A stretch of 64,000 bases of DNA. Source: Gammaproteobacteria bacterium (GTDB lineage: Bacteria > Pseudomonadota > Gammaproteobacteria > SpSt-1174). Shown one piece after another: positions 1-64,000 of this stretch (positions are counted from its first letter, which is position 1; each line of letters begins with the position of its first letter). Below the pieces are notes generated by a model. It saw nothing but the letters and a program-made list of their open reading frames with translations, had not been told where the DNA came from and ran no database searches. A program made the translations under genes and the position numbers. The stretch is taken from the NCBI GenBank assembly GCA_037388465.1, contig JARRKE010000002.1, forward strand, positions 1-64,000. The letters are read 5' to 3'.

Positions 1-119
1 GCCTTGGGCCAGGCGGCGGCCAGCACGGCACGGGGGCTCAGCAGGCCCGCACCAACGGCCAGACCCACGCTGCCCGCAGCCAGCGTGCCTTTCAGAAAGG
101 TTCTGCGTTTCATGCTCAT
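1..119 (-). CDS. soxY: SoxY, N-terminal part (cut by window edge)
   Basis: Only the first 39 codons are present; the gene runs off position 1. The peptide starts MSMKRRTFLKG and continues with a small hydrophobic stretch and a PRAVLAA cleavage region. That is a twin-arginine export signal of the kind carried by SoxY, the periplasmic carrier that holds thiosulfate on a C-terminal cysteine during Sox oxidation. The carrier domain is outside the window, so identity rests on the leader and on soxX directly upstream (21 bp gap). A GAGGAG ribosome site lies about 9 bases before the first ATG; a second ATG two codons on (base 113) is possible. Likely co-transcribed with soxX. Confidence 0.7.
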   Translation of the reverse strand, partial: MSMKRRTFLKGTLAAGSVGLAVGAGLLSPRAVLAAAWPK

Positions 120-140
120 GGGGTACTTACTCCTCGGCGC

Positions 141-515
141 TTAAAGCGTGTAAATGTAGTCCGTAATCTTGTCGATCTGCTCAGCAGTCAGGATGTGATT
201 CGGACCGAAGGGGGGCATCATTGCGCTGGGGTTGAACTTGCGCTGATTGTAGATGTGTTCCCGCAACACGGCTTTGTCCGGGAAGCGAGCCTTCATCGCC
301 ACCAGCGGGGGGGCGATGGCGCCGCCGAAACTGCCGCCCTTGATCTGGTGGCAGGCAAGGCAGTTGCCCAGTTTCCGATCGAATGCCAGCTTTTTACCTT
401 GTTCGACAGCCGACGCACCATCCGCTGCCGAGGCAGTGGTGGGAACCAGTGCGAGACTGCCAAGGATTGCGCATACCGAGGCGACGGTCGCAATCAACTT
501 CGCGGGTTTCCGCAT
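141..515 (-). CDS. soxX: SoxX, sulfur-oxidation c-type cytochrome
   Basis: Small periplasmic monohaem cytochrome c of 124 residues. A Sec signal peptide ends near residue 30 (ASAAD). One haem site, CLACH, follows, and an MMPPFG segment supplies the usual axial methionine. The family trait is the GGSFGGAIAPPL stretch after the haem site and a C-terminal helix of the type LTAEQIDKITDYIYTL. SoxX pairs with SoxA to join thiosulfate to SoxY and accept the electrons. It is the first gene of a minus-strand sox operon continuing with soxY. The start has a strong AGGAGG site a few bases upstream. Confidence 0.93.
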   Translation of the reverse strand: MRKPAKLIATVASVCAILGSLALVPTTASAADGASAVEQGKKLAFDRKLGNCLACHQIKGGSFGGAIAPPLVAMKARFPDKAVLREHIYNQRKFNPSAMMPPFGPNHILTAEQIDKITDYIYTL

Positions 516-545
516 GATGACCTCCTCAAAAGTCAGTGGTTTGTT

Positions 546-640
546 TTGACCGACCTAGTTCCTTTGGTCTTTATTTAAAATGTTCGGTCAAGTGGATACT
601 TCTTATTAATGTTGAACGTCGTAAAACGTATGCATTCAAC
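546..640. promoter_or_regulatory. Candidate sox control region with two inverted repeats
   Basis: The AT-rich gap between soxX and the metallopeptidase gene (516-728) holds no gene. It contains a perfect 8-base inverted repeat, TTGACCGA (546-553) with TCGGTCAA (584-591). A second pair, GTTGAA (611-616) with TTCAAC (635-640), lies farther out. Both sit 30-125 bases upstream of the soxX start, where an operator or promoter is expected. Sox operons are often controlled by ArsR-type repressors, but no regulator gene is visible in the window and no binding motif can be assigned. This is a sequence observation, not a proven site. Confidence 0.35.
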
Positions 641-728
641 GTCCGCATAGAATACCTATTGATGAGGGGCATGCAAGTTCAAATACATGCTGGTTAAATT
701 CAAAAATTAGAATATTAGAGAATATGGG

Positions 729-2213
729 TTATTTATTTTGTTCGGGGACCTTGCTCAGCAGCTTGAGCTTGCTCTGGATGCGTTCGCGGGTAATCGAGTC
801 GCGCGGGTGATTGCGCAGTGCGATCTGCAATTGCTCGCGGGCCTGATTGTATTGCGCATGCGCGAAGCTGTATTCGGCGAGGGCCTCGTGGCTGACGGCG
901 GCATAACCCGCTTTGTCCGCGGCCTTGGCTAGGATCATGAATACTTCGGGGTTGTCCGGCTGGGTGCTGAGTACGTTGTTGAGCAACCGATAGGCCTGAT
1001 CATAGCGCCCGGCACGAATGAGGGCGTTTCCATAGGCCATCATCACCGGCTCGTATCCGGGGTAGACATTGTTCAGGCGTTCGAACTGTTCCAGTGCGGT
1101 TTTCAGATCACCATTTTCCAGGTGCGCCTGGGCCAGACTGAGCTGGAATGCGACCTCATTGGGCGAGGCCTTGGTCAGGGCCTGTAACTGCTTGATTGCA
1201 GGTGCGTAGCGGCCGCTGCGTATCAGGGCAATGGCGTACGCGTAGCGGGAGGAGGTCTTGCTGCGATAGGCGGCGCCCGATTTTTCGTATTGCGCCAACA
1301 TGTCCGCGGCCGGAGTCTCCAGCGCCTGCAGGCGTGCCCTGGCGATTTCAAAATGAACCGAATCCTTGCGGAACTTGCCCTTGAACTGATCCGCCCGCGC
1401 CCGGCTGTCCGCCAGGCGGTTGGCCGTGACCGGGTGCGTTCTCAGGAATTCGGGCACCTGATCGCTGCCGGTCAAGGTCTGGCGTTGAAGTTGAGCGAAG
1501 AAATCGGGCATGGCCTCCGGATCGTAACCGGTGTGGGCGAGGATCTGGATGCCGACGCGGTCCGCCTCCTCTTCATTGGCGCGTGAGAAGTTCAGGCGAT
1601 GCTGCTCGCCCGCCGCCAAGGTGGACAGGGCGGCCGCCTGACCGACCTCCGGGTTGTAGGCGCCGGCGATGATGGCGGCCAGCAGCGCGAGCCCTGTGGT
1701 GATGTTGAAGGTCTTGCTGCTGGCGTACATGCGTGCGATGTGGCGCTGCGTGACATGCGCCACCTCATGCGCCATGACGGCAGCCAGTTCGCTTTCGTCT
1801 TTGACGGTCAGGATCAGTCCGGAATTGACGACGATCACGCCGCCGGGTGTGGCGAAGGCGTTGATATTCGGGTCGTCGGCGATCAGGAAATGAAAGTCGT
1901 GCTGGCTGCTGCCGCTGTGTGCGGCCAGGCGGTCGCCCAGCGACTGGATGTAGCTGTTCAGCAGCGGGTCGGTGACGAGTTTGAGGTTGCCGCGGATCTG
2001 GCGCAGCAGTTCCTGGCCGAGGATGGACTCCTGGCGCGGGGTCATCACCTGGCTGGCCGGATCGCCGATATCCGGCAGGTTGAGGTCGTTTTCGGCGGCC
2101 AGCGCGGGCTGAAACGTCAGCAGCAGGGATAAGAAAAAAGGCGGCCACAGCGAGTGGCCGCCTCTGGTACTGCCGATATGCTTTGCAAAGGTCGTGAAGA
2201 CCTTGTGCAGCAT
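729..2213 (-). CDS. M48 family metallopeptidase with TPR repeats (BepA/YfgC-like)
   Basis: 494 residues. A signal peptide ends at about ALAA (residue 40). The zinc-protease motif HEVAH is at residues 149-153, with the downstream EEEADRVG glutamate helix typical of M48 peptidases. The C-terminal 200 residues are tetratricopeptide-like repeats. This layout matches periplasmic BepA/YfgC, which helps assemble or degrade outer-membrane proteins such as LptD. It starts 3 bases after the stop of the small gene upstream (2217-2522), so the two are probably co-transcribed. It is a housekeeping gene lying between the sox and sHdr clusters; no direct link to sulfur metabolism is evident. Confidence 0.88.
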   Translation of the reverse strand: MLHKVFTTFAKHIGSTRGGHSLWPPFFLSLLLTFQPALAAENDLNLPDIGDPASQVMTPRQESILGQELLRQIRGNLKLVTDPLLNSYIQSLGDRLAAHSGSSQHDFHFLIADDPNINAFATPGGVIVVNSGLILTVKDESELAAVMAHEVAHVTQRHIARMYASSKTFNITTGLALLAAIIAGAYNPEVGQAAALSTLAAGEQHRLNFSRANEEEADRVGIQILAHTGYDPEAMPDFFAQLQRQTLTGSDQVPEFLRTHPVTANRLADSRARADQFKGKFRKDSVHFEIARARLQALETPAADMLAQYEKSGAAYRSKTSSRYAYAIALIRSGRYAPAIKQLQALTKASPNEVAFQLSLAQAHLENGDLKTALEQFERLNNVYPGYEPVMMAYGNALIRAGRYDQAYRLLNNVLSTQPDNPEVFMILAKAADKAGYAAVSHEALAEYSFAHAQYNQAREQLQIALRNHPRDSITRERIQSKLKLLSKVPEQNK

Positions 2214-2216
2214 GGA

Positions 2217-2522
2217 CTACTTGCCCAGGCCGGGCGCCGAGCTGTAGGTGGTCATGCTGTTGCGCGTTTCCCAGGTCTTCTGGGCAAGCACGGCTTCGGG
2301 GAGCATGAACTTCTTGGGGTCGGCGACGCTGATCGTTTTGACGATCTTGGTCACGTCGTCGTACTTGATCTTGAGCAGCATGCCGCCCTTGTCGGTCATG
2401 CGGGCAATCATGTAGTCGTCGTACAGGCGATAGACGTAGATGTTCGCGGGGCGAAGCTTACCCTGCTCGTCACGCAGCGTGACGGAGTACATCGTGTCGG
2501 TGGAGAATACGTTCTTGTCCAA
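2217..2522 (-). CDS. Conserved-looking small protein of unknown function
   Basis: 101 residues, soluble, no signal peptide or cysteine, lysine-rich in the middle. I do not recognise the family. The predicted start is TTG with a GAGGAGA ribosome site just upstream; an ATG ten codons further in (MYSVTLRDEQ) is an alternative. It is divergent from the rhodanese gene that opens the sHdr cluster and is followed at 3 bases by the M48 peptidase gene. Codon use and spacing support a real gene. No function can be inferred beyond possible co-expression with the peptidase. Confidence 0.6.
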   Translation of the reverse strand: MDKNVFSTDTMYSVTLRDEQGKLRPANIYVYRLYDDYMIARMTDKGGMLLKIKYDDVTKIVKTISVADPKKFMLPEAVLAQKTWETRNSMTTYSSAPGLGK

Positions 2523-2659
2523 GGCTGCCTCTCCTCGTAAAGATCTGGGCTGAGATAAGCTAAGCTCGTAAAAATATCACGCCGGGCTGGGCGGTGACAA
2601 TCTCACAGCGGGGCGGGAGACCGTGCGGAATCTTCGTACTGTACCCTCGGATAGTAACT

Positions 2660-2679
2660 ATATTACAATTTTCTTATAT
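2660..2679. promoter_or_regulatory. AT-rich imperfect palindrome upstream of the sHdr cluster
   Basis: The 200-base divergent gap (2523-2722) holds a 20-base AT-rich imperfect palindrome running from ATATTAC to CTTATAT, with 14 of 20 positions symmetric. It lies 44 bases before the rhodanese start, where a promoter and repressor site would be expected. Known sHdr clusters are controlled by ArsR/SmtB-type repressors that bind AT-rich imperfect dyads. This site fits that general form, but no regulator is encoded nearby. Confidence 0.35.
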
Positions 2680-2722
2680 TTGACGCGGTCCTGCTGAGAC
2701 CCGGCTTTTCAGGAGAATCGAG

Positions 2723-3079
2723 ATGTTTGGTTTCAACGAGCTTGATGCTGCCACCCTGGCGGAATGGATGAAGACTGGTGAAAAGCTCCGCCTGGTGGAT
2801 GTTCGTACACCTGCCGAGACATCCCGCGGGGTGATTGCCGGCGCGGAACTGCTGCCGCTGCACCTGCTGCCGCTGAAGATCCAGGATCTCGTCGGTGACG
2901 GCACCAAGGTCGTGTTCTATTGCCAGAGCGGCGCCCGTTCGGCGCAGGCCTGCGCCTTTTTCGCCCAGAACGGCGTGGGGGAGGCCTACAACCTGCGCGG
3001 CGGCATCATGGGCTGGCTGGGGGCCGGGCTGCCCATCGGGGCGCCCTCCGAGGACGCGCTTACGGCTTCCGCCCGCTGA
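2723..3079 (+). CDS. Single-domain rhodanese (Rhd) of the sHdr cluster
   Basis: 118 residues with one rhodanese domain. The active-site loop is CQSGARS (Cys67), preceded by a LVDVRTPAE strand. Such proteins carry persulfide sulfur on the cysteine. In sulfur oxidisers Rhd works with TusA and DsrE-type carriers to bring cytoplasmic sulfane sulfur to the sHdr complex. It is the first gene of the plus-strand sulfur region, with a ribosome site AGGAGAATCGAG before the ATG. The usual tusA neighbour is not found between it and dsrE3A. Confidence 0.88.
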   Translation: MFGFNELDAATLAEWMKTGEKLRLVDVRTPAETSRGVIAGAELLPLHLLPLKIQDLVGDGTKVVFYCQSGARSAQACAFFAQNGVGEAYNLRGGIMGWLGAGLPIGAPSEDALTASAR

Positions 3080-3142
3080 TACCGGGGGCGGCTGATTCGG
3101 CCCGGCGGCGGTTTTCTTGCACCAGTTTGTTGGCCGTTCGAC

Positions 3143-3171
3143 TTGCCTTCCGCGGCTTAATCGCCTATAAG
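3143..3171 (+). promoter_or_regulatory. Sigma-70-like promoter and GC-rich leader before dsrE3A
   Basis: TTGCCT (3143-3148), a 17-base spacer and TATAAG (3166-3171) form a good housekeeping promoter. Transcription would start near 3178, leaving a GC-rich leader of about 160 bases before dsrE3A. The leader can form several hairpins, for example GGGGC (3186-3190) with GCCCC (3197-3201). No open reading frame of TusA type is present in 3080-3339. The long leader might carry post-transcriptional control, but no known riboswitch class is recognised. Confidence 0.5.
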
Positions 3172-3339
3172 ATGCGCCCTTTGAGCGGGGCAAAGGCCCC
3201 GTGTGCGTGTTCCGCGCGGGCTTCGGGTCGGTCGCTGCCTTGGAGTTTTGACCCGCCGTGCGGCCGGTCGCGCCTCATGCCCGGGCCGGGTGTGTGGTGC
3301 GAACAACCCGAGACCGATTCTTAAAAGAGGCGCATATAC

Positions 3340-3807
3340 ATGTCTGAAAAAAAGCTCGCCATCATCGCCACTAAGGGGACGCTCGACTGGGGCTATCCTC
3401 CTTTCATCCTGGCCTCGACCGCCGCCGCACTGGGTTACCAGGTCGAAGTGTTCTTCACCTTCTACGGTCTCCAGTTGCTCAAGAAGAAGCTGAATCTGCA
3501 GGTCACTTCGCTGGGCAATCCCGGCATGCCCATGCCGATGCCTATGCCCGTCATGCTGCAGGCGCTGCCCGGTATGCAGGGCATGATGACCATGATGATG
3601 AAAAAGAAAATGGCCTCCAAGGGCGTGGCCAGTCTGGAGGACCTGCGGGAACTTTGTCAGGAGGCCGACGTCAAGATGGTCGCCTGCCAGATGACCGTGG
3701 ACCTGTTCGAAATGTCCACCTCGGAATTCATCGACGGTATCGAGTACGGCGGCGCTGCGACTTTCTTCGAATTTGCCGGCGAATCCGATATTTGTCTTTA
3801 CATTTAA
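3340..3807 (+). CDS. dsrE3A: DsrE3A-type sulfurtransferase
   Basis: 155-residue DsrE/DsrF-fold protein. It has the beta-strand start KLAIIATKGTLDWGYPP, a methionine-rich middle (residues 63-91) and two cysteines, Cys106 and Cys116. The latter, in ACQMTVDLF, is the family's conserved sulfur-carrying residue. DsrE3A proteins relay persulfide between rhodanese, TusA and the sHdr/LbpA system in the cytoplasm. The gene lies between rhd and hdrC1, the usual place. The methionine-rich insert is a known trait of this subfamily. Confidence 0.85.
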   Translation: MSEKKLAIIATKGTLDWGYPPFILASTAAALGYQVEVFFTFYGLQLLKKKLNLQVTSLGNPGMPMPMPMPVMLQALPGMQGMMTMMMKKKMASKGVASLEDLRELCQEADVKMVACQMTVDLFEMSTSEFIDGIEYGGAATFFEFAGESDICLYI

Positions 3808-3928
3808 ACTCTTGGATTTTGTGCGGTCATTAGGTCTGTTCTTGGTGGTTTGATATATACTCATTCGACTGGAATAGACGACCGAATTGGTAAGGTATTC
3901 ACGTCAGACCTTTAGCTGAGGTACTTCT

Positions 3929-4621
3929 ATGGCAACCTATGCTGAGATGCAGCAGATTTACGACGACATTCGTGGCGATTTCCGTTACGACCACGAGCTG
4001 AACGGCTGCCTCAATTGCGGTATCTGCACCGCGACTTGTCCTTCCGCTCAGTTCTACGACTACAGCCCCCGCGAAATCGTCCAGCTGCTCTGGACTGAAA
4101 ACGTCGAACAGATTTACGACGCCATGCAAGAAAAGATCTGGGCCTGCGCCCAGTGCATGACCTGCGCCGCGCGTTGCCCCTTCAAGAATTCGCCCGGTGG
4201 TCTGGTTGCCATCATGCGCGAGGTTGCCATCAAGCACGAAATGCAGTCCGCCAAGGACGTGCTCCGTCCCTTTGGTCGCGTGATGCTCAAGCTCATCACC
4301 ACCGGCAACCAGCTTTCCCCGGACATGATTCAGCCCGATCACTTCCCGGACTGGGGTCCGAACATCCAGAAGGTCGAAGGCGACCTGCTGACCCTACGCA
4401 AGGCCATTCCGGTCAAGACCCTGCAGACCGTCGAAACGGCCTGGGAAGTCTCCCTCAAGACCTCCGTTGAGATGTACACCATCTGGGAGATGACGGGCGT
4501 GCTGGATTCCCTCGAGCTGATGGATGAAAACCTCTTTGACGTTATCGAAGACTTCATCGATGAAAAGCGTGAAGACTACGAAGACTGGCTCGAGGAGCAG
4601 GAAGAGGAAGACGACGATTAA
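3929..4621 (+). CDS. hdrC1: HdrC1, iron-sulfur subunit of the sHdr complex
   Basis: 230 residues. Two 4Fe-4S cluster motifs lie near residues 27-37 (CLNCGICTATC) and 72-82 (CAQCMTCAARC), followed by a helical region and a strongly acidic C-terminus (EEQEEEDDD). HdrC subunits pass electrons between the flavin subunit HdrA and the catalytic HdrB subunit. A GAGG ribosome site precedes the ATG. The 121-base gap after dsrE3A is AT-rich around 3850-3857 (ATATATAC) and may hold an internal promoter for the hdr genes. First gene of the canonical order C1-B1-A-hyp-C2-B2. Confidence 0.93.
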   Translation: MATYAEMQQIYDDIRGDFRYDHELNGCLNCGICTATCPSAQFYDYSPREIVQLLWTENVEQIYDAMQEKIWACAQCMTCAARCPFKNSPGGLVAIMREVAIKHEMQSAKDVLRPFGRVMLKLITTGNQLSPDMIQPDHFPDWGPNIQKVEGDLLTLRKAIPVKTLQTVETAWEVSLKTSVEMYTIWEMTGVLDSLELMDENLFDVIEDFIDEKREDYEDWLEEQEEEDDD

Positions 4622-4676
4622 CGCTCTGGCTTACTAATCAGCCATAAGTTCTCGAATACAAACTAGGAGAATTGCC

Positions 4677-6026
4677 ATGACAGATCAGACTCCTAACAGC
4701 ACTGAAGGCCAAGGCATCGCCGGTCACGGTTCCTTCTTCCAGCAGACCGATCTTTCCGCTGAAGAAGCCGTACGTGCTACCGATTGGGTCCGCAAGCATG
4801 TGGACCGTCGCACCGTCGATCTCGGCGACCGTATGGACGACGTGCGCGAGCACATGTACGAGCTCGAGAAGGAAGGTGAGATCATCATTCACCGCATCAC
4901 GGACGACCACGAGCCGATTTCGGTCAAGACCATGTTCGGCTGGGACAAGAAGGTCCCCACCAAGCAGCTGTGGCACCACAAATCCTGTGGTCAGTGCGGC
5001 AACATCCCGGGTTATCCGACTTCCATTATCTGGTTCATGAACGAGTTCGGCTTCGTGCCGGGCAAGGATTACCTGGACGAAACCGATCAGACCTCCTGCA
5101 CCGCCTGGAACTATCACGGTTCCGGTATCGGTAACGTGGAAGCCCTGGCGGCTGTGTTCCTGCGCAACTTCCACCAGGCCTATGTGTCCGGCAAGCAGCA
5201 CGGCTTCGAGCTCGGCCACTTCTTCCCGCTGGTTCACTGCGGCACCTCCTTCGGCAACTACAAGGAGATCCGCAAGTACCTGGTGGAATCCGCCGAACTG
5301 CGCGAGAAGGTCACCAAGATCCTCGGCAAGCTGGGTCGTCTGGTCGACGGCAAGCTGGTGATCCCGGAAGAGATCATTCACTACTCCGAGTGGGTGCACG
5401 TGATGCGCAACCGCATCGCCTCCGATCTGCAGAAGATCGACGTGTCCAACATCCGCGCGACCTCCCACGTGGCCTGCCATTACTACAAGATGGTGCACGA
5501 GGATGCGGTCTACGATCCGACCGTGCTGGGCGGCAACCGTACCGCCATCATCACCTCCGTCGCTCAGGCGCTGGGCGCCCAGGTGATCGACTACTCCACG
5601 TGGTATGACTGCTGCGGCTTCGGCTTCCGTCACATCATCTCCGAGCGCGAATTCACCCGTTCCTTCACCATGGACCGCAAGATCCGTGTGGCGCGTGAAG
5701 AAGCTAACGCCGATGTGATGCTGGCCAACGACACCGGTTGCGTCACCACCATGGACAAGAACCAGTGGATCGGTCGTGCGCACGACAAGAACTTCTCCAT
5801 CCCGATCATGGCTGACGTTCAGTTCGCCGCGCTTGCATGTGGCGCCGATCCCTTTAAAATTGTCCAGCTTCAGTGGCACGCTTCGCCTTGCGAGGATCTC
5901 GTCGAGAAGATGGGTATCAGCTGGAGTGAGGCCAAGTCCACCTTCCAGGAATACCTGAAGGAAGTCGAAGCAGGCAACATTGAATATCTCTACAACCCAG
6001 AACTCGCATACGGGGGTAAGGCTTAA
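4677..6026 (+). CDS. hdrB1: HdrB1 subunit of the sHdr complex
   Basis: 449 residues, longer than HdrB2. Cysteine motifs include SCGQCGNIPG (about residue 102), ATSHVACHYYK, a CCGFGFRH site of the CCG-domain type, and ANDTGC. CCG domains in HdrB bind the unusual iron-sulfur clusters that act on sulfur substrates; here the reaction probably runs in the oxidative direction, releasing sulfite. A clear TAGGAG ribosome site precedes the ATG. The stop codon is directly followed by the hdrA start (0-base gap), so the two are translationally coupled. Confidence 0.92.
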   Translation: MTDQTPNSTEGQGIAGHGSFFQQTDLSAEEAVRATDWVRKHVDRRTVDLGDRMDDVREHMYELEKEGEIIIHRITDDHEPISVKTMFGWDKKVPTKQLWHHKSCGQCGNIPGYPTSIIWFMNEFGFVPGKDYLDETDQTSCTAWNYHGSGIGNVEALAAVFLRNFHQAYVSGKQHGFELGHFFPLVHCGTSFGNYKEIRKYLVESAELREKVTKILGKLGRLVDGKLVIPEEIIHYSEWVHVMRNRIASDLQKIDVSNIRATSHVACHYYKMVHEDAVYDPTVLGGNRTAIITSVAQALGAQVIDYSTWYDCCGFGFRHIISEREFTRSFTMDRKIRVAREEANADVMLANDTGCVTTMDKNQWIGRAHDKNFSIPIMADVQFAALACGADPFKIVQLQWHASPCEDLVEKMGISWSEAKSTFQEYLKEVEAGNIEYLYNPELAYGGKA

Positions 6027-7076
6027 ATGCAGGACACAGTACTCGTTGTTGGGGCGGGCCCCGCTGGCCTGTCCGCAGCCTCTAGCGTCACCGCGGCCGG
6101 TTTCAAGGCCGTCCTGGTCGAAAAGGAAGAGGTGCTTGGTGGTGCCCCGATTCTGTCGGGCTATGCCAAACTGGTACCCTCCGGTGAGTGGGCGAAGGAT
6201 GCCATCGGTCGTATGGTCAGCCGCGCCGAAGACGACTCCAATGTGACCGTCCACAAGGGTGCCAAGGTTGCCCAGCTGGATGGTGAGGCCGGTAACTTCA
6301 CCGCGACCCTGAGCAACGGCGAAAAGGTCAATGCCGGTGCGGTGGTGCTCGCCACGGGCTTTACCCATTTCGACTCCATCAATAAGCCCGAATGGGGTTT
6401 CGGCACCTACGAAGACGTGCTGACCACCACCCAGATGGAGCAGATGGTCGCCACCGGCAAGATCGCCTGTCCTTCGGACGGTCGTGTGCCGGAACGCGTC
6501 GCGATTCTGCTGTGCGTGGGTTCCCGTGACCGTCAGATCGGCCGCGAGTGGTGCTCCAAGATCTGCTGCACCGTGTCGGCGAACCTGGCCATGGAGATCA
6601 AGGAAATCTCCCCGGAGACGGACGTGTTCATCTACTACATGGACATCCGTACCTTCGGCCTCTATGAGGACAAGTTCTATTGGAAGTCCCAGGAGGAGTT
6701 CAAGACCAAGTTCGTGAAGGCGCGTATCGCCGAAGTGACCGCTTCCGGTGACGGCCGCCTGCTGGTCAAGGGCGAAGACACCCTGGTCAAGCGTCCCATC
6801 ATTATCCCGATGGATATCGTGGTGCACGCTGTCGGCATGGATCCGAACGAGGACAACCCCGAGATCTCGAGGGTTTTCGGTGTGGGTCTCGAAAAGCACG
6901 GCTTCATCGAGCGTGCCGAGCACTACACGAACACCTGTGGTACCAGCCGTCGCGGTGTTTATTCCTGCGGTGCTGCCTACGGGCCGGAAACGATCGACGA
7001 CTCGATCTCGCAGGGCGCCGCAGCGGGTTCGCGTGCCGTGGCCGACCTGCATGCTCTGGTTCGGAAAGCAAGCTGA
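6027..7076 (+). CDS. hdrA: HdrA, flavin subunit of the sHdr complex
   Basis: 349 residues. The N-terminal dinucleotide-binding motif VVGAGPAGLSAA marks FAD binding. A cysteine segment CVGSRDRQIGREWCSKICC around residues 163-181 matches the cluster-binding region of HdrA proteins. The C-terminal GVYSCGAAYGPETIDDSISQG closes the flavoprotein fold. It is the short sHdrA form, lacking the extra ferredoxin domains of methanogen HdrA, consistent with a sulfur-oxidising role. A long hairpin begins five bases after the stop codon. Confidence 0.93.
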   Translation: MQDTVLVVGAGPAGLSAASSVTAAGFKAVLVEKEEVLGGAPILSGYAKLVPSGEWAKDAIGRMVSRAEDDSNVTVHKGAKVAQLDGEAGNFTATLSNGEKVNAGAVVLATGFTHFDSINKPEWGFGTYEDVLTTTQMEQMVATGKIACPSDGRVPERVAILLCVGSRDRQIGREWCSKICCTVSANLAMEIKEISPETDVFIYYMDIRTFGLYEDKFYWKSQEEFKTKFVKARIAEVTASGDGRLLVKGEDTLVKRPIIIPMDIVVHAVGMDPNEDNPEISRVFGVGLEKHGFIERAEHYTNTCGTSRRGVYSCGAAYGPETIDDSISQGAAAGSRAVADLHALVRKAS

Positions 7077-7080
7077 AGCC

Positions 7081-7115
7081 AAGGCGGCGGGGGATTCGAT
7101 AACCCCCGCCGCCTT
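7081..7115 (+). other. Perfect 13-bp hairpin between hdrA and hyp
   Basis: AAGGCGGCGGGGG (7081-7093) pairs perfectly with CCCCCGCCGCCTT (7103-7115) around a 9-base loop. The stem is almost all G-C and starts 5 bases after the hdrA stop. No T-run follows, so it is not a typical intrinsic terminator. It could stabilise the upstream mRNA, cause partial termination or set a processing point that lowers expression of the genes after hdrA. Confidence 0.75.
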
Positions 7116-7125
7116 GCCTGTCGAG

Positions 7126-7896
7126 ATGGACGACCGCATTGCGGAGTCCAAGCTCGATGCTCTGCTGAGTGAGCTTGAGGAGCGAGGCGGGCTTGAACCG
7201 TTCCTTGCTTCCCTCCAAGCGAAACATGAGCTCTTTCTGGCCGCGCTGCCTGAGCAGGAGCCGCAGCAGCTGTCACGCGATGCGGTAAACGCAGTGATCA
7301 ACTGCGTGTTCACCGCACGCCGCAAGCTGCGTGAGTTCCTCGCCGAAATCGAGGAAACGGCCCTGTTCGACGCGCTGAAGCAGTTGGCCTACAGCGATGA
7401 ATCGCTGACTGACCGGTTGCAGCAGTTCGTGGAAGTCGTGCCGCAAGAGCAGAAGAAACAGCGACGCGCCATGTGGGACCTGGGCGCCGAAATCCTGCAC
7501 TTTCGCAGGCCGGAGGCGATACCCCTCATGACGCGTTGGGTATGGGATTCCAGTACCGCAAGTGGTGCGCTGCGGGAGTTCATCCGACTGGGTGACAGCC
7601 TCGACAGCGTACCGCTGGATACCCGTCCGGAAACGTTCGAAGGCGGACGTGTCTGGCTGGCGGAGGTGCTGAACGAGCGGGGTTTTTACCGCGAGGTGCC
7701 CTACCTGGTGGACCTTGTCATGGCGCAGGCCTACGCGGACTACGTCAAGGCGATGTCCAGCGGTTTCGGAATGATCGACGCAGAGTTTGGCGCTCAGCAG
7801 GATCCCCTGGAGTTTTTGGTAAAGCTTCTTGGTGTGGACAGTCGTACCGCTGGAGCGGGGGCTGAGCCGGGATCCCGACCAGATACATTGCATTAA
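7126..7896 (+). CDS. Hyp, conserved unknown protein of sHdr clusters
   Basis: 256 residues if translation starts at ATG 7126. An in-frame ATG at 7051 would overlap the end of hdrA and give 281 residues, but would read through the hairpin. Neither start has a strong ribosome site, which suggests coupling to hdrA. The protein is soluble, largely helical and acidic, with no cysteine motif, signal peptide or membrane segment. A gene of unknown function at this exact place (hdrA-hyp-hdrC2) is a standing feature of sHdr operons, so it probably belongs to the complex or its assembly. That role is inferred from position only. Confidence 0.75.
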   Translation: MDDRIAESKLDALLSELEERGGLEPFLASLQAKHELFLAALPEQEPQQLSRDAVNAVINCVFTARRKLREFLAEIEETALFDALKQLAYSDESLTDRLQQFVEVVPQEQKKQRRAMWDLGAEILHFRRPEAIPLMTRWVWDSSTASGALREFIRLGDSLDSVPLDTRPETFEGGRVWLAEVLNERGFYREVPYLVDLVMAQAYADYVKAMSSGFGMIDAEFGAQQDPLEFLVKLLGVDSRTAGAGAEPGSRPDTLH

Positions 7897-7943
7897 AAAA
7901 GTTATCGACTGCCCTGAGCAGTCATATTTTGACGGAGAAGATC

Positions 7944-8660
7944 ATGGCGATTCATGAGAAATCACTGATTGAGCCAGAGCGCCTGCTGCAGCACGACTCG
8001 TTGGTGGTCGATGGTGTGGACGTGTCCGGCCACTGGAACACGATGATCGAGCCACGCACGATCCGTAACTACGACGATGATTTCGAAAAGATCATCCAGA
8101 AGTACGGTGGTGGCGAAAACGTTCATCGTTGCTGGCAGTGCGGTTCCTGCACCAATTCCTGCACCATGTATGCCCAGAACGTCCAGTTCAATCCCCGTTA
8201 CTGGATCTACCTGACCCGCCTTGGCCTGAAAGACGAGATCATCAAGGACAAGGACATCATCTGGCAGTGCGTGTCCTGCAACAAGTGCACCAACATCTGC
8301 CCCAAGGACGTCCGTCCCGAAGGCGTGATGAAGGCGCTGGCCCACTGGCTGGAAGAAGAGGGCATCACCGATGAGCGCCCTTCGACGACCTTCGACCATG
8401 TGTTCTGGGAACAGATCCACAAGAGCGGCCGCATCGAAGACAGCCACGTGATGATGGATTTCTTCAAGAAGACCAAGCAGCCGCTGATTCAGGAATGGCT
8501 GAAGGTGTTCATGATGCGAATGATCAAGTACCTGCCTGTCGCTCAGCTGATGAAGATGGGTCTGAACACCGTCTTCACGCCCAAGACAAAGTCCTGGGGC
8601 AAGACCGGCGAAGTGCTGGCGGCGTACGTGCGTGAACAGAAGGAGGCCGCTCATGGCTAA
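7944..8660 (+). CDS. hdrC2: HdrC2, second iron-sulfur subunit of the sHdr complex
   Basis: 238 residues from ATG 7944, chosen because GGAGAAG lies 4-10 bases upstream; an upstream TTG (7929) is less likely. Two 4Fe-4S motifs are CWQCGSCTNSC near residue 64 and CVSCNKCTNIC near residue 110. The C-terminus is helical. As with HdrC1, it should relay electrons inside the complex. Its last codons overlap the hdrB2 start by 8 bases, so the two are translated together. Confidence 0.93.
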   Translation: MAIHEKSLIEPERLLQHDSLVVDGVDVSGHWNTMIEPRTIRNYDDDFEKIIQKYGGGENVHRCWQCGSCTNSCTMYAQNVQFNPRYWIYLTRLGLKDEIIKDKDIIWQCVSCNKCTNICPKDVRPEGVMKALAHWLEEEGITDERPSTTFDHVFWEQIHKSGRIEDSHVMMDFFKKTKQPLIQEWLKVFMMRMIKYLPVAQLMKMGLNTVFTPKTKSWGKTGEVLAAYVREQKEAAHG

Positions 8661-9564
8661 GGTTGCATACTATCCGGGCTGTGCCCTCGAGGGTTCCGGC
8701 GGCCCCTACGACAAGTCCACCCGTGCGCTGGTCAAGGCCCTCGGTCTGGAGATGGAGAACCTGCGTGACTACAACTGCTGCGGCGCGATGGAGGTCAAGA
8801 ACGTCCACCCCATGCTGCAGACCTACCTGTCCGCGCGCAACCTGGCCATCGCCAGCGAGCAGATGGGTCTCGACGCCGTCATGGCACCCTGCAATGGTTG
8901 CTATCACAACCTGAAGAAGGCCGAGTACGAGACCGCCACCTCCGAAAAGGCCATGCAGACCGTGCAGGAGCTGGCGCAGAAGGCTGAAGACCCGGTCTAC
9001 CGCGGCGACGTGCGCACCCTCCACCTGCTCGAATGGCTGATGGAGGAACTGGGTCCCGAGGGTATCAAGCAGAAGATGACCAAGAGCCTGAACGGGATCA
9101 AGATCGCCAACTACTACGGCTGCATGTACACCCGTCCGCGTCAGATCTTCCCCGAAAAGGATCAGGGCCCGGGTTCGGAATCCAGCTACAAGCCGCACTT
9201 CATGGACGACCTGCTCGGTGCAGCCGGTGCCGTGAACGTGGATTTTCCGCTTAAGACGGCCTGCTGCGGCGGTGCGCACACCCTGTCCGATTCGGATACC
9301 TCCACCCAGCTGGTGCTGAACATCCTGCAGGCGGCGGAGGATTCCGGTGCCGAGGTCGTCGCCACCGAGTGCCCGACCTGCCATTCCGGCCTGGAAATGC
9401 ACCAGGTGCGTGCCGAGACCGAGTTCGGTATCAAGACCGGCGTTAAGGTCCTGTACTTCACACAGCTGCTCGGCCTGGCCCTCGGCCTGTCCCCGCGCAA
9501 GCTGGGCATCCACGAGAACGTCAGCGATTCAGTCGGCTTCCTGAAAGAAAAGGGTGTCATCTGA
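8653..9564 (+). CDS. hdrB2: HdrB2 subunit of the sHdr complex
   Basis: 303 residues from ATG 8653, with AAGGAGG about 7 bases upstream inside hdrC2. Two CCG-type cysteine domains are visible: PGCALEG with DYNCCGAMEV and APCNGCYHN in the N-terminal half, then YYGCMYTRP, TACCGGAHT and ECPTCHSG in the C-terminal half. These bind the catalytic non-cubane iron-sulfur clusters of HdrB proteins. The gene closes the hdr operon and is followed 16 bases later by a terminator. Confidence 0.94.
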   Translation: MAKVAYYPGCALEGSGGPYDKSTRALVKALGLEMENLRDYNCCGAMEVKNVHPMLQTYLSARNLAIASEQMGLDAVMAPCNGCYHNLKKAEYETATSEKAMQTVQELAQKAEDPVYRGDVRTLHLLEWLMEELGPEGIKQKMTKSLNGIKIANYYGCMYTRPRQIFPEKDQGPGSESSYKPHFMDDLLGAAGAVNVDFPLKTACCGGAHTLSDSDTSTQLVLNILQAAEDSGAEVVATECPTCHSGLEMHQVRAETEFGIKTGVKVLYFTQLLGLALGLSPRKLGIHENVSDSVGFLKEKGVI

Positions 9565-9580
9565 TTCGGACGGCCTGAAT

Positions 9581-9612
9581 ACGAGCGGGCCCCAGGGCCC
9601 GCTCGTTCTTTA
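9581..9612 (+). terminator. Intrinsic terminator after hdrB2
   Basis: ACGAGCGGGCCC (9581-9592) pairs perfectly with GGGCCCGCTCGT (9595-9606), followed by TCTTTAT. This ends the hdr operon and implies that lbpA1 has its own promoter in 9613-9663. Confidence 0.85.
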
Positions 9613-9663
9613 TACCGCCTTACCACGACCTGTTTAGACTAGCCATGGGAGAGTTGCGTCTCG

Positions 9664-10110
9664 ATGGAGTGTAACGGCTGCGAATTCCGCCCCGAGCTGT
9701 ACTACGATGACGAGTACCAGATTTGGGTCAGGCGGGAGGACGACGATACCCTCACGGTCGGCATGACCGACATTTCCCAGACCATCGCGGGCAAGATTCT
9801 GCATGTCCGTGTGCGTCGTCCCGGTACGCGCCGTCCTCCGGGAAAACCGGTGGCTACGATCGAAAGCGGGAAATGGGCGGGCCCGATCCCCAACTTTATC
9901 GATTGCGTGATCGTGGAAGGCAACCCCGATGTACTCGAGAACCCGGTTCTGCTGAACAGCGACCCGTACAACGCCTGGATAGCCCGGGTGGAGGCCAGCG
10001 CCGGTGCGGAGGCTGCCCTGGACACGTTCCTGACCGGCGACGAGGCCTATAAAGGCTATTGCGCGCGGGCCAAGAACGAGGAAATCGAGTGCCATCGCAA
10101 GATTCGTTGA
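9664..10110 (+). CDS. lbpA: LbpA-type lipoate-binding protein, copy 1
   Basis: 148-residue GcvH-like protein. The lipoylation site is Lys70 in VATIESGKW, inside the hairpin turn of a biotinyl/lipoyl fold, and a DPYNAW segment follows as in glycine cleavage H proteins. LbpA proteins of sHdr clusters carry lipoate whose thiols are thought to shuttle sulfur on the HdrB sites. This copy has an unusual arginine-rich strand (residues 49-60) and CNGC at its N-terminus, features not shared by copy 2. It stands between two terminators with a DsrE-like gene and copy 2. Confidence 0.9.
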   Translation: MECNGCEFRPELYYDDEYQIWVRREDDDTLTVGMTDISQTIAGKILHVRVRRPGTRRPPGKPVATIESGKWAGPIPNFIDCVIVEGNPDVLENPVLLNSDPYNAWIARVEASAGAEAALDTFLTGDEAYKGYCARAKNEEIECHRKIR

Positions 10111-10115
10111 ACACG

Positions 10116-10514
10116 ATGTCCGAAGACCATTACCTGGATAACGAAGAGAAGACCGTCGTCTTTATCATGACGAGCGGTCCGAGCACGCCGCAGCGCTGTG
10201 CCACGCCTTTTTATCTCGGGTCGATCATGGCCTCGATGGACGTCGACGTTCATATCTTCTTCACCATGGAGGGCGTGCGCCTGATGGAAAAGGGCGTCGC
10301 CGAGAATCTCACCGCCATGGAAGGGGGCAAGAAAATCATCGATTTCATCCGCGACGCCAAGCGGGCCGGGGTCAAACTGCACGTTTGCCAGCCCGCTTTG
10401 CCGGGGTATAAAATCGACGATTCTAAGGATATTATCGATGAGGTGGATCACGTTGCGCGGGCCAGCGCGCTCGCAGACCTGATTCTGCAAAGTCACAATG
10501 TCATTACCTTCTGA
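10116..10514 (+). CDS. DsrE-family protein between the two lbpA genes
   Basis: 132 residues from ATG 10116; a longer version from TTG 10059 would overlap lbpA1 and has no better ribosome site. The sequence has the DsrE fold start KTVVFIMTSGPSTPQRC, a DVDVHIFFTMEGVRL strand-helix unit, and a cysteine in KLHVCQPAL at the usual sulfur-carrier position. It is shorter than DsrE3A and lacks the methionine-rich insert. Its place between two lipoate-binding proteins suggests sulfur transfer to or from LbpA (inference). Confidence 0.75.
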   Translation: MSEDHYLDNEEKTVVFIMTSGPSTPQRCATPFYLGSIMASMDVDVHIFFTMEGVRLMEKGVAENLTAMEGGKKIIDFIRDAKRAGVKLHVCQPALPGYKIDDSKDIIDEVDHVARASALADLILQSHNVITF

Positions 10515-10574
10515 TGCCTGAGCGATCGCCGGGCGAGTCCTAACCCTGTTTGCAACTCACTTAGGAGGAATACC

Positions 10575-11012
10575 ATGGGTGCCGTTCGCGGTTGTAATAT
10601 CCCCGAAGACCTGATGTATAACGTCGAGAGCAACGTGTGGGTGCGTCAAGAGAGCGACGGCAGTGCCACCGTGGGCCTGACCTCTTATGCGTGTTCACTG
10701 GCCGGCCAGATCGTCTCCTACACCCCGAAGAAGGTTGGCAAGGACGTCAAGAAAGACAAGTCCTGCGCCACCGTCGAATCCGGTAAGTGGGTGGGTCCGG
10801 CCAAGACCCCCGTCAGCGGCGAAGTGACCGCCATCAACGATGCGGTGGCCGCCAACCCCGGCCTGATCAACGAAGACCCGTATGGCGAAGGCTGGCTGGT
10901 CAAGCTCAAGCCCGGTGACTGGGCTGGCGACAGCGGCGACCTGAAGACCGGCGCCGATGCCCTGTCCGCCTTCGAGTCCAAGATGGAAGCCGATGGCTTT
11001 GGTGGTTGCTAA
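10575..11012 (+). CDS. lbpA: LbpA-type lipoate-binding protein, copy 2
   Basis: 145 residues, GcvH-like, with the lipoylation lysine at Lys71 in ATVESGKW and a DPYGEGW segment. A near-ideal TTAGGAGGAA ribosome site suggests higher translation than copy 1. It resembles the standard sHdr-linked LbpA more closely than copy 1 and should be the main substrate of the lipoate-assembly genes that follow. Cysteines occur near the N-terminus (Cys7), at Cys40 and Cys64, and at the last residue. A terminator follows. Confidence 0.92.
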   Translation: MGAVRGCNIPEDLMYNVESNVWVRQESDGSATVGLTSYACSLAGQIVSYTPKKVGKDVKKDKSCATVESGKWVGPAKTPVSGEVTAINDAVAANPGLINEDPYGEGWLVKLKPGDWAGDSGDLKTGADALSAFESKMEADGFGGC

Positions 11013-11034
11013 CCACCCTGCATCCCGTAGTGAT

Positions 11035-11063
11035 ATCCCCCCGTCTATCGGGGGGATTTTTTT
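11035..11063 (+). terminator. Intrinsic terminator after lbpA2
   Basis: ATCCCCCC (11035-11042) pairs with GGGGGGAT (11050-11057) around a 7-base loop and runs into seven T residues. It separates lbpA2 from the lipoate-assembly genes. Confidence 0.92.
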
Positions 11064-11084
11064 CTCAATCCCAGGTTGACCGCC

Positions 11085-12269
11085 ATGAATGATTGGTACG
11101 ATCTGGTTCAGCGTGTGGAACCGCTCGAGGATCTGCCGCTGGATTCTGAACTCATCCGCGGCCTTGAGCAGGAATGGGGGAGGTTCGAAACCTCGGCCAT
11201 TCCCGCGATCAATTTCTACACGCCGACCTTCAAGTCCTATCAGACCTCTGAGATCAGTGATTGCGGCAAGAGCGCGTGGCCCGCGGTCTCCATTACCGGT
11301 GGCGATTGCAAGCTGCAATGCGACCATTGCAAGGCCAAGATCCTCGAGCCGATGATTCCCGCGCGCACGCCGGAAGATCTCTGGCGCGCCGTCAACGAGA
11401 TCGTGGAGCAGGGTGCCCAGGGCATGCTGCTGACGGGTGGCTCCAACCACCAGAATCAGGTCGAATACGACGATTATTATCCTACGGTGCGCCGCATCAA
11501 GGATGAATTCCCCTGGTTCAAGATCGCCATGCACACGGCGCTGGTCGATGAAGACATCGCCCGCTCCATGGAGCAGGCGGGCATCGATGCGGCCATGATG
11601 GACGTCATCGGGTCGCAGGACACGATCACCCAGGTGTATCACCTGCGTCGGTCCGTCGACGACTTCGAGGCGACCCTCGAACACCTCGTCAACACCAACA
11701 TGAAGGTCGTGCCCCATATCGTCGTGGGACTGCACTACGGCCGCTTGCTGGGCGAGTGGAATGCACTCGAAATGCTCAGCCGGCATCTGCCCGACGCGGT
11801 GGTACTGGTGGTCGTCATGCCGTTTTATGCCCCCGAGAGCCGGCCCTTCGTGACGCCCGATACGGCCGCAGTGGGGCGTTTTTTCATGGACGCCCGCAAG
11901 ACGCTGGGTGAAACGCCTCTGCTGCTGGGCTGCGCCCGGCCACCGGGGCTGGCCAAGTCCCAGATCGATACCTACGCCGTGATGGCGGGGCTGAACGGCA
12001 TTGCCCATCCGGCCGACGGCGCCGTCGAACTGGCGGCCCGCCTGGAGCGTAAGGTCAAGGTGACGCCTGCCTGCTGCTCGATCGCGGTGGGGGATGAGGT
12101 CATGGCCATTGAAGGCCAGGATGCCGGCCTCGAACTCGATCTCGACACCATCCTGGCCGAGGAGCAGGCGCGCCGGCAGCAGGCGCGCGCGGCCGCCAAG
12201 GGCCTGAATGGTATCCGTGTCGTGACCGAGTCGAACACCGCAGCAGCAGGTGGAGGTTGCCAGGTTTGA
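11085..12269 (+). CDS. Radical-SAM lipoyl synthase of the LipS1/LipS2 pair (first gene)
   Basis: 394 residues from ATG 11085. The radical-SAM cluster motif is Cys75, Cys79 and Cys82 (DCKLQCDHC), followed by MLLTGGS and other barrel motifs. Further cysteines in LGCARPPG and TPACCSIAVGD could bind an auxiliary cluster that donates sulfur. In archaea and sHdr bacteria two such proteins, LipS1 and LipS2, replace LipA and insert the two sulfurs of lipoate. I cannot tell from sequence alone which of the two this is. The stop overlaps the ligase start, so this gene, the ligase and lipT form one coupled unit. Confidence 0.85.
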   Translation: MNDWYDLVQRVEPLEDLPLDSELIRGLEQEWGRFETSAIPAINFYTPTFKSYQTSEISDCGKSAWPAVSITGGDCKLQCDHCKAKILEPMIPARTPEDLWRAVNEIVEQGAQGMLLTGGSNHQNQVEYDDYYPTVRRIKDEFPWFKIAMHTALVDEDIARSMEQAGIDAAMMDVIGSQDTITQVYHLRRSVDDFEATLEHLVNTNMKVVPHIVVGLHYGRLLGEWNALEMLSRHLPDAVVLVVVMPFYAPESRPFVTPDTAAVGRFFMDARKTLGETPLLLGCARPPGLAKSQIDTYAVMAGLNGIAHPADGAVELAARLERKVKVTPACCSIAVGDEVMAIEGQDAGLELDLDTILAEEQARRQQARAAAKGLNGIRVVTESNTAAAGGGCQV

Positions 12270-13372
12270 CCGGCCGCGCCGACAAGGCCTGGCGTGTGCT
12301 GGATACGGGCATTCTCCGGGCGGCCGAGAACATGGCCATGGATCGTGCGATCCTGGAGGCTCATCAGGCCGGCAAGTCGCCGCACACCCTGCGTTTCCTG
12401 CGCTTCAAGCCGACCGCGCTGGTGGGGTTTCACCAGGATGTGGATCAGGAACTGCGGCGGGACGTCTGTGCCGAACAGGACATCGACATCCAGCGCCGCA
12501 TCACCGGCGGTGGAGCGTTGTATTTCGATCCGACCCAGCTCGGTTGGGAACTCTTTCTGGATAAACGGGTGCTCGGGACCGCGGACATGTCCGCGATCTC
12601 CAAGCGTATCTGCGAGGCCGCCGCCGCAGGCATCAGCCGGCTTGGCGTGGATGCCCGTTACCGTCCGCGCAACGACATCGAAGTGGACGGGCGCAAGATC
12701 TCCGGCACCGGGGGTGCCTTCGACGGCGATTCGATCATGTTCCAGGGAACTCTGCTGATCGATTTCGACGTCGAGCGCATGCTGCGCGTGCTGCGCATCC
12801 CGGCCGAAAAACTTTCCAACAAGGCGATCGCCTCGGCACGCGAGCGGGTCGCGAATCTCAAGGAATTGCTGGGCGAACTTCCCGATTTTGAGGTCGTCAA
12901 GGCCGCTATCACGACCGCCTTCGCCGAGGAATTCAATGTAGAGTTTGCCGAGGCCGCAGACCTCAACGAGGCCGAACAGGCGCTGTATGAGGAAGCCCTG
13001 GCCGAGATCGACAGCGATGAATGGATCTACCAGCACAACCGGCCGGTGGAGACCGCACCGCAGCTCGATGGGGTTTACAAGGCGGCCGGTGGCCTGATGC
13101 GCGTCAGCGTGCTGCTGGACACCGAGCGGCAAAAACTCAAGCAGGTCTGGATCACCGGCGATTTCTTCGTCAATCCGCGCCGCATGGTCGTCGATCTGGA
13201 ATCCGCACTGCGCGATACCCCGCTCGACAAGCTGGAAGAACGCGTCAATGCATTCTTCGACGAATACCCGGCCGAGATGCTGCTGCTTCAGCGCGATGAT
13301 TTCATCCAGGCCATCCGCACAGCCGTCGGCGTTGCGGATGACGCGCAACACGCTGCGGGGAAACAGGCGTGA
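12266..13372 (+). CDS. Lipoate:protein ligase of sHdr type, sLpl(AB)
   Basis: 368 residues from TTG 12266, chosen because GGAGG lies 9 bases upstream and the codon overlaps the preceding stop. The N-terminal two thirds is an LplA domain with QRRITGGGA (residues 76-84) and the adenylate-binding lysine Lys144 in GRKISGTGG. The rest is an LplB-type C-terminal domain fused in the same chain, as in sLpl(AB). It should attach octanoate or lipoate to LbpA Lys70/71. Its position between radical-SAM lipoyl synthases fits a dedicated LbpA modification pathway. Confidence 0.9.
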   Translation: MTGRADKAWRVLDTGILRAAENMAMDRAILEAHQAGKSPHTLRFLRFKPTALVGFHQDVDQELRRDVCAEQDIDIQRRITGGGALYFDPTQLGWELFLDKRVLGTADMSAISKRICEAAAAGISRLGVDARYRPRNDIEVDGRKISGTGGAFDGDSIMFQGTLLIDFDVERMLRVLRIPAEKLSNKAIASARERVANLKELLGELPDFEVVKAAITTAFAEEFNVEFAEAADLNEAEQALYEEALAEIDSDEWIYQHNRPVETAPQLDGVYKAAGGLMRVSVLLDTERQKLKQVWITGDFFVNPRRMVVDLESALRDTPLDKLEERVNAFFDEYPAEMLLLQRDDFIQAIRTAVGVADDAQHAAGKQA

Positions 13373-14445
13373 GCCGGCGCGAAGTCGACCTGTTGGTGAT
13401 CGGCCTCGGTCCGGGCGGGGCCAGTGCCGCGCGGACCGGTGCGGAGGCGGGCCTGAGCGTCCTCGGCGTCGAGAAGAACCGCGTGCTGGGCGAGCCCGTG
13501 CAGTGCGCGGAGTTCATTCCTCTGCCCATGCGCGGTTATGCGCGCGACGAAGGGGTCCTGCTGCAGGAAATCACCGGCATGAAATCCTTTCTGCCGTCAG
13601 GTACGACGGAGGAATCCGAGTTTCCCGGCCTGATGATCGATCGCGCCGCCTTTGATCGCGCCATCGCTCGGCAGGCAGAGGCGGCAGGCGCAATCCTGCA
13701 GACCAGGATGGCCATCAAGGCGCTGGACCCCGATGCGCACCAGGCCACCATCGTGTGTGACGGTGCCAGCGAAACCGTGTCTTACCGCGTACTGGTGGCG
13801 GCGGACGGTCCACACTCGCCTGTGGCGGGCCTGCTTGGCCTGCCCAGGCTCGAAACCGTCAATACCCGCCAGTACACGGTACCGCTGCTCAAACCGTATT
13901 TCGACACCGATATCTGGCTTTCGGACGAATACCCGGGCGGCTATGCCTGGCTGTTCCCCAAGGGGAATCTGGCCAATCTGGGCCTGGGGGCGGACCGCCG
14001 CTTCGAGGACAACCTGAAGACGCCGCTGGACCGGCTGCACCAACAACTGGTGGAGGCCGGCCTGGTTGGGGAAGAGATTCTTTATCGCACCGGCGGGGCG
14101 ATCCCCGTGGGTGGACTGCGCGAGCGCCTGTATGAGGGCGACGTGCTGTTCGTTGGCGACGCTGCCGGGCTGACCCATCCCATCACCGGGGCCGGTATCG
14201 CCGCCGCCGTCGTGTCCGGCGAACGGGCGGGGCAGGCCGCGGCGGCCTGGTTGGCTGGCGATGCGGATGCGTTCGAGGATTTCGAGGAAGACGTGCGCGA
14301 TCAGTACGAGGCCAGCGTCCAGCGCGGCGTCGAACGGCGCGAATATTTAAAGACGATCTGGCGCACCCAGGCGGCGAACGAGGATCATCCCATGCGCCGT
14401 GGCTGGATCGCCTTTGACGAGTATTTCAAAGAACTGGCCTCCTGA
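13369..14445 (+). CDS. lipT: LipT-like FAD oxidoreductase of the geranylgeranyl-reductase family
   Basis: 358 residues from GTG 13369, overlapping the ligase stop by 4 bases. An N-terminal FAD motif VIGLGPGGASAA and a second FAD signature VLFVGDAAGLTHPITGAGI match the geranylgeranyl reductase/UbiH flavoprotein group. In sHdr-linked lipoate clusters such a protein, LipT, accompanies the ligase and LipS genes and is proposed to act on the redox state or precursor of lipoate. Its reaction is not established, so the name rests on family plus context. Confidence 0.82.
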   Translation: MSRREVDLLVIGLGPGGASAARTGAEAGLSVLGVEKNRVLGEPVQCAEFIPLPMRGYARDEGVLLQEITGMKSFLPSGTTEESEFPGLMIDRAAFDRAIARQAEAAGAILQTRMAIKALDPDAHQATIVCDGASETVSYRVLVAADGPHSPVAGLLGLPRLETVNTRQYTVPLLKPYFDTDIWLSDEYPGGYAWLFPKGNLANLGLGADRRFEDNLKTPLDRLHQQLVEAGLVGEEILYRTGGAIPVGGLRERLYEGDVLFVGDAAGLTHPITGAGIAAAVVSGERAGQAAAAWLAGDADAFEDFEEDVRDQYEASVQRGVERREYLKTIWRTQAANEDHPMRRGWIAFDEYFKELAS

Positions 14446-14520
14446 GAGGCACTGCCCGCGACTTCAAGGCAGACTGCATTAACTGATATATTTGGCAGCA
14501 TTCTATCCGGAGGATACGAC

Positions 14521-15672
14521 ATGAGCGCTACGGCCGAATCCGTTCAGCCCTTAAATTTCTACCGTCCCGACTATCACGTGAAGACCCCGGAGATGCGTTC
14601 TCCGAAGTACGTGCAGATGTCGACGGCTGCGGCCATCACCCTGGGTCTCGTGCCCGGTTCGATGCATCGGACCTCCTGCACCCACTGCCTCAACCTGCTG
14701 GTGACCTATCCCGAAGGCTGCCGCGCCAACTGCAGCTACTGCGGGTTGGCCCGCCACCGCGAAGAGGCCCGTGACTACGCCGACCGTAACTTCATCCGCG
14801 TCGACTGGCCGACCGTCGATTACGACGAGGTGATTCAGCGCGTGCAGGACGGCAAGGACAACGCCCAGTTCGAGCGCATGTGCATCTCCATGATCACGCA
14901 CCCGAACTCGGATCACGACACCATGGTGCTGCTCAAGAAGTGGATGGAAAAGGCGTCTCACATCCCGGTTTCCATCCTGTCCAATCCGACCACCATGAGT
15001 TACGAGGACCTGGTCGCCCTGCGCGATGCCGGTGCCGACATCTTCACGGTCGCGCTGGATGCGGTCACGCCGGAGATCTTCGAGCGTACCCGCGGCAAGA
15101 CCGTGGACAGCCCGCACCGTTGGGACAAGTACTGGCAGGCCATCGAATGGGCCGCCGAGATCTTCGGCCCCGAGAAGTTCGGTGCCCACCTGATCTGCGG
15201 TATGGGCGAGACCGAGAAGGAGATCCTCGAGGTCTGCCAGAAGATCCGCGACATGGGTGGCCACAACCACATGTTCGCCTTCTTCCCCGAGGAAGGTTCC
15301 CTGATGGAGGACTGGCCGCCGGTGCCTCGCGACCAGTGGCGCCGTGTGCAGCTGGCGCGTTTCCTGATCGACTACGCAGGCGGCCGCGTCGACAACATGA
15401 AGTTCAACGAGGCCGGTCAGGTGGTCGACTACGGTGTGCCGCAGGACGAGCTCGAAGAGCTGATTGCCTCCGGCAAGCCGTTCCAGACCTCGGGCTGCCC
15501 CGGCAAGTCGGATGAAGAGGTCTCGGCCTGCAACCGTCCTTACGGCGATTCCAGCCCGACCGACATTCTGTCCTTCCCCTTCGCCCTCAGCGATTCCGAT
15601 GTCGGTTTCGTGCGCCGTCAGATGGCGGGCGAGGAAGTCGGCACCTTCGACTTCGACAAGGAAGAAGACTGA
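14521..15672 (+). CDS. Radical-SAM lipoyl synthase of the LipS1/LipS2 pair (second gene)
   Basis: 383 residues, biotin-synthase-like. The SAM cluster motif is Cys67, Cys71 and Cys74 (GCRANCSYC). A preceding CTHC (Cys53, Cys56) and late cysteines in TSGCPGKSDEEVSACN may hold an auxiliary cluster. A strong GGAGGA ribosome site precedes the ATG after a 75-base gap that contains a GATATATTTGG stretch and may hold a minor promoter. With the first LipS gene it should build lipoate on octanoyl-LbpA. The shared terminator after it ends the sulfur/lipoate region. Confidence 0.86.
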   Translation: MSATAESVQPLNFYRPDYHVKTPEMRSPKYVQMSTAAAITLGLVPGSMHRTSCTHCLNLLVTYPEGCRANCSYCGLARHREEARDYADRNFIRVDWPTVDYDEVIQRVQDGKDNAQFERMCISMITHPNSDHDTMVLLKKWMEKASHIPVSILSNPTTMSYEDLVALRDAGADIFTVALDAVTPEIFERTRGKTVDSPHRWDKYWQAIEWAAEIFGPEKFGAHLICGMGETEKEILEVCQKIRDMGGHNHMFAFFPEEGSLMEDWPPVPRDQWRRVQLARFLIDYAGGRVDNMKFNEAGQVVDYGVPQDELEELIASGKPFQTSGCPGKSDEEVSACNRPYGDSSPTDILSFPFALSDSDVGFVRRQMAGEEVGTFDFDKEED

Positions 15673-15696
15673 CCCGCTGCCCGGTTCCATCCGGTC

Positions 15697-15731
15697 AACA
15701 AAAAAGCCCCGCATTGCGGGGCTTTTTTGTT
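15697..15731. terminator. Bidirectional terminator between convergent genes
   Basis: A long hairpin, GCCCCGC/GCGGGGC flanked by A-run and T-run (AACAAAAAA left, TTTTTTGTT right), works on both strands. It ends the lipoate operon (plus) and the DUF2892 gene (minus). Confidence 0.93.
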
Positions 15732-15755
15732 GCTGATGATGAAGCTGCTGACGGC

Positions 15756-15959
15756 TTATTCGAAGGCGCAGCCGGGGCGTACGCCCAGCTTCTTCAGAAT
15801 GCTGGCCAGCGGGCAGAAGCCGGTAAAGCTGGACTGCAGCAGGTTGGCGCCCACGAAGGCGGTGAGCCACATCCAGTAAGGGCTGAAAAAGTAGGCCAGT
15901 GCCAGGCTCACGAGGATCACGGTACCTGCAAAGGCCATCACGATGCGATCGATCGGCAT
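15756..15959 (-). CDS. DUF2892-type small inner-membrane protein
   Basis: 67 residues with two membrane segments and the family's C-terminal motif FTGFCPLASILKKLGV followed by a second cysteine (RPGCAFE). This domain also forms the membrane part of the YgaP rhodanese and is common near sulfide- or persulfide-response genes. Function is unknown; the two cysteines could handle sulfane sulfur. A GGAGG ribosome site lies upstream, and a strong dyad sits 31-50 bases before the start. Confidence 0.85.
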   Translation of the reverse strand: MPIDRIVMAFAGTVILVSLALAYFFSPYWMWLTAFVGANLLQSSFTGFCPLASILKKLGVRPGCAFE

Positions 15960-15982
15960 TGGGGAAACCTCCAGTCAGATGG

Positions 15983-16009
15983 TTAGCTTATATTAGCAAG
16001 AGCTAATAT
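15983..16009 (-). promoter_or_regulatory. Dyad operator upstream of the DUF2892 gene
   Basis: ATATTAGC (15990-15997) and GCTAATAT (16002-16009) form a perfect 8-base dyad with a 4-base spacer. A third TTAGC half-site lies at 15983-15987. Its distance from the start codon suits a repressor site over a promoter. The form fits ArsR-type sulfur sensors (BigR/SqrR group), which often control DUF2892 genes; that assignment is inference. Confidence 0.6.
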
Positions 16010-16030
16010 TTTGGTCCAGTACTGCCGCAA

Positions 16031-17332
<1,302 letters not shown>

Positions 17333-17513
17333 GGCATCGTTCGCTGATGAGGTGAGAAGCGTAATGCTAGCAAACTTCCCGCTTCGCGACCTGCCTGCAG
17401 ATGGAACGCGGGCCGCCGGGGCGGAAAAAAACGACAGCGACGGGCTTGCGCCGGACCACGTCGCGGTTGGATAGTGGGTTGCGGAATAATTTTAAAAAAA
17501 CGGCCACGGAGTG

Positions 17514-18866
17514 ATGGATACCGTAAAAATCGACATAAGCCCGCTGGCTGAATCCCTGCTGCTGCATGGTGTGGTGGTGCTGGGTTTCGTCCTGGGCCTG
17601 TTGCTGGTCGTGCAACTGCTGCGCGAACCCCGCACCCCATCCAGCACGCTGGCGTGGCTCATGGTCATTCTGTTTCTGCCCTACGTCGGGGTGCCCTTTT
17701 ACCTGATTTTCGGCGGACGCAAGTTGCGCAAAAGGGTTGCCGGCAAGCGGCTGTCCGAAGAAAGCCCTCAGGAAATCGATGGGTTGTTCAAGTGCCGGGT
17801 GGATTCGAGCCGCGTGATTGCGGATGGCGTGGCGGCCTATGAAACCATACAGCAGATGCTGGCCGGCGCCACCCGGTCCATCCGCATCGCCACCTTCATC
17901 CTCAAGGACGATGTCACCGGCAGGGCGATTCTGGATGTCCTGACGGAAAAGGCGCACCAGGGCGTGCGGGTGCAGTTGCTGCTGGATGCCATGGGATGCT
18001 TTCGCCTGTCTGCTGCCCGTCTCAGGCCGCTGCGCGAGGCCGGGGGCGAGGTGGCGTTCTTCATGCCCATGCTGCATCTGCCCTGGAGCGGCCGGGCCAA
18101 CCTGCGCAATCATCGCAAGGTGCTGCTGGTCGACGGTCAGCGCGCCGTGATCGGCGGGATGAATATCGCCGAGGAGTACATGGGGCCGGGCCCGCGTGCC
18201 GATCGCTGGCGTGATCTGGCCCAGGCACTGGAGGGGCCGGTGGTCGGTGCGCTGGAGGCGATTTTTGCGGCGGACTGGGCCTTCGCCCGGGACGAGACAC
18301 CCAGCATAGAGTGGCAGAGTTGCGTATCGCCGGCCAATGCCCTGCTTATTGCCAGCGGGCCGGACGTGCCGGGCGATACGCTGTATGACCACTATATACA
18401 GAAGGTTTTTCAGGTGCGGGAACGGATCTGGTTCGCCACCCCGTATTTCGTGCCCGATGAGATGGTGACGCGTGCGTTGGGCATTGCGGCGCGGCGGGGA
18501 TGTGATGTCCGGTTGGTGATGCCGGCCCGCTCGGATCATCCGCTGGCCGATTGGGCCCGCGCGACCTGGCTGAACGAGCTGGTGGCCTATGGGGTGAAGG
18601 TCCTGCTGTATGAACCGGGCATGCTGCACGCCAAGGCCGCGCTGTTCGACAGTGAGGAGTGCGCCCTGGGTTCCGCCAACCTGGATATGCGCTCCCTGTT
18701 TCTCAATTTCGAGCTGGCTCTGGTACAGAATGTCCCGCAGGCGGTGGTCGAAACCGAGCGATGGTTTGTCGGGTTGTTTCCCGATTGCCGGCCCTTTCGG
18801 CCACAGTCGGGTGTGCTGCGCGAAACCGTGCAGGGGCTGGCGCGTCTGCTGTCGCCGTTGCTGTAG
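17514..18866 (+). CDS. cls: Cardiolipin synthase (phospholipase D family)
   Basis: 450 residues from ATG 17514; a GTG just before it is also in frame. Two N-terminal membrane helices are followed by two phospholipase D catalytic motifs. The first is HRKVLLVDG with GGMNIAEEY near residue 200. The second is HAKAALFDS with GSANLDMRS near residue 365. The enzyme joins phosphatidylglycerol molecules to make cardiolipin at the inner membrane. It is a single gene; the closest hairpin downstream (18887-18911) is oriented for the opposite strand. Confidence 0.93.
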   Translation: MDTVKIDISPLAESLLLHGVVVLGFVLGLLLVVQLLREPRTPSSTLAWLMVILFLPYVGVPFYLIFGGRKLRKRVAGKRLSEESPQEIDGLFKCRVDSSRVIADGVAAYETIQQMLAGATRSIRIATFILKDDVTGRAILDVLTEKAHQGVRVQLLLDAMGCFRLSAARLRPLREAGGEVAFFMPMLHLPWSGRANLRNHRKVLLVDGQRAVIGGMNIAEEYMGPGPRADRWRDLAQALEGPVVGALEAIFAADWAFARDETPSIEWQSCVSPANALLIASGPDVPGDTLYDHYIQKVFQVRERIWFATPYFVPDEMVTRALGIAARRGCDVRLVMPARSDHPLADWARATWLNELVAYGVKVLLYEPGMLHAKAALFDSEECALGSANLDMRSLFLNFELALVQNVPQAVVETERWFVGLFPDCRPFRPQSGVLRETVQGLARLLSPLL

Positions 18867-18886
18867 GATGCAAGACGCCGGGGGAT

Positions 18887-18911
18887 TAAAAAAGGCGGCC
18901 GGGTGGCCGCC
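18887..18911 (-). terminator. Minus-strand intrinsic terminator in the gap after cls
   Basis: Read on the minus strand, GGCGGCC-ACCC-GGCCGCC is followed at once by six T residues. On the plus strand there is no T-run, so it is oriented to stop leftward transcripts. No convincing minus-strand gene lies to its right (18912-19274), which raises the possibility of a small RNA. Confidence 0.6.
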
Positions 18912-19274
18912 AAATACTGAGGAGGGAGAGCGATCAATACCGGTGTAAGCCGTCGCCGCATGCCGGCCCCACTGGGCCCGGGGCGGCTGGGCTTACATGC
19001 CGGCAGTAGATCTTATGCAGGGTGCATGCCAAGCCGATATGCCGTGGAATCAGACACTTGCGGGGTGCTGCACGTGGCGCCCGCGGTGGATTTCGGCCGC
19101 GTTCGGTAAAGATTGGTAAATATCGACCGGGACGGTGTTCTGCCCTAAACGAACATGTCATACTCGCGTCTTAGAACGGTATAACAAGCTACCAAATTCC
19201 CTCCGGCCCCTTTCCGCCCGCGCCCCTTGAGGCGTGGGCGAGCGGGGCCGGCATTCGGTGCAAGGAGCGTATTG
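18912..19274. other. Gap without a clear gene before the RND operon
   Basis: Nothing coding is convincing here; a 75-codon minus-strand frame (18934-19161) lacks a ribosome site and protein-like composition. Promoter-like TA-rich bases occur at 19162-19190 for the RND genes. On the minus strand, TTGTTA and TATGAC separated by 19 bases (about 19157-19187) are a weak promoter candidate for a transcript ending at the 18887-18911 terminator. Confidence 0.35.
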
Positions 19275-20399
19275 ATGACCAAGCGCATGATCATCATGGT
19301 GATAGCCCTCGTCGTCGTGTTCGGCGGCGTCTTCGGCTACAAGGCCGTGGGCAATTACTTCATGGCGAAGTACTTCGCCACTTTCCAGCCGCCGCCGTCG
19401 AGCGTCGAGGTCAAGCCGGTACAAGCGGTCCAATGGCAGCCGCGTCTTGCGGCGCCGGCCTCGCTCAGCGCCCTGGAAGGCGTGATCGTCAGCAACGAGG
19501 TCGAGGGCGTGGTCAAGTCCATCGACTTCAAGCCGGGCGCGAAGGTCGAAAAAGGCCAGCTCCTGGTCCAGCTGGACGACGAGCAGGATGTCGCGAACCT
19601 GAAAGGCCTGAAGGCCAAGCTGGTACTCGCCAAGCTCAATTTCGATCGTGAATCACGCCTGCTCAAGACCCAGGCGGTTTCCCAGACGAATTACGACACC
19701 GCCAAGGCCAATTACCAGGCTGCCGCCGCCGAAGTGGACGCGCAGCAGGCCTATATCGCCAAGAAGGCGATTCGCGCACCCTTTGCGGGCGTGGTCGGCA
19801 TTCGGCGCGTCGATCCCGGGGAATACCTGAAGGCGGGAACCGAGATCGTCAGTCTGCAGAGCCTCGACAAGCTGCACGCCGACTTCACCCTGCCGGAGCG
19901 TGATCTGCCCAAGGTCAAGATCGGGCAAAGCGTCGAATTGCACGTGGACACCTATCCGGACCACGTCTTCAAGGGTGAGGTGACGGGCATGGACCCGCGC
20001 GTCGAACCCGCCACCCGCAATTTCAAGGTTCAGGTGACCCTGGACAACTCGGAGGGCCTGCTGCGTCCCGGTATGTTCGCCATGGCTGACGTGCTGCTGC
20101 CGATCCAGGAGAACGTGCTTACCGTGCCGGTTACCGCCGTCGCCTACAACCCTTATGGCGATGCGGTCTTCCTGGTTGAGGAGGGCAAGGACAAGCAGGG
20201 TAAGCCGCAGTTGACGGTCAAGCGCCAGTACGTCAAGACCGGCGAGACACAGGGCGATCACGTCGTGATCACGACCGGCCTGCAGGCCGGGCAGCGCATC
20301 GTGACGGTCGGCCAGCTGAAACTGCGCAATGGTTCGCGCATTGTCATTACGAACGAGGGTTCGAACGCCGGTAAGAATTCGGCGAAGGACAGCGACTAA
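19275..20399 (+). CDS. RND efflux membrane-fusion protein
   Basis: 374 residues from ATG 19275, with AAGGAG upstream. An N-terminal membrane anchor (residues 4-25) is followed by a lipoyl-like hairpin (GVVKSIDFKPGAKVEKGQLLVQLDD), an alpha-helical hairpin (residues 100-160) and beta-barrel domains. It is the periplasmic adaptor (MexA/AcrA-MdtA group) linking an RND pump to an outer-membrane channel. Its stop overlaps the pump start by one base. No outer-membrane TolC gene is beside it, so a channel from elsewhere is probably used. Substrate unknown. Confidence 0.93.
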   Translation: MTKRMIIMVIALVVVFGGVFGYKAVGNYFMAKYFATFQPPPSSVEVKPVQAVQWQPRLAAPASLSALEGVIVSNEVEGVVKSIDFKPGAKVEKGQLLVQLDDEQDVANLKGLKAKLVLAKLNFDRESRLLKTQAVSQTNYDTAKANYQAAAAEVDAQQAYIAKKAIRAPFAGVVGIRRVDPGEYLKAGTEIVSLQSLDKLHADFTLPERDLPKVKIGQSVELHVDTYPDHVFKGEVTGMDPRVEPATRNFKVQVTLDNSEGLLRPGMFAMADVLLPIQENVLTVPVTAVAYNPYGDAVFLVEEGKDKQGKPQLTVKRQYVKTGETQGDHVVITTGLQAGQRIVTVGQLKLRNGSRIVITNEGSNAGKNSAKDSD

Positions 20400-23300
20400 T
20401 GCGTTTTACGGACATCTTCATTCGCCGGCCGGTGCTGGCGACGGTGATCAGTCTGCTGATCCTGCTTCTCGGCCTGCGGGCGGTGTTCAATCTGCCGGTC
20501 CGCGAATATCCGAAAACGGAAACGAGCGTCATTACCATCACCACCTCGTATCCCGGTGCCAGCGCCCAGTTGATGCAGGGGTTCGTGACCACGCCGATTC
20601 AGCGGGCCATCGCGAGTGCGGATGGCATCGATTACATCACCGCCACCAGTACCCAGGGCACCAGTACGATTACGGCCAATATCCGCCTGAACTTCGACCC
20701 CAACGTCGCCATGACCCAGATCATGGCCAAGGTCAATCAGGTCCGTAACCAGTTGCCCGCATCCGCCGAAAGTCCGGTGATCACGCAAAGCACCGGTTCG
20801 CGCACCGCGCTGATGTATCTGAGCTTCTGGAGCGAGCAGATGTCGGCCGAGCAGGTGACCGACTATCTGAATCGCGTCGTGGTGCCCAAGCTCGAATCGG
20901 TGTCGGGGGTGGCGCAGGCCGAGGTGATCGGCGGCCATTCGTTTGCCATGCGTGTCTGGTTGGAACCCGACCGGTTGGCCGCGCACAACCTGACGCCGGC
21001 CGATATCGTCGCCAAATTGCAGGCCAACAACTATCTGGCGTCGGTCGGCAAGACCAAGGGCAATGAGGTCGGCATCGATATTTCCGCCAATACCGATCTG
21101 CACAACGCGGACGAATTCCGTCAGATGGTCGTGGCCCAGGATAACGGCACCCTGGTGCGGCTGGGCGATGTCGCCAAGGTCGATCTGGGTTCCGAGACCT
21201 ACGATTCGTCGGTGGTCTTCAATGGACAGCGCGCCACCTTTATCGGTGTCCAGGCGACACCGACGGCCAATCCGCTGACGGTTATTTCCGACGTCAAGAA
21301 AATCTTCCCCTCGGTTCAGGCGCAGATGCCGAGCGCGCTGAATTCCAAGATCGTTTACGACGCCACGCAATACATCCGCGATTCCATCAAGGAGGTGTTG
21401 CAGACGATTCTGGAAGCCCTGGTCATCGTCATGGTGGTGATCTATTTGTTCCTGGGCAACTTCCGGGCGGTGTTGATCCCGGCGGTGACCATTCCATTGT
21501 CAATTATCGGTGCGGCGTTCCTCATGCTGTTGATGGGCTATTCCATCAATTTGCTGACCCTGCTTTCGATGGTGCTCGCGATCGGTCTGGTGGTGGACGA
21601 CGCCATTATCGTGGTGGAAAACGTCCACCGGCATATCGAGGATGGTGAGTCGCCGTTCGAGGCCGCGCTGCACGGCGCGCGGGAGCTGGGCGGACCGGTG
21701 ATCGTCATGACGCTCACCCTGGCCGCGGTATATGCCCCGATCGGCTTTCTCGGTGGTCTGACCGGTGCGCTGTTCACTGAGTTCGCCTATTCGCTGGCCG
21801 GCGCGGTACTGATATCCGGCGTGGTCGCCCTCACCCTGTCCCCGATGATGAGCTCCAAGCTGTTGCAGGGCGGGGAGAGAGAAAACCGTTTCGAACATTT
21901 TCTGGAGCACCTGTTCGAGGGGCTCAAAAGGCGTTACCAGAATCTGTTGCACGGCTCGTTGAATTATCGCCCGGTCACCTATGTGATGGCCGTAGTGATC
22001 CTCGGCAGCATCTATTTTCTTTACGGCACGGCCAAGCACGAGCTGGCGCCGGTAGAGGATCAGGGCGTGCTGTTCATCAGCGCCAACGCGCCGAAGGACG
22101 CCACGTTGCCCTACGTGGAAAAGTACACCCACGAGTTCGAGAAGATATTCGACAGCTTCCCTGAGAAAGACCGTTACTTCATGATCAACGGTCGGGGCGA
22201 GGTCGACAATGTCATCGCCGGCTTTATCATGAAACCCTGGAGCGAGCGTACCCGGTCGCAGAGTCAGGTCAAGCCTATTCTGCAGCGGGAGCTTGCAGGG
22301 GTCGCGGGCCTGAAGTCGGTGGTGTTCCCGCTGCCCACCCTGCCGGGCGGCGGCCAGGGTCTGCCGGTACAGTTCGTGATTACCTCCACCGGCGATCCGC
22401 GTCTGCTTTATGACGTTTCGCAACAACTGCTGCAGGCGGCGCAGACAAGCGGCAAGTTCATCTTCGTGGATTCGGATCTGAAATATCAGAATCCTCAGAT
22501 CCATATCAAGATCGACCGGGCCAAGGCGGGCGAGCTGGGCATTTCCATGCGGGATATCGGCAGTTCCCTGAGCGCGATGCTGGGCGGCGGCTATATCAAT
22601 TATTTCAATCTCGCCGGGCGCAGCTATAAGGTGATTCCACAGGTGCCCGATGCCGCGAGGGCGACGCCGGAAATGCTCGACAATTACCGTATCCGCACGG
22701 CCAGCGGGACATTGGTGCCGCTTTCGACCGTGGCGTCGCTATCCAAGACGGTCGAGCCGAACAAGCTGAATCAGTTCCAGCAGCTCAATTCGGCCACCAT
22801 CTCGGGCGTGATGATGCCCGGGCAGTCGATCGGCGAGGGCCTGACCTTCCTGCGCGACAAGGCCAAGCAGCTCCTGCCCGCAGGCTTCGGCTACGATTAT
22901 GCGGGTGAATCACGCCAGTTCATTCAGGAAGGCAGTGCGCTGGCCGTCACCTTCGTGTTCTCGCTGATCATCATCTTCCTGGTGCTTTCGGCGCAGTTCG
23001 AGAGTTTCCGTGATCCGATCATCGTGCTGATCAGTGTGCCGATGGCGATTTCGGGCGCCTTGATCTTCATCAGTCTCGGGTTGTCGACTGTGAACATTTA
23101 CACCCAGATCGGTCTGATCACGCTGATCGGACTGATCAGCAAGCACGGTATCCTCATCGTGCAGTTCGCGAACGATCTGCAACATCAGGGACGCCAGAAG
23201 CGCGAGGCGGTCGAGCAGGCAGCCGCCATCCGCCTGCGCCCGATTCTGATGACTACGGCCGCTATGGCCACCGGCGTGGTGCCGCTGTTGATCGCCGCCG

Positions 23301-23446
23301 GTCCCGGTGCGGTGAGCCGCTTCGATATCGGGCTGACCATTTTCACTGGTATCCTGATCGGCACCATGTTTACGCTGTTCGTGGTGCCGGCGATCTACAT
23401 GCTGATCGCCAAGGATCATTCGAAGGACCGCGTGCAAGGCGCCTGA
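20399..23446 (+). CDS. RND-family efflux pump (hydrophobe/amphiphile type)
   Basis: 1015 residues, the usual length of HAE1-type RND transporters. The N-terminus MRFTDIFIRRPVLATV, membrane helix 4 with VLAIGLVVDDAIIVVENVHRH (the proton-relay aspartate pair) and the C-terminal GLISKHGILIVQFAND region are typical. Twelve membrane segments and two large periplasmic loops are seen. It exports drugs, solvents or detergents driven by protons. It ends 24 bases before a strong terminator. Closest in style to MexF/MdtB-like pumps working with a single adaptor. Confidence 0.95.
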   Translation: MRFTDIFIRRPVLATVISLLILLLGLRAVFNLPVREYPKTETSVITITTSYPGASAQLMQGFVTTPIQRAIASADGIDYITATSTQGTSTITANIRLNFDPNVAMTQIMAKVNQVRNQLPASAESPVITQSTGSRTALMYLSFWSEQMSAEQVTDYLNRVVVPKLESVSGVAQAEVIGGHSFAMRVWLEPDRLAAHNLTPADIVAKLQANNYLASVGKTKGNEVGIDISANTDLHNADEFRQMVVAQDNGTLVRLGDVAKVDLGSETYDSSVVFNGQRATFIGVQATPTANPLTVISDVKKIFPSVQAQMPSALNSKIVYDATQYIRDSIKEVLQTILEALVIVMVVIYLFLGNFRAVLIPAVTIPLSIIGAAFLMLLMGYSINLLTLLSMVLAIGLVVDDAIIVVENVHRHIEDGESPFEAALHGARELGGPVIVMTLTLAAVYAPIGFLGGLTGALFTEFAYSLAGAVLISGVVALTLSPMMSSKLLQGGERENRFEHFLEHLFEGLKRRYQNLLHGSLNYRPVTYVMAVVILGSIYFLYGTAKHELAPVEDQGVLFISANAPKDATLPYVEKYTHEFEKIFDSFPEKDRYFMINGRGEVDNVIAGFIMKPWSERTRSQSQVKPILQRELAGVAGLKSVVFPLPTLPGGGQGLPVQFVITSTGDPRLLYDVSQQLLQAAQTSGKFIFVDSDLKYQNPQIHIKIDRAKAGELGISMRDIGSSLSAMLGGGYINYFNLAGRSYKVIPQVPDAARATPEMLDNYRIRTASGTLVPLSTVASLSKTVEPNKLNQFQQLNSATISGVMMPGQSIGEGLTFLRDKAKQLLPAGFGYDYAGESRQFIQEGSALAVTFVFSLIIIFLVLSAQFESFRDPIIVLISVPMAISGALIFISLGLSTVNIYTQIGLITLIGLISKHGILIVQFANDLQHQGRQKREAVEQAAAIRLRPILMTTAAMATGVVPLLIAAGPGAVSRFDIGLTIFTGILIGTMFTLFVVPAIYMLIAKDHSKDRVQGA

Positions 23447-23470
23447 TTTCTCAGGTGGCTTGAAAAAGAC

Positions 23471-23498
23471 AAGGCCCGGCGAATGCCGGGCCTTTTTT
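23471..23498. terminator. Terminator between the RND pump and the convergent permease
   Basis: AAGGCCCGGC (23471-23480) pairs with GCCGGGCCTT (23485-23494) around GAAT, followed by a T-run. The last bases overlap the permease stop on the other strand. Confidence 0.92.
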
Positions 23499-24777
23499 AT
23501 TGCCGCCTTCGGTTGCGCCGCCGCCGGTAGAGCCATTCAATCAGGCTCGATAGTCCCACCAGTCCTGCCAGCACCCAGATCCGCTGCGGGTCCTCGCGCC
23601 AGGTTTGCACCAGCAAGGCGGCCAGTGCCGCCAGGCAGGCCAGCACACCGGCCGCGGCGAGCGGGCGTTTCCCATGGGTGCGGTCGTGCAGCTTGAAGTT
23701 CGCCAAGTTGACCAGGGCGAATATGACCAGGAATCCCGCGCTGCCGATGGTGGCGATGCTGCTCAGATCGAACAGATTGGCAGCCAGCAGCGCCGCAAAG
23801 GTGGTCAGCAGCAGTCCCTCCAGCGGCTGGTTCCAGATGCGGTGCTCGAGCTGTTCCGGCAGTTCGCCGTCCTTGGCGAGGATATAGCTGACGCGCGCCG
23901 CACCGTACAGCGTTGCATTGATGGCCGATGCGGTCGAAAGCAGTGCGGCGATGCCGATCAGGGTATAGCCGGTCGCACCGAGAAAGGGGCGGGCCGCCTC
24001 GGCCAGGGCATAGTCGCGCGCATGAATGATCTGCGGCAGCGACAGGGTGCCGACGGTGACGGCGGCCACGGCGATGTAGAGCAGGATGACGAAACCGATG
24101 GCGATGTAAAAGGCGCGCGGCAGGTTGTGGGCCGGATCACGAATATCCCGCGCGGTATTGGCGATCAGCTCGAAACCCTCATAGGCCAGGAAGATCAGCA
24201 TGCCGCCGGCGAGCAGGGTCAGCGGCGGACTCCATGTGTCAGGCGTGAGACGGGCGGGTTGTACGGCCTGCAGACCCAGCAATACGAAACCCAGCAGGAT
24301 GATCACCTTGACGACTACGATCCCGGTCTCGGCGCGGCTGACGATCTGTGAGCCGGCGATATTGAGCAGGGTGAGGGCGAGAATGACCGCGGTTATGAGA
24401 CTGTGCTTCAGCATGGCGCTGTGCGGGTCGCCGAACAGGCTGGCGCCATAACTGCCGAAGGCGTAGGCGTACAGGGCCAGCATGATGATGTAGCTGAGCC
24501 ACAACAGGATGTTGAGCGAACCGCTGAACAGGCCGCTGCCGAAGGCCTGGTTGAGGAATTCGACCGTACCGCCCTGCGACGGTATGGCAACCGACAAACG
24601 CGCATAGGAGTAGCCGGTCAGCAGCGCGACCAGGCCGGCGAACAAAAAGGCCAGCGGTGCGCCGCCGTGCGTGAGCTGGACCGACAGTCCGAGGACGGCG
24701 AAGATGCCGCCGCCGACCATGCCGCCGATGCCGATGGCCACGGCGCCCCACAGGCCGATTTTGCCTTGTTGCTTCAT
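23497..24777 (-). CDS. APC-family amino-acid permease
   Basis: 426 residues with about 12 membrane helices. The helix-1 motif GAVAIGIGGMVGGGIFAVLG is the substrate-binding signature of the APC superfamily. A short basic C-terminus (YRRRRNRRRQ) lies in the cytoplasm. It most likely imports or exchanges amino acids; substrate cannot be assigned. It is transcribed after the FMN glutamate-synthase-like gene with a 30-base gap, so the two may share a transcript. No periplasmic binding protein is nearby, as expected for a secondary carrier. Confidence 0.9.
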   Translation of the reverse strand: MKQQGKIGLWGAVAIGIGGMVGGGIFAVLGLSVQLTHGGAPLAFLFAGLVALLTGYSYARLSVAIPSQGGTVEFLNQAFGSGLFSGSLNILLWLSYIIMLALYAYAFGSYGASLFGDPHSAMLKHSLITAVILALTLLNIAGSQIVSRAETGIVVVKVIILLGFVLLGLQAVQPARLTPDTWSPPLTLLAGGMLIFLAYEGFELIANTARDIRDPAHNLPRAFYIAIGFVILLYIAVAAVTVGTLSLPQIIHARDYALAEAARPFLGATGYTLIGIAALLSTASAINATLYGAARVSYILAKDGELPEQLEHRIWNQPLEGLLLTTFAALLAANLFDLSSIATIGSAGFLVIFALVNLANFKLHDRTHGKRPLAAAGVLACLAALAALLVQTWREDPQRIWVLAGLVGLSSLIEWLYRRRRNRRRQ

Positions 24778-24807
24778 GTGGTTCCTTGTCGATTGGTATG
24801 GGCGGGG

Positions 24808-26379
24808 TCAGAAATGCTGCGCACTGGCAGCCCGCCATTCCGCGGCATAGGCCGGCGGCGGCGAGCCGCCGAGCAGGGCCCCGGTTTCGAGATACGGATA
24901 AATCTCCGCGCAGGTGCGCGGCGTGCCTTCAGCCATGCGCCGCATGATGTGGTGCGGCTGCAGTTCGTCCGGGTCGTCGACCCCCAGCGCGCCGCACAGG
25001 TTGACGAAACTGCGCATCGTCGCCTGGTGGAAACGGCACACCCGGGCGGCCTTGCTGGTCACGTCGATGGCGCGCGCCCGGCGGCGGTCCTGGGTCGCGA
25101 CGCCGCTCGGGCAGGTGTTGCGGTTGCAGCGCAGGGCCTGGATGCAGCCGAGCGCGAACATCATCGGTCTGGCCATGCTGCACAGATCGGCGCCCAGCGC
25201 GATCTTTTCGATCATGTCGAAGCCGGTGGCAATCTTGCCGCTGGCGATGATGCGGATGCGGTCACGCAGACCGATGCCGTTCAGGCAGCTGTGGACGAAC
25301 ACCAGCGCCTCGTTGAGCGGCGTGCCGAGGTTGTCGGTGAATTCCACCGGCGCGGCGCCCGTGCCGCCCTCGGCGCCGTCCACGCTGATGAAATCGGGTG
25401 TGATGCCGGTTTCCAGCATCGCCTTGCAGATGCCCATGAATTCCTCGCGCCGGCCGATACACAGCTTGATACCGACTGGTTTGCCGCCCGACAGCGCGCG
25501 CAGGCGGGCGATGAATTGCAGCAGACTGAACGGCGAGTCGAAAGTGTTGTGCATCGGCGGCGAGATGCAGTCCTCGCCTTCGGGGATGCCCCGGATCCGG
25601 GCGATTTCGGGCGAGATCTTGGCGGCCGGCAGCATGCCGCCGTGCGAGGGCTTGGCGCCCTGCGACAGCTTGAGTTCGATCATCCTGACCTGCGGCTCGC
25701 CCGCCAGGCGGGCGAAGGCCTCGGGGTCGAATCTGCCCTGCGGCGTGCGGCAACCGAAGTAGGCCGTGCCGATCTGCCAGATCAGATCGCCGCCGTTGTG
25801 GTGATAGGGGCTGATGCCGCCTTCGCCGGTGTTGTGCGCAAAGCCGCCCAGTTGCGCGCCGCGATTCAGGGCCTGGATCGCGGTATAGCTCAAGGCGCCG
25901 AAACTCATTCCGGAGATGTTCAGGCGGGAGGCATCGTAGGGCTGGGTGCAGTCAGGGCCGCCGATGAGGATGCGGGTGGAAGCGGGTGAGGGTACCGTGG
26001 GGGCGAGTGTGGGCTGCGCATAGGCAAAGCCCGGTGCCGTGATTTCCTGCTGCGTGCCGAACGGCAGCGTTTCCGAGAGGCCCTCGGCGCGCGCGTAGAC
26101 GAGATTGCGGGTCTCGCGGTTGTAGGGGCGGCCGCTCTGGTTGGTTTCGATGAAATACTGCCGGATCTCCGGGCTGATGAATTCCATCATGTAACGCAAA
26201 TGCCCGATGACGGGGTAGTTGCGCAGGACGTTGTGATTCGACAGCAGGATGTCGTACAGACCGAGCAGGGTGTACGGGACCACGAACCACAATCCGTACA
26301 GTGCCGGCCGCCAGAAGGTCGCAAGTACGGCCACACCGGTCCAGAGCACGGCCAGGCTGAAGTAATAGGGTATACGCAT
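24808..26379 (-). CDS. FMN-binding glutamate synthase family protein
   Basis: 523 residues. Two N-terminal membrane helices (residues 6-50) are followed by the FMN barrel of the glutamate-synthase large subunit: SGMSFGALSYTAIQALNRGA, DFISVDGAEGGTGAAP and GADLCSMARPMMFALGCIQALRCNRNTCPSGVATQ. The last segment carries the 3Fe-4S cysteines. It lacks the glutaminase domain, so it is not a full GltB. Such membrane-anchored stand-alone proteins are widespread but of unsettled reaction. Possibly co-transcribed with the permease, which would suit an amino-acid-related role. Confidence 0.88.
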   Translation of the reverse strand: MRIPYYFSLAVLWTGVAVLATFWRPALYGLWFVVPYTLLGLYDILLSNHNVLRNYPVIGHLRYMMEFISPEIRQYFIETNQSGRPYNRETRNLVYARAEGLSETLPFGTQQEITAPGFAYAQPTLAPTVPSPASTRILIGGPDCTQPYDASRLNISGMSFGALSYTAIQALNRGAQLGGFAHNTGEGGISPYHHNGGDLIWQIGTAYFGCRTPQGRFDPEAFARLAGEPQVRMIELKLSQGAKPSHGGMLPAAKISPEIARIRGIPEGEDCISPPMHNTFDSPFSLLQFIARLRALSGGKPVGIKLCIGRREEFMGICKAMLETGITPDFISVDGAEGGTGAAPVEFTDNLGTPLNEALVFVHSCLNGIGLRDRIRIIASGKIATGFDMIEKIALGADLCSMARPMMFALGCIQALRCNRNTCPSGVATQDRRRARAIDVTSKAARVCRFHQATMRSFVNLCGALGVDDPDELQPHHIMRRMAEGTPRTCAEIYPYLETGALLGGSPPPAYAAEWRAASAQHF

Positions 26380-26473
26380 GGTAGACCGCTCATGGCGCGG
26401 CCTGTCGGCCGCGCTGCTTTTTTGTGTTTGATTATTATCCTAACAGGCCGCTTCCCGGCCTGTGGTCGGTCCG

Positions 26474-28822
26474 CTACGACGGCGTGTCGAGGCGGATCGA
26501 GAAATCCTCCCCACTCCAGTGCCCGTCCCCGTGGCGCTGCCAGGTGAAATCGACCTGCGTATGTCCGGACAGTTCCTGTGCCGTAAAGGAGGCCGCGTGC
26601 AACCCCAGGCCGGTTTCGCGGGTCTGACGGTCCGCGATGTGTTGCCAGCCGTCGTAGCCGAAGTGGAGCCGGGCCGGTTCGGGCAGCCAGATGGTCAGGG
26701 TCTGCCCCGGTGCGAGGCGGCTGATGGGTGCGGCAGGCGACCAGAAGGCCCGGTCGGCCTCGGGGCGCCGGCCGTGATAGCGGGCCCATACCGCGGTGGG
26801 GCAGTCGACGATACGCTCCTCCTGGCGCGAGGCGACGAGCTTGATGAATTCCGCGTGCGTCCAGGCCAGCGGCATGGCCGATCCCGTCGGGCGTCCGGGA
26901 TAAAGGCGCCGCCCGGGAATGGGCTCGCTGTCCCAGATCTGTTCGGGGAACATGCCCAGCCCGCCGGTCATGGCGCACATGGATTCGATCAGCGGCAAGG
27001 GGTCATAGCCGGCGGCGAGTTCGTAGTGCGCGCGTTCCCCCGTCAGCAGCGGCCAGGCCCGGCCCCGCCCGGCGCCGTCGTAGGGGCTGCCGTCGCGGTG
27101 TTCGCCATAGCCGTCGCCGTGGTAGCGGTACCAGCTCGGTCCGGTCGGGGTGTCCACCTTGAGCAGGGTATCGGCGATCTTGAGGCTGTCCAGGATCAGC
27201 GGATCATCCGCCTCGCGCAGACCGAAGCGCACCAGTTGCAGAAAGTCGGTGCCGACCTGTTCCTCGGCAGGCAGATGCGGGTCGTGGACGCGGTTCTTGA
27301 TCGGCAGGATCTGCCAGGCGGCCTGCTGGTCCCCGACGATGGGGCTGGGGGCGATGCGCATGTAATAGCGGGTTACCCCCAGGCGGCGGGCGAGGGCGGT
27401 ATCCGCTGCCGAGGTCCAGTGTTCCAGGTTGGCGTTCCAGAAGTCGGCCAGCGCCAGCGCATGGTCGCGCGCGGTATCGTCCAGAAAGCGGCTGCCGGCG
27501 ACCAGTGCGGCGATGCAGACGGACAGGGTGAAGGTGTTGACGCCCCGGTTTTCCTCCCAGCGATCCTGATCGCTGGCCGGCCCCTCGCGGGCGATGAACC
27601 CCAGGGCGGCGCGCACCATGCCGGCGACGCGAATGCCGTCCAGAGCGTTGCGCTCGGCCAGCATGGCCGCGAGCAGCACCGGGAAGGCGGCCTCGTCGAG
27701 TTGCACCCCCAGCCAGTAGGGCTTGCCGCCCAGCCATTGATTCTGGTTCCAGTGGCCGTCCTCGTGCTGGGTGGCGATGAGATAGCGCAGCACGTTGCGG
27801 GCCTCGGCCTCCGCGCCGAGCACCAGCAGGGCGCCGGCGCATTCGACCAGGTCACGCGGCCAGACCAGGTGGTATCCGCCGCGCACGTCGCGGCTGTCCC
27901 CCCAGGGAATGCTGAGGCTGGCGACCATGGCGCCGGGATAGGTGCGGTCCATGTGCGAGCGCAGCACCATGGCGGAGGTCTTGAACTGCGACTGCACCCG
28001 CGCCGGCAGCTGATGCAGATCCTGATCGCGGGTGTGCTGGCCGTGCCAGTGCAGCCAGTCCGTGGCGAAGTCCTCGAGGATGTTCACAAACGGCTGGGCC
28101 AGCGTCCCGGCCGCCAGCGTGGCGGCCGATTCCTTGCTGCTGCCTATGCCCAGCGCGAGCACGCTATGGCGTCCGATCTCGCCGGTCAGCATCACGTTGC
28201 CGGGGCCGGCCTGATCCCAGGCCCAGGTCAGTCGGCCGTGGTTGCGAAAGTCTTCCAGCCCGTCGCTCGCGCCGACATAGCCGGCGCTGGTGCGCTCAAA
28301 GGTGTCGCGTTGATCCCCGTTTGCCGCAAGCAAAGCAATGCCGAAGGGGCCCTGCTCGGCCCACAGCACGTTGCGTCCGTGATGGCGTTCCGCCCAGGCG
28401 AGATTGGCGTCGCCGCTTTCGCCGATCCGCGGGGTGAGCAGCACGTAGGGGCGCAGGGTGTCGTCTCCGGTGAGTTCGACCTCCACCAGCAGCACGTCGC
28501 GTACCGGATCCGGACAGACCTGCAGCCGCAACGTGAAGCGTGGGTGGTGATGCAGCATTTCGACGGCCGGCGTTCCGGGGCGCAGCAGGCGCAGGCGGGG
28601 ATCGGGCAGGGTCTTGATGTCGACCCAGAATCCCCGGCCGTCCGCGACCACGAAGTCCAGGTCGCGGATTTGCGGAATGTCGACCCGCGGGTAATACACC
28701 TCGGTCACGATGCCCTGTCCGATGGTGAACCACAGGCGGGCGCTGCGCAGGGCGCAGCCGACCAGGGACTTGTCGCCGGGGGCCCAGCGCGCTTCGCTGC
28801 CAGGCGCGCCCGGCGCCTTCAC
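26474..28822 (-). CDS. GH15 family glucoamylase (glucan 1,4-alpha-glucosidase)
   Basis: 782 residues from GTG 28822, which overlaps the upstream dedA stop by 4 bases. A longer in-frame opening upstream is only the dedA gene read out of frame. An N-terminal beta-sandwich domain (about residues 1-250) precedes the (alpha/alpha)6 barrel with YHLVWPRDLVECAGALL and RWEENRGVNTFTLSVCIAAL, which carries an active-site acid. The form matches the bacterial glucodextranase/glucoamylase type. No signal peptide is seen, so it may act on internal glycogen or maltodextrins, releasing glucose. It is the last gene of the transaldolase-zwf-dedA operon. Confidence 0.9.
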   Translation of the reverse strand: MKAPGAPGSEARWAPGDKSLVGCALRSARLWFTIGQGIVTEVYYPRVDIPQIRDLDFVVADGRGFWVDIKTLPDPRLRLLRPGTPAVEMLHHHPRFTLRLQVCPDPVRDVLLVEVELTGDDTLRPYVLLTPRIGESGDANLAWAERHHGRNVLWAEQGPFGIALLAANGDQRDTFERTSAGYVGASDGLEDFRNHGRLTWAWDQAGPGNVMLTGEIGRHSVLALGIGSSKESAATLAAGTLAQPFVNILEDFATDWLHWHGQHTRDQDLHQLPARVQSQFKTSAMVLRSHMDRTYPGAMVASLSIPWGDSRDVRGGYHLVWPRDLVECAGALLVLGAEAEARNVLRYLIATQHEDGHWNQNQWLGGKPYWLGVQLDEAAFPVLLAAMLAERNALDGIRVAGMVRAALGFIAREGPASDQDRWEENRGVNTFTLSVCIAALVAGSRFLDDTARDHALALADFWNANLEHWTSAADTALARRLGVTRYYMRIAPSPIVGDQQAAWQILPIKNRVHDPHLPAEEQVGTDFLQLVRFGLREADDPLILDSLKIADTLLKVDTPTGPSWYRYHGDGYGEHRDGSPYDGAGRGRAWPLLTGERAHYELAAGYDPLPLIESMCAMTGGLGMFPEQIWDSEPIPGRRLYPGRPTGSAMPLAWTHAEFIKLVASRQEERIVDCPTAVWARYHGRRPEADRAFWSPAAPISRLAPGQTLTIWLPEPARLHFGYDGWQHIADRQTRETGLGLHAASFTAQELSGHTQVDFTWQRHGDGHWSGEDFSIRLDTPS

Positions 28823-29436
28823 ACACCGTTCTCCGGGCGCGAACTGCGGCGATACAGCAAATAGGCGATCAGGAGCGCCAGTACCGCGAGCCCAGTCCCG
28901 ATGAGCCAGGGGCGGTAGCGATGGATCTGCTCCAGCAGGCCGCCGATGTGATGTCCGAGCTGGTAGGCCATCAGCGTCCATCCGCCCAGCCAACAGGCCA
29001 CCCCGATCAGGTTGGCCAGCAGGAAGCGCCGCCAGCGCATCTCCAGCATGCCGGCCGCGAGGCCGTGAGTTTGGCGCAGGCCGTCCAGAAAGGGGGCGGC
29101 GAGCACCAGACCGGCGCCGTAGCGCCCGAACAGGTTGTGCAGCCGATGCAGGTGACGGCGGTTGATGCCGATTCTGAGCAGCAGCCGGCGTTCGCCCAGG
29201 CGTCCGATGCCGTAGGCACCGTTGGCGCCGGCTACGGCACCCAGGCTCGCGGTAAGCAGCACGGTGGCCATGTTCATCTCGCCCTGGCTGGCGAGCAGGG
29301 TGGCGGCCAGCACCATGGTGAGGCCGGGCAGCGGAATGCCGAGAAATTCGAGGCCCACGGTGAGAAAGATGGCGGCGTAGCCGTAATGATCGAGCCACGG
29401 CGCAGCGGTGGCGAGGGCATGGTGCAGAAAGGGCAT
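28819..29436 (-). CDS. DedA-family membrane protein
   Basis: 205 residues with four to five membrane segments. DedA features are the GLEFLGIPLPG segment, the GAVAGANGAYGIGRLGERR loop and FGRYGAGLVLAAPFLDGLRQTHGLAAGMLEM. DedA proteins are lipid-carrier flippases or otherwise maintain envelope homeostasis. It lies 6 bases after zwf and overlaps the glucoamylase start, so it is a true member of this sugar operon, an unusual setting. Its role there is unknown. Confidence 0.9.
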   Translation of the reverse strand: MPFLHHALATAAPWLDHYGYAAIFLTVGLEFLGIPLPGLTMVLAATLLASQGEMNMATVLLTASLGAVAGANGAYGIGRLGERRLLLRIGINRRHLHRLHNLFGRYGAGLVLAAPFLDGLRQTHGLAAGMLEMRWRRFLLANLIGVACWLGGWTLMAYQLGHHIGGLLEQIHRYRPWLIGTGLAVLALLIAYLLYRRSSRPENGV

Positions 29437-29442
29437 GGCCTA

Positions 29443-30933
29443 TTATGCCGTATCGCCATCGGGCTCCCCATCCTGCAATGTGGTGAACAACCGTTCCGCC
29501 GCCTCGGGACCCCGACTGCCCGCGGGGTAATTCGGAAAATCCTCCGCCGTTGTCGCCGCCCAGTGGTCCAGCACCGGCTGCACCAGGCGCCAGGCCGCTT
29601 CCGCCTGGTCGGCGCGCATGAACAGGGTGGCGTCTCCGTGCAGGGCGTCGTGGATCAGGGTTTCGTAGGCGGTGGGCTCATGGCCCTGGAAGGATTCCTG
29701 ATAATCGAACTTCATGTTGACGTCCTGCAGACGCAGTGGCTGGCCCGGCGCCTTGGCATGAAAACGCAGGCTGATGCCCTCCTGCGGCTGCAGGTGCAGG
29801 CACAGGCAGTCGCGATGCGTGCCGTCGCGGGCAGTCGCCGGGAAAGCGCGGTGCGGTGTGGGTTTGAAGTGAATGCGGATCTCGGAGCGTTTTTCGTCCA
29901 GACGTTTGCCGGTGCGCAGAATGAACGGCACGCCTTCCCAGCGCCAGTTGTCGATATGCAGGCGCAGGGCGGCAAAGGTCTCGGTGTTGGAATCGGCGGC
30001 CACCCCCGTTTCCTCCCGGTAACCGGGCACCGGTTTGCCGGCGATGCGCCCGGCGGCGTACTGGCCGCGTACCGCGTGCGCGTGGGCGCGTTCGATGGGG
30101 CGCAGGGCGTACATGACGTCCATCTTGCGGTTGCGGAGGTCCTCGGCCTCATAGGTTGCGGGCGGCTCCATGGCGACCAGCGTGAGCAGCTGGATGAGAT
30201 GGTTCTGGATCATGTCGCGCAGGGCGCCGGCCTTTTCGTAATAGCCGGCACGGTGCTCCACGCCGAGCGATTCGGAAACGTCCACCACCACCTGGCGAAT
30301 GTACTGGCGGTTCCACAGGGGTTCGAAGATCGGGTTGGCGAAGCGCAGCGCGAGAATGTTCTGTACCGTTTCTTTGCCCAGGAAGTGATCGATGCGATAG
30401 ATCTGAGTTTCCTCGAAACCTTCGCGCAGGGTTTCGTTCAACATGCGAAAGCTGTCGATGTCGTATCCCAACGGTTTTTCCACGATCAGCCGGGTGCGTT
30501 TGACCGGGCGGTTCAGTTCCGCCGTGGTCAGTCCCTTGGCGATGGGCGCGAACAGGCTCGGCGGCACCGCGGTGTAGAAGATGCGGTGTGCCTTGCCCGC
30601 CTGTTTCTCGAAGTCGGCGATCGGTGCCCGCAGCGTCTTGAAGTCCTGCGGGTCGGTTGCATCCAGCGCCTGGCATGCAAGATGGGACATGAAGTCGCGC
30701 CAGGTCTTCGTATCGAACACGTCGGAATGCTTCGCGAAGCCCTGCCAGTGCTTGCCGAGCGCCTGGGGGGAAAGCGCCTCGCGATCCACAGCCAGGAGCC
30801 GGAAAGGTTGCGGCAGCTTGTCCTGGTGGTAGAGCGCATACAGGGCGGGGATGACCAGCCGGGCGGCCAGGTCGCCGCCTGCGCCGAACAGGACGAGTAT
30901 CCCTGCCTGTCTGTCGGCGGCGCCTGCCGTCAT
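29443..30933 (-). CDS. zwf: Glucose-6-phosphate 1-dehydrogenase
   Basis: 496 residues from ATG 30933; the open frame upstream of this belongs to the transaldolase gene in another frame. The NADP-binding start ILVLFGAGGDLAARLVIPALY and the catalytic YRIDHFLGKETVQN are clear; GDLA replaces the commoner GDLT. It oxidises glucose-6-phosphate to the lactone, making NADPH at the head of the oxidative pentose-phosphate route. It starts 5 bases after the transaldolase stop. No lactonase or 6-phosphogluconate dehydrogenase gene is next to it. Confidence 0.96.
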   Translation of the reverse strand: MTAGAADRQAGILVLFGAGGDLAARLVIPALYALYHQDKLPQPFRLLAVDREALSPQALGKHWQGFAKHSDVFDTKTWRDFMSHLACQALDATDPQDFKTLRAPIADFEKQAGKAHRIFYTAVPPSLFAPIAKGLTTAELNRPVKRTRLIVEKPLGYDIDSFRMLNETLREGFEETQIYRIDHFLGKETVQNILALRFANPIFEPLWNRQYIRQVVVDVSESLGVEHRAGYYEKAGALRDMIQNHLIQLLTLVAMEPPATYEAEDLRNRKMDVMYALRPIERAHAHAVRGQYAAGRIAGKPVPGYREETGVAADSNTETFAALRLHIDNWRWEGVPFILRTGKRLDEKRSEIRIHFKPTPHRAFPATARDGTHRDCLCLHLQPQEGISLRFHAKAPGQPLRLQDVNMKFDYQESFQGHEPTAYETLIHDALHGDATLFMRADQAEAAWRLVQPVLDHWAATTAEDFPNYPAGSRGPEAAERLFTTLQDGEPDGDTA

Positions 30934-30938
30934 GCCGG

Positions 30939-32069
30939 TCAGCCGGCCGCCCGTTTGGGCTGTCCGGCCTGGGCGGCGATGGTGTCGAGCAGATGCCGGT
31001 ACGCGTGCTCGAACTTGTCGAGCCCCTGATGTTCGAGTTCCACGCTGATGGGGTTGAGGTCGATGCCGTGATGGGCGAGTGCCTCGAGCACCGCCGGCGC
31101 CTGCTTCATGGTGTCGTGGATGCGTGCCTGCGGATTTCCATGATCTCGATAGGCCGCCAGGGTATCGAGCGGGACCGTGTTCACGGTTTCCGGCCCGATC
31201 AGGGCCTCGATGTATTTGACGTCGCTGTAGGCCGGATTCTTGGTGCTGGTGCTGGCCCATAGCAGCCGCTGCGGGCGGGCGCCGTGTGCGGCCAGGCCCT
31301 GCCAGACATCGCCCTGATGAAAGGTTTGTTCGTAGTGCCGGTAGGCGAGGCCGGCGCAGGCCAGCGCGGCATGGCCCTGCAGATCCTCGGTCGCGGGACC
31401 GTCGTTTTCCGTAAGCAGTTCATCGACGCGGGTGTCGATGCGGCTGAGGAAGAAGCTCGCCACGGAGGCGATCTGGCCGATTGGAAAACCCCGTTCCAGC
31501 CGGTCGCTCAGGCCGTTGATATAGGCCTGCTGAACCTCGAGGTAGCGCTGCACGGAAAACAACAGGGTGACGTTGACGTTGATCCCGTCCGCCGTGAGCG
31601 TGCGGATCGCCCCGAGTCCCTCCAGGGTGGCGGGCACCTTGATCATGGCGTTGGGGCGGCCGATCAGTTCCCAGAGCCGACGCGCCGTTTTCACCGTGGC
31701 GTCCGCATCGCGGGCCAGATCCGGCGGCACTTCCAGGCTGACGTAGCCGTCGCCGCCCTGCGCCCGATCGTACAGCGGCCGCAGCACATCCGCGGCCGCC
31801 CGGACGTCGTCGAGCGTGATCCGTTCGTAGATCTCGGTGGGGGCGTGTCCTTGCGCGGCCAGGGTCTGGATCTGCTGCTGGTATTCGCGATGCCTGTCCA
31901 CGGCCTCTGCGAAAATAGACGGGTTGGTGGTGACCCCGCGCACACCGTCCTGTTCGATCAGGCAGGCGAGGGTGTTGTCCTCGAGCATCTGGCGGTCGAT
32001 GTGATCGACCCAGATCGACTGGCCGAGGGCATGGAGTCTTGCCAGGGGATTGGGGGATGCTTCGCTCAT
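30939..32069 (-). CDS. tal: Transaldolase
   Basis: 376 residues. Motifs include GVTTNPSIFAEAV near residue 45 and the Schiff-base lysine Lys144 in NAMIKVPAT. This is the longer transaldolase class found in cyanobacteria, actinobacteria and many autotrophs. It exchanges three-carbon units between sugar phosphates and links the pentose pathway to glycolysis. It is the first gene of a four-gene operon (tal-zwf-dedA-glucoamylase). An AGGAG site precedes the ATG, and a sigma-54 promoter lies about 42 bases upstream of it. Confidence 0.95.
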   Translation of the reverse strand: MSEASPNPLARLHALGQSIWVDHIDRQMLEDNTLACLIEQDGVRGVTTNPSIFAEAVDRHREYQQQIQTLAAQGHAPTEIYERITLDDVRAAADVLRPLYDRAQGGDGYVSLEVPPDLARDADATVKTARRLWELIGRPNAMIKVPATLEGLGAIRTLTADGINVNVTLLFSVQRYLEVQQAYINGLSDRLERGFPIGQIASVASFFLSRIDTRVDELLTENDGPATEDLQGHAALACAGLAYRHYEQTFHQGDVWQGLAAHGARPQRLLWASTSTKNPAYSDVKYIEALIGPETVNTVPLDTLAAYRDHGNPQARIHDTMKQAPAVLEALAHHGIDLNPISVELEHQGLDKFEHAYRHLLDTIAAQAGQPKRAAG

Positions 32070-32110
32070 CTTGGCTCTCCTCTCTGAGTCGTGGCCTTTC
32101 CCTGATATGA

Positions 32111-32126
32111 AGCAAAAGGGATACCA
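32111..32126 (-). promoter_or_regulatory. Sigma-54 promoter of the tal-zwf-dedA-glucoamylase operon
   Basis: On the minus strand TGGTATCCCTTTTGCT matches the -24/-12 consensus TGGCACG-N4-TTGCW. The GG-N10-GC spacing is exact and the TTGCT half is perfect. Transcription would start near 32100, leaving a leader of about 30 bases with AGGAG before tal. A sigma-54-dependent activator is encoded 165 bases away (32291-33685). Confidence 0.75.
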
Positions 32127-32156
32127 GTCGCTGATTTCTCCATAATCAGTCGGTTA

Positions 32157-32239
32157 GGACTGGCAGTGGACCAGATGTCCACATGGTCGGCCCGGTATTG
32201 GTTGATATGTACCGGACAGGATGTCTTTCCTGTTCGTCC
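32157..32239. promoter_or_regulatory. Candidate activator-binding repeats upstream of the sigma-54 promoter
   Basis: GTGGAC (32166-32171) and GTCCAC (32177-32182) form a perfect dyad. A second dyad, ACAGGA/TCCTGT, spans 32216-32233. GGAC/GTCC half-sites recur at 32157, 32168, 32177, 32214 and 32236. They lie about 60-140 bases upstream of the predicted start of transcription, the usual range of enhancer sites for sigma-54 activators. Confidence 0.45.
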
Positions 32240-32290
32240 CTGAACCGCTCTGCGAGCGGAGGCGTATGGCCCTCCGGCCTGCGCAGCGGG

Positions 32291-33674
<1,384 letters not shown>

Positions 33675-33685
<11 letters not shown>

Positions 33686-35147
33686 GGCTTAGGCAGGGCA
33701 GTCTCAGGGTGACGCAGGCGCCTCCCGTGGGTTTGTTGCTGAGTTCGATTTGCCCGCCCAGATCGCGGGCGAAGCGTTCGACCATGGACAGGCCAAGCCC
33801 GGTGCCGTTGGCCCGGCCGCTGACGAAGGGGCGAATGCCGTGTTCGATCAGGGTGTCGGGAAAACCTGGTCCGTTATCGCTGACGCGCAGGACGAGTTTT
33901 CCGCTGTCCGGTTCCGCGGACAGGATGATCTGCCCCTCGCGTGCGCCGATTGCGTGTTCTGCATTCAGCACCAGATTGATGAGGGTCTGGCGCAGGCGAT
34001 CCTCCGGCACCAGGCACCGCAGCCCCTGGGCCACGTCGTGGTCGAGACGAATGTTCTCAGGTGTTTGATAGCGAACCAGGCTCAGGAGTTCCTTGATGGT
34101 GGTGTTCAGTTCCACCTTGCGGGCCGCCTCGGGCTGGTGATGGCTTTGATCCAGCAGGCTGTTGATGAGCTGGGTGATGCGGTGTAACTCCCTGATGACC
34201 AGTTCCAGGCGTTCGCAATGTTCGGGGTTGTCGGTCTCCTGCAAAAGATTGCTGAGCGCCATCTGGATGCCGGCCATCGGATTGCGCAGTTCGTGCGCGA
34301 AACGGGCGGTGACCTCCCCGACGGCGGCGAGGCGCTCGGAGTTCGCCAGCGTGCGCTGCAGCTGGAGCAGGGTCTGGGTGGCGCTGCGCACCTGCGCCTC
34401 CAGGTCGGCGTGCCGGCTGCGGTGTTCGGCCTCGAGCTCCGCCAGCCGGCTGACCAGAACGTTGTAGTTCTGTATCAGCGGCTCGATCAGCGGGTCCGCC
34501 CCCTGTGCGTTCGCTGTGCTGTAATCCTGTTTCGCCAGCAGCGACATGAGCGTGCTGAGATTGTCCAACGGCAGCAGGATGCGTTTGCGCAAAATGAACA
34601 GGGCCAGCAATGAGGCCAACGGAAGCAGGATCACGATGGCCAGGGCGATATGGAATTCGAGTTCGGTATTGCGCCGCACCTCGCTGAGCAGTTGCTCGTG
34701 GGCGCGGGTCTCCTGGGTGATGACCTGGCGTAGCTGGCCCAGGGTCAGAATCAACGCCTCCTCGGGTTTGTCCTGCAGGTTGCTGAGCGCCTGACGCGCG
34801 AGTTTGAGATGGGCGCTGGTCTGCGGCAGCAGGTGCTGCGCGTCGTTCATGATTTGCGTGACCTCGCCGCGCAGGTGATGCAGCTGTGCAACCGACACCG
34901 ATGTGCCCTGGCTCAGGCTGCGTACCAGTTCCTCCTGCAGCCGGAGCTGAGCGTCCTGCACGCGACTCAGTTCGCGCAGATGGGTGCTCAGGGGTTCCAG
35001 ACGATGCACGTTCAGCCAGGAGATGCCGACCAGCAGTCCCAGCGCGACCAGCAGCAGGCAAAAGCTGATCAGGCTCGGCAGCCAGATCGAGCGGTAAGGG
35101 CTGGTGCGCAGCCGTTTCCCCAGCGATTGCGTGTCAGGCCCGTTCAT
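33675..35147 (-). CDS. Membrane sensor histidine kinase
   Basis: 490 residues from ATG 35147; a GTG at 35171 would add eight residues. Two membrane helices (about 20-45 and 160-185) frame a periplasmic helical sensor region without a known domain. A HAMP-like linker and coiled coil lead to the H-box ARFAHELRNPMAGIQMALSNL, the N-box LINLVLNAEHAI, and the ATP-binding DNGPGFP and GTGLGLSMVERF. It phosphorylates the regulator encoded directly downstream. The signal is unknown. It overlaps the preceding PsiE-like gene by 14 bases. Confidence 0.92.
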
Positions 35148-35646
35148 CGTCAGGGCGTTTCTTCGTATCACGGAACAGGGCGTCCGATTCGGTTCGCAGG
35201 GCGAACTGGGTGACGCGCAGATACACGCCGAGCCCGATGATCATGAGCGTGCCTGAAAGCAGCAGCAGGGACGGATAGATGAGCAGCTTCATATCCATCT
35301 TGCCGGCCTTGAAGATATAGACCAGCGATTCCATGCAAACCGCAATGGCGATGATCGACACGAATTTGCTCAGACTGCGGCGCATTTCCACGGTGCTGGA
35401 GCGTGGCGAACGCCGTCGCATGACCTCCTCTTCGAGCAGGAACTTGGCGACGTCGACCAATGCGACCGAGATGACGATGACGCCGATGGCGTTGAGCAGT
35501 TCGTCCGTCACAAAATCGCGCCCGGCGTGCATGGCGACCCAGACCTCAAACAGGCCGTAGGACACCAGCAGCAATGCCACGGTGATGAGAATCAGGCTCA
35601 CCGCGAGATAAAAGTAGCGTGGCAGTGCGGCAACCAGCCAGAACAT
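35134..35646 (-). CDS. Four-helix membrane protein, PsiE-like
   Basis: 170 residues with four membrane helices (about 9-33, 50-70, 93-112 and 122-148) and a polar C-terminus. It resembles the PsiE (phosphate-starvation-inducible E) family in length and helix pattern, but I cannot confirm this by search. It is the first gene of an overlapping three-gene unit with the histidine kinase and response regulator. It could therefore be a membrane partner of the kinase, or simply a member of its stress response. Confidence 0.6.
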   Translation of the reverse strand: MFWLVAALPRYFYLAVSLILITVALLLVSYGLFEVWVAMHAGRDFVTDELLNAIGVIVISVALVDVAKFLLEEEVMRRRSPRSSTVEMRRSLSKFVSIIAIAVCMESLVYIFKAGKMDMKLLIYPSLLLLSGTLMIIGLGVYLRVTQFALRTESDALFRDTKKRPDDERA

Positions 35647-35789
35647 GGTCAGTACCCCGTGCCGCAGGCGGGCACTGGGTGGCGAAATCGTAGTGCAGCG
35701 GGCATGTGATGGCGTGCTCCTGTGGTAGTGAGTCCGTAAGCGGTTTTGTGCGGGTCCGCAGCGGGCGCATTCGCTTTGTCTTCTGGTTT

Positions 35790-36764
35790 TTATGACTTGG
35801 CTTGCGGCCTTGCGTTCGATTCGTGTTGGTGAATTCTGGAAAGCAGGGCGGCACGCAGTTTGACGAGTTCCGCCATGGTGTCGTGCCCGGCGGTGGCGAG
35901 TTTGGAGGCCGTTTCGGCCAGCACCCGCTCGCCCGCGGTTTTCCGCAGGTCGTTTGCCGCCATGGCGAGATCATGGCGGGCGCGCGATTTGTGCCAGGGC
36001 CAGGTGTAGTAGGCGTCCACGACGTCGTAGTAGGCCAGGACGAGGCCGTGCGATTCGCTGCGTGTCAGCCACTCGGTCAGGCCGATGGCGTGGCGGGTCG
36101 CTTCGCGCACCGCGTGCCAGTCGACCTCGGGCAGGGTCGCCGAGCGCAGGGCGGCGTTGACGTCTTCGCGCACGTGGTTCAGGGGGATGACCTCGAAGCG
36201 GTAGTCGATCACGTCCAGCAGGTCGTTGAGCCGCGCGGTGGCGATTTTGCGTTCCGCGCGCGAGGTCGCCTGTTGTCCCTGGCGGAGATCGTCAAGCAGC
36301 CGGGCCCGTGTCTTGGGGTCGGCGCCGACCAGCACGTCGGAGAGTTCGGCATGAACGGGTATCCATAAATCGGCCGCGGGACGTTTGCTTTGATCTTCGA
36401 GATCGGTGCGGATGATATCGGTCTGCGCCCTGACCGAAGCCAGCTCGGGTGACGCATCGAGATCGCCGATCCGGTCGTGTGCCGCGCGCAGGTAGAGGAG
36501 GGTGTTTTGAATGTCCCGGTTCTGTTCGCTTTCCAGGCTGCGTTGCAGATCGTGGTAGATATCGCGCCCATCGCTCAGCAGCTTGAGACTGAAGTCGGCA
36601 GGGATGCCGCGTATGTCCATGACGTTTTCCCCGCCCTGGTTTCCGTCGTCGACATGAAGAGACGTCGCAGCCCGTACGGTTGATGCACAGGCGATCGTCA
36701 GGCCGATGCAGGCGGCCGCGAGGACGAATTTGAAGCGTGGAATGGCGAAGTGCAGTCGTGTCAT
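35790..36764 (-). CDS. Exported helical protein, YfdX-like
   Basis: 324 residues from ATG 36764, chosen because AGGAG lies 9-13 bases upstream and a signal peptide follows (residues 12-32, ending VRAA). The mature protein is helical, with the stretches ADLWIPVHAELSDVLVG, RFEVIPLNHVREDVNAAL and YYDVVDAYYTWPWHK. This is reminiscent of the YfdX family (acid or stress-linked periplasmic proteins), though the match is from memory of the pattern only. No membrane segment besides the leader. It stands alone, 143 bases before the PsiE-like gene on the same strand. Confidence 0.6.
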   Translation of the reverse strand: MTRLHFAIPRFKFVLAAACIGLTIACASTVRAATSLHVDDGNQGGENVMDIRGIPADFSLKLLSDGRDIYHDLQRSLESEQNRDIQNTLLYLRAAHDRIGDLDASPELASVRAQTDIIRTDLEDQSKRPAADLWIPVHAELSDVLVGADPKTRARLLDDLRQGQQATSRAERKIATARLNDLLDVIDYRFEVIPLNHVREDVNAALRSATLPEVDWHAVREATRHAIGLTEWLTRSESHGLVLAYYDVVDAYYTWPWHKSRARHDLAMAANDLRKTAGERVLAETASKLATAGHDTMAELVKLRAALLSRIHQHESNARPQAKS

Positions 36765-37057
36765 GCGTTCACTCCTGACGGGTCCAATTTTCACCATGTA
36801 TCCCTGATGCGCACCAAGCCGGTGCGAAAGTTGTGCTTTCCGGATGTATCGTCTGCCTTGAACCAAGCAGTATTCGTTCCACGTGTGGCGGGTGCGTAAA
36901 CCCTTGGCGTGGTTGAAAGAGGATGAAAACAGGAGAGAAGAACGGGGCAAATCAACCAGTTTGAATGGTTGATTTGAGCCGGCGACGGGTTGAATCGTGC
37001 CGCCGTTACGTCAGCATGGAACCCGCTGCCGTCATGGCCGGGATGGCTACCGCGAGG
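36765..37057. other. Gap with a perfect 11-bp hairpin
   Basis: No gene is supported here. CAAATCAACCA (36948-36958) and TGGTTGATTTG (36966-36976) form a perfect inverted repeat with a 7-base loop and no T-run. It lies 82 bases after the end of the small membrane protein gene (minus strand) and 184 bases before the YfdX-like start. It could be an mRNA 3' hairpin or an operator. The promoter of the YfdX-like gene should lie in 36780-36930. Confidence 0.5.
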
Positions 37058-37285
37058 TCAGCGATCCTCGAAATGACGGATGAGCAGGTGCAATTCCGCC
37101 GTGTCCAGCGGCGGCAATGGCGCCCAATGGGCGATTTTGGCACAGCACAACAGGCCGAGCCCGAATAGCCAGAACAGACTGAACAGCAAAAGAAACACAC
37201 CAAAATCCAGGATGACGAATAGCGTTATCGGGACGATGATGAACAGTCCCAGTATTCGTAAGGATGAATCGGTGAGTGATTCCAT
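37058..37285 (-). CDS. Small two-helix membrane protein of unknown function
   Basis: 75 residues from ATG 37285, preceded by GGAGG at a good distance; longer in-frame starts upstream lack one. Residues 10-50 form two adjacent hydrophobic helices including a CC pair (LLCCAKIAHW), and the C-terminus is polar. I do not recognise the family. It lies 173 bases after the cytochrome c gene on the same strand. Short membrane proteins like this may be subunits or regulators, but nothing here points to a partner. Confidence 0.6.
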   Translation of the reverse strand: MESLTDSSLRILGLFIIVPITLFVILDFGVFLLLFSLFWLFGLGLLCCAKIAHWAPLPPLDTAELHLLIRHFEDR

Positions 37286-37458
37286 GATCGCTTTCCTCCA
37301 GGCAAACGGCGCGATTGACATCGGCAGTTCAGACCCGTCGGGTCGAGACCCGACACGGAAGAAAAGATGCACAAAGCACGCCATGATCCGAAAGGGCCGG
37401 ATCATGGCTGACAGAAGCAAACAACCGAGCGTTTATCACGCCCGGTTGGGGAGGGGAC

Positions 37459-37947
37459 TCACGAGGGATGAAAGCCTGACTGGCCGAGCATGTAGAGGAT
37501 GGCGTTTTTCAGTTCCTGATTGCTCAACGATGGATCGCCGCCGCGCGCCGGCATGTTCTTGAAGCCGTGTTCCGCGTGGTCGAGCAGCGTGGCGATGCCC
37601 TTGGCGTAATGCGGCGCCCACAGGCTGTGCGAGCCGATCTTGGGGGCGCCCAGCACACCGGCGCCATGGCAGTGTATGCACACGGCCTCGACCACCTGTT
37701 TGCCGGTTTTCGCCTTGGCGACCGGCGCGGGTAGCGCATCCGGGTTGCTGGCGGCGACGTGTCCGATCGGTTGCAGGCGTTCGCTTATGCTGGAGTCCAT
37801 GACGTCGGGCAGGTGGCGTTCATGATCCGCAACCAGTGCGTGATAGAACTGTGAGACCTGGCTGGCCATGATCAGCAGGATCGCCATGCCGACGAGCAGC
37901 AGCAGGATCTGCAGCCAGAGGTGCTCCTCGAGTTTGAATTCTTTCAA
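37459..37947 (-). CDS. Membrane-anchored cytochrome c5-like protein
   Basis: 162 residues from TTG 37947. This start is favoured because AGGAGG lies 5 bases upstream and no ATG fits. A membrane anchor (residues 10-32) precedes a region ISERLQPIGHVA typical of anchored cytochrome c5 proteins. One haem site, CIHCH, follows near residue 95, with an axial methionine in KNMPARGGDPSLSNQELKNAILYML. It would carry electrons on the periplasmic face of the membrane, probably to a terminal oxidase. It lies 118 bases after the hemerythrin gene. Confidence 0.85.
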   Translation of the reverse strand: MKEFKLEEHLWLQILLLLVGMAILLIMASQVSQFYHALVADHERHLPDVMDSSISERLQPIGHVAASNPDALPAPVAKAKTGKQVVEAVCIHCHGAGVLGAPKIGSHSLWAPHYAKGIATLLDHAEHGFKNMPARGGDPSLSNQELKNAILYMLGQSGFHPS

Positions 37948-38065
37948 AAGGGCCTCCTGAATTTCGAGTGGCAGATTGAAAAACGGACCGGTTTGCCGTT
38001 GCACTTCAACGTGCCGTCCGGACGCACCCGTGCCGCGGCAGGAGACCGCGTAAAACGATGAAAGT

Positions 38066-38611
38066 TCAGTCGCTGGCGCGGATGCGCTCGTAGAGGTCGG
38101 CGTACTGTTTTTCGAGGATGTCGCCGAACAGGGGATCGTGGCGATGCGGGACTTCGGCTTCGATGCGCCGCCAGTCATCTTCCTTCAGGGCGGCGCGAAT
38201 GGTCGGAAATACGGTGGCTTCTTCGGTATCGAGGTGACGGCGCTGGATCTGGATGTAATCGTACAGCCGTGTTTCGAAGGCTTCCCGTTCCTGAATGGCG
38301 TCGCTGAGGATGGCGTCGATGCTTTCCAGCAGCCGGTCGGTCAGTTCGGGCAGCAGCTTGTGCTCTTCCATGAGTTCGTTGATTTCCTTGCGCTGTTTGC
38401 GGTGATGTTCGAGATAGACCTCGAACATCACATCCTCGCGCGGGTGGTGGACCAGATCGGGGTAATTGTCGATGTAATCGACGATGTCCCGCATCAGGTT
38501 GTAGTCGGGCGTGTCGCCGGCCTGCAGCGTGGCAAGCTGATCGCTCAGCAAGACGAGCAGCTTGCTCAGGTTGACATGGTCCTCACGCAGCGTGTCCAGC
38601 ATATCGCCCAT
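38066..38611 (-). CDS. Hemerythrin-domain protein
   Basis: 181 residues, a four-helix bundle. Candidate di-iron ligands are visible in EDHVNL, VHHPREDVMFEVYLEHH, RRHLDTEEATVFP and a final HDPLFG. Such proteins bind oxygen or nitric oxide, or help repair iron-sulfur clusters (like YtfE). In a cell full of oxygen-sensitive iron-sulfur enzymes and hydrogenases, protection against oxygen or NO is a plausible role. It lies 64 bases after ppsA on the same strand and before the cytochrome gene. Confidence 0.88.
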   Translation of the reverse strand: MGDMLDTLREDHVNLSKLLVLLSDQLATLQAGDTPDYNLMRDIVDYIDNYPDLVHHPREDVMFEVYLEHHRKQRKEINELMEEHKLLPELTDRLLESIDAILSDAIQEREAFETRLYDYIQIQRRHLDTEEATVFPTIRAALKEDDWRRIEAEVPHRHDPLFGDILEKQYADLYERIRASD

Positions 38612-38675
38612 CGTGCCGTCCTCCCAGGGCTGACTATAGTCTGCACCGGCGGGGAATGCCCGCCGGTGCGCAGGC

Positions 38676-41084
38676 TCAAGATTTGGGCAGTTTGCCCTCG
38701 GTATCGAGTACCACCCGGGTCATGGACAACACGCTGTCCGGATTCAGCGACATGGACTGAATGCCCTGTTCGACCAGCCACTTGGTGATCTCGGGGAAAT
38801 CGGAGGGCGCCTGGCCGCAGATGCCGACATACTTACCGTGGCGCTTGCAGGCCTCGATGGCCAGCTTCATCAGGGCGAGCACGGCCGGGTTGCGTTCGTC
38901 GTAGCCGGTCAGCATGCCGGAATCGCGGTCCACGCCCAGGGTAAGCTGGGTCAGGTCGTTGGAGCCGATGGAAAAACCGTCGCAGTGCTTCAGGAATTCG
39001 TCGGCCAGCAGGGCGTTGGCGGGGATCTCGCACATCAGCATGATCTCCAGGCCGTGTTCGCCGCGCTTGAGACCGTGCTCGGCCATGACCTCCTGCACCG
39101 CCACGGCTTCGTCGACGGTGCGCACGAACGGGATCATCACCTTGACGTTATCCAGCCCCATGTCTTCGCGCACCATGCGCAGGGCACGGCATTCCAGTGC
39201 GAAGGCGGCGGAAAATTCCTTGGAGGGGTAGCGGGAGGCGCCGCGGAAGCCGAGCATCGGGTTCTCCTCGTCCGGCTCGAATTGCTCGCCGCCGATCAGG
39301 GCGGCGTATTCGTTGGACTTGAAGTCGGACAGCCGCACGATCACCGGCTTGGGGTAGAACGATGCCGCGATCATGCCGATGCCTTCGGCCAGGCGCAGGG
39401 CGAAGAAGGACTCGCGGTCGGGATAGCCCGCCACCAGGTCGTCGATCTTGCGCCGCAGTTTGCGGTCCAGCTTGTCGTATTCCAGCAGCGCGCGCGGATG
39501 GACGCGGATGCTGGTGTTGATGATGAATTCCATGCGCGCCAGCCCCACGCCCGCATTCGGCAGGCGGCTGGTTTCGAAGGCGAGTTCGGGGTTCGCCAGG
39601 TTCATCATGATGTGGGTCGCGGGTTCGGGCAGTCCGGAGATATCCAGCGACTCGCACTTGAAGGGCAGTTTGTCCCGATACACGAAACCGGTGTCGCCTT
39701 CGGCACAGGATACGGTGACCTCGCCGCCGTCGGTGACCTCGCGCGTGGCGTCTCCACAGCCGACCACCGCCGGGATGCCCAGCTCGCGCGCGATGATGGC
39801 GGCATGGCAGGTGCGTCCGCCGCGGTTGGTGACGATGGCCGAGGCGATCTTCATGACCGGTTCCCAGTCCGGGTCGGTGATGTCCGTCACCAGCACCTCG
39901 CCGGGCTTGAGCTGGTGCATGTTCTTGGCTTCCATGATCACGCGGGCCTTGCCGGCGGCGATCTTCTGGCCGACGCTTTTGCCCTCGGCCAGGACCTCGC
40001 CGCGCTCGTCCAGCCGGTAGATGTCCTCGGTGGCCGCGCCGCGCAGCGACTGCACGGTTTCGGGGCGGGCCTGGACGATGAACAGCTCGCCGGTCTTGCC
40101 GTCCTTGGCCCATTCGATGTCCATGGGGCGTGACACGCCGGCCTTTTCGGAATAGTGCTTTTCGATGATGACGGCGTAACGGGCCAGCTCCAGCACCTCG
40201 TCGTCGTTGAGCGTGAAGCGCGAACGCTCCGCCTCGTTGACCGCGACGTTGCGGGTGGAATGGCCGGCCATGGAGTCGTGGCCGTAAACCATCTTGAGAT
40301 GCTTGGTGCCGAGCTGGCGCTTGAGAATGGGCCGGTGGCCGGTGGCGAGCGTAGGCTTGAAGACATAGAACTCGTCAGGATTCACCGCGCCCTGCACCAC
40401 GTTCTCGCCCAGGCCGTAGGCGGCGGTGATGAACACCACGTCGCGGAATCCGGTTTCGGTGTCCAGCGTGAACATCACCCCCGACGCGGCCAGGTCGGAG
40501 CGCACCATGCGCTGGATGCCGATCGACAGGGCTACGTCCATGTGGCCGAAGCCCTTGTCCACGCGATACGAAATGGCGCGGTTGGTGAACAGCGATGCGA
40601 ACACGCGCTGGCAGCTGAGCAGCAGGTTGTCCACGCCGCGGATGTTGAGGTAGGTCTCCTGCTGGCCGGCGAAGGAGGCGTCCGGCAGGTCCTCCGCGGT
40701 GGCGGAGCTGCGGATGGCGACGTCGGGCTCCGGCAGCTTGTCGGTCGCCAGCTCGTGATAGCCTGCGATGATTTCCTTGGCGAGGTCCTCGGGCACCTCG
40801 GCATGCATGATCCAGCTGCGGATCTGGCTGCCGGTGCGGGCCAGGGCGGTGACGTCGTTCTTGTCCAGTCCGTCGAGGGCCTTGCTGATGCGCTCGGTCA
40901 GGCCGTTGTGTTCCAGGTAATGGCGATAGGCCTCGGCGGTGGTGGCAAAGCCGTTGGGTACTTTCACCCCCTCGGCGGACAGCTCGCGATACATCTCCCC
41001 CAGCGAGGCGTTCTTGCCACCTACCTGCGGTACGTCATCGATGCCGAGTTCATCAAAACGGCGGATGTAGCGGTACTGAGTCAT
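38676..41084 (-). CDS. ppsA: Phosphoenolpyruvate synthase
   Basis: 802 residues, full length. The N-terminal ATP-grasp part has VGGKNASLGEMYREL, the swivelling domain has the phospho-histidine motif GGRTCHAAIIARELGIPAVVGCG, and the C-terminal barrel ends with NDLTQLTLGVDRDSGML and GICGQAPSDFP. It converts pyruvate, ATP and water to phosphoenolpyruvate, needed for sugar synthesis from fixed carbon in an autotroph. It is the first gene of a minus-strand series with the hemerythrin and cytochrome genes and is divergent from the hydrogenase operon. Confidence 0.97.
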   Translation of the reverse strand: MTQYRYIRRFDELGIDDVPQVGGKNASLGEMYRELSAEGVKVPNGFATTAEAYRHYLEHNGLTERISKALDGLDKNDVTALARTGSQIRSWIMHAEVPEDLAKEIIAGYHELATDKLPEPDVAIRSSATAEDLPDASFAGQQETYLNIRGVDNLLLSCQRVFASLFTNRAISYRVDKGFGHMDVALSIGIQRMVRSDLAASGVMFTLDTETGFRDVVFITAAYGLGENVVQGAVNPDEFYVFKPTLATGHRPILKRQLGTKHLKMVYGHDSMAGHSTRNVAVNEAERSRFTLNDDEVLELARYAVIIEKHYSEKAGVSRPMDIEWAKDGKTGELFIVQARPETVQSLRGAATEDIYRLDERGEVLAEGKSVGQKIAAGKARVIMEAKNMHQLKPGEVLVTDITDPDWEPVMKIASAIVTNRGGRTCHAAIIARELGIPAVVGCGDATREVTDGGEVTVSCAEGDTGFVYRDKLPFKCESLDISGLPEPATHIMMNLANPELAFETSRLPNAGVGLARMEFIINTSIRVHPRALLEYDKLDRKLRRKIDDLVAGYPDRESFFALRLAEGIGMIAASFYPKPVIVRLSDFKSNEYAALIGGEQFEPDEENPMLGFRGASRYPSKEFSAAFALECRALRMVREDMGLDNVKVMIPFVRTVDEAVAVQEVMAEHGLKRGEHGLEIMLMCEIPANALLADEFLKHCDGFSIGSNDLTQLTLGVDRDSGMLTGYDERNPAVLALMKLAIEACKRHGKYVGICGQAPSDFPEITKWLVEQGIQSMSLNPDSVLSMTRVVLDTEGKLPKS

Positions 41085-41471
41085 TCATGGCTCCCTGGCG
41101 TTGACGATTTGCCCCCACTTGTCGTCACACAATGTGCCACATGTTCAATGACCCGCCAAGACGAGCGAGGCGGTTTCACGCATTCGGACAATCCGCTTGC
41201 CGCCATGCGCCATTTCTTGCCGGATTGCGAAACGTCGTACCGGCTGTTGCGGCGCAGGATGGCAAGCAAGCCGGACCGGCGTCGGCTTGCGCAACTTTAA
41301 TGTGTCCGATGGCGTCATGTTGCTGAAACCGTCGGGGGATTACATGGTGACGTTACCCTCAGCGCGAGGGATGTCATCGCACGGCCGGGGAGAGGAACAC
41401 TTGCAATGGCGGGTGGGAAGGCACCAAGATGAACGCCCATCCAGATCACGCGGGTCAAGGTAGACGGGCGA
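41085..41471. promoter_or_regulatory. Divergent control region between ppsA and the group 3b hydrogenase
   Basis: 387 bases without a convincing gene. GCAAGCCG (41266-41273) and CGGCTTGC (41283-41290) form a perfect 8-base dyad, immediately followed by the palindrome TTGCGCAA (41287-41294). No good sigma-54 site was found in either direction, and no FNR-type TTGAT-N4-ATCAA box is seen. The dyad is the best candidate operator for the hydrogenase operon. Confidence 0.4.
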
Positions 41472-42569
41472 ATGGATTGGTTGCCACGGAAACAGTTTGA
41501 AGTGTTGTTGTCCAGCCTGCGCGCACGCGGCCATCGCCTGGTCGGACCGCAGGTGCGTGACGGTGCCATCGTGTACGACAGCCTGGAGCGCGCGGATCAG
41601 CTTCCTCAAGGATTGCGTGACGCCCAGTCTCCCGGTTCGTATCGCATCGAGTCGAGTGACAATTCCCGCTGGTTCGCCTGGGCCAACGGCCCGCAGGCGC
41701 TCAAGCCCCTGACCTTCGTGCCGCGCGAAACGCTTTGGCGCGCGCGCCGTGACGACCAGGGCACGCTGCATTTTGAATCCCCGGGTTTGGACGAGGCACC
41801 GTTGGCCGTGATCGGCGTGCGCGCCTGTGATCTCGCGGCCCTGCGTTTGCAGGAACAGCATTTCATGGCGGGAGAGGTCGCCGCGCCGAACTTCGCCGCC
41901 CGCCGCCAGCGCCTGTTCCTGGTCGCCGTGCATTGCACGCATCCGGCGGACACCTGTTTTTGCGCGTCCACCGGCGACGGGCCGCATGCCGAAGCCGGCT
42001 ACGATCTGGCGCTGCACGAGCTGGACGACGGTTTTCTGGTCGAGGCCGGCACCGAGGCGGGGACCGCCCTGCTGGAGGAGCTGCCGCTGCAGCCGGTGCC
42101 GGACGGCGCACAGGAAAAGGCCGACGAGGAAATCGATCAGGCCGCACGCAGCCAGCAACGGGGACTGCCGTCACATGATCTGCGCGGCCTGCTGTTCGGC
42201 AACCTGGAACATCCGCGCTGGGAGGCGGTGGCGGAGCGCTGCCTGTCCTGCGGCAACTGCACGGCCGTTTGCCCCACCTGTTTCTGTCACGCCGAATCGG
42301 ATCATCCGACGCTGGCCGGCGACGTCACCGAACACGTACGCGCCTGGGATTCGTGTTTCACCGCCGGCCACAGCTATCTGGCCGGTTTCGTGCTGCGCGA
42401 GGACACGCGCAAACGGTATCGCCAGTGGCTCACGCACAAGCTAGGCGGCTGGCACGACCAGTACGGGCGCAGCGGCTGCGTCGGTTGCGGGCGCTGCGTC
42501 ACCTGGTGCCCGGTCGGCATCGACCTGACCGAAGAGGTTGCCGCGCTGCAGGAGGACGGCCATGACTGA
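41472..42569 (+). CDS. hydB: Group 3b hydrogenase, beta subunit (4Fe-4S electron carrier)
   Basis: 365 residues. Two C-terminal 4Fe-4S motifs are [11 protein letters not shown] with CFC (residues 257-274) and [16 protein letters not shown] (about 337-352). The N-terminal half has conserved cysteines in RACDLAAL and [10 protein letters not shown]. This matches HydB (beta) of the sulfhydrogenase-type cytosolic [NiFe] hydrogenases, which links the diaphorase gamma subunit to the hydrogenase dimer. First gene of hydBGDA. Its end overlaps hydG by 8 bases. Confidence 0.9.
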
Positions 42570-43395
42570 GGCGTTGCTGCCGCGCGAGGCCGAGGTCGTC
42601 GAGCGTATCCAGGAATCTTCCACCATTTTCACCCTGCGCCTGCGCATGACGGACACCGAGGCGCATGCGCGCTACGAGTTCGCGCCGGGCCAATTCAACA
42701 TGCTGTACCTGTACGGCGTGGGCGAGGTGCCCATCTCCATCGTTTCCGATCCCGAGGACGATCATCTGCTGGACCACACCATCCGTGCGCTGGGCCGCGT
42801 CACCGACGGACTGGCCAGGTTGGAGGCGGGCGCGCGCGTCGGCATCCGCGGTCCCTTCGGCCGCGGCTGGCCGCTGGCCGAGGCACGGGGCCGCGACGTG
42901 GTGCTGGTCACCGGCGGACTGGGCTGTGCGCCGGTGATGTCGGTGATCAATTACGTCACCAAACGGCGTGGGGAATTCGGCAGGCTGACCATCATTCAGG
43001 GCGTCAAGCATTCCGACGACCTGATCTGGCGCACCCAGTACGAACGCTGGGCCGCCCTGCCGCAGACCCAGGTGCTGCTGGCGGCCGACGTGGCCGGCCC
43101 GGGCTGGCACGGAGCGGAGGGCCCGGTCACGGTGCTGTTCGATCAGGCCGAGATCGATCCGGAACGGGCCGTGGTGATGATGTGCGGTCCGGAGCGCATG
43201 ATGCAGGCCTCCGCGCATCTGTTGCTTGAGCAGGGCATTCCCGCCGAATCGCTGTGGCTCAGCCTGGAGCGCAACATGCAGTGCGCGGTGGGTCATTGCG
43301 GCCATTGCCAGATGGGCCCGCATTTCGTGTGTAAAAACGGTCCGGTATTCAGCTGGCCCGAGATCAGTGACCTGTTCGGCACGCCGGGTTTCTGA
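42562..43395 (+). CDS. hydG: Group 3b hydrogenase, gamma subunit (FAD/NAD(P) diaphorase)
   Basis: 277 residues from ATG 42562, with GGAGG upstream. It is a ferredoxin-NADP-reductase-like fold: an FAD-binding barrel with [21 protein letters not shown], a nucleotide-binding [12 protein letters not shown], and a C-terminal 2Fe-2S site with cysteines in [19 protein letters not shown]. It exchanges electrons with NAD(P)H. The four-subunit order beta-gamma-delta-alpha is exactly that of Pyrococcus hydrogenase I and bacterial group 3b enzymes. Confidence 0.92.
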
Positions 43396-43415
43396 GGCGG
43401 CGAGGAGCGTGAGTC

Positions 43416-44210
43416 ATGTCTGAATCCGATACTCCCAAGCCACGCGTCGCGGTCCACAAGTTCAGCTCCTGCGACGGCTGCCAGCTCGCCTTTCTGAATG
43501 CCGGCGAAGCCCTGCTGCAGCTGAGCGAGCTGGTGGACCTGGTGCATTTCGCCGAGGCGGGCCCGATGGACCCGGATGCGGCGGTCGACATCGCCTTTAT
43601 CGAGGGCAGCATCTCCACGCCCGACGAACTGGAACGCGTGCGTCAGGTGCGGGCGCAAAGCCGTTACGTCATCACCATCGGCGCCTGTGCCACCGCCGGC
43701 GGCCTGCAGGCGTTGCGCAACTTCGCCGATGCCGAAGCCTGGAAACAGGCCATTTACGCCAGTCCCGAATACATCGAGTCGCTGGACACCGCCACCCCGG
43801 TGGCCGAACACATCAAGGTGGATCTCGAACTGTGGGGCTGCCCGGTGAACACTCGGCAGGTGCTTGCCGCCGTGCGCGCCCTGTTGTTCGGCGTGGCTCC
43901 GGTGGAGGAAAATGAAAAGGTCTGCCTGGAGTGCAAGCGCAGCCAGGCGGTGTGCGTGCTGGTCGCCCAGGGCGCCCATTGCATGGGGCCGGTGACGCGC
44001 ACCGGTTGCGGCGCGATCTGCCCGCGTTTCGGACGCGATTGCTACGCCTGCTACGGACCGGCCGAGAACGCCAATCCGGCGAGTCTGAGTCAACGCTTCG
44101 CGGGCCTGGGTCTGGCACCCGAGGCGGTGCGGCGGCGTTTCCACTTCATCACCAGCCATGCCGAGCCGTTCCGTTCCGCCGGCATGGCCAAGGGGAAGCA
44201 GGATGACTGA
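43416..44210 (+). CDS. hydD: Group 3b hydrogenase, small (delta) subunit
   Basis: 264 residues, without a Tat signal, so cytoplasmic. The proximal-cluster motif SSCDGCQLAFLN (near residues 18-24) is at the N-terminus. Later cysteines in TIGACATAGG, WGCPVNT, KVCLECKRSQAVC, TGCGAICPRFGRDCYACYG bind two more clusters. It carries electrons from the nickel-iron site in the alpha subunit. A GAGGAG ribosome site precedes the ATG, and the end overlaps the alpha-subunit gene by 8 bases. Confidence 0.93.
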   Translation: MSESDTPKPRVAVHKFSSCDGCQLAFLNAGEALLQLSELVDLVHFAEAGPMDPDAAVDIAFIEGSISTPDELERVRQVRAQSRYVITIGACATAGGLQALRNFADAEAWKQAIYASPEYIESLDTATPVAEHIKVDLELWGCPVNTRQVLAAVRALLFGVAPVEENEKVCLECKRSQAVCVLVAQGAHCMGPVTRTGCGAICPRFGRDCYACYGPAENANPASLSQRFAGLGLAPEAVRRRFHFITSHAEPFRSAGMAKGKQDD

Positions 44211-45501
44211 ACGGCGCAATGTAAGCATTCATGTGCCGGTGCTGGCCCGGGTCGAAGGCGAAGGTGCCCTGGAGCTCGAGGTGCGCGACGGCGGGATCGA
44301 GACCCTGCACCTGCGCATCTTCGAGCCGCCGCGCTATTTCGAAAAATTCCTCGAGGGCCGCGAGGGCTGGGAGGTGCTGGATATCGTGCCGCGCATCTGC
44401 GGCATTTGTCCGGTCGCCTACCAGATGAGCGCGGTGCACGCCATGGAGCAGGCCTTCGGCGTGCAGCCCACGCCGTGGGTACGGGCCCTGCGCCGCCTGA
44501 TGTATTGCGGCGAATGGCTGCAAAGCCATAGCCTGCACATACACCTGCTGGCCCTGCCGGATTTTCTCGGCTTCGAATCGGCGCTGGCCATGGGCAAGCA
44601 GCACCCGGAAGAGGTGGCGCGCGGCCTGCGCCTGCAGGGGCTGGGCAATGCCATTCTGCGCCTGCTCGGCGGGCGTTCCGTGCATCCGGTCGGCGTGATG
44701 GTGGGCGGTTTTCATCACGCCCCGTCGGCGGAGGACGCGGCGCAGTTGTGCAGTCAGCTCGAGGCCGCCATCCCGGAGGCTGCGGCGCTGGTGCGCTGGA
44801 CGGCGGCGCTGCCACTGCCCGAGGATGAGCAGGACTTCGTCACGGTCTGTCTGCGTCACCCCGACGAATATGCGATGAACGAAGGCCACATCGTCAGCGG
44901 CGACGGGCTGGACATCGATGCCGGCGAGTACCCCGAGCATTTCGAGGAATACCATGCACCGCATTCCACGGCGCTGTTTTCGCGCTATCACGACGGACCG
45001 TATCTGGTCGGTCCACTCGCGCGCCTGAACCTGAATCTCGACCGCCTGCCGGCCGAGGTGGCCGACAATCTCGCTCAGGCCAATGTGACGTTCCCCAGCC
45101 GCAACATGTTCCACAGCGTGGTGGCGCGCGCGGTGGAGATTCACCTGGCGCTGGTCGAGGCCGTGGCCATACTCAGGCAGTACGCGCCGACGGCCGAAAC
45201 CCATGTCGAGGCCGTCCCCAAGGCCGGTATCGGGGCGGCGGGCACCGAGGCGCCGCGCGGTCTGCTCTGGCATCGCTATGTCTTCAATGACGAAGGCAAG
45301 GTGGCCGAGGCGCGCATCGTGCCGCCTACCAGCCAGAACCAGTTGCGCATCGAGGAAGACCTGCATCGTTCGCTGACGGCCTTCGGATTGGACCAGGCGG
45401 ATGAGGCGCTGCGCCTGCGGGCGGAGACCGTGATCCGCAATTACGATCCCTGCATTTCCTGCGCGACCCACTTTCTCAATATCCACGTCAAGCGCGCTTG
45501 A
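44203..45501 (+). CDS. hydA: Group 3b hydrogenase, large (alpha) subunit, nickel-iron site
   Basis: 432 residues from ATG 44203. The nickel-binding cysteines are Cys66 and Cys69 (RICGICP) and Cys417 and Cys420 (DPCISCATH). After His423 a nine-residue tail remains, which a dedicated protease removes once the metal centre is in place. No export signal, as expected for the cytosolic enzyme. It interconverts hydrogen and NAD(P)H; some relatives also reduce sulfur to sulfide. The following protease gene overlaps the stop. Confidence 0.95.
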   Translation: MTERRNVSIHVPVLARVEGEGALELEVRDGGIETLHLRIFEPPRYFEKFLEGREGWEVLDIVPRICGICPVAYQMSAVHAMEQAFGVQPTPWVRALRRLMYCGEWLQSHSLHIHLLALPDFLGFESALAMGKQHPEEVARGLRLQGLGNAILRLLGGRSVHPVGVMVGGFHHAPSAEDAAQLCSQLEAAIPEAAALVRWTAALPLPEDEQDFVTVCLRHPDEYAMNEGHIVSGDGLDIDAGEYPEHFEEYHAPHSTALFSRYHDGPYLVGPLARLNLNLDRLPAEVADNLAQANVTFPSRNMFHSVVARAVEIHLALVEAVAILRQYAPTAETHVEAVPKAGIGAAGTEAPRGLLWHRYVFNDEGKVAEARIVPPTSQNQLRIEEDLHRSLTAFGLDQADEALRLRAETVIRNYDPCISCATHFLNIHVKRA

Positions 45502-45983
45502 AACCCTGGCGTGTCATCGGCATCGGTTCGCCGTACGGTGACGATCAGGTCGGCTGGCGGGTGATCGATGCGTTGACCGCGAATGCCACCTGGACGGCCT
45601 ACGCCGCCGACTGCGCCGCGCTCGCCTGCGACCGGCCGGGCATGGCGCTGCTGTCCCACCTCGACGGTGCGCAGGGTGCCGTGTTGATCGATGCCGTGTG
45701 TTCCGACGCCGCGCAGGGCACGCTGTTGCAGCTCGATCCGCAAACGACGATCACCGAGCCCGACAGCCTCAGCAGCCACGGTTTCGGCGTGTCGCAGGCC
45801 CTGGCGCTGGGGCGTGAGCTGGGCACGCTACCTGATCACTTCGCACTGCTGGGGATCGAGATCGATCCGCTGGCCGCCCGCCCCGAGTTCTGTGACCATC
45901 CCCTGAGCGTTCCGGTGGCGGCCGCCATCGATGTCTGTATTCACGAGATTCATCGCTTGTTGGAACGGTGGCGCGAGACCTGA
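45498..45983 (+). CDS. Hydrogenase maturation protease for the group 3b enzyme
   Basis: 161 residues from TTG 45498, overlapping the large-subunit stop by 4 bases. The N-terminal VIGIGSPYGDDQVGW holds the nickel-sensing acidic residue of the HycI/HyaD/HoxW protease family. LIDAVCSDA and SSHGFG follow at the expected places of the other metal ligands. It should cut the C-terminal tail of HydA after His423. A second protease (57338-57802) serves the other hydrogenase. Confidence 0.88.
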   Translation: MKPWRVIGIGSPYGDDQVGWRVIDALTANATWTAYAADCAALACDRPGMALLSHLDGAQGAVLIDAVCSDAAQGTLLQLDPQTTITEPDSLSSHGFGVSQALALGRELGTLPDHFALLGIEIDPLAARPEFCDHPLSVPVAAAIDVCIHEIHRLLERWRET

Positions 45984-46106
45984 GTGCAGGCTTGGCCGTG
46001 TCATCGAAGCGGCATGGGCATGCTGGTAGACCGGTATCCGCCTGCCCGCGGTTTCTCCATCCGTTATGATGGATATCCATTTGCCGAAGACCCTCCCAGC
46101 GCGGAT

Positions 46107-48479
46107 ATGTCCTTGAGTATCGAGGAGAGCACGCCGGTTCCCGAATCCCCTGTCGCGGAAGGTCTGGCGGTGCGCGTGCGCGGCCTGGTGCAGGGCGTGG
46201 GCTTCCGGCCCCATGTGGCGCGACTGGCGCAGGCGCTGGGTGTCGACGGCGACGTGTGCAACGACGGCGAGGGGGTGTTGATCCACCTGTGGGCGACAGC
46301 GGCGGTCAGGGCCGCGTTTCTCGCCCGGCTCGAAGATGAGGCTCCGCCGCTGGCGCGCATCGAGGCGGTGGAGACGTGGCCGCTGCATGATACCCCGCCG
46401 CACGGTTTTTCCATCCGTACCAGCGAGCACGGCGCGGTGCGCACCGGCGTGGTCCCGGATGCGGCAACCTGCGACGCCTGTCTGCGCGAACTCTTCGATC
46501 CGGCGGACCGCCGTTACCGCTATCCCTTCATCAACTGCACCCACTGCGGACCGCGCTTGTCCATCCAGCGACAGGTGCCCTATGACCGGGCCGGGACCAG
46601 CATGGCCGGCTTTGTAATGTGCGACGCCTGCCGGCGCGAATACGAGGATGCCGGCGACCGCCGTTACCACGCCCAGCCCAACGCCTGTCCCGTATGCGGG
46701 CCGCGGGTGTGGCTGGAGCCGACCGCGGGTAACACGGCGCTCGAGGGAGAGGACGCCGTCGCGGCCGCCGCCACCTGGTTGCGGCAGGGAGCGATCCTCG
46801 CCGTCAAGGGGCTGGGCGGTTTTCACCTGGCCTGCGATGCCGCCAATGCGGCGGCGGTGAACCGGCTGCGCGCGGCCAAGCGGCGCTATGCCAAACCCTT
46901 CGCCCTGATGGCGCGTGATCCGGGCGTGATCCGGCGTTATGCCGACTGCGATGCAATCGAGGCGGGCCTGCTTGCGAGCCCGGCCGCGCCCATCGTCCTG
47001 TTGAACGCCAGGGAGGATGCCGCGTTGCCCGAGGGCATCGCGCCCGGCCAGGACGCGCTCGGTTTCATGCTGCCCTACACGCCGCTGCATCATCTGTTGC
47101 TGGCCGGGTTCGAAACGCCGCTGGTGATGACCAGCGGTAATCTGAGCGACGAGCCGCAGTGCATCGACAACGACGAGGCCCGCGAACGCCTGTCGCCGTT
47201 GGTGGACGGCCTGCTGCTGCACGATCGCGACATCGTCAACCGGGTGGATGATTCCGTGGTGCGGGTCGTGACCGGCAAGGCGCGGCTGCTGCGTCGCGCG
47301 CGCGGTTACGTGCCGGCGCCGTTGCCGCTGCCGCCCGGCTTTGAGCAGGCTCCACCGGTGCTGGCGCTGGGCGGTGAGCTCAAGAGCACGTTTTGCCTGT
47401 TTAAGGAGGGCCAGGCGATTCTGTCTCCGCATCTCGGCGACCTGGAGGATGCCCGGGTCCTGGCCGCCTACGAGGAGGTGCTGGACCGGTTCCAGGGCCT
47501 GTTCGACTTCCGGCCGGCCTGTCTGGCCGGCGATGCCCACCCCGGCTACCTGTCCACCCAACTGGGCAGGGACCGGGCCGGGCGCGACGGCCTGACCTTC
47601 ACGCCCGTTCAGCATCACCACGCTCATATCGCGGCCTGCCTGGCGGAAAATGGCTGGTCGCTGAACGCCGGGCCGGTGCTGGGGATCGCCCTGGACGGGC
47701 TGGGTTACGGCGAGGACGCCACCCTGTGGGGCGGCGAATTCCTGCGTGCGGATTATCGCGCCATGCATCGCCTGGCCGCGCTGCAGCCGGTCGCGCTGCC
47801 TGGCGGGGTGCGCGCCATCCTCGAACCCTGGCGGCTGACCTATGCCCAGCTGGTGCGATTGCCGGACTGGTCCGAACTGCGCGAACGGTACGCCTCGCTC
47901 GACCTGCTGCAGCGCCTCCAGGCCAAGCCGCTGTCCACCCTCGACGCCATGTTGGAGAAAGGGATAAACGCCCCGCTCAGTTCGGCCTGCGGGCGGCTGT
48001 TCGACGCGGTGGCGGCGGCGCTGGGGATTTGTTTCGACGTCATACATTACGAGGGTCAGGCGGCCATCGAACTGGAAGTGCTGGCACGCCGCGTCGGCAA
48101 CGAGCCAGGTGGTTATCCATTTGCACGCATCGATGGCGATCCGCCCCGGCTGGATCCGGCCCCGATGTGGGCTGCCCTGCTGGCCGACCTGGCCTCGGGC
48201 GTTAGCCGCGAGTGCATTGCATGGCGCTTTCATGCCGGGCTGCTGGACGCGCTCGCCGCACTGGCCGGCGAACTCGCCGCGGCGCAGCATCTGGACACCG
48301 TGGCACTGTCCGGCGGCGTGTTCCAGAACCGCCTGATGCTCGCCGGTCTGCAGGATCGGCTGGAACGCCTGGGCCTGCGGGTGCTGACTCACGCCCAGGT
48401 GCCGAGCAACGACGGCGGGGTGGCGCTGGGGCAGGCCGTGATCGCGGCGGCGCAACTGCTCGAGGCGCAGGGCTCATGA
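46107..48479 (+). CDS. hypF: HypF, carbamoyltransferase for cyanide ligand synthesis
   Basis: 790 residues from ATG 46107; an upstream GTG (45984) would add an unlike tail. Domains in order are acylphosphatase (VRGLVQGVGFRPHVARLA), two zinc-finger pairs (CDACLRELFD/CTHCGPR and CDACRREYED/CPVCGPR), a YrdC-type domain, and a C-terminal Kae1-like domain with HHHAHIAACLAE. It makes carbamoyl-AMP and passes the group to HypE, where it becomes the cyanide ligand of the iron. It heads the maturation block and overlaps hybE. Confidence 0.96.
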   Translation: MSLSIEESTPVPESPVAEGLAVRVRGLVQGVGFRPHVARLAQALGVDGDVCNDGEGVLIHLWATAAVRAAFLARLEDEAPPLARIEAVETWPLHDTPPHGFSIRTSEHGAVRTGVVPDAATCDACLRELFDPADRRYRYPFINCTHCGPRLSIQRQVPYDRAGTSMAGFVMCDACRREYEDAGDRRYHAQPNACPVCGPRVWLEPTAGNTALEGEDAVAAAATWLRQGAILAVKGLGGFHLACDAANAAAVNRLRAAKRRYAKPFALMARDPGVIRRYADCDAIEAGLLASPAAPIVLLNAREDAALPEGIAPGQDALGFMLPYTPLHHLLLAGFETPLVMTSGNLSDEPQCIDNDEARERLSPLVDGLLLHDRDIVNRVDDSVVRVVTGKARLLRRARGYVPAPLPLPPGFEQAPPVLALGGELKSTFCLFKEGQAILSPHLGDLEDARVLAAYEEVLDRFQGLFDFRPACLAGDAHPGYLSTQLGRDRAGRDGLTFTPVQHHHAHIAACLAENGWSLNAGPVLGIALDGLGYGEDATLWGGEFLRADYRAMHRLAALQPVALPGGVRAILEPWRLTYAQLVRLPDWSELRERYASLDLLQRLQAKPLSTLDAMLEKGINAPLSSACGRLFDAVAAALGICFDVIHYEGQAAIELEVLARRVGNEPGGYPFARIDGDPPRLDPAPMWAALLADLASGVSRECIAWRFHAGLLDALAALAGELAAAQHLDTVALSGGVFQNRLMLAGLQDRLERLGLRVLTHAQVPSNDGGVALGQAVIAAAQLLEAQGS

Positions 48480-48940
48480 CTACGCCGATGGTGCAGCGCC
48501 TGGTCGAGACCTTCGAGCGCATCCACCGCGAGCGGATGCGGGGACTGCCCATCGTGCATCCGGACCTCGAGGTCGAGGCGGTCGGGTTCCGGTCCTGGGA
48601 GGCGGGTGAGATCGGTGTGCTGATTACCCCCTGGTTCATGAACCTGACCTACCTGGTGCCGCCGCCGAACGGTTGGGATCAGCTGCCGCTGGGACACGTA
48701 CTGATCCTCGACTTTCCTGCCGGGCCGTATTCATTCGTTCTGGCCGAGGCGGAAGGGCTGGGGCGCTATCGCAACTGCGCCTTGTTCACCACCATGCAGC
48801 CGTTTGCCGATCGGGCCCAGGCGCGTGAAACGGCCGAGGCGGTCATGAAGGGGCTGTTTCTTGCCGCATCGCCCGAGCGATCCGGCGGCATGAGTCGGCG
48901 TGAATTCCTGCAGGGCGTGCTAAGGGGCGGGCGCAAGTGA
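48476..48940 (+). CDS. HybE/HupJ-type hydrogenase assembly chaperone
   Basis: 154 residues from ATG 48476, overlapping the hypF stop. The motif GVLITPWFMNLTYLVPP and PLGHVLILDFPAGPYSFVLAEAEGLG are characteristic of the [NiFe]-hydrogenase assembly chaperone HybE family. Such proteins bind the twin-arginine-exported hydrogenase precursor and check maturation. The likely client is therefore the Tat-exported HynS of the second hydrogenase, although the gene sits with the group 3b operon. Confidence 0.88.
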   Translation: MTTPMVQRLVETFERIHRERMRGLPIVHPDLEVEAVGFRSWEAGEIGVLITPWFMNLTYLVPPPNGWDQLPLGHVLILDFPAGPYSFVLAEAEGLGRYRNCALFTTMQPFADRAQARETAEAVMKGLFLAASPERSGGMSRREFLQGVLRGGRK

Positions 48941-50127
48941 GCGCCGCGCTGGAAGGACAACTTGAAATTATCATCGACTGGCGGGACGGCGTGGTACAGG
49001 ACGTGCACATCGCCTCCAGCCGGCCGGTGGGCCTGAGCCGGGCCTTTGCGGGAAAACCGGTCGACGAGGTGCTGGAGCATCTGCCGCGGCTTTATTCGTT
49101 GTGCGGCGTGGCGCAGGGTGTGGCGGCCCGGCTGGCCGCCGACGCGGCCCGGGGGTTGGCCACCGATGCGGCCACGCAGCGCGCCATGGGCGCGGCCGTA
49201 CTGGCCGAGACGGCCCAGGAACACCTGTGGCGGCTGCTGCTCGACTGGCCGATGCTACTGTGGAACGAGGCGCCGGATCCCCGGTGTTTGCGCGAGGTGC
49301 GCGGCCTGCTGCCGGCACTGATGGCGCAGCTGGCGGAAGGCGGGCAGGTGCATCGATTGAGCGGCGAACGCCTGTCCGCCGCCGGGCCGGCCGTGCGGGA
49401 GACGGCACGCCGTCTCGATGCGTGGCTGTCGGACTGGCTGTTCGGCATGCCGGCGGTCGACTGGCTGGAGCTGGACGCGGCTGCCGCCGCGCGTTGGGAG
49501 GCGGATTCTTCTGAGCAGGCCGCCCGGTTGCTGCGCGCGGTGCGCGAATCGGACCCCGGCATCTCCGGCGGCGGGTTCGAGCCGCTGCCGGTGCTCAAGG
49601 CCGAGGCGGTCGATGCCCGTCTGCACGCGGACGCCGCGGGGTTTGTCGCCAAGCCGGACTGGGAAGGCGTGCCGCGCGAGACCACGCCGCTGCAGCGGCA
49701 GTCGGGGCATGCGCGTGTCGCGGCGGCCGTGAGCGGACAGGGCAGCGGCGTTTATACCCGGCTGACGGCGCTGCTGGTCGAGCTGGCCATGCTGCCCGGG
49801 CGGCTGGACACGCTGTGCGCACCGGAGGTGGATGCCATGCCGGCGCTGTTGCAGGGTTCGGCCGTCGGGGAGGATGCCGGCATCGCCCAGGTGGAGGCGG
49901 CTCGGGGACGCCTGATTCACCGCGTGGCGGTGCGGGACGGGCGGGTAGATACTTATCAGATTGTTGCGCCGACGGAATGGAACTTTCATCCTGAAGGGGC
50001 CCTGTGGCAGGGGTTGTCCGGGCTGCGCGCCGCCGATGCGGAGGCCTTGCGGCGTCAGGCGGCGCTGTGGATTACCGCGATCGACCCCTGCGTACAGTAT
50101 CAACTGGAGATCAGGCACGATGCATGA
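48937..50127 (+). CDS. hupK: HupK-like hydrogenase expression/scaffold protein
   Basis: 396 residues from GTG 48937, coupled to hybE by overlap. It looks like a degenerate hydrogenase large subunit: LYSLCGVAQG stands where RICGxC would be, and the end DPCVQYQLEI keeps only the first cysteine of DPCxxCxxH. HupK proteins are thought to hold the Fe(CN)2CO unit during assembly of uptake hydrogenases, mainly under oxygen. It cannot bind nickel as a real subunit would. Confidence 0.8.
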   Translation: MSAALEGQLEIIIDWRDGVVQDVHIASSRPVGLSRAFAGKPVDEVLEHLPRLYSLCGVAQGVAARLAADAARGLATDAATQRAMGAAVLAETAQEHLWRLLLDWPMLLWNEAPDPRCLREVRGLLPALMAQLAEGGQVHRLSGERLSAAGPAVRETARRLDAWLSDWLFGMPAVDWLELDAAAAARWEADSSEQAARLLRAVRESDPGISGGGFEPLPVLKAEAVDARLHADAAGFVAKPDWEGVPRETTPLQRQSGHARVAAAVSGQGSGVYTRLTALLVELAMLPGRLDTLCAPEVDAMPALLQGSAVGEDAGIAQVEAARGRLIHRVAVRDGRVDTYQIVAPTEWNFHPEGALWQGLSGLRAADAEALRRQAALWITAIDPCVQYQLEIRHDA

Positions 50128-50461
50128 GATGTCCCTGTGCGAGAGCGTCCTGCAGATCATCGAGCAGCAGGCACAGACGAATGGCTTTCAGCGGGTGAAG
50201 ACAGTGCGCCTGGAGATCGGCGCCCTGGCGGGGGTCGAGCTCGAGGCGATGCGCTTCGGGTTCGACGCCGTGACTCGCAAAAGCATCGCCCAAGGCGCTA
50301 CACTCGACATCATTGAACTGCCGGGACGCGCGTGGTGTCTGACCTGTGGTCAATCGGTTGAAATATCCCAGCGTTACGATCCCTGCCCTGCGTGTGGCAG
50401 TTACACATTGCAGGTGACGGGCGGCGACGAGTTACGGGTCAAGGACCTCGAAGTCGAGTAG
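50120..50461 (+). CDS. hypA: HypA, nickel-insertion metallochaperone
   Basis: 113 residues. The N-terminal MHEMSLCESVLQII supplies the nickel-binding His2, and a zinc site is formed by CLTCGQS and CPACGS. It hands nickel to the large subunit together with HypB. Its start lies inside the end of hupK (8-base overlap). A 150-base gap with short inverted repeats, including ACACCG-CAC-CGGTGT near 50490, follows before hypB. Confidence 0.95.
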   Translation: MHEMSLCESVLQIIEQQAQTNGFQRVKTVRLEIGALAGVELEAMRFGFDAVTRKSIAQGATLDIIELPGRAWCLTCGQSVEISQRYDPCPACGSYTLQVTGGDELRVKDLEVE

Positions 50462-50611
50462 GCCTGCGCAAGACTGCAGCGTTCCACGACACCGCACCGG
50501 TGTCTCTTTGTGTAAACGAAGGCGGCAGGCCTGGATTCGCGTACGCCGGCAACGCGATGATGGTACCGCCGGTATGCGGTTTGGTGTTTTTCGAGTGAGG
50601 GAGGTGTCACC

Positions 50612-51541
50612 ATGTGTACGGTTTGTGGCTGCGGTGAAGGCGAAGTGAAGGTCGAAGGACACGAGCACGATCATCACCACGATCACGCCCACCCTCATCA
50701 TCACGAGCATCACCATCATGATGACCACGGTCATGGTCATCATGCCCATGATCACGACCATGACGGGGATCGTCAGGATCTGCATTTCGGTCTGGGCCCC
50801 GCGCATGCCCATGCCCCGGGGCTCGATCAGGGACGCATGGTGCAGATCGAGCAGGACATCCTGGCCAAGAACAACGGCTACGCGGAAGGCAATCGCCGCT
50901 ACTTTTCCGAACACGGCGTCCTGGCCCTGAATCTGGTCTCCAGTCCCGGTTCGGGCAAGACCACGCTGCTGACCAAAACCATCGAGATGCTCAAATCGCG
51001 TCTGCCGATCGCGGTCATCGAGGGCGACCAGCAGACGGTGATGGATGCCGACCGCATTCGTGCGACGGGCGTGCCCGCACGGCAGATCAATACCGGCAAG
51101 GGCTGCCATCTGGATGCGCATATGGTAGGGCATGCCCTGGAAGGCCTGGGGCTGGACGACAACGGGCTGCTGTTTATCGAAAACGTCGGCAACCTGGTCT
51201 GTCCCGCCGGGTTCGATCTCGGTGAGGCGCACAAGGTCGCCATCCTTTCCGTCACGGAAGGGGAGGACAAGCCGATCAAGTATCCCGACATGTTCCACGC
51301 GGCCGATTTGATGCTGCTCAACAAGACCGACCTGCTGCCGCATGTCGATTTCGACGTGGACCGCTGCATCGAATACGCGCGGCGCGTGAATCCGCGCATC
51401 GAAGTGATTCAGCTGTCCGCCCGTTCCGGTGAAGGCATGGAGCACTGGCTGGAGTGGATCGAGGGAGAACGCAGCACGATGCTGCGCGATCGTCTCGCCA
51501 GTCTGGAAGCCGCCATGGACGCGATCAGGACCCAGCTTTGA
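50612..51541 (+). CDS. hypB: HypB, nickel-storing GTPase with histidine-rich region
   Basis: 309 residues. The N-terminal CTVCGCG is a high-affinity nickel site. Residues 17-51 hold 21 histidines among acidic residues, able to store many nickel ions as in rhizobial HypB. The GTPase domain has the P-loop [22 protein letters not shown] and the NKTDLL base-recognition motif. It drives nickel insertion through HypA. A GGGAGG ribosome site precedes the ATG. Confidence 0.96.
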
Positions 51542-51576
51542 CGGCCGGTTCCGATCCGACACTCAGGAGAGACCGC

Positions 51577-52635
51577 ATGCGTTACCTCGATCAGGCACTG
51601 CAGGGCATCCCCCGTCGTCCCCTGGCGGTACTGCTGCTCACGCTGCTGGCCTTCAACGTCCTGTCCTGGCTCGCCGCCTTCGGTCTCGCCGCCATCCAGC
51701 CCAGCATTCTCGCTCTTGCCGGTCTGGCCTGGGTGTTCGGTGCGCGGCATGCCTTCGACGTCGATCATATCGCCGCCATCGACAACGTCACCCGCAAGCT
51801 GCGCCAGGAAGGCAAACGTCCCGTTGCGGTCGGTTTCTTTTTCGCCCTCGGCCATTCCACCGTGGTGATCGCGCTGTCGGCCGTGGTCGCGCTCGGCGCG
51901 CGCGGCCTGAAAACGCAGTTCGGCGAGTTCAGTCATTTCGGCGGCATTTTCGGCACCAGCGTTTCGGCCACCTTCCTGACCCTGATCGGCCTGATCAACC
52001 TGGTGGTCCTGTGGCAACTGATCAAGGCCTGGCGAGACCACCGCCGTGGACGCGATACCCAGGCGCTGCGCGAAGAGGACATCAATGTGCTGCTCGATCA
52101 GCGCGGCCTGTTCGCCAACGTATTCCGCTTTTTGTTCCGGCGCGTGAACCGGAGCTGGCACATGTATCCGCTGGGCGTGCTGTTCGGCCTCGGCTTCGAT
52201 ACCGCCACCGAGATCGCCATCCTCGGCATTTCCGCAGCCCTGGCGACCACCTCCGATTTTCCGCTCTGGGGCATCATGATCTTTCCGCTGTTGTTTACCG
52301 CGGGCATGACCCTGCTGGATTCGCTGGACGGGCTGGTCATGCTGCGCGCCTATCAGTGGGCCCTGTCCGATGCGCTGCGCAGGCTGTACTTCAACACCAT
52401 CATTACCGCCATGGCGGTGGGGGTCGCGTTGATCGTCGGAACCCTGGAGTGGTTGCAGATCCTGGGTCCGCGTCTGGGCGGCCGGGGGCCGTTCTGGGTC
52501 TGGCTGGACGGCCTGGATTTCGGCACCATCGGTTTCGCGGTGGTACTGATCATGCTCGTCACCTGGGCGTTCGCCATCGCCTATTACCGTTTGCGCGTCG
52601 CGCCGCGTGCCGCATTGACGGCCGACGGCGACTGA
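51577..52635 (+). CDS. Nickel/cobalt permease (NiCoT, HoxN/HupN family)
   Basis: 352 residues from ATG 51577, with AGGAGA upstream. Eight membrane helices. The signature RHAFDVDHIAAIDN in helix II is the metal-recognition HX4DH motif; LGFDTATEIA and LFTAGMTLLDSLDG are the other family signatures. It imports nickel at high affinity at the cytoplasmic membrane. Its place between hypB and hypC is direct evidence for a role in supplying the two hydrogenases. Confidence 0.94.
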   Translation: MRYLDQALQGIPRRPLAVLLLTLLAFNVLSWLAAFGLAAIQPSILALAGLAWVFGARHAFDVDHIAAIDNVTRKLRQEGKRPVAVGFFFALGHSTVVIALSAVVALGARGLKTQFGEFSHFGGIFGTSVSATFLTLIGLINLVVLWQLIKAWRDHRRGRDTQALREEDINVLLDQRGLFANVFRFLFRRVNRSWHMYPLGVLFGLGFDTATEIAILGISAALATTSDFPLWGIMIFPLLFTAGMTLLDSLDGLVMLRAYQWALSDALRRLYFNTIITAMAVGVALIVGTLEWLQILGPRLGGRGPFWVWLDGLDFGTIGFAVVLIMLVTWAFAIAYYRLRVAPRAALTADGD

Positions 52636-52660
52636 CCACGCGTATCAGGAGATTCACTTC

Positions 52661-52933
52661 ATGTGCCTGGGCATTCCCGGACAAATCGTTGCAGTTATCG
52701 ATGAGGCAAACCTGCTGGCGACGGTGGATGTCAGCGGGGTGCGGCGCGAAGTGAACATCGCCTGCATCGTCGACGACGGCCATTCCGCGACGGATTGCAT
52801 CGGAGACTGGGTGCTGGTGCACGTGGGATTCGCCATGAGTCGTATCGACGCCGAGGAAGCCAGAAACACCCTCGAGTTGCTCGACCAGCTGGATGAACTC
52901 CAGAACGAGATGGAGGCGTTCGGGCGGGCCTGA
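52661..52933 (+). CDS. hypC: HypC, hydrogenase maturation chaperone (main copy)
   Basis: 90 residues starting MCLGIPGQIVAV. Cys2 is the conserved residue that binds iron with HypD, and the OB-fold core is intact (GDWVLVHVGFAMSRID). It carries the Fe(CN)2CO unit and binds the large-subunit precursor. An AGGAG site lies upstream. A second, shorter HypC is encoded at 56866-57105. Confidence 0.95.
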   Translation: MCLGIPGQIVAVIDEANLLATVDVSGVRREVNIACIVDDGHSATDCIGDWVLVHVGFAMSRIDAEEARNTLELLDQLDELQNEMEAFGRA

Positions 52934-52959
52934 CCGGCGGCTTGCGCCCGTTACCAGCG

Positions 52960-53625
52960 ATGGACGACGGTCTTAATTCCCTTTATCCGTTTCTCGGCGG
53001 CGGCCGTAAGAACCCCGAGCGGGAGGCGAATTCGCTGCTCGAATCGGTACGCGAAAAGGCCGCCGAAAGCGTACAGGCAAAACAGACATTCTTTGCCGAA
53101 CAGGGCGAGGCCCTGGTGGCGGCTGCACGTGGATTGGCCGATGTCTATCGCCGCAAGGGCCGGCTGTTTACCATGGGTAACGGCGGTTCCAGCTGCGACT
53201 CGTCGCATATCGCGGTGGAGTTCCTGCATCCGGTGACGGCCGGGCGGCCGGCCCTGCCGGCGGTCAACCTCTCGGCGGACAATGCCATGCTGACGGCGGT
53301 CGGTAACGATGTCGGCTTTCGGCACGTGTTCGTGCGTCAGTTGGTGGCGCTGGCCCGTTCGGGCGATGCGCTGCTCGGCGTCTCGACCAGCGGCAATTCG
53401 GACAACCTGCTGGCCGCCTTCGCCAAGGCGAAGGAACTGGGCCTGCTGACCATCGGGCTGGCGGGCATGGATGGCGGCGAGATGGCGCGTGCCGGGCTCG
53501 ATCACTGCCTGGTGGTGCACAGCGACAGCATTCATCGCATTCAGGAGTGCCAGCTGGCCTCGTACCACATTCTTTGGGATCTGGTGCATACGCTGCTTGC
53601 AGACGATCGCGGCCCGTCGGCATGA
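52960..53625 (+). CDS. SIS-domain protein, phosphoheptose-isomerase-like, in the hyp operon
   Basis: 221 residues from ATG 52960 (TTG 52942 is an alternative; neither has a strong ribosome site). A sugar-isomerase fold is seen: helices, then TMGNGGSSCDSSHIAVEFLHP, then GVSTSGNSDNLLAAF, as in GmhA. GmhA makes D-glycero-D-manno-heptose-7-phosphate for lipopolysaccharide. Here the gene is embedded between hypC and hypD, so a role in hydrogenase biogenesis or control is possible but unknown. Confidence 0.85.
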   Translation: MDDGLNSLYPFLGGGRKNPEREANSLLESVREKAAESVQAKQTFFAEQGEALVAAARGLADVYRRKGRLFTMGNGGSSCDSSHIAVEFLHPVTAGRPALPAVNLSADNAMLTAVGNDVGFRHVFVRQLVALARSGDALLGVSTSGNSDNLLAAFAKAKELGLLTIGLAGMDGGEMARAGLDHCLVVHSDSIHRIQECQLASYHILWDLVHTLLADDRGPSA

Positions 53626-53708
53626 CGCCGTATCAAAACAAACAATCAACCCATGTCGGCAGCTGATACGCAGCGATCCGGCCGGCCTGGCAATATTTGC
53701 GGAATAGA

Positions 53709-54857
53709 ATGAAATACGTCGACGAATTCAGGGACCCGGACAAGGCACGACGTCTGATCAAGGACATCGAGCGCCTGCTGGCGCGCAACACCACCGTACG
53801 GCATCGCCCGCTGCAGTTGATGGAGGTGTGCGGCGGGCACACGCACGCCATTTTCAAGTTCGGCCTCAAGAACATGCTGCCTGACGCCATCGAACTGGTG
53901 CATGGTCCCGGCTGCCCGGTCTGCGTGCTGCCCATGGGGCGGGTCGACGACTGCGTGGCGATCGCCGAGCGCCCCGAAGTGATCTTCACCACCTTCGGCG
54001 ACGCCATGCGCGTGCCGGGTTCGCGCAAAAGTCTGATGCAGGCCAAGGCGGACGGCGCCGACGTGCGCATGGTGTATTCGCCGCTGGATGCGCTCAAGAT
54101 TGCGCGGGAAAACCCCGATCGCGAGGTCGTGTTCTTCGGGCTTGGTTTCGAAACCACCATGCCCAGCACCGCCTTGACGGTGCTGGCGGCCGAGCAGCAG
54201 GGTATTAATAACTTTTCCCTGTTCTGCAATCACATCACCATCATCCCGACCATCAAGGCGATCCTCGACTCCCCCGACATGCAGATCGACGGATTTCTGG
54301 GGCCGGGGCATGTCAGCCTGGTGATCGGTTCGCAGCCCTACCGGTTCATCGCCGAGCAGTATCACCGGCCGCTGGTGATCGCCGGCTTCGAACCGCTGGA
54401 TATCCTGCAGTCGATCTGGATGGTGATCAAACAGCTGGACGAGGGGCGCTGCGAAATCGAAAACCAGTATCGCAGGCTGGTGCCCGAGGACGGCAACCCG
54501 CAGGCGCTGGGTGCCGTGAACGAGGTGTTCGAGCTGCGCGAGTTCTTCGAGTGGCGCGGCCTGGGGTCCATCGACCATTCCGGGGTGCGCCTGCGCGACG
54601 CCTACGCCGCTTTCGACGCGGAGCGAAAGTTCGCGCTGCCCAATGTGCGTATTGCCGATCCCAAGGCCTGCCAGTGCGGCGAAGTGCTCAAGGGCGTCAT
54701 CAAGCCGCGCGAGTGCAAGGTATTCGGTACGGCCTGTACCCCGGAAACACCGCTGGGAGCGTTGATGGTCTCCAGCGAGGGCGCCTGTGCGGCGTATTTT
54801 CAATACGGCGCCAAGACGCGCCAGGTGGACGAGCCGGCACCGGAGACCGTTTCGTGA
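53709..54857 (+). CDS. hypD: HypD, iron-sulfur scaffold for the Fe(CN)2CO unit
   Basis: 382 residues from ATG 53709. Hallmark motifs are MEVCGGHTHAIFKFG, VHGPGCPVCVLP, FGLGFETTMPST and the C-terminal cluster cysteines in ACQCGEVLKG and KVFGTACTPETPLGALMVSSEG. HypD with HypC accepts cyanide groups from HypE and assembles the iron ligand set. It ends inside the hypE start (4-base overlap). Confidence 0.96.
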   Translation: MKYVDEFRDPDKARRLIKDIERLLARNTTVRHRPLQLMEVCGGHTHAIFKFGLKNMLPDAIELVHGPGCPVCVLPMGRVDDCVAIAERPEVIFTTFGDAMRVPGSRKSLMQAKADGADVRMVYSPLDALKIARENPDREVVFFGLGFETTMPSTALTVLAAEQQGINNFSLFCNHITIIPTIKAILDSPDMQIDGFLGPGHVSLVIGSQPYRFIAEQYHRPLVIAGFEPLDILQSIWMVIKQLDEGRCEIENQYRRLVPEDGNPQALGAVNEVFELREFFEWRGLGSIDHSGVRLRDAYAAFDAERKFALPNVRIADPKACQCGEVLKGVIKPRECKVFGTACTPETPLGALMVSSEGACAAYFQYGAKTRQVDEPAPETVS

Positions 54858-55891
54858 GCCGTCGTTTGAAGGCCGCCACCATCACGCTGGCACACGGCAG
54901 CGGTGGCAGCGCCATGCGCGACCTGATCGAGGACGTGATGGTCGGCAGCTTCGACAACACCTGGCTGTCGCAGCTGGAGGATCAGGCGCGTCTGGACCTG
55001 AAGGACATCACGCCGCAGGGCGACCGGCTGGCATTCACTACCGACAGCTACGTCGTCGACCCGCTGGTATTCCCGGGCGGCGATATCGGCACCCTGGCCG
55101 TCAACGGCACGGTCAACGATCTGGCCGTGGGCGGAGCCAGGCCGCTGTTTCTCAGCTGCGGTCTGATCCTGGAGGAGGGGCTGTCGGTGGAGTTGCTGCG
55201 CGACATCGTCGCCAGCATGCGCGCGGCGGCTCTTGATGCCGGCGTCACCATCGTCACCGGCGATACCAAGGTCGTGCCGCGCGGCAAGGGCGACAAGGTG
55301 TTCATCAACACCGCCGGTATCGGCGTGATCCCGGCCGGGGTGAACATCTCGGCCGCGCGCGCCGCGCCGGGCGACGTGGTGATCGTCAACGGCTACCTGG
55401 GCGACCACGGGGCGGCGATCCTCAAGGCGCGCGGTGAGCTGGCCCTGGAAACCGACATCCAAAGCGACTGTCAGGCGCTGCATGGCCTGATCGAAGCCAT
55501 GCTGGCGGCCTGTCCCGACATCCACTGCCTGCGCGACGCGACACGCGGCGGGGTGGCAACCGTGCTGAACGAGTTCGCCGAGAGTGCGGCGGTGGGGATT
55601 CGCGTCGACGAGCAACACCTGCCCATTCGCGGCGAAGTGCGCGGCGTGTGCGAGATTCTCGGTCTCGATCCGCTTTACCTGGCCAACGAGGGCAAGCTGG
55701 TGGCCGTGATCCCCCCGACCCATGCCGAGGCGGTGCTGCAGGCCATGCGCGAACATCCGGCGGGTCGGGACGCTGTGGTCATCGGCGAGGTGGTGAGCGC
55801 CCCTGCGAACAGGGTGGTCATGCAGACCCAATTCGGCGGCGAGCGCATCGTCGATCGCCTGATCGGCGAACAATTGCCGCGCATCTGCTAG
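54854..55891 (+). CDS. hypE: HypE, thiocarbamate dehydratase
   Basis: 345 residues from GTG 54854. The PurM/AIR-synthetase fold is seen in AHGSGGSAMRDL, TDSYVVDPLVFPGGDIGTLAVNGTVNDLAVGGA and RDATRGGVATVLNEFA. The protein ends PRIC, whose last cysteine accepts the carbamoyl group from HypF and is dehydrated to thiocyanate. Completes the Hyp set (A, B, C, D, E, F all present in this window). Confidence 0.96.
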   Translation: MSRRLKAATITLAHGSGGSAMRDLIEDVMVGSFDNTWLSQLEDQARLDLKDITPQGDRLAFTTDSYVVDPLVFPGGDIGTLAVNGTVNDLAVGGARPLFLSCGLILEEGLSVELLRDIVASMRAAALDAGVTIVTGDTKVVPRGKGDKVFINTAGIGVIPAGVNISAARAAPGDVVIVNGYLGDHGAAILKARGELALETDIQSDCQALHGLIEAMLAACPDIHCLRDATRGGVATVLNEFAESAAVGIRVDEQHLPIRGEVRGVCEILGLDPLYLANEGKLVAVIPPTHAEAVLQAMREHPAGRDAVVIGEVVSAPANRVVMQTQFGGERIVDRLIGEQLPRIC

Positions 55892-55913
55892 ATTAAAGGC
55901 CCGGAGTCAGCCT

Positions 55914-56336
55914 ATGGATTCAACACCTCAAGAACTCGAACCGTCCGAAGCCCACCGGCTTTTGCAGGAACAGCCGCAGGCCGTCCTGGTCGACGTGCGC
56001 TCGACCATGGAGTACCTGATGATCGGCCATCCCGTCGGGGCGGTTCACATCCCCTGGTTGGACGAGCCCGACTGGGCGCCCAATCCGCGCTTCGTGGTGC
56101 AGGTGCGCGAGCTGATGCTGGGCGGCGTGATCTGCGACGACGGGGAATGCCCCGCCATCCTGCTCATCTGCCGCAGCGGACGTCGCTCCATGGAGGCCGG
56201 CAAGGTGCTGCTGGAATCCGGTTTCAACCGCATCTATTCCATCAAAGACGGTTTCGAAGGTCCGCTGGATGAGCACCATCATCGCAGCGCCATCGCAGGG
56301 TGGCGTCATGAAGGGCTGCCCTGGGAGCAGAACTAG
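55914..56336 (+). CDS. Rhodanese-domain protein after hypE
   Basis: 140 residues, one rhodanese domain. The active loop is CRSGRRS near residue 84, following ILLI. A longer insert (MLGGVICDDGECP) precedes it. It begins 22 bases after hypE and may share the hyp transcript. Sulfur supply for iron-sulfur clusters of the hydrogenases, or handling of thiocyanate-like by-products, are possible roles; neither is shown. It is distinct from the sHdr rhodanese at 2723-3079. Confidence 0.87.
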   Translation: MDSTPQELEPSEAHRLLQEQPQAVLVDVRSTMEYLMIGHPVGAVHIPWLDEPDWAPNPRFVVQVRELMLGGVICDDGECPAILLICRSGRRSMEAGKVLLESGFNRIYSIKDGFEGPLDEHHHRSAIAGWRHEGLPWEQN

Positions 56337-56410
56337 AACCCGTCTCTAAAGGGGCCACACCTTGCCTGAACACCTGGTCCGCGATTTTGAGACAGATTCT
56401 GTGCGCGCGA

Positions 56411-56869
56411 TTAATCCGTGCTTTCCTGAAAGATCAGCAGATTGCAGTCCAGCCGGTCGAGCAGGGCGGAGCCGACCGAGGCGCGCAGCCAGCGTTCCAG
56501 TCCGTGCCGGGGATGATGGCCGACGATGACGAGATCGGCGTCCACTTCCGCGGCGATGGTGGCGATGCGTTCCGCCGCATCGCCGATCTCCAGATGGCCG
56601 CTGACCTCGAGTCCGAAGGTCTTCATTTCCGCAATGCCCTGATCCAGTATCTGCTGGTAGCGTTCCTTGTCCGCTTCCAGCAGCAGGCCGGTTTCAAATC
56701 CTTCGCCGATCGCCATCGGGCCGGGGTAGGGTGCCACCGAGAGCAGGTGAACGCGGGCCCCGCACTGGCTGGCCAGCGTCGCGGCCTTGTGCAGGACGTC
56801 ACGGCAATGCTGCGAGCCGTCGTAAGCGAGCAGCAGATTGTGGAACAGGGTGTCGCCCGCGGGAATCAT
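56411..56869 (-). CDS. Universal stress protein (UspA family)
   Basis: 152 residues with the Usp alpha/beta fold: an N-terminal LLLAYDGSQHCRDVLHKAA strand-helix, and a C-terminal IVGHHPRHGLERWLRASVGSALLDRLDCNLLIF. The last part differs from the ATP-binding G-2x-G-9x-G(S/T) pattern only slightly (HHPRHG...GSALLD). Its start overlaps the upstream hypC2 stop by 4 bases, tying it to hydrogenase biogenesis. Convergent with the rhodanese gene. Confidence 0.92.
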   Translation of the reverse strand: MIPAGDTLFHNLLLAYDGSQHCRDVLHKAATLASQCGARVHLLSVAPYPGPMAIGEGFETGLLLEADKERYQQILDQGIAEMKTFGLEVSGHLEIGDAAERIATIAAEVDADLVIVGHHPRHGLERWLRASVGSALLDRLDCNLLIFQESTD

Positions 56870-57105
56870 TCCGCCGTTCCGTCGAGCCGGGCGAAGAGTT
56901 CGTCATATAGCGCCCATGAGGCGGCAGCTTCCTCGGCGGTCACTTTTTGCGTGACCTGGCCGAGGTGAATCAGCACATAGTCACCGGGCTGTAACGGTTC
57001 ATCCTGCATCATCAGCAGGCTTGCGTCGCGCGTGGTCCCCTTGGCTTCGCAATGCGCAACGAGACCGTCGATGGACAGGATGCGCATGGGAATGGTCAGA
57101 CACAT
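56866..57105 (-). CDS. Second HypC/HupF-type chaperone
   Basis: 79 residues from ATG 57105, with GAGGAG upstream. It starts MCLTIPMRILSIDG, carrying the essential Cys2, and keeps the OB-fold (LQPGDYVLIHLGQVTQKVTAEEA). It differs strongly from the main HypC (90 residues). As in organisms with HypC and HybG/HupF, each is probably dedicated to one hydrogenase; this copy is divergent from the hynS operon and likely serves HynL. Confidence 0.92.
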   Translation of the reverse strand: MCLTIPMRILSIDGLVAHCEAKGTTRDASLLMMQDEPLQPGDYVLIHLGQVTQKVTAEEAAASWALYDELFARLDGTAE

Positions 57106-57242
57106 GCCGGTTTTCTCCTCCATGCCCGGATTTTTCTGCAACTCAATCTAACACGCGTCAGATTCGGTTGAAACATGCCTGGGGTCATGTCGGGCTTGAA
57201 AAATCGTCCGGCATGAACTTCACTTTTCCGATAGTGTCGATG

Positions 57243-57270
57243 TTGAGAGTAAGAGAAATCGGCGTATACT
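57243..57270 (+). promoter_or_regulatory. Sigma-70 promoter of the Isp-type hydrogenase operon
   Basis: TTGAGA (57243-57248), a 16-base spacer and TATACT (57265-57270) closely match consensus. Transcription would begin near 57277, giving a 60-base leader before the protease gene at 57338. The rest of the divergent gap (57106-57242) shows no clear sigma-54 site. Confidence 0.7.
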
Positions 57271-57337
57271 CGAATGGCGTTTGCCGACGGGTCATAGGCC
57301 TGATTCGCGCGCGCCGAAAACACTCTGGAGCCTTGGG

Positions 57338-57802
57338 ATGGATACGCTGATACTCGGGCTGGGCAACACGCTGCTGATGGATGAAGGCGTTGGTGTGCAT
57401 ATCGTGCGCCGGCTTGCCGAAGAAGGCGCGGACGACCAAATCCAGTACATGGACGGCGGCACCCTGAGCTTCACCCTGGCCGGTCCGCTTTACGAGGCCA
57501 AGCGCCTGATCGTCGTCGACACCGCGGACCTGGATGCCGAACCCGGCACCATGCAGTGTTTCGAAAACGGCGATATGGACCATTTCGTGGCCACCGGCAA
57601 GAAGAGCAGCGTCCATGAAGTCGGTCTCAACGATCTGCTCTCGATCACCCGGCTCGAAGGCCATCTCCCGGAACCCCGTGCATTGATCGCGATCCAGCCG
57701 AAGATGTTCGACTGGGGTGAGGAACCCACTCCCGAACTGAACGCCGTTATTCCCCAGGCCTGCAATCTGGTTCGTCAGACATTGGAACGCTGGGACGCAT
57801 GA
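57338..57802 (+). CDS. Hydrogenase maturation protease (HupD/HyaD/HynD type)
   Basis: 154 residues from ATG 57338. The start LILGLGNTLLMDEGVGVHIVRRL has the conserved acidic nickel ligand; DTADLDAEPG and SVHEVGLNDLL carry the other sites. It cuts the 15-residue tail of HynL after the last histidine. It is the first gene of the hydrogenase operon here, an unusual order since proteases commonly follow the structural genes. It overlaps hupH by 4 bases. Confidence 0.93.
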   Translation: MDTLILGLGNTLLMDEGVGVHIVRRLAEEGADDQIQYMDGGTLSFTLAGPLYEAKRLIVVDTADLDAEPGTMQCFENGDMDHFVATGKKSSVHEVGLNDLLSITRLEGHLPEPRALIAIQPKMFDWGEEPTPELNAVIPQACNLVRQTLERWDA

Positions 57803-58224
57803 GTCTTCAGGATATTCCAGTCTCTGTCGTACCCGCCGAACCCGCACCGGTACCCGACGGCCCCACCGGCATGGCGGATGCCGTGATGCGCGAGATCGAA
57901 TCCCATCTCGAGCAGCTGGTGGAATCCGGCACGGCGAACGCCGTCGACCTGAAAAGCCTGCCGTTGACGGCGGCCGACCTCGATATCCTGCGCGACAAGC
58001 TGGGGCAGGGCGAGGTCAACGCCCGGGTCGACGCGGCCGGTCTGACCGAGATCCGCGAAACGGCCTATCCGGGCGTCTGGTGGCTGACCTATTACGAAAT
58101 GGACGGCGAGGCCATTCTCGACGTCATCGAGGTGACCCGTTGCCCCGAGATGCTGCAAACGCATCCCGAAGATATACGCACCGCGTTACGACGCTTCAAA
58201 CAGGCCGACCCCGGGTCGTCCTGA
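57799..58224 (+). CDS. hupH: HupH/HyaF-type hydrogenase expression protein
   Basis: 141 residues, corresponding to a single HupH domain. The sequence LPLTAADLDILRDKLGQGEVNARVDAAGLTEIRETAYPGVWWLTYY and a final IEVTRCPEMLQTHPEDI is the family core. HupH/HyaF helps mature the small subunit of exported hydrogenases, probably at its iron-sulfur clusters. It is shorter than HyaF of E. coli (about half). Followed 37 bases later by hynS. Confidence 0.85.
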   Translation: MSLQDIPVSVVPAEPAPVPDGPTGMADAVMREIESHLEQLVESGTANAVDLKSLPLTAADLDILRDKLGQGEVNARVDAAGLTEIRETAYPGVWWLTYYEMDGEAILDVIEVTRCPEMLQTHPEDIRTALRRFKQADPGSS

Positions 58225-58261
58225 AATCTTCCGATTACCCCCGCAGATGGAGGAACGCCAC

Positions 58262-59326
58262 ATGAATAACGAAAAGACACTCGGCGAGCATCTAAGCGAA
58301 TACGGAGTAAGCCGGCGAACATTTCTGAAGTTCTGCGCCGCCATGTCTTCGGTACTCGCCCTGCCGCCGACCCGCGCCGCCGAGATGGCCGACATGCTGA
58401 GCACCAAGCCGCGCCAGTCGGTTATTTACCTCTCGTTTCAGGAATGCACCGGTTGTCTGGAGTCGCTGACGCGCTCCTTCTCCCCGACCATCCAGTCCCT
58501 GCTGTTCGACGTCATTTCGCTGGACTACAACGACACCCTGATGGCCGCCGCCGGCGAGCAGGCCGAACAGGCCCGCGAGCAGGCCATGGAAAAGAACAAG
58601 GGCAAGTATCTGGTCGTGGTGGACGGTAGCATCCCCACCGGCGACGGCGGCGTATATCACACCGCCGCCGGCCATACCGCGCTCGACACCCTGCACCGGG
58701 TCGCCAAGGATGCCGCCGCCCTGGTTGCGGTCGGCAACTGCGCGTCGTTCAGCGGTATCGCGGGCGCCAAACCGAATCCCACCGGCGCCAAGGCCCTGAT
58801 GGACATCATCACCGACAAGCCGGTCATCAACGTGCCGGGGTGTCCGCCGATTCCCGAAGTGATGGCCGGGACGCTGGCGTATGTGGTGACCTTCGGCAAG
58901 CTGCCCGAACTGGACAACCTCAAGCGCCCGCTGACCTTCTTCGGCAACACCATTCACGACCGCTGCTACCGCCGGCCGTTTTACGATCAGGGCAAGTTCG
59001 CCAAGACCTTCGACGATGAAGGTGCCCGCGCCGGCTGGTGTCTGTACGAACTGGGCTGCAAGGGGCCGACCACCTACAACAGCTGCGCCACCACCAAATG
59101 GAACGGCGGGGTCAGCTTCCCCATCCAGTCCGGTCATGGGTGCCTGGGCTGCTCCGAACCCAACTTCTGGGATGCCGGCGGGTTCTACAATCCGCTCTCC
59201 ACCGGGCACTGGGGGACGGCGGAGGGCATCGCCCTGGCGGCGGCCGGCGGCGTGGCCGTCGGCGCGGCGGCTGCGGCTTTGGCCCGCGCACGACAGAAGA
59301 AATTTACCGAGGAGGAAAACAAATGA
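58262..59326 (+). CDS. hynS: Isp-type [NiFe] hydrogenase, small subunit (Tat-exported)
   Basis: 354 residues from ATG 58262 with GGAGG upstream. A Tat motif SRRTFLK is at residues 17-23. The proximal-cluster cysteines are Cys62 and Cys65 (ECTGCLES). A glycine stands at the position where oxygen-tolerant enzymes have an extra cysteine, so the standard, oxygen-sensitive form is expected. Distal and medial cluster ligands lie in IHDRCYRR, WCLYELGCKGPTTYNSC and GHGCLGCSEPNFWD. An alanine/glycine-rich C-terminal helix anchors it to the membrane. Group 1e by context. Confidence 0.95.
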   Translation: MNNEKTLGEHLSEYGVSRRTFLKFCAAMSSVLALPPTRAAEMADMLSTKPRQSVIYLSFQECTGCLESLTRSFSPTIQSLLFDVISLDYNDTLMAAAGEQAEQAREQAMEKNKGKYLVVVDGSIPTGDGGVYHTAAGHTALDTLHRVAKDAAALVAVGNCASFSGIAGAKPNPTGAKALMDIITDKPVINVPGCPPIPEVMAGTLAYVVTFGKLPELDNLKRPLTFFGNTIHDRCYRRPFYDQGKFAKTFDDEGARAGWCLYELGCKGPTTYNSCATTKWNGGVSFPIQSGHGCLGCSEPNFWDAGGFYNPLSTGHWGTAEGIALAAAGGVAVGAAAAALARARQKKFTEEENK

Positions 59327-59976
59327 CCTTGCTTGATTTTGCCCGTGGTCCCGGGCTGCAATGGTCGCTGACCATTCTGGTACTCGGCATCCTCTGGCGC
59401 ATTGCCGGCGTCTTGTTCCTGCCGCGCAAGCGCGATCTGAGCGAACCGCGCGGTACGGGTACCTGGCGCGGCGCGATCGGCACGATCTTCTCGCGTTCCT
59501 GGCCGAATGCTGCCTTCCGCTCCCGGGTCCTGTTCTCCACCCTGTTGAGTTATGTGTTCCACATCGGCCTGTTCGTGGTGGTGTTCTTCTTTGTGCCGCA
59601 CATCCTGCTCATCAAGGACATTACCGGCCTGTCCTGGCCGGGGCTGCCAAACAGCATCATCTACTTCGCCGGCGTATTGACCATCGCCGCCATGGTGGTG
59701 CTGCTGGTCCGCCGCTGGACGCACCCGGTGTTGCGGGTGATCTCGAATTTCGACGATTACTTCAGCTGGCTGGTCACCATCCTGCCGGTGCTTACCGGGC
59801 TCATGACCTTTTCCCACCTGGCCCTGCGCTACGAAACCATGCTCGCACTGCATATCCTGAGCGTGGAACTGCTGTTTGTCTGGCTGCCTTTCTCCAAGCT
59901 GGGCCACAGCTTTATGGTATTCATTTCACGCGGCACGGAGGGCGCCGCGTTCGCGCGTAAAGGAGCCCAGTCATGA
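59323..59976 (+). CDS. isp1: Isp1, membrane cytochrome b-like subunit
   Basis: 217 residues from ATG 59323, overlapping hynS by 4 bases. Five membrane helices resemble NarI/DsrM-type cytochrome b. Histidines that could ligate haem lie in SYVFHIGLF, FSHLALRYE, LALHILSVE and SKLGHSFM. It would carry electrons from HynS across to Isp2 and the quinone pool. The order hynS-isp1-isp2-hynL is the hallmark of Isp hydrogenases of purple sulfur bacteria such as Thiocapsa and Allochromatium. Confidence 0.92.
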   Translation: MTLLDFARGPGLQWSLTILVLGILWRIAGVLFLPRKRDLSEPRGTGTWRGAIGTIFSRSWPNAAFRSRVLFSTLLSYVFHIGLFVVVFFFVPHILLIKDITGLSWPGLPNSIIYFAGVLTIAAMVVLLVRRWTHPVLRVISNFDDYFSWLVTILPVLTGLMTFSHLALRYETMLALHILSVELLFVWLPFSKLGHSFMVFISRGTEGAAFARKGAQS

Positions 59977-61334
59977 GTGCAACCGATATCGATACCGAAC
60001 ATCCGCTGGATACCGAATCCGCCCGCTTCAGCGTCAAGAAGCCTGAGGTCCGTTACGACAAGCAGGGTGACATGAACGACGACGAACGCGTTCATCTCGC
60101 CATGAAGAGTTTCGTCAAGGACTTCGGGGCGACTGCCGCCTCCCACATGGAGGCCTGCGTCCACTGCGGCCAGTGCGCCGAGGCCTGCCATTTCTACGTG
60201 CAGACCAACGACCCGAAGTACACGCCGATCTGGAAGCTGGAGCCGTTCAAGCAGGCCTACAAGCGGGAGATGGGCCCGTTCGCGCCGGTCTACCGCGCGC
60301 TCAATCTGAAGCATAAGGTGACGACCGACCAGCTCAAGCAATGGCAGGAACTGGTCTACGACTCCTGCACCATGTGCGGACGCTGCTCGCTGGTCTGCCC
60401 CATGGGCATCGACATCGCCACCCTGGTCGGCCAGGCACGCCACGGCATGTTCAAGGCCGGCCTGGTGCCGCATGAACTGTGGGCCGTGGCCGAGCGCGCC
60501 GAACGCGAGGGCAGCCCGCTGGGCGCCAAGCCCGACGTGTTCGCGGACCGTGTGGAATGGATGGGCGACGAAAACGACGTCGAAATGCATATCGACGAGG
60601 AACAGGCCGACGTCGTGCTGGCGATGTCCTCCATCGAGATCATGAAATATCCCAAGGCCATCGCCGATACGGCCAAGGTGATGAACACCCTGGGGCTTTC
60701 CTGGACCTTCCGCACCGACGGTTACGAGGCCACCAACTTCGGCATGCTGTCCGGCAACAGCGAGTGGCAGCGCGACATGAGCATGAAGCTCATCGAGGCC
60801 TGCATCAAGATCGGCGCCAAGTTGCTGGTGTTGCCCGAATGCGGCCATGCCTACGGGGCCATGCGCTGGAGCGGTGCCAACGTCTACGGCAAGCCGTTGC
60901 CGTTTCGTGTGCAGCATATTTCCGAATTCCTGGCGGAAAACGTGCGCAACGGCAAGCTCAAGCTCAAGAAGGTCAACAAGTCGGTCACCTTCCATGACCC
61001 GTGCCAGGTGTCGCGCCGCGGCGGTGCCATCCAGGCCCCGCGCGATGTATTGAACGCGCTGGGCGTCGATCTGCGGGAAATGAAGGATTCGCACGGCTTC
61101 AACTGGTGCTGCGGCGGCGGTGGCGGTGTGGTGACGATTCATCGCGCCGATCCGGTCCGTTACAAGGCCTTCGAGATCAAGATGCATCAGGTCGAGGAAA
61201 CCCAGGCCGAAATGCTGATCTCGAGCTGCTCCAACTGCCGTCAGACCTTCGACGATGGCCAAGAACACTTCCATTGGGACAAGACCATGCACAGCCTGCT
61301 GGAGCTGGTCGCCGACAATATTGCGGAGGCTTAA
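59973..61334 (+). CDS. isp2: Isp2, heterodisulfide-reductase-like (HdrD-type) subunit
   Basis: 453 residues, cytoplasmic. Two N-terminal 4Fe-4S motifs, CVHCGQCAEAC (about 62-72) and CTMCGRCSLVC (about 132-142), are followed by a CCG-type domain: FHDPCQVSRRGG, FNWCCGGGGGV and SSCSNCRQ. This mirrors HdrD and DsrK. It links the membrane cytochrome to a sulfur- or quinone-side reaction, so hydrogen oxidation may reduce a disulfide or sulfane carrier. It lies 4 bases before hynL. Confidence 0.93.
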   Translation: MSATDIDTEHPLDTESARFSVKKPEVRYDKQGDMNDDERVHLAMKSFVKDFGATAASHMEACVHCGQCAEACHFYVQTNDPKYTPIWKLEPFKQAYKREMGPFAPVYRALNLKHKVTTDQLKQWQELVYDSCTMCGRCSLVCPMGIDIATLVGQARHGMFKAGLVPHELWAVAERAEREGSPLGAKPDVFADRVEWMGDENDVEMHIDEEQADVVLAMSSIEIMKYPKAIADTAKVMNTLGLSWTFRTDGYEATNFGMLSGNSEWQRDMSMKLIEACIKIGAKLLVLPECGHAYGAMRWSGANVYGKPLPFRVQHISEFLAENVRNGKLKLKKVNKSVTFHDPCQVSRRGGAIQAPRDVLNALGVDLREMKDSHGFNWCCGGGGGVVTIHRADPVRYKAFEIKMHQVEETQAEMLISSCSNCRQTFDDGQEHFHWDKTMHSLLELVADNIAEA

Positions 61335-61338
61335 ATAA

Positions 61339-63087
<1,749 letters not shown>

Positions 63088-63091
63088 AGCC

Positions 63092-63457
63092 ATGCCGGCG
63101 GATGACAGCCAACCGGAGTTCGGGCTCAGCGACGCGATCAATCGCGTCCTGAGCGCCGAACAGTCGGCGACCGACGCCGTCGAAACGGCGCGTGACGAGG
63201 CTGCCGATCTGCTCAAACAGGCGCGTGCGACCGCGCGCCGGATCGAATCCCGTGCTGATGCGCGTATCCGGGCGCTTCACCAGGGACGGGAAAGCCGGCT
63301 GGACCAGTTGCTGGCCGATATCCGCGCCGAGACCGAGGCAGTCCGCGAGGCACCGCTGATGAGCGAACACGATGCGGACTATGTGCGTCGTGCCGCCTCG
63401 GAAATGGCGGATGAACTGCTCGGCGTCAGCAGGGGAGGAAAGAAGGCCGCCTCGTGA
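63092..63457 (+). CDS. Coiled-coil protein, possible V-type ATPase subunit G/H
   Basis: 121 residues, rich in Ala, Glu and Arg, with one long helix (about residues 13-85) of heptad character, as in the peripheral-stalk subunit G/H of V-type ATP synthases. No signal or membrane segment. The start follows hynL by 4 bases. The next gene overlaps its stop by 4 bases and can be read as another V-ATPase-like subunit. Low-complexity coiled coils are easily misassigned. Confidence 0.5.
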   Translation: MPADDSQPEFGLSDAINRVLSAEQSATDAVETARDEAADLLKQARATARRIESRADARIRALHQGRESRLDQLLADIRAETEAVREAPLMSEHDADYVRRAASEMADELLGVSRGGKKAAS

Positions 63458-64000
63458 GTATCGTCAATGATGCGGCGTATACCGAGGCACGCATTCTCGG
63501 GCGCCTTTCCAAGCTGCCTTCAGAGCAGGACTGGTCGTATCTCAATCCCGTCAACGACTACGCGCATTTCCTGGCAAGCGCGCGTGCCACGCCGTTGGGT
63601 CCCTGGGTCCAGCTACTGCAGCCCGATGACGGTGCGCATGCAATCGAGCGACGGCTGCGCGCCCGCTATCTCGCTGAAGTCGAAACGCTGAGCCACTGGA
63701 CGGTCGAGGGAACTGAGGATGCCGTGGCGTGGTGCCGATATCTGCCCTATCTGGGCGTAATCGAGCACCTGGCGCGTGAGGGGGAGGTCTACAGCTGGAT
63801 GCGTGAAGATCCGTTTCTCGATGCCTGGATCAGCGGCGAGGATCGCGGTGGACTGAGTGATACATTCAGCTCACCGCTGGCCGCCGATGTCGGGATACGC
63901 GAACTCTGGCTCGCTGGCCTGCGCTCCCGGCTGCCCGCGTCCCTGGTCGAATCGGTCGCAGGAAACACACTGCTGGAGCGCGTCTCCCTGGCCTTGCATA
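63454..64000 (+). CDS. Partial gene at the window edge, possible V-type ATPase subunit C (AC39)
   Basis: 182 codons from GTG 63454, open to the window end. The protein is helical, with ARILGRLSKLPSEQDW and many tryptophans (SHWTVE, WCRYLPYLGVIEHLA). The pattern, short helices beginning near YTEARILGRL and an ERRLRARYLAEVETL helix, recalls subunit C (V0d/AC39) of V-type ATPases, but I cannot confirm it. It is translationally coupled to the coiled-coil gene. Its remainder lies beyond position 64000. Confidence 0.4.
   Translation, partial: MSIVNDAAYTEARILGRLSKLPSEQDWSYLNPVNDYAHFLASARATPLGPWVQLLQPDDGAHAIERRLRARYLAEVETLSHWTVEGTEDAVAWCRYLPYLGVIEHLAREGEVYSWMREDPFLDAWISGEDRGGLSDTFSSPLAADVGIRELWLAGLRSRLPASLVESVAGNTLLERVSLALH

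Follow-up and report, generated by a model that had tools for sequence, protein, structure and literature searches.

In the gammaproteobacterial DNA analyzed here, an Isp-type [NiFe] hydrogenase, an apparently H+-type V/A-ATPase of its own and a P-type cation pump would form one unit, the most likely function of which is ATP synthesis, a reading to which we assign a probability of roughly 0.55. The window, that is, the whole stretch of 64,000 nucleotides that was analyzed, corresponds to bases 1-64000 of a contig of 106,206 bases in a genome of 2.79 Mb and 151 contigs, and it ends inside the second gene after the hydrogenase. Based on the window alone, the sequence-only reading had suspected an archaeal-type rotary ATPase at this place, and reading on along the same contig reveals a complete V/A-type operon in the order G-C-I-K-F-E-A-B-D, followed by a P-type cation ATPase gene, all on the plus strand. 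The subunits which that suspicion leads one to expect past base 64000 (A, B, I, K, and D) are all five present on the same contig and strand, and the possibility that the downstream genes encode something other than V-type subunits was put to the test and did not materialize. The view that the hydrogenase and V-ATPase operons are one continuous unit is supported by the spacing of the genes and by the conservation of the junction in relatives, from which their cotranscription is inferred; the uptake direction of the hydrogenase and the synthesis of ATP by the V-ATPase, both part of the initial proposal, are inferences too.

The hydrogenase genes, all on the plus strand, start with a HycI-type maturation protease (57332..57802; PF01750, E 4e-20; TIGR00072 over cut-off) and a HupH-type hydrogenase expression protein (57799..58224; PF04809, E 5e-31). 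Then comes HynS, the small subunit of a group 1 [NiFe] hydrogenase (58247..59326; TIGR00391 over cut-off, PF14720, PF01058), whose N-terminus is Tat-like, with the NCBIfam Tat model just below cut-off. Isp1, a membrane cytochrome b-like subunit (59323..59976), is recognized by its position between HynS and Isp2, being its profile matches (TmcC-like, E 3e-35; HmcE-like, E 4e-29; PF02665, E 1.6e-4) all below curated cut-offs. Isp2 (59973..61334) is an Fe-S protein with a CCG domain, similar to DsrK/HmcF/TmcB, with PF02754 and PF13183 over cut-off and the NCBIfam DsrK model at E 6e-68, below cut-off. The large subunit HynL (61339..63087; PF00374, E 8e-237) contains in its translation RICGVC and DPCIACAVH, presumably the motifs that mark it as such. 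Location of isp1 and isp2 between the small- and large-subunit genes makes this enzyme, as predicted from its genes, an Isp-type hydrogenase (HynS-Isp1-Isp2-HynL), and gene order rather than a HydDB classification would place it in subgroup 1e. In the accessible text of one study, what distinguishes 1e/1g is the placement of Isp1 and Isp2 between small and large subunit (PMC11018855). A promoter-like site before hycI (TTGAGA-16-TATACT, 57243..57270, plus strand) is weak evidence, since chance alone would give 2.9 such sites in L002:1000-18500, where three occur, and none of these three lies between hynL and the G gene.

Further upstream, the plus strand of the window encodes a group 3-like (sulfhydrogenase-like) cytosolic [NiFe] hydrogenase with FAD/NAD, small, and large subunits (42538..45501; NCBIfam sulfhydrogenase models, below cut-off), and a run of hydrogenase maturation and nickel genes (45984..55891). 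This run comprises HypF (45984-48479), a large-subunit-like protein that we take to be HupK-like (48937-50127), a NicO nickel permease (51454-52635), HypC (52661-52933), HypD (53697-54857), and a HypE-like frame with AIRS domains (54701-55891). Also, DsrE-like, HdrB/C-like, lipoate-binding GcvH-like, and lipoate synthase-like genes stand in a row at window positions 3340-15672, which may be an sHdr-type sulfur oxidation run. The same genome carries a second Isp1-Isp2 set (L117, G000:C81:1-8701), on a short contig that has no V-ATPase; genes that look like those of a formate dehydrogenase, a label given by resemblance to locus L113, precede it.

The stop codon of hynL (TGA at 63087) and the ATG of the next ORF at 63092 leave a gap of 4 nt, and this ORF of 121 aa (63092..63457, plus strand) overlaps by 4 nt the following GTG ORF (63454). 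It had been described as G/H-like, in agreement with its top Pfam match, V-ATPase G (PF16999, E 8.1e-6; 26.8 bits, cut-off 28; PF03179 second), and its top NCBIfam match, V-type subunit H (PRK08404, E 7.5e-5; 22.9 bits, cut-off 107), both of them below the curated cut-offs. Behind this putative peripheral-stalk gene lie, on the same strand, the gene for the probable subunit C (63454..64182, of which the window holds the 5' part, to 64000), subunit I (64179-66014; PF01496, 67.7 bits, cut-off 30.7), subunit K (65995-66357; PF00137, 69.7 bits, cut-off 24), subunit F (66369-66686; PF01990, 33 bits, cut-off 23.5), subunit E (66683-67306; PF01991, 13.8 bits, below the cut-off of 24.2), subunit A (67303-69072; PRK04192, 729 bits, cut-off 470), subunit B (69062-70465; PRK04196, 640 bits, cut-off 349), and subunit D (70458-71051; PF01813, 89 bits, cut-off 25.7). 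Six subunits (A, B, D, F, I, and K) exceed the Pfam cut-offs, A and B also pass the NCBIfam subfamily cut-offs, and the peripheral stalk subunits E and G fit by position and coiled-coil look, with scores below the Pfam cut-offs. The P-type cation ATPase (71076-73757, equivalent to L002:15077-17758, plus strand) starts 24 nt past D; it is IIA-like, with Pfam domains over cut-off and the NCBIfam Ca2+-ATPase models below cut-off. From hycI to this last gene, the intergenic gaps range from -20 to +24 nt. Subunit A carries a GGFGTGKT loop, which we assume to be a feature of the catalytic subunit. An alternate (N-type) F1Fo ATPase was considered and rejected, since A and B score far higher with the V/A models than with the alternate F1Fo models. 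Likewise, a plasmid origin is unsupported, because window positions 63001-64000 have zero matches in the plasmid collection. As for a possible second ATPase on the contig, the match to the ATP-synthase alpha/beta family at 102716, the surrounding flagellar genes, in the gene run as read, point to FliI.

Identification of subunit C relies on structure. The ORF at 63454, 242 aa at full size, has no match in Pfam or NCBIfam. For subunit C, a search of the PDB by sequence was likewise negative, as was a comparison of profiles with a canonical C (4.5% probability). The protein that was folded is a relative from the window's own family (L052), 39% identical to that of the window, with 43 homologs in the alignment, and the model has a mean pLDDT of 88.5 and a pTM of 0.86. 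The 19 best structural matches of this fold are all V-ATPase C/d chains with Z values of 11.1-12.5, the next unrelated one being at 5.4; for example, Z is 11.7 against 6ly9_M and 11.3 against 1v9m. A Foldseek search with the same fold gives a weak signal, with a best E of 0.034 and V-ATPase chains within the first 13 rows. Because the fold of the relative matches V-ATPase C/d chains, the gene after G would encode a subunit C strongly diverged in sequence, in agreement with the C-like character first ascribed to it.

The junction between hynL and G is not peculiar to one genome. In three members of the window's family, which belong to two genera, it is preserved with a spacing of 4, 5, and 5 nt. 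In one of these places (G002) a relative of G with 38% identity follows the hynL tail, the only part of hynL present, at the start of the contig, and in another (G001) there is a coiled-coil-like ORF with no Pfam match. In a fourth lineage (L070, the same contig as L112 in G375), a coiled-coil-like gene, with no Pfam match as well, starts 3 nt after hynL. This gene (L070:3116-3430) encodes a protein of 104 aa whose similar proteins make up a small cluster of 6, and the other V-ATPase genes of that locus lie beyond the hydrogenase operon, in divergent orientation.

Scanning with subunit I retrieved 117 relatives, of which 80 loci were kept and compared with the hydrogenase, Isp, and Hyp proteins of the window. 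Fifteen match and 14 are counted: L071 was left out, its Isp2-like match being weak (24%) and downstream, and identical stretches (L052 and L102, on the same contig in G002; L070 and L112, in G375) were each counted once. The same hynL-G junction is found in L052, from the window's family; HupSL is divergent from the ATPase in five loci (L023, L034, L043, L075, and L095), and an Isp hydrogenase operon diverges from subunit I in L070 (G375). In four loci hyp genes lie upstream on the same strand (L026, L037, L049, and L080), in two Isp1-Isp2 alone is directly upstream (L057 and L099), and in L029 a group 3-type hydrogenase is present, its nearest gene ending 4.4 kb before subunit I. The remaining 65 of the 80 V-ATPase loci have no hydrogenase-related gene in the available stretch, which extends at least 4 kb upstream of subunit I in 54 of the 80, including 11 of the 14 linked ones. 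Isp1-Isp2 stands without hydrogenase genes beside the V-ATPase of L057 and L099, and for L057 a convincing [NiFe] hydrogenase is missing from the whole genome, where PF00374 reaches at best E 2.8e-7 over 66 positions.

Other families present arrangements of their own. In G350 the V-ATPase is inserted among the hydrogenase genes, HypD-HypF-HypE-[G-C-I-K-F-E-A-B-D]-HycI-HupH-HynS-Isp1-Isp2-HynL, with 144 nt from D to hycI. In G360 the order is HycI-HupH-HynS-Isp1-Isp2-HynL-HupE-G-C-I-K-E-A-B-D, where G is assigned by position, subunit F was not identified, and hynL and hupE are 111 nt apart; here subunit C is canonical (PF01992), and A and B are 44% and 51% identical to those of the window, which corresponds to another V-ATPase subfamily. 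In G135 the place of the hydrogenase is taken by a formate dehydrogenase: genes for its alpha, Fe-S, and gamma subunits (alpha matching TIGR01591 below cut-off, gamma matching TIGR01583 above it) precede Isp1-Isp2-G-C-I-K-F-E-A-B-D, with 308 nt from isp2 to G, a canonical subunit C, and again a V-ATPase of the other subfamily. These gaps of 144, 111, and 308 nt are looser than the hynL-G junction. The G135 contig (L113, G135:C9) has another match to V-ATPase D near 18340, some 3 kb past the first one.

When subunit I is placed in a tree of 85 rows, built by a quick method, the linkage labels are spread over several clades. Linked against unlinked requires 10 changes, an overcount since short contigs were scored as unlinked, and the upstream-hyp label requires 3 changes and is not clustered, with 140 of 500 shuffles as low. 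The three rows with the hynL junction fall in one clade (98), which also contains L021, whose contig starts at subunit C, and L031, with a long branch and no hydrogenase match in 3.4 kb upstream. An accidental arrangement of a single genome is rejected, considering that the junction is kept in relatives and the link recurs in other families. Many of the linked loci come from metagenome assemblies, and misassembly is unlikely as their cause because the same order appears in separate genomes.

The association was also approached at the level of whole genomes. In a sample of 369 genomes drawn evenly from the class, which, judged by named loci, includes Burkholderiales-type organisms, V-ATPase D over cut-off was found in 43, PF14720 in 74, and Isp1 in 46; matches below the family cut-off (G171, G019, and G580) were left out of these V-ATPase and PF14720 counts and of the V-ATPase count in the phylum sample described below. 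Isp1 is present in 30 of the 43 genomes with V-ATPase against 16 of the 326 without it (odds ratio 45, p 1.7e-22), and PF14720 in 29 of 43 against 45 of 326 (p 3.4e-13). Among the 74 genomes with PF14720, the V-ATPase accompanies 27 of the 41 that have Isp1 and 2 of the 33 that do not, so the co-occurrence centers on Isp1 and not on group 1 hydrogenases in general. Both V-ATPase subfamilies, separated at 110 bits of the subunit D score, take part (Isp1 in 17/25 and 13/18). Counted by family, the figures are 19/31 against 10/~137, with p near 2e-10 (family totals of 160, 168, and 182 were tried for this sample). The p-values are too small, since neither genomes nor families are independent; still, the contrast is large.

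No more than 15 kb separates V-ATPase D from Isp1 in G000, G001, G135, G350, G360, and G375, and adding G002, with the hynL tail at the start of its contig, 7 of the 30 genomes that have both are linked, in five families, where a hand estimate (30 kb in ~3.5 Mb per pair) expects well under one. In the other 23 the two were not seen within 15 kb, many of the contigs being short. Thirteen of the 43 genomes with V-ATPase have no Isp1 match, and in one genome of the class (G028) the V-ATPase is present with no hydrogenase match. A second sample of 383 genomes from the phylum was searched for V-ATPase, and Isp1 was sought in the 31 positive genomes (the window's own excluded): it was found in 8 of the 31, a figure for positive genomes only and so with no contrast to negative ones, and in 2 of 16 of the commonest family, f214. 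In 7 of 8 Magnetococcales genomes examined (16 such loci are in the scan), PF00374 is absent, G102 being the full match. Given these last results, the association is shown for one class only.

Regarding the coupling ion, subunit K is a single hairpin with EGIAIY around the carboxylate, and EGIxxY is invariant in 68/68 aligned copies of the c subunit from 86 loci searched. One carboxylate per two-helix hairpin is also the arrangement of V/A enzymes that synthesize ATP. The sodium motif of the c subunit given in the accessible part of the Thiohalobacter thiocyanaticus study is ESTxxY (PMC6504805). A Na+ V-ATPase was accordingly rejected, and since the c subunit does not carry that published motif, the ion is likely H+. 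The V-type enzyme is a second ATPase beside the F-type: contig C20 of the window's genome carries an operon for an F-type ATP synthase, and the F-type gamma subunit occurs in 43 of 43 V-ATPase-containing genomes of the class sample.

Based on these observations, H2 would be oxidized at the outer (periplasmic) face by HynS-HynL, or formate in relatives, and the electrons would cross the membrane via Isp1 to quinone or pass to a cytoplasmic acceptor at Isp2. The modest proton-motive force so obtained would be exchanged with ATP by the second, V-type H+-ATPase, which would make ATP under low-energy, oxygen-poor conditions, leaving the F-type to serve high-energy respiration. Synthesis is favored by the single carboxylate per hairpin and by the grouping of V-type ATPases with hydrogenases in the Riftia symbiont. 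The opposite direction is conceivable but unlikely: the V-ATPase would hydrolyze ATP and pump H+, and electrons would be pulled outward from Isp2 to Isp1 and released as H2 or formate, the set acting as a redox valve. H2 and formate are the usual products of reverse electron transport, and enzymes for both accompany the Isp-V-ATPase set; moreover, the F-type synthase in all 43 genomes means that the V-type is not needed as sole synthase, and the available part of the Riftia study brings up the evolution of H2 when energy is limiting (PMC11636981). Against this direction speaks the hairpin of K with its one carboxylate, as already mentioned.

Extending the preferred reading, ATP synthesis coupled to the Isp-type hydrogenase, Isp1-Isp2 might be a portable electron-transfer unit, with a hydrogenase or a formate dehydrogenase outside, that has repeatedly recruited a V-type H+-ATPase and so provided two bioenergetic gears, a tentative generalization that falls a little short of even odds. 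If it were true, many Gammaproteobacteria would run the F-type enzyme with aerobic respiration, and Isp with the V-type and H2 or formate at the thermodynamic limit. It could instead be thought that there is no energetic link and that the genes are stacked behind one promoter by a common anoxic, sulfidic lifestyle. Lifestyle and kinship can produce co-occurrence, the joint presence of V-ATPase and Isp1 in a genome is much commoner than their adjacency, and the P-type ATPase is in the row too; nonetheless, shared regulation alone appears rather improbable, more so than an energetic link in either direction, because five families of the class sample and two V-ATPase subfamilies show adjacency, arranged in several ways, and because the co-occurrence is centered on Isp1. 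That the V-ATPase uses ATP to pump ions and so balance pH or cations, working with the P-type ATPase located 24 nt past D and unrelated to hydrogen, is very improbable, since this leaves its repeated siting in hydrogenase and formate dehydrogenase clusters unexplained, although relatives of the P-type ATPase (29-63% identity) are also observed some kb from the V-ATPases of L039, L057, L064, L092, and G001.

Each part described here is of a known kind, whereas neither the linkage nor its specificity for Isp1-Isp2 turned up in the literature searched: among the titles and opening lines of abstracts of the matches listed, a full-text search, covering few subscription papers, gave no report of gene linkage between V-ATPase and hydrogenase. 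The accessible sections of the sources call V-type ATPases rare in Proteobacteria (PMC6504805) and propose for them roles in nitrate or calcite inclusions, proton pumping, and energy (PMC4530308). The link to Isp1-Isp2 would give these enzymes a testable role, and the puzzling Isp module an energetic partner; its recurrence in several families suggests that a second ATP machine serves the hydrogen or formate metabolism of these bacteria. In the available text on archaeal Isp-type enzymes, a model has the electrons of H2 reach quinone by way of Isp1, and a cytoplasmic acceptor of low potential by way of Isp2 (PMC11018855). The nearest published sign of linkage, within the accessible text, would be the co-expression reported for the Riftia symbiont, where hydrogenases 1e and 3b group with V-type ATPases and the F-type with the Calvin cycle, and where Hyd1e increases under limitation of sulfide and oxygen (PMC11636981). 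The same two kinds of hydrogenase as in the window's genome and a V-type ATPase stand there apart from the F-type; however, the evidence is an expression network in one symbiont, and the part of the article available contains no gene linkage (PMC11636981). The linkage reported here offers an explanation for that pattern, in which V-type ATPases follow the hydrogenases and not the F-type enzyme (PMC11636981).

Thiohalobacter thiocyanaticus is likewise a gammaproteobacterial sulfur oxidizer with a V-type H+ ATPase, although in this case it is partnered with a Na+ F-type ATP synthase, and the word hydrogenase is absent from the portion of the main text available (PMC6504805). With respect to the Tmc, Hmc, and DsrMK complexes of sulfate reducers, the resemblance resides in Isp1, similar to TmcC/HmcE, and in Isp2, similar to DsrK/HmcF/TmcB, whereas the matches to TmcC/HmcE and DsrK are all below curated cut-offs and, unlike in those complexes, no multihaem cytochrome gene is seen among the genes of the operon. 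TmcC/HmcE and DsrK/HmcF/TmcB are transmembrane redox proteins. Thiocapsa and other purple sulfur bacteria have an Isp-type (group 1e) hydrogenase that shares the order HynS-Isp1-Isp2-HynL, but here a V-ATPase operon begins 4 nt later, and membership in 1e is by gene order. Finally, the V/A-ATPase of the Thermus thermophilus kind shares subunits A, B, D, F, I, and K, as judged by the models, subunit C, as judged by the fold of a relative, and the one-hairpin c subunit, whereas the enzyme described here differs in its gene order (G-C-I-K-F-E-A-B-D), in a short and sequence-divergent C, and in being sited behind a hydrogenase, in a host that also has an F-type synthase.
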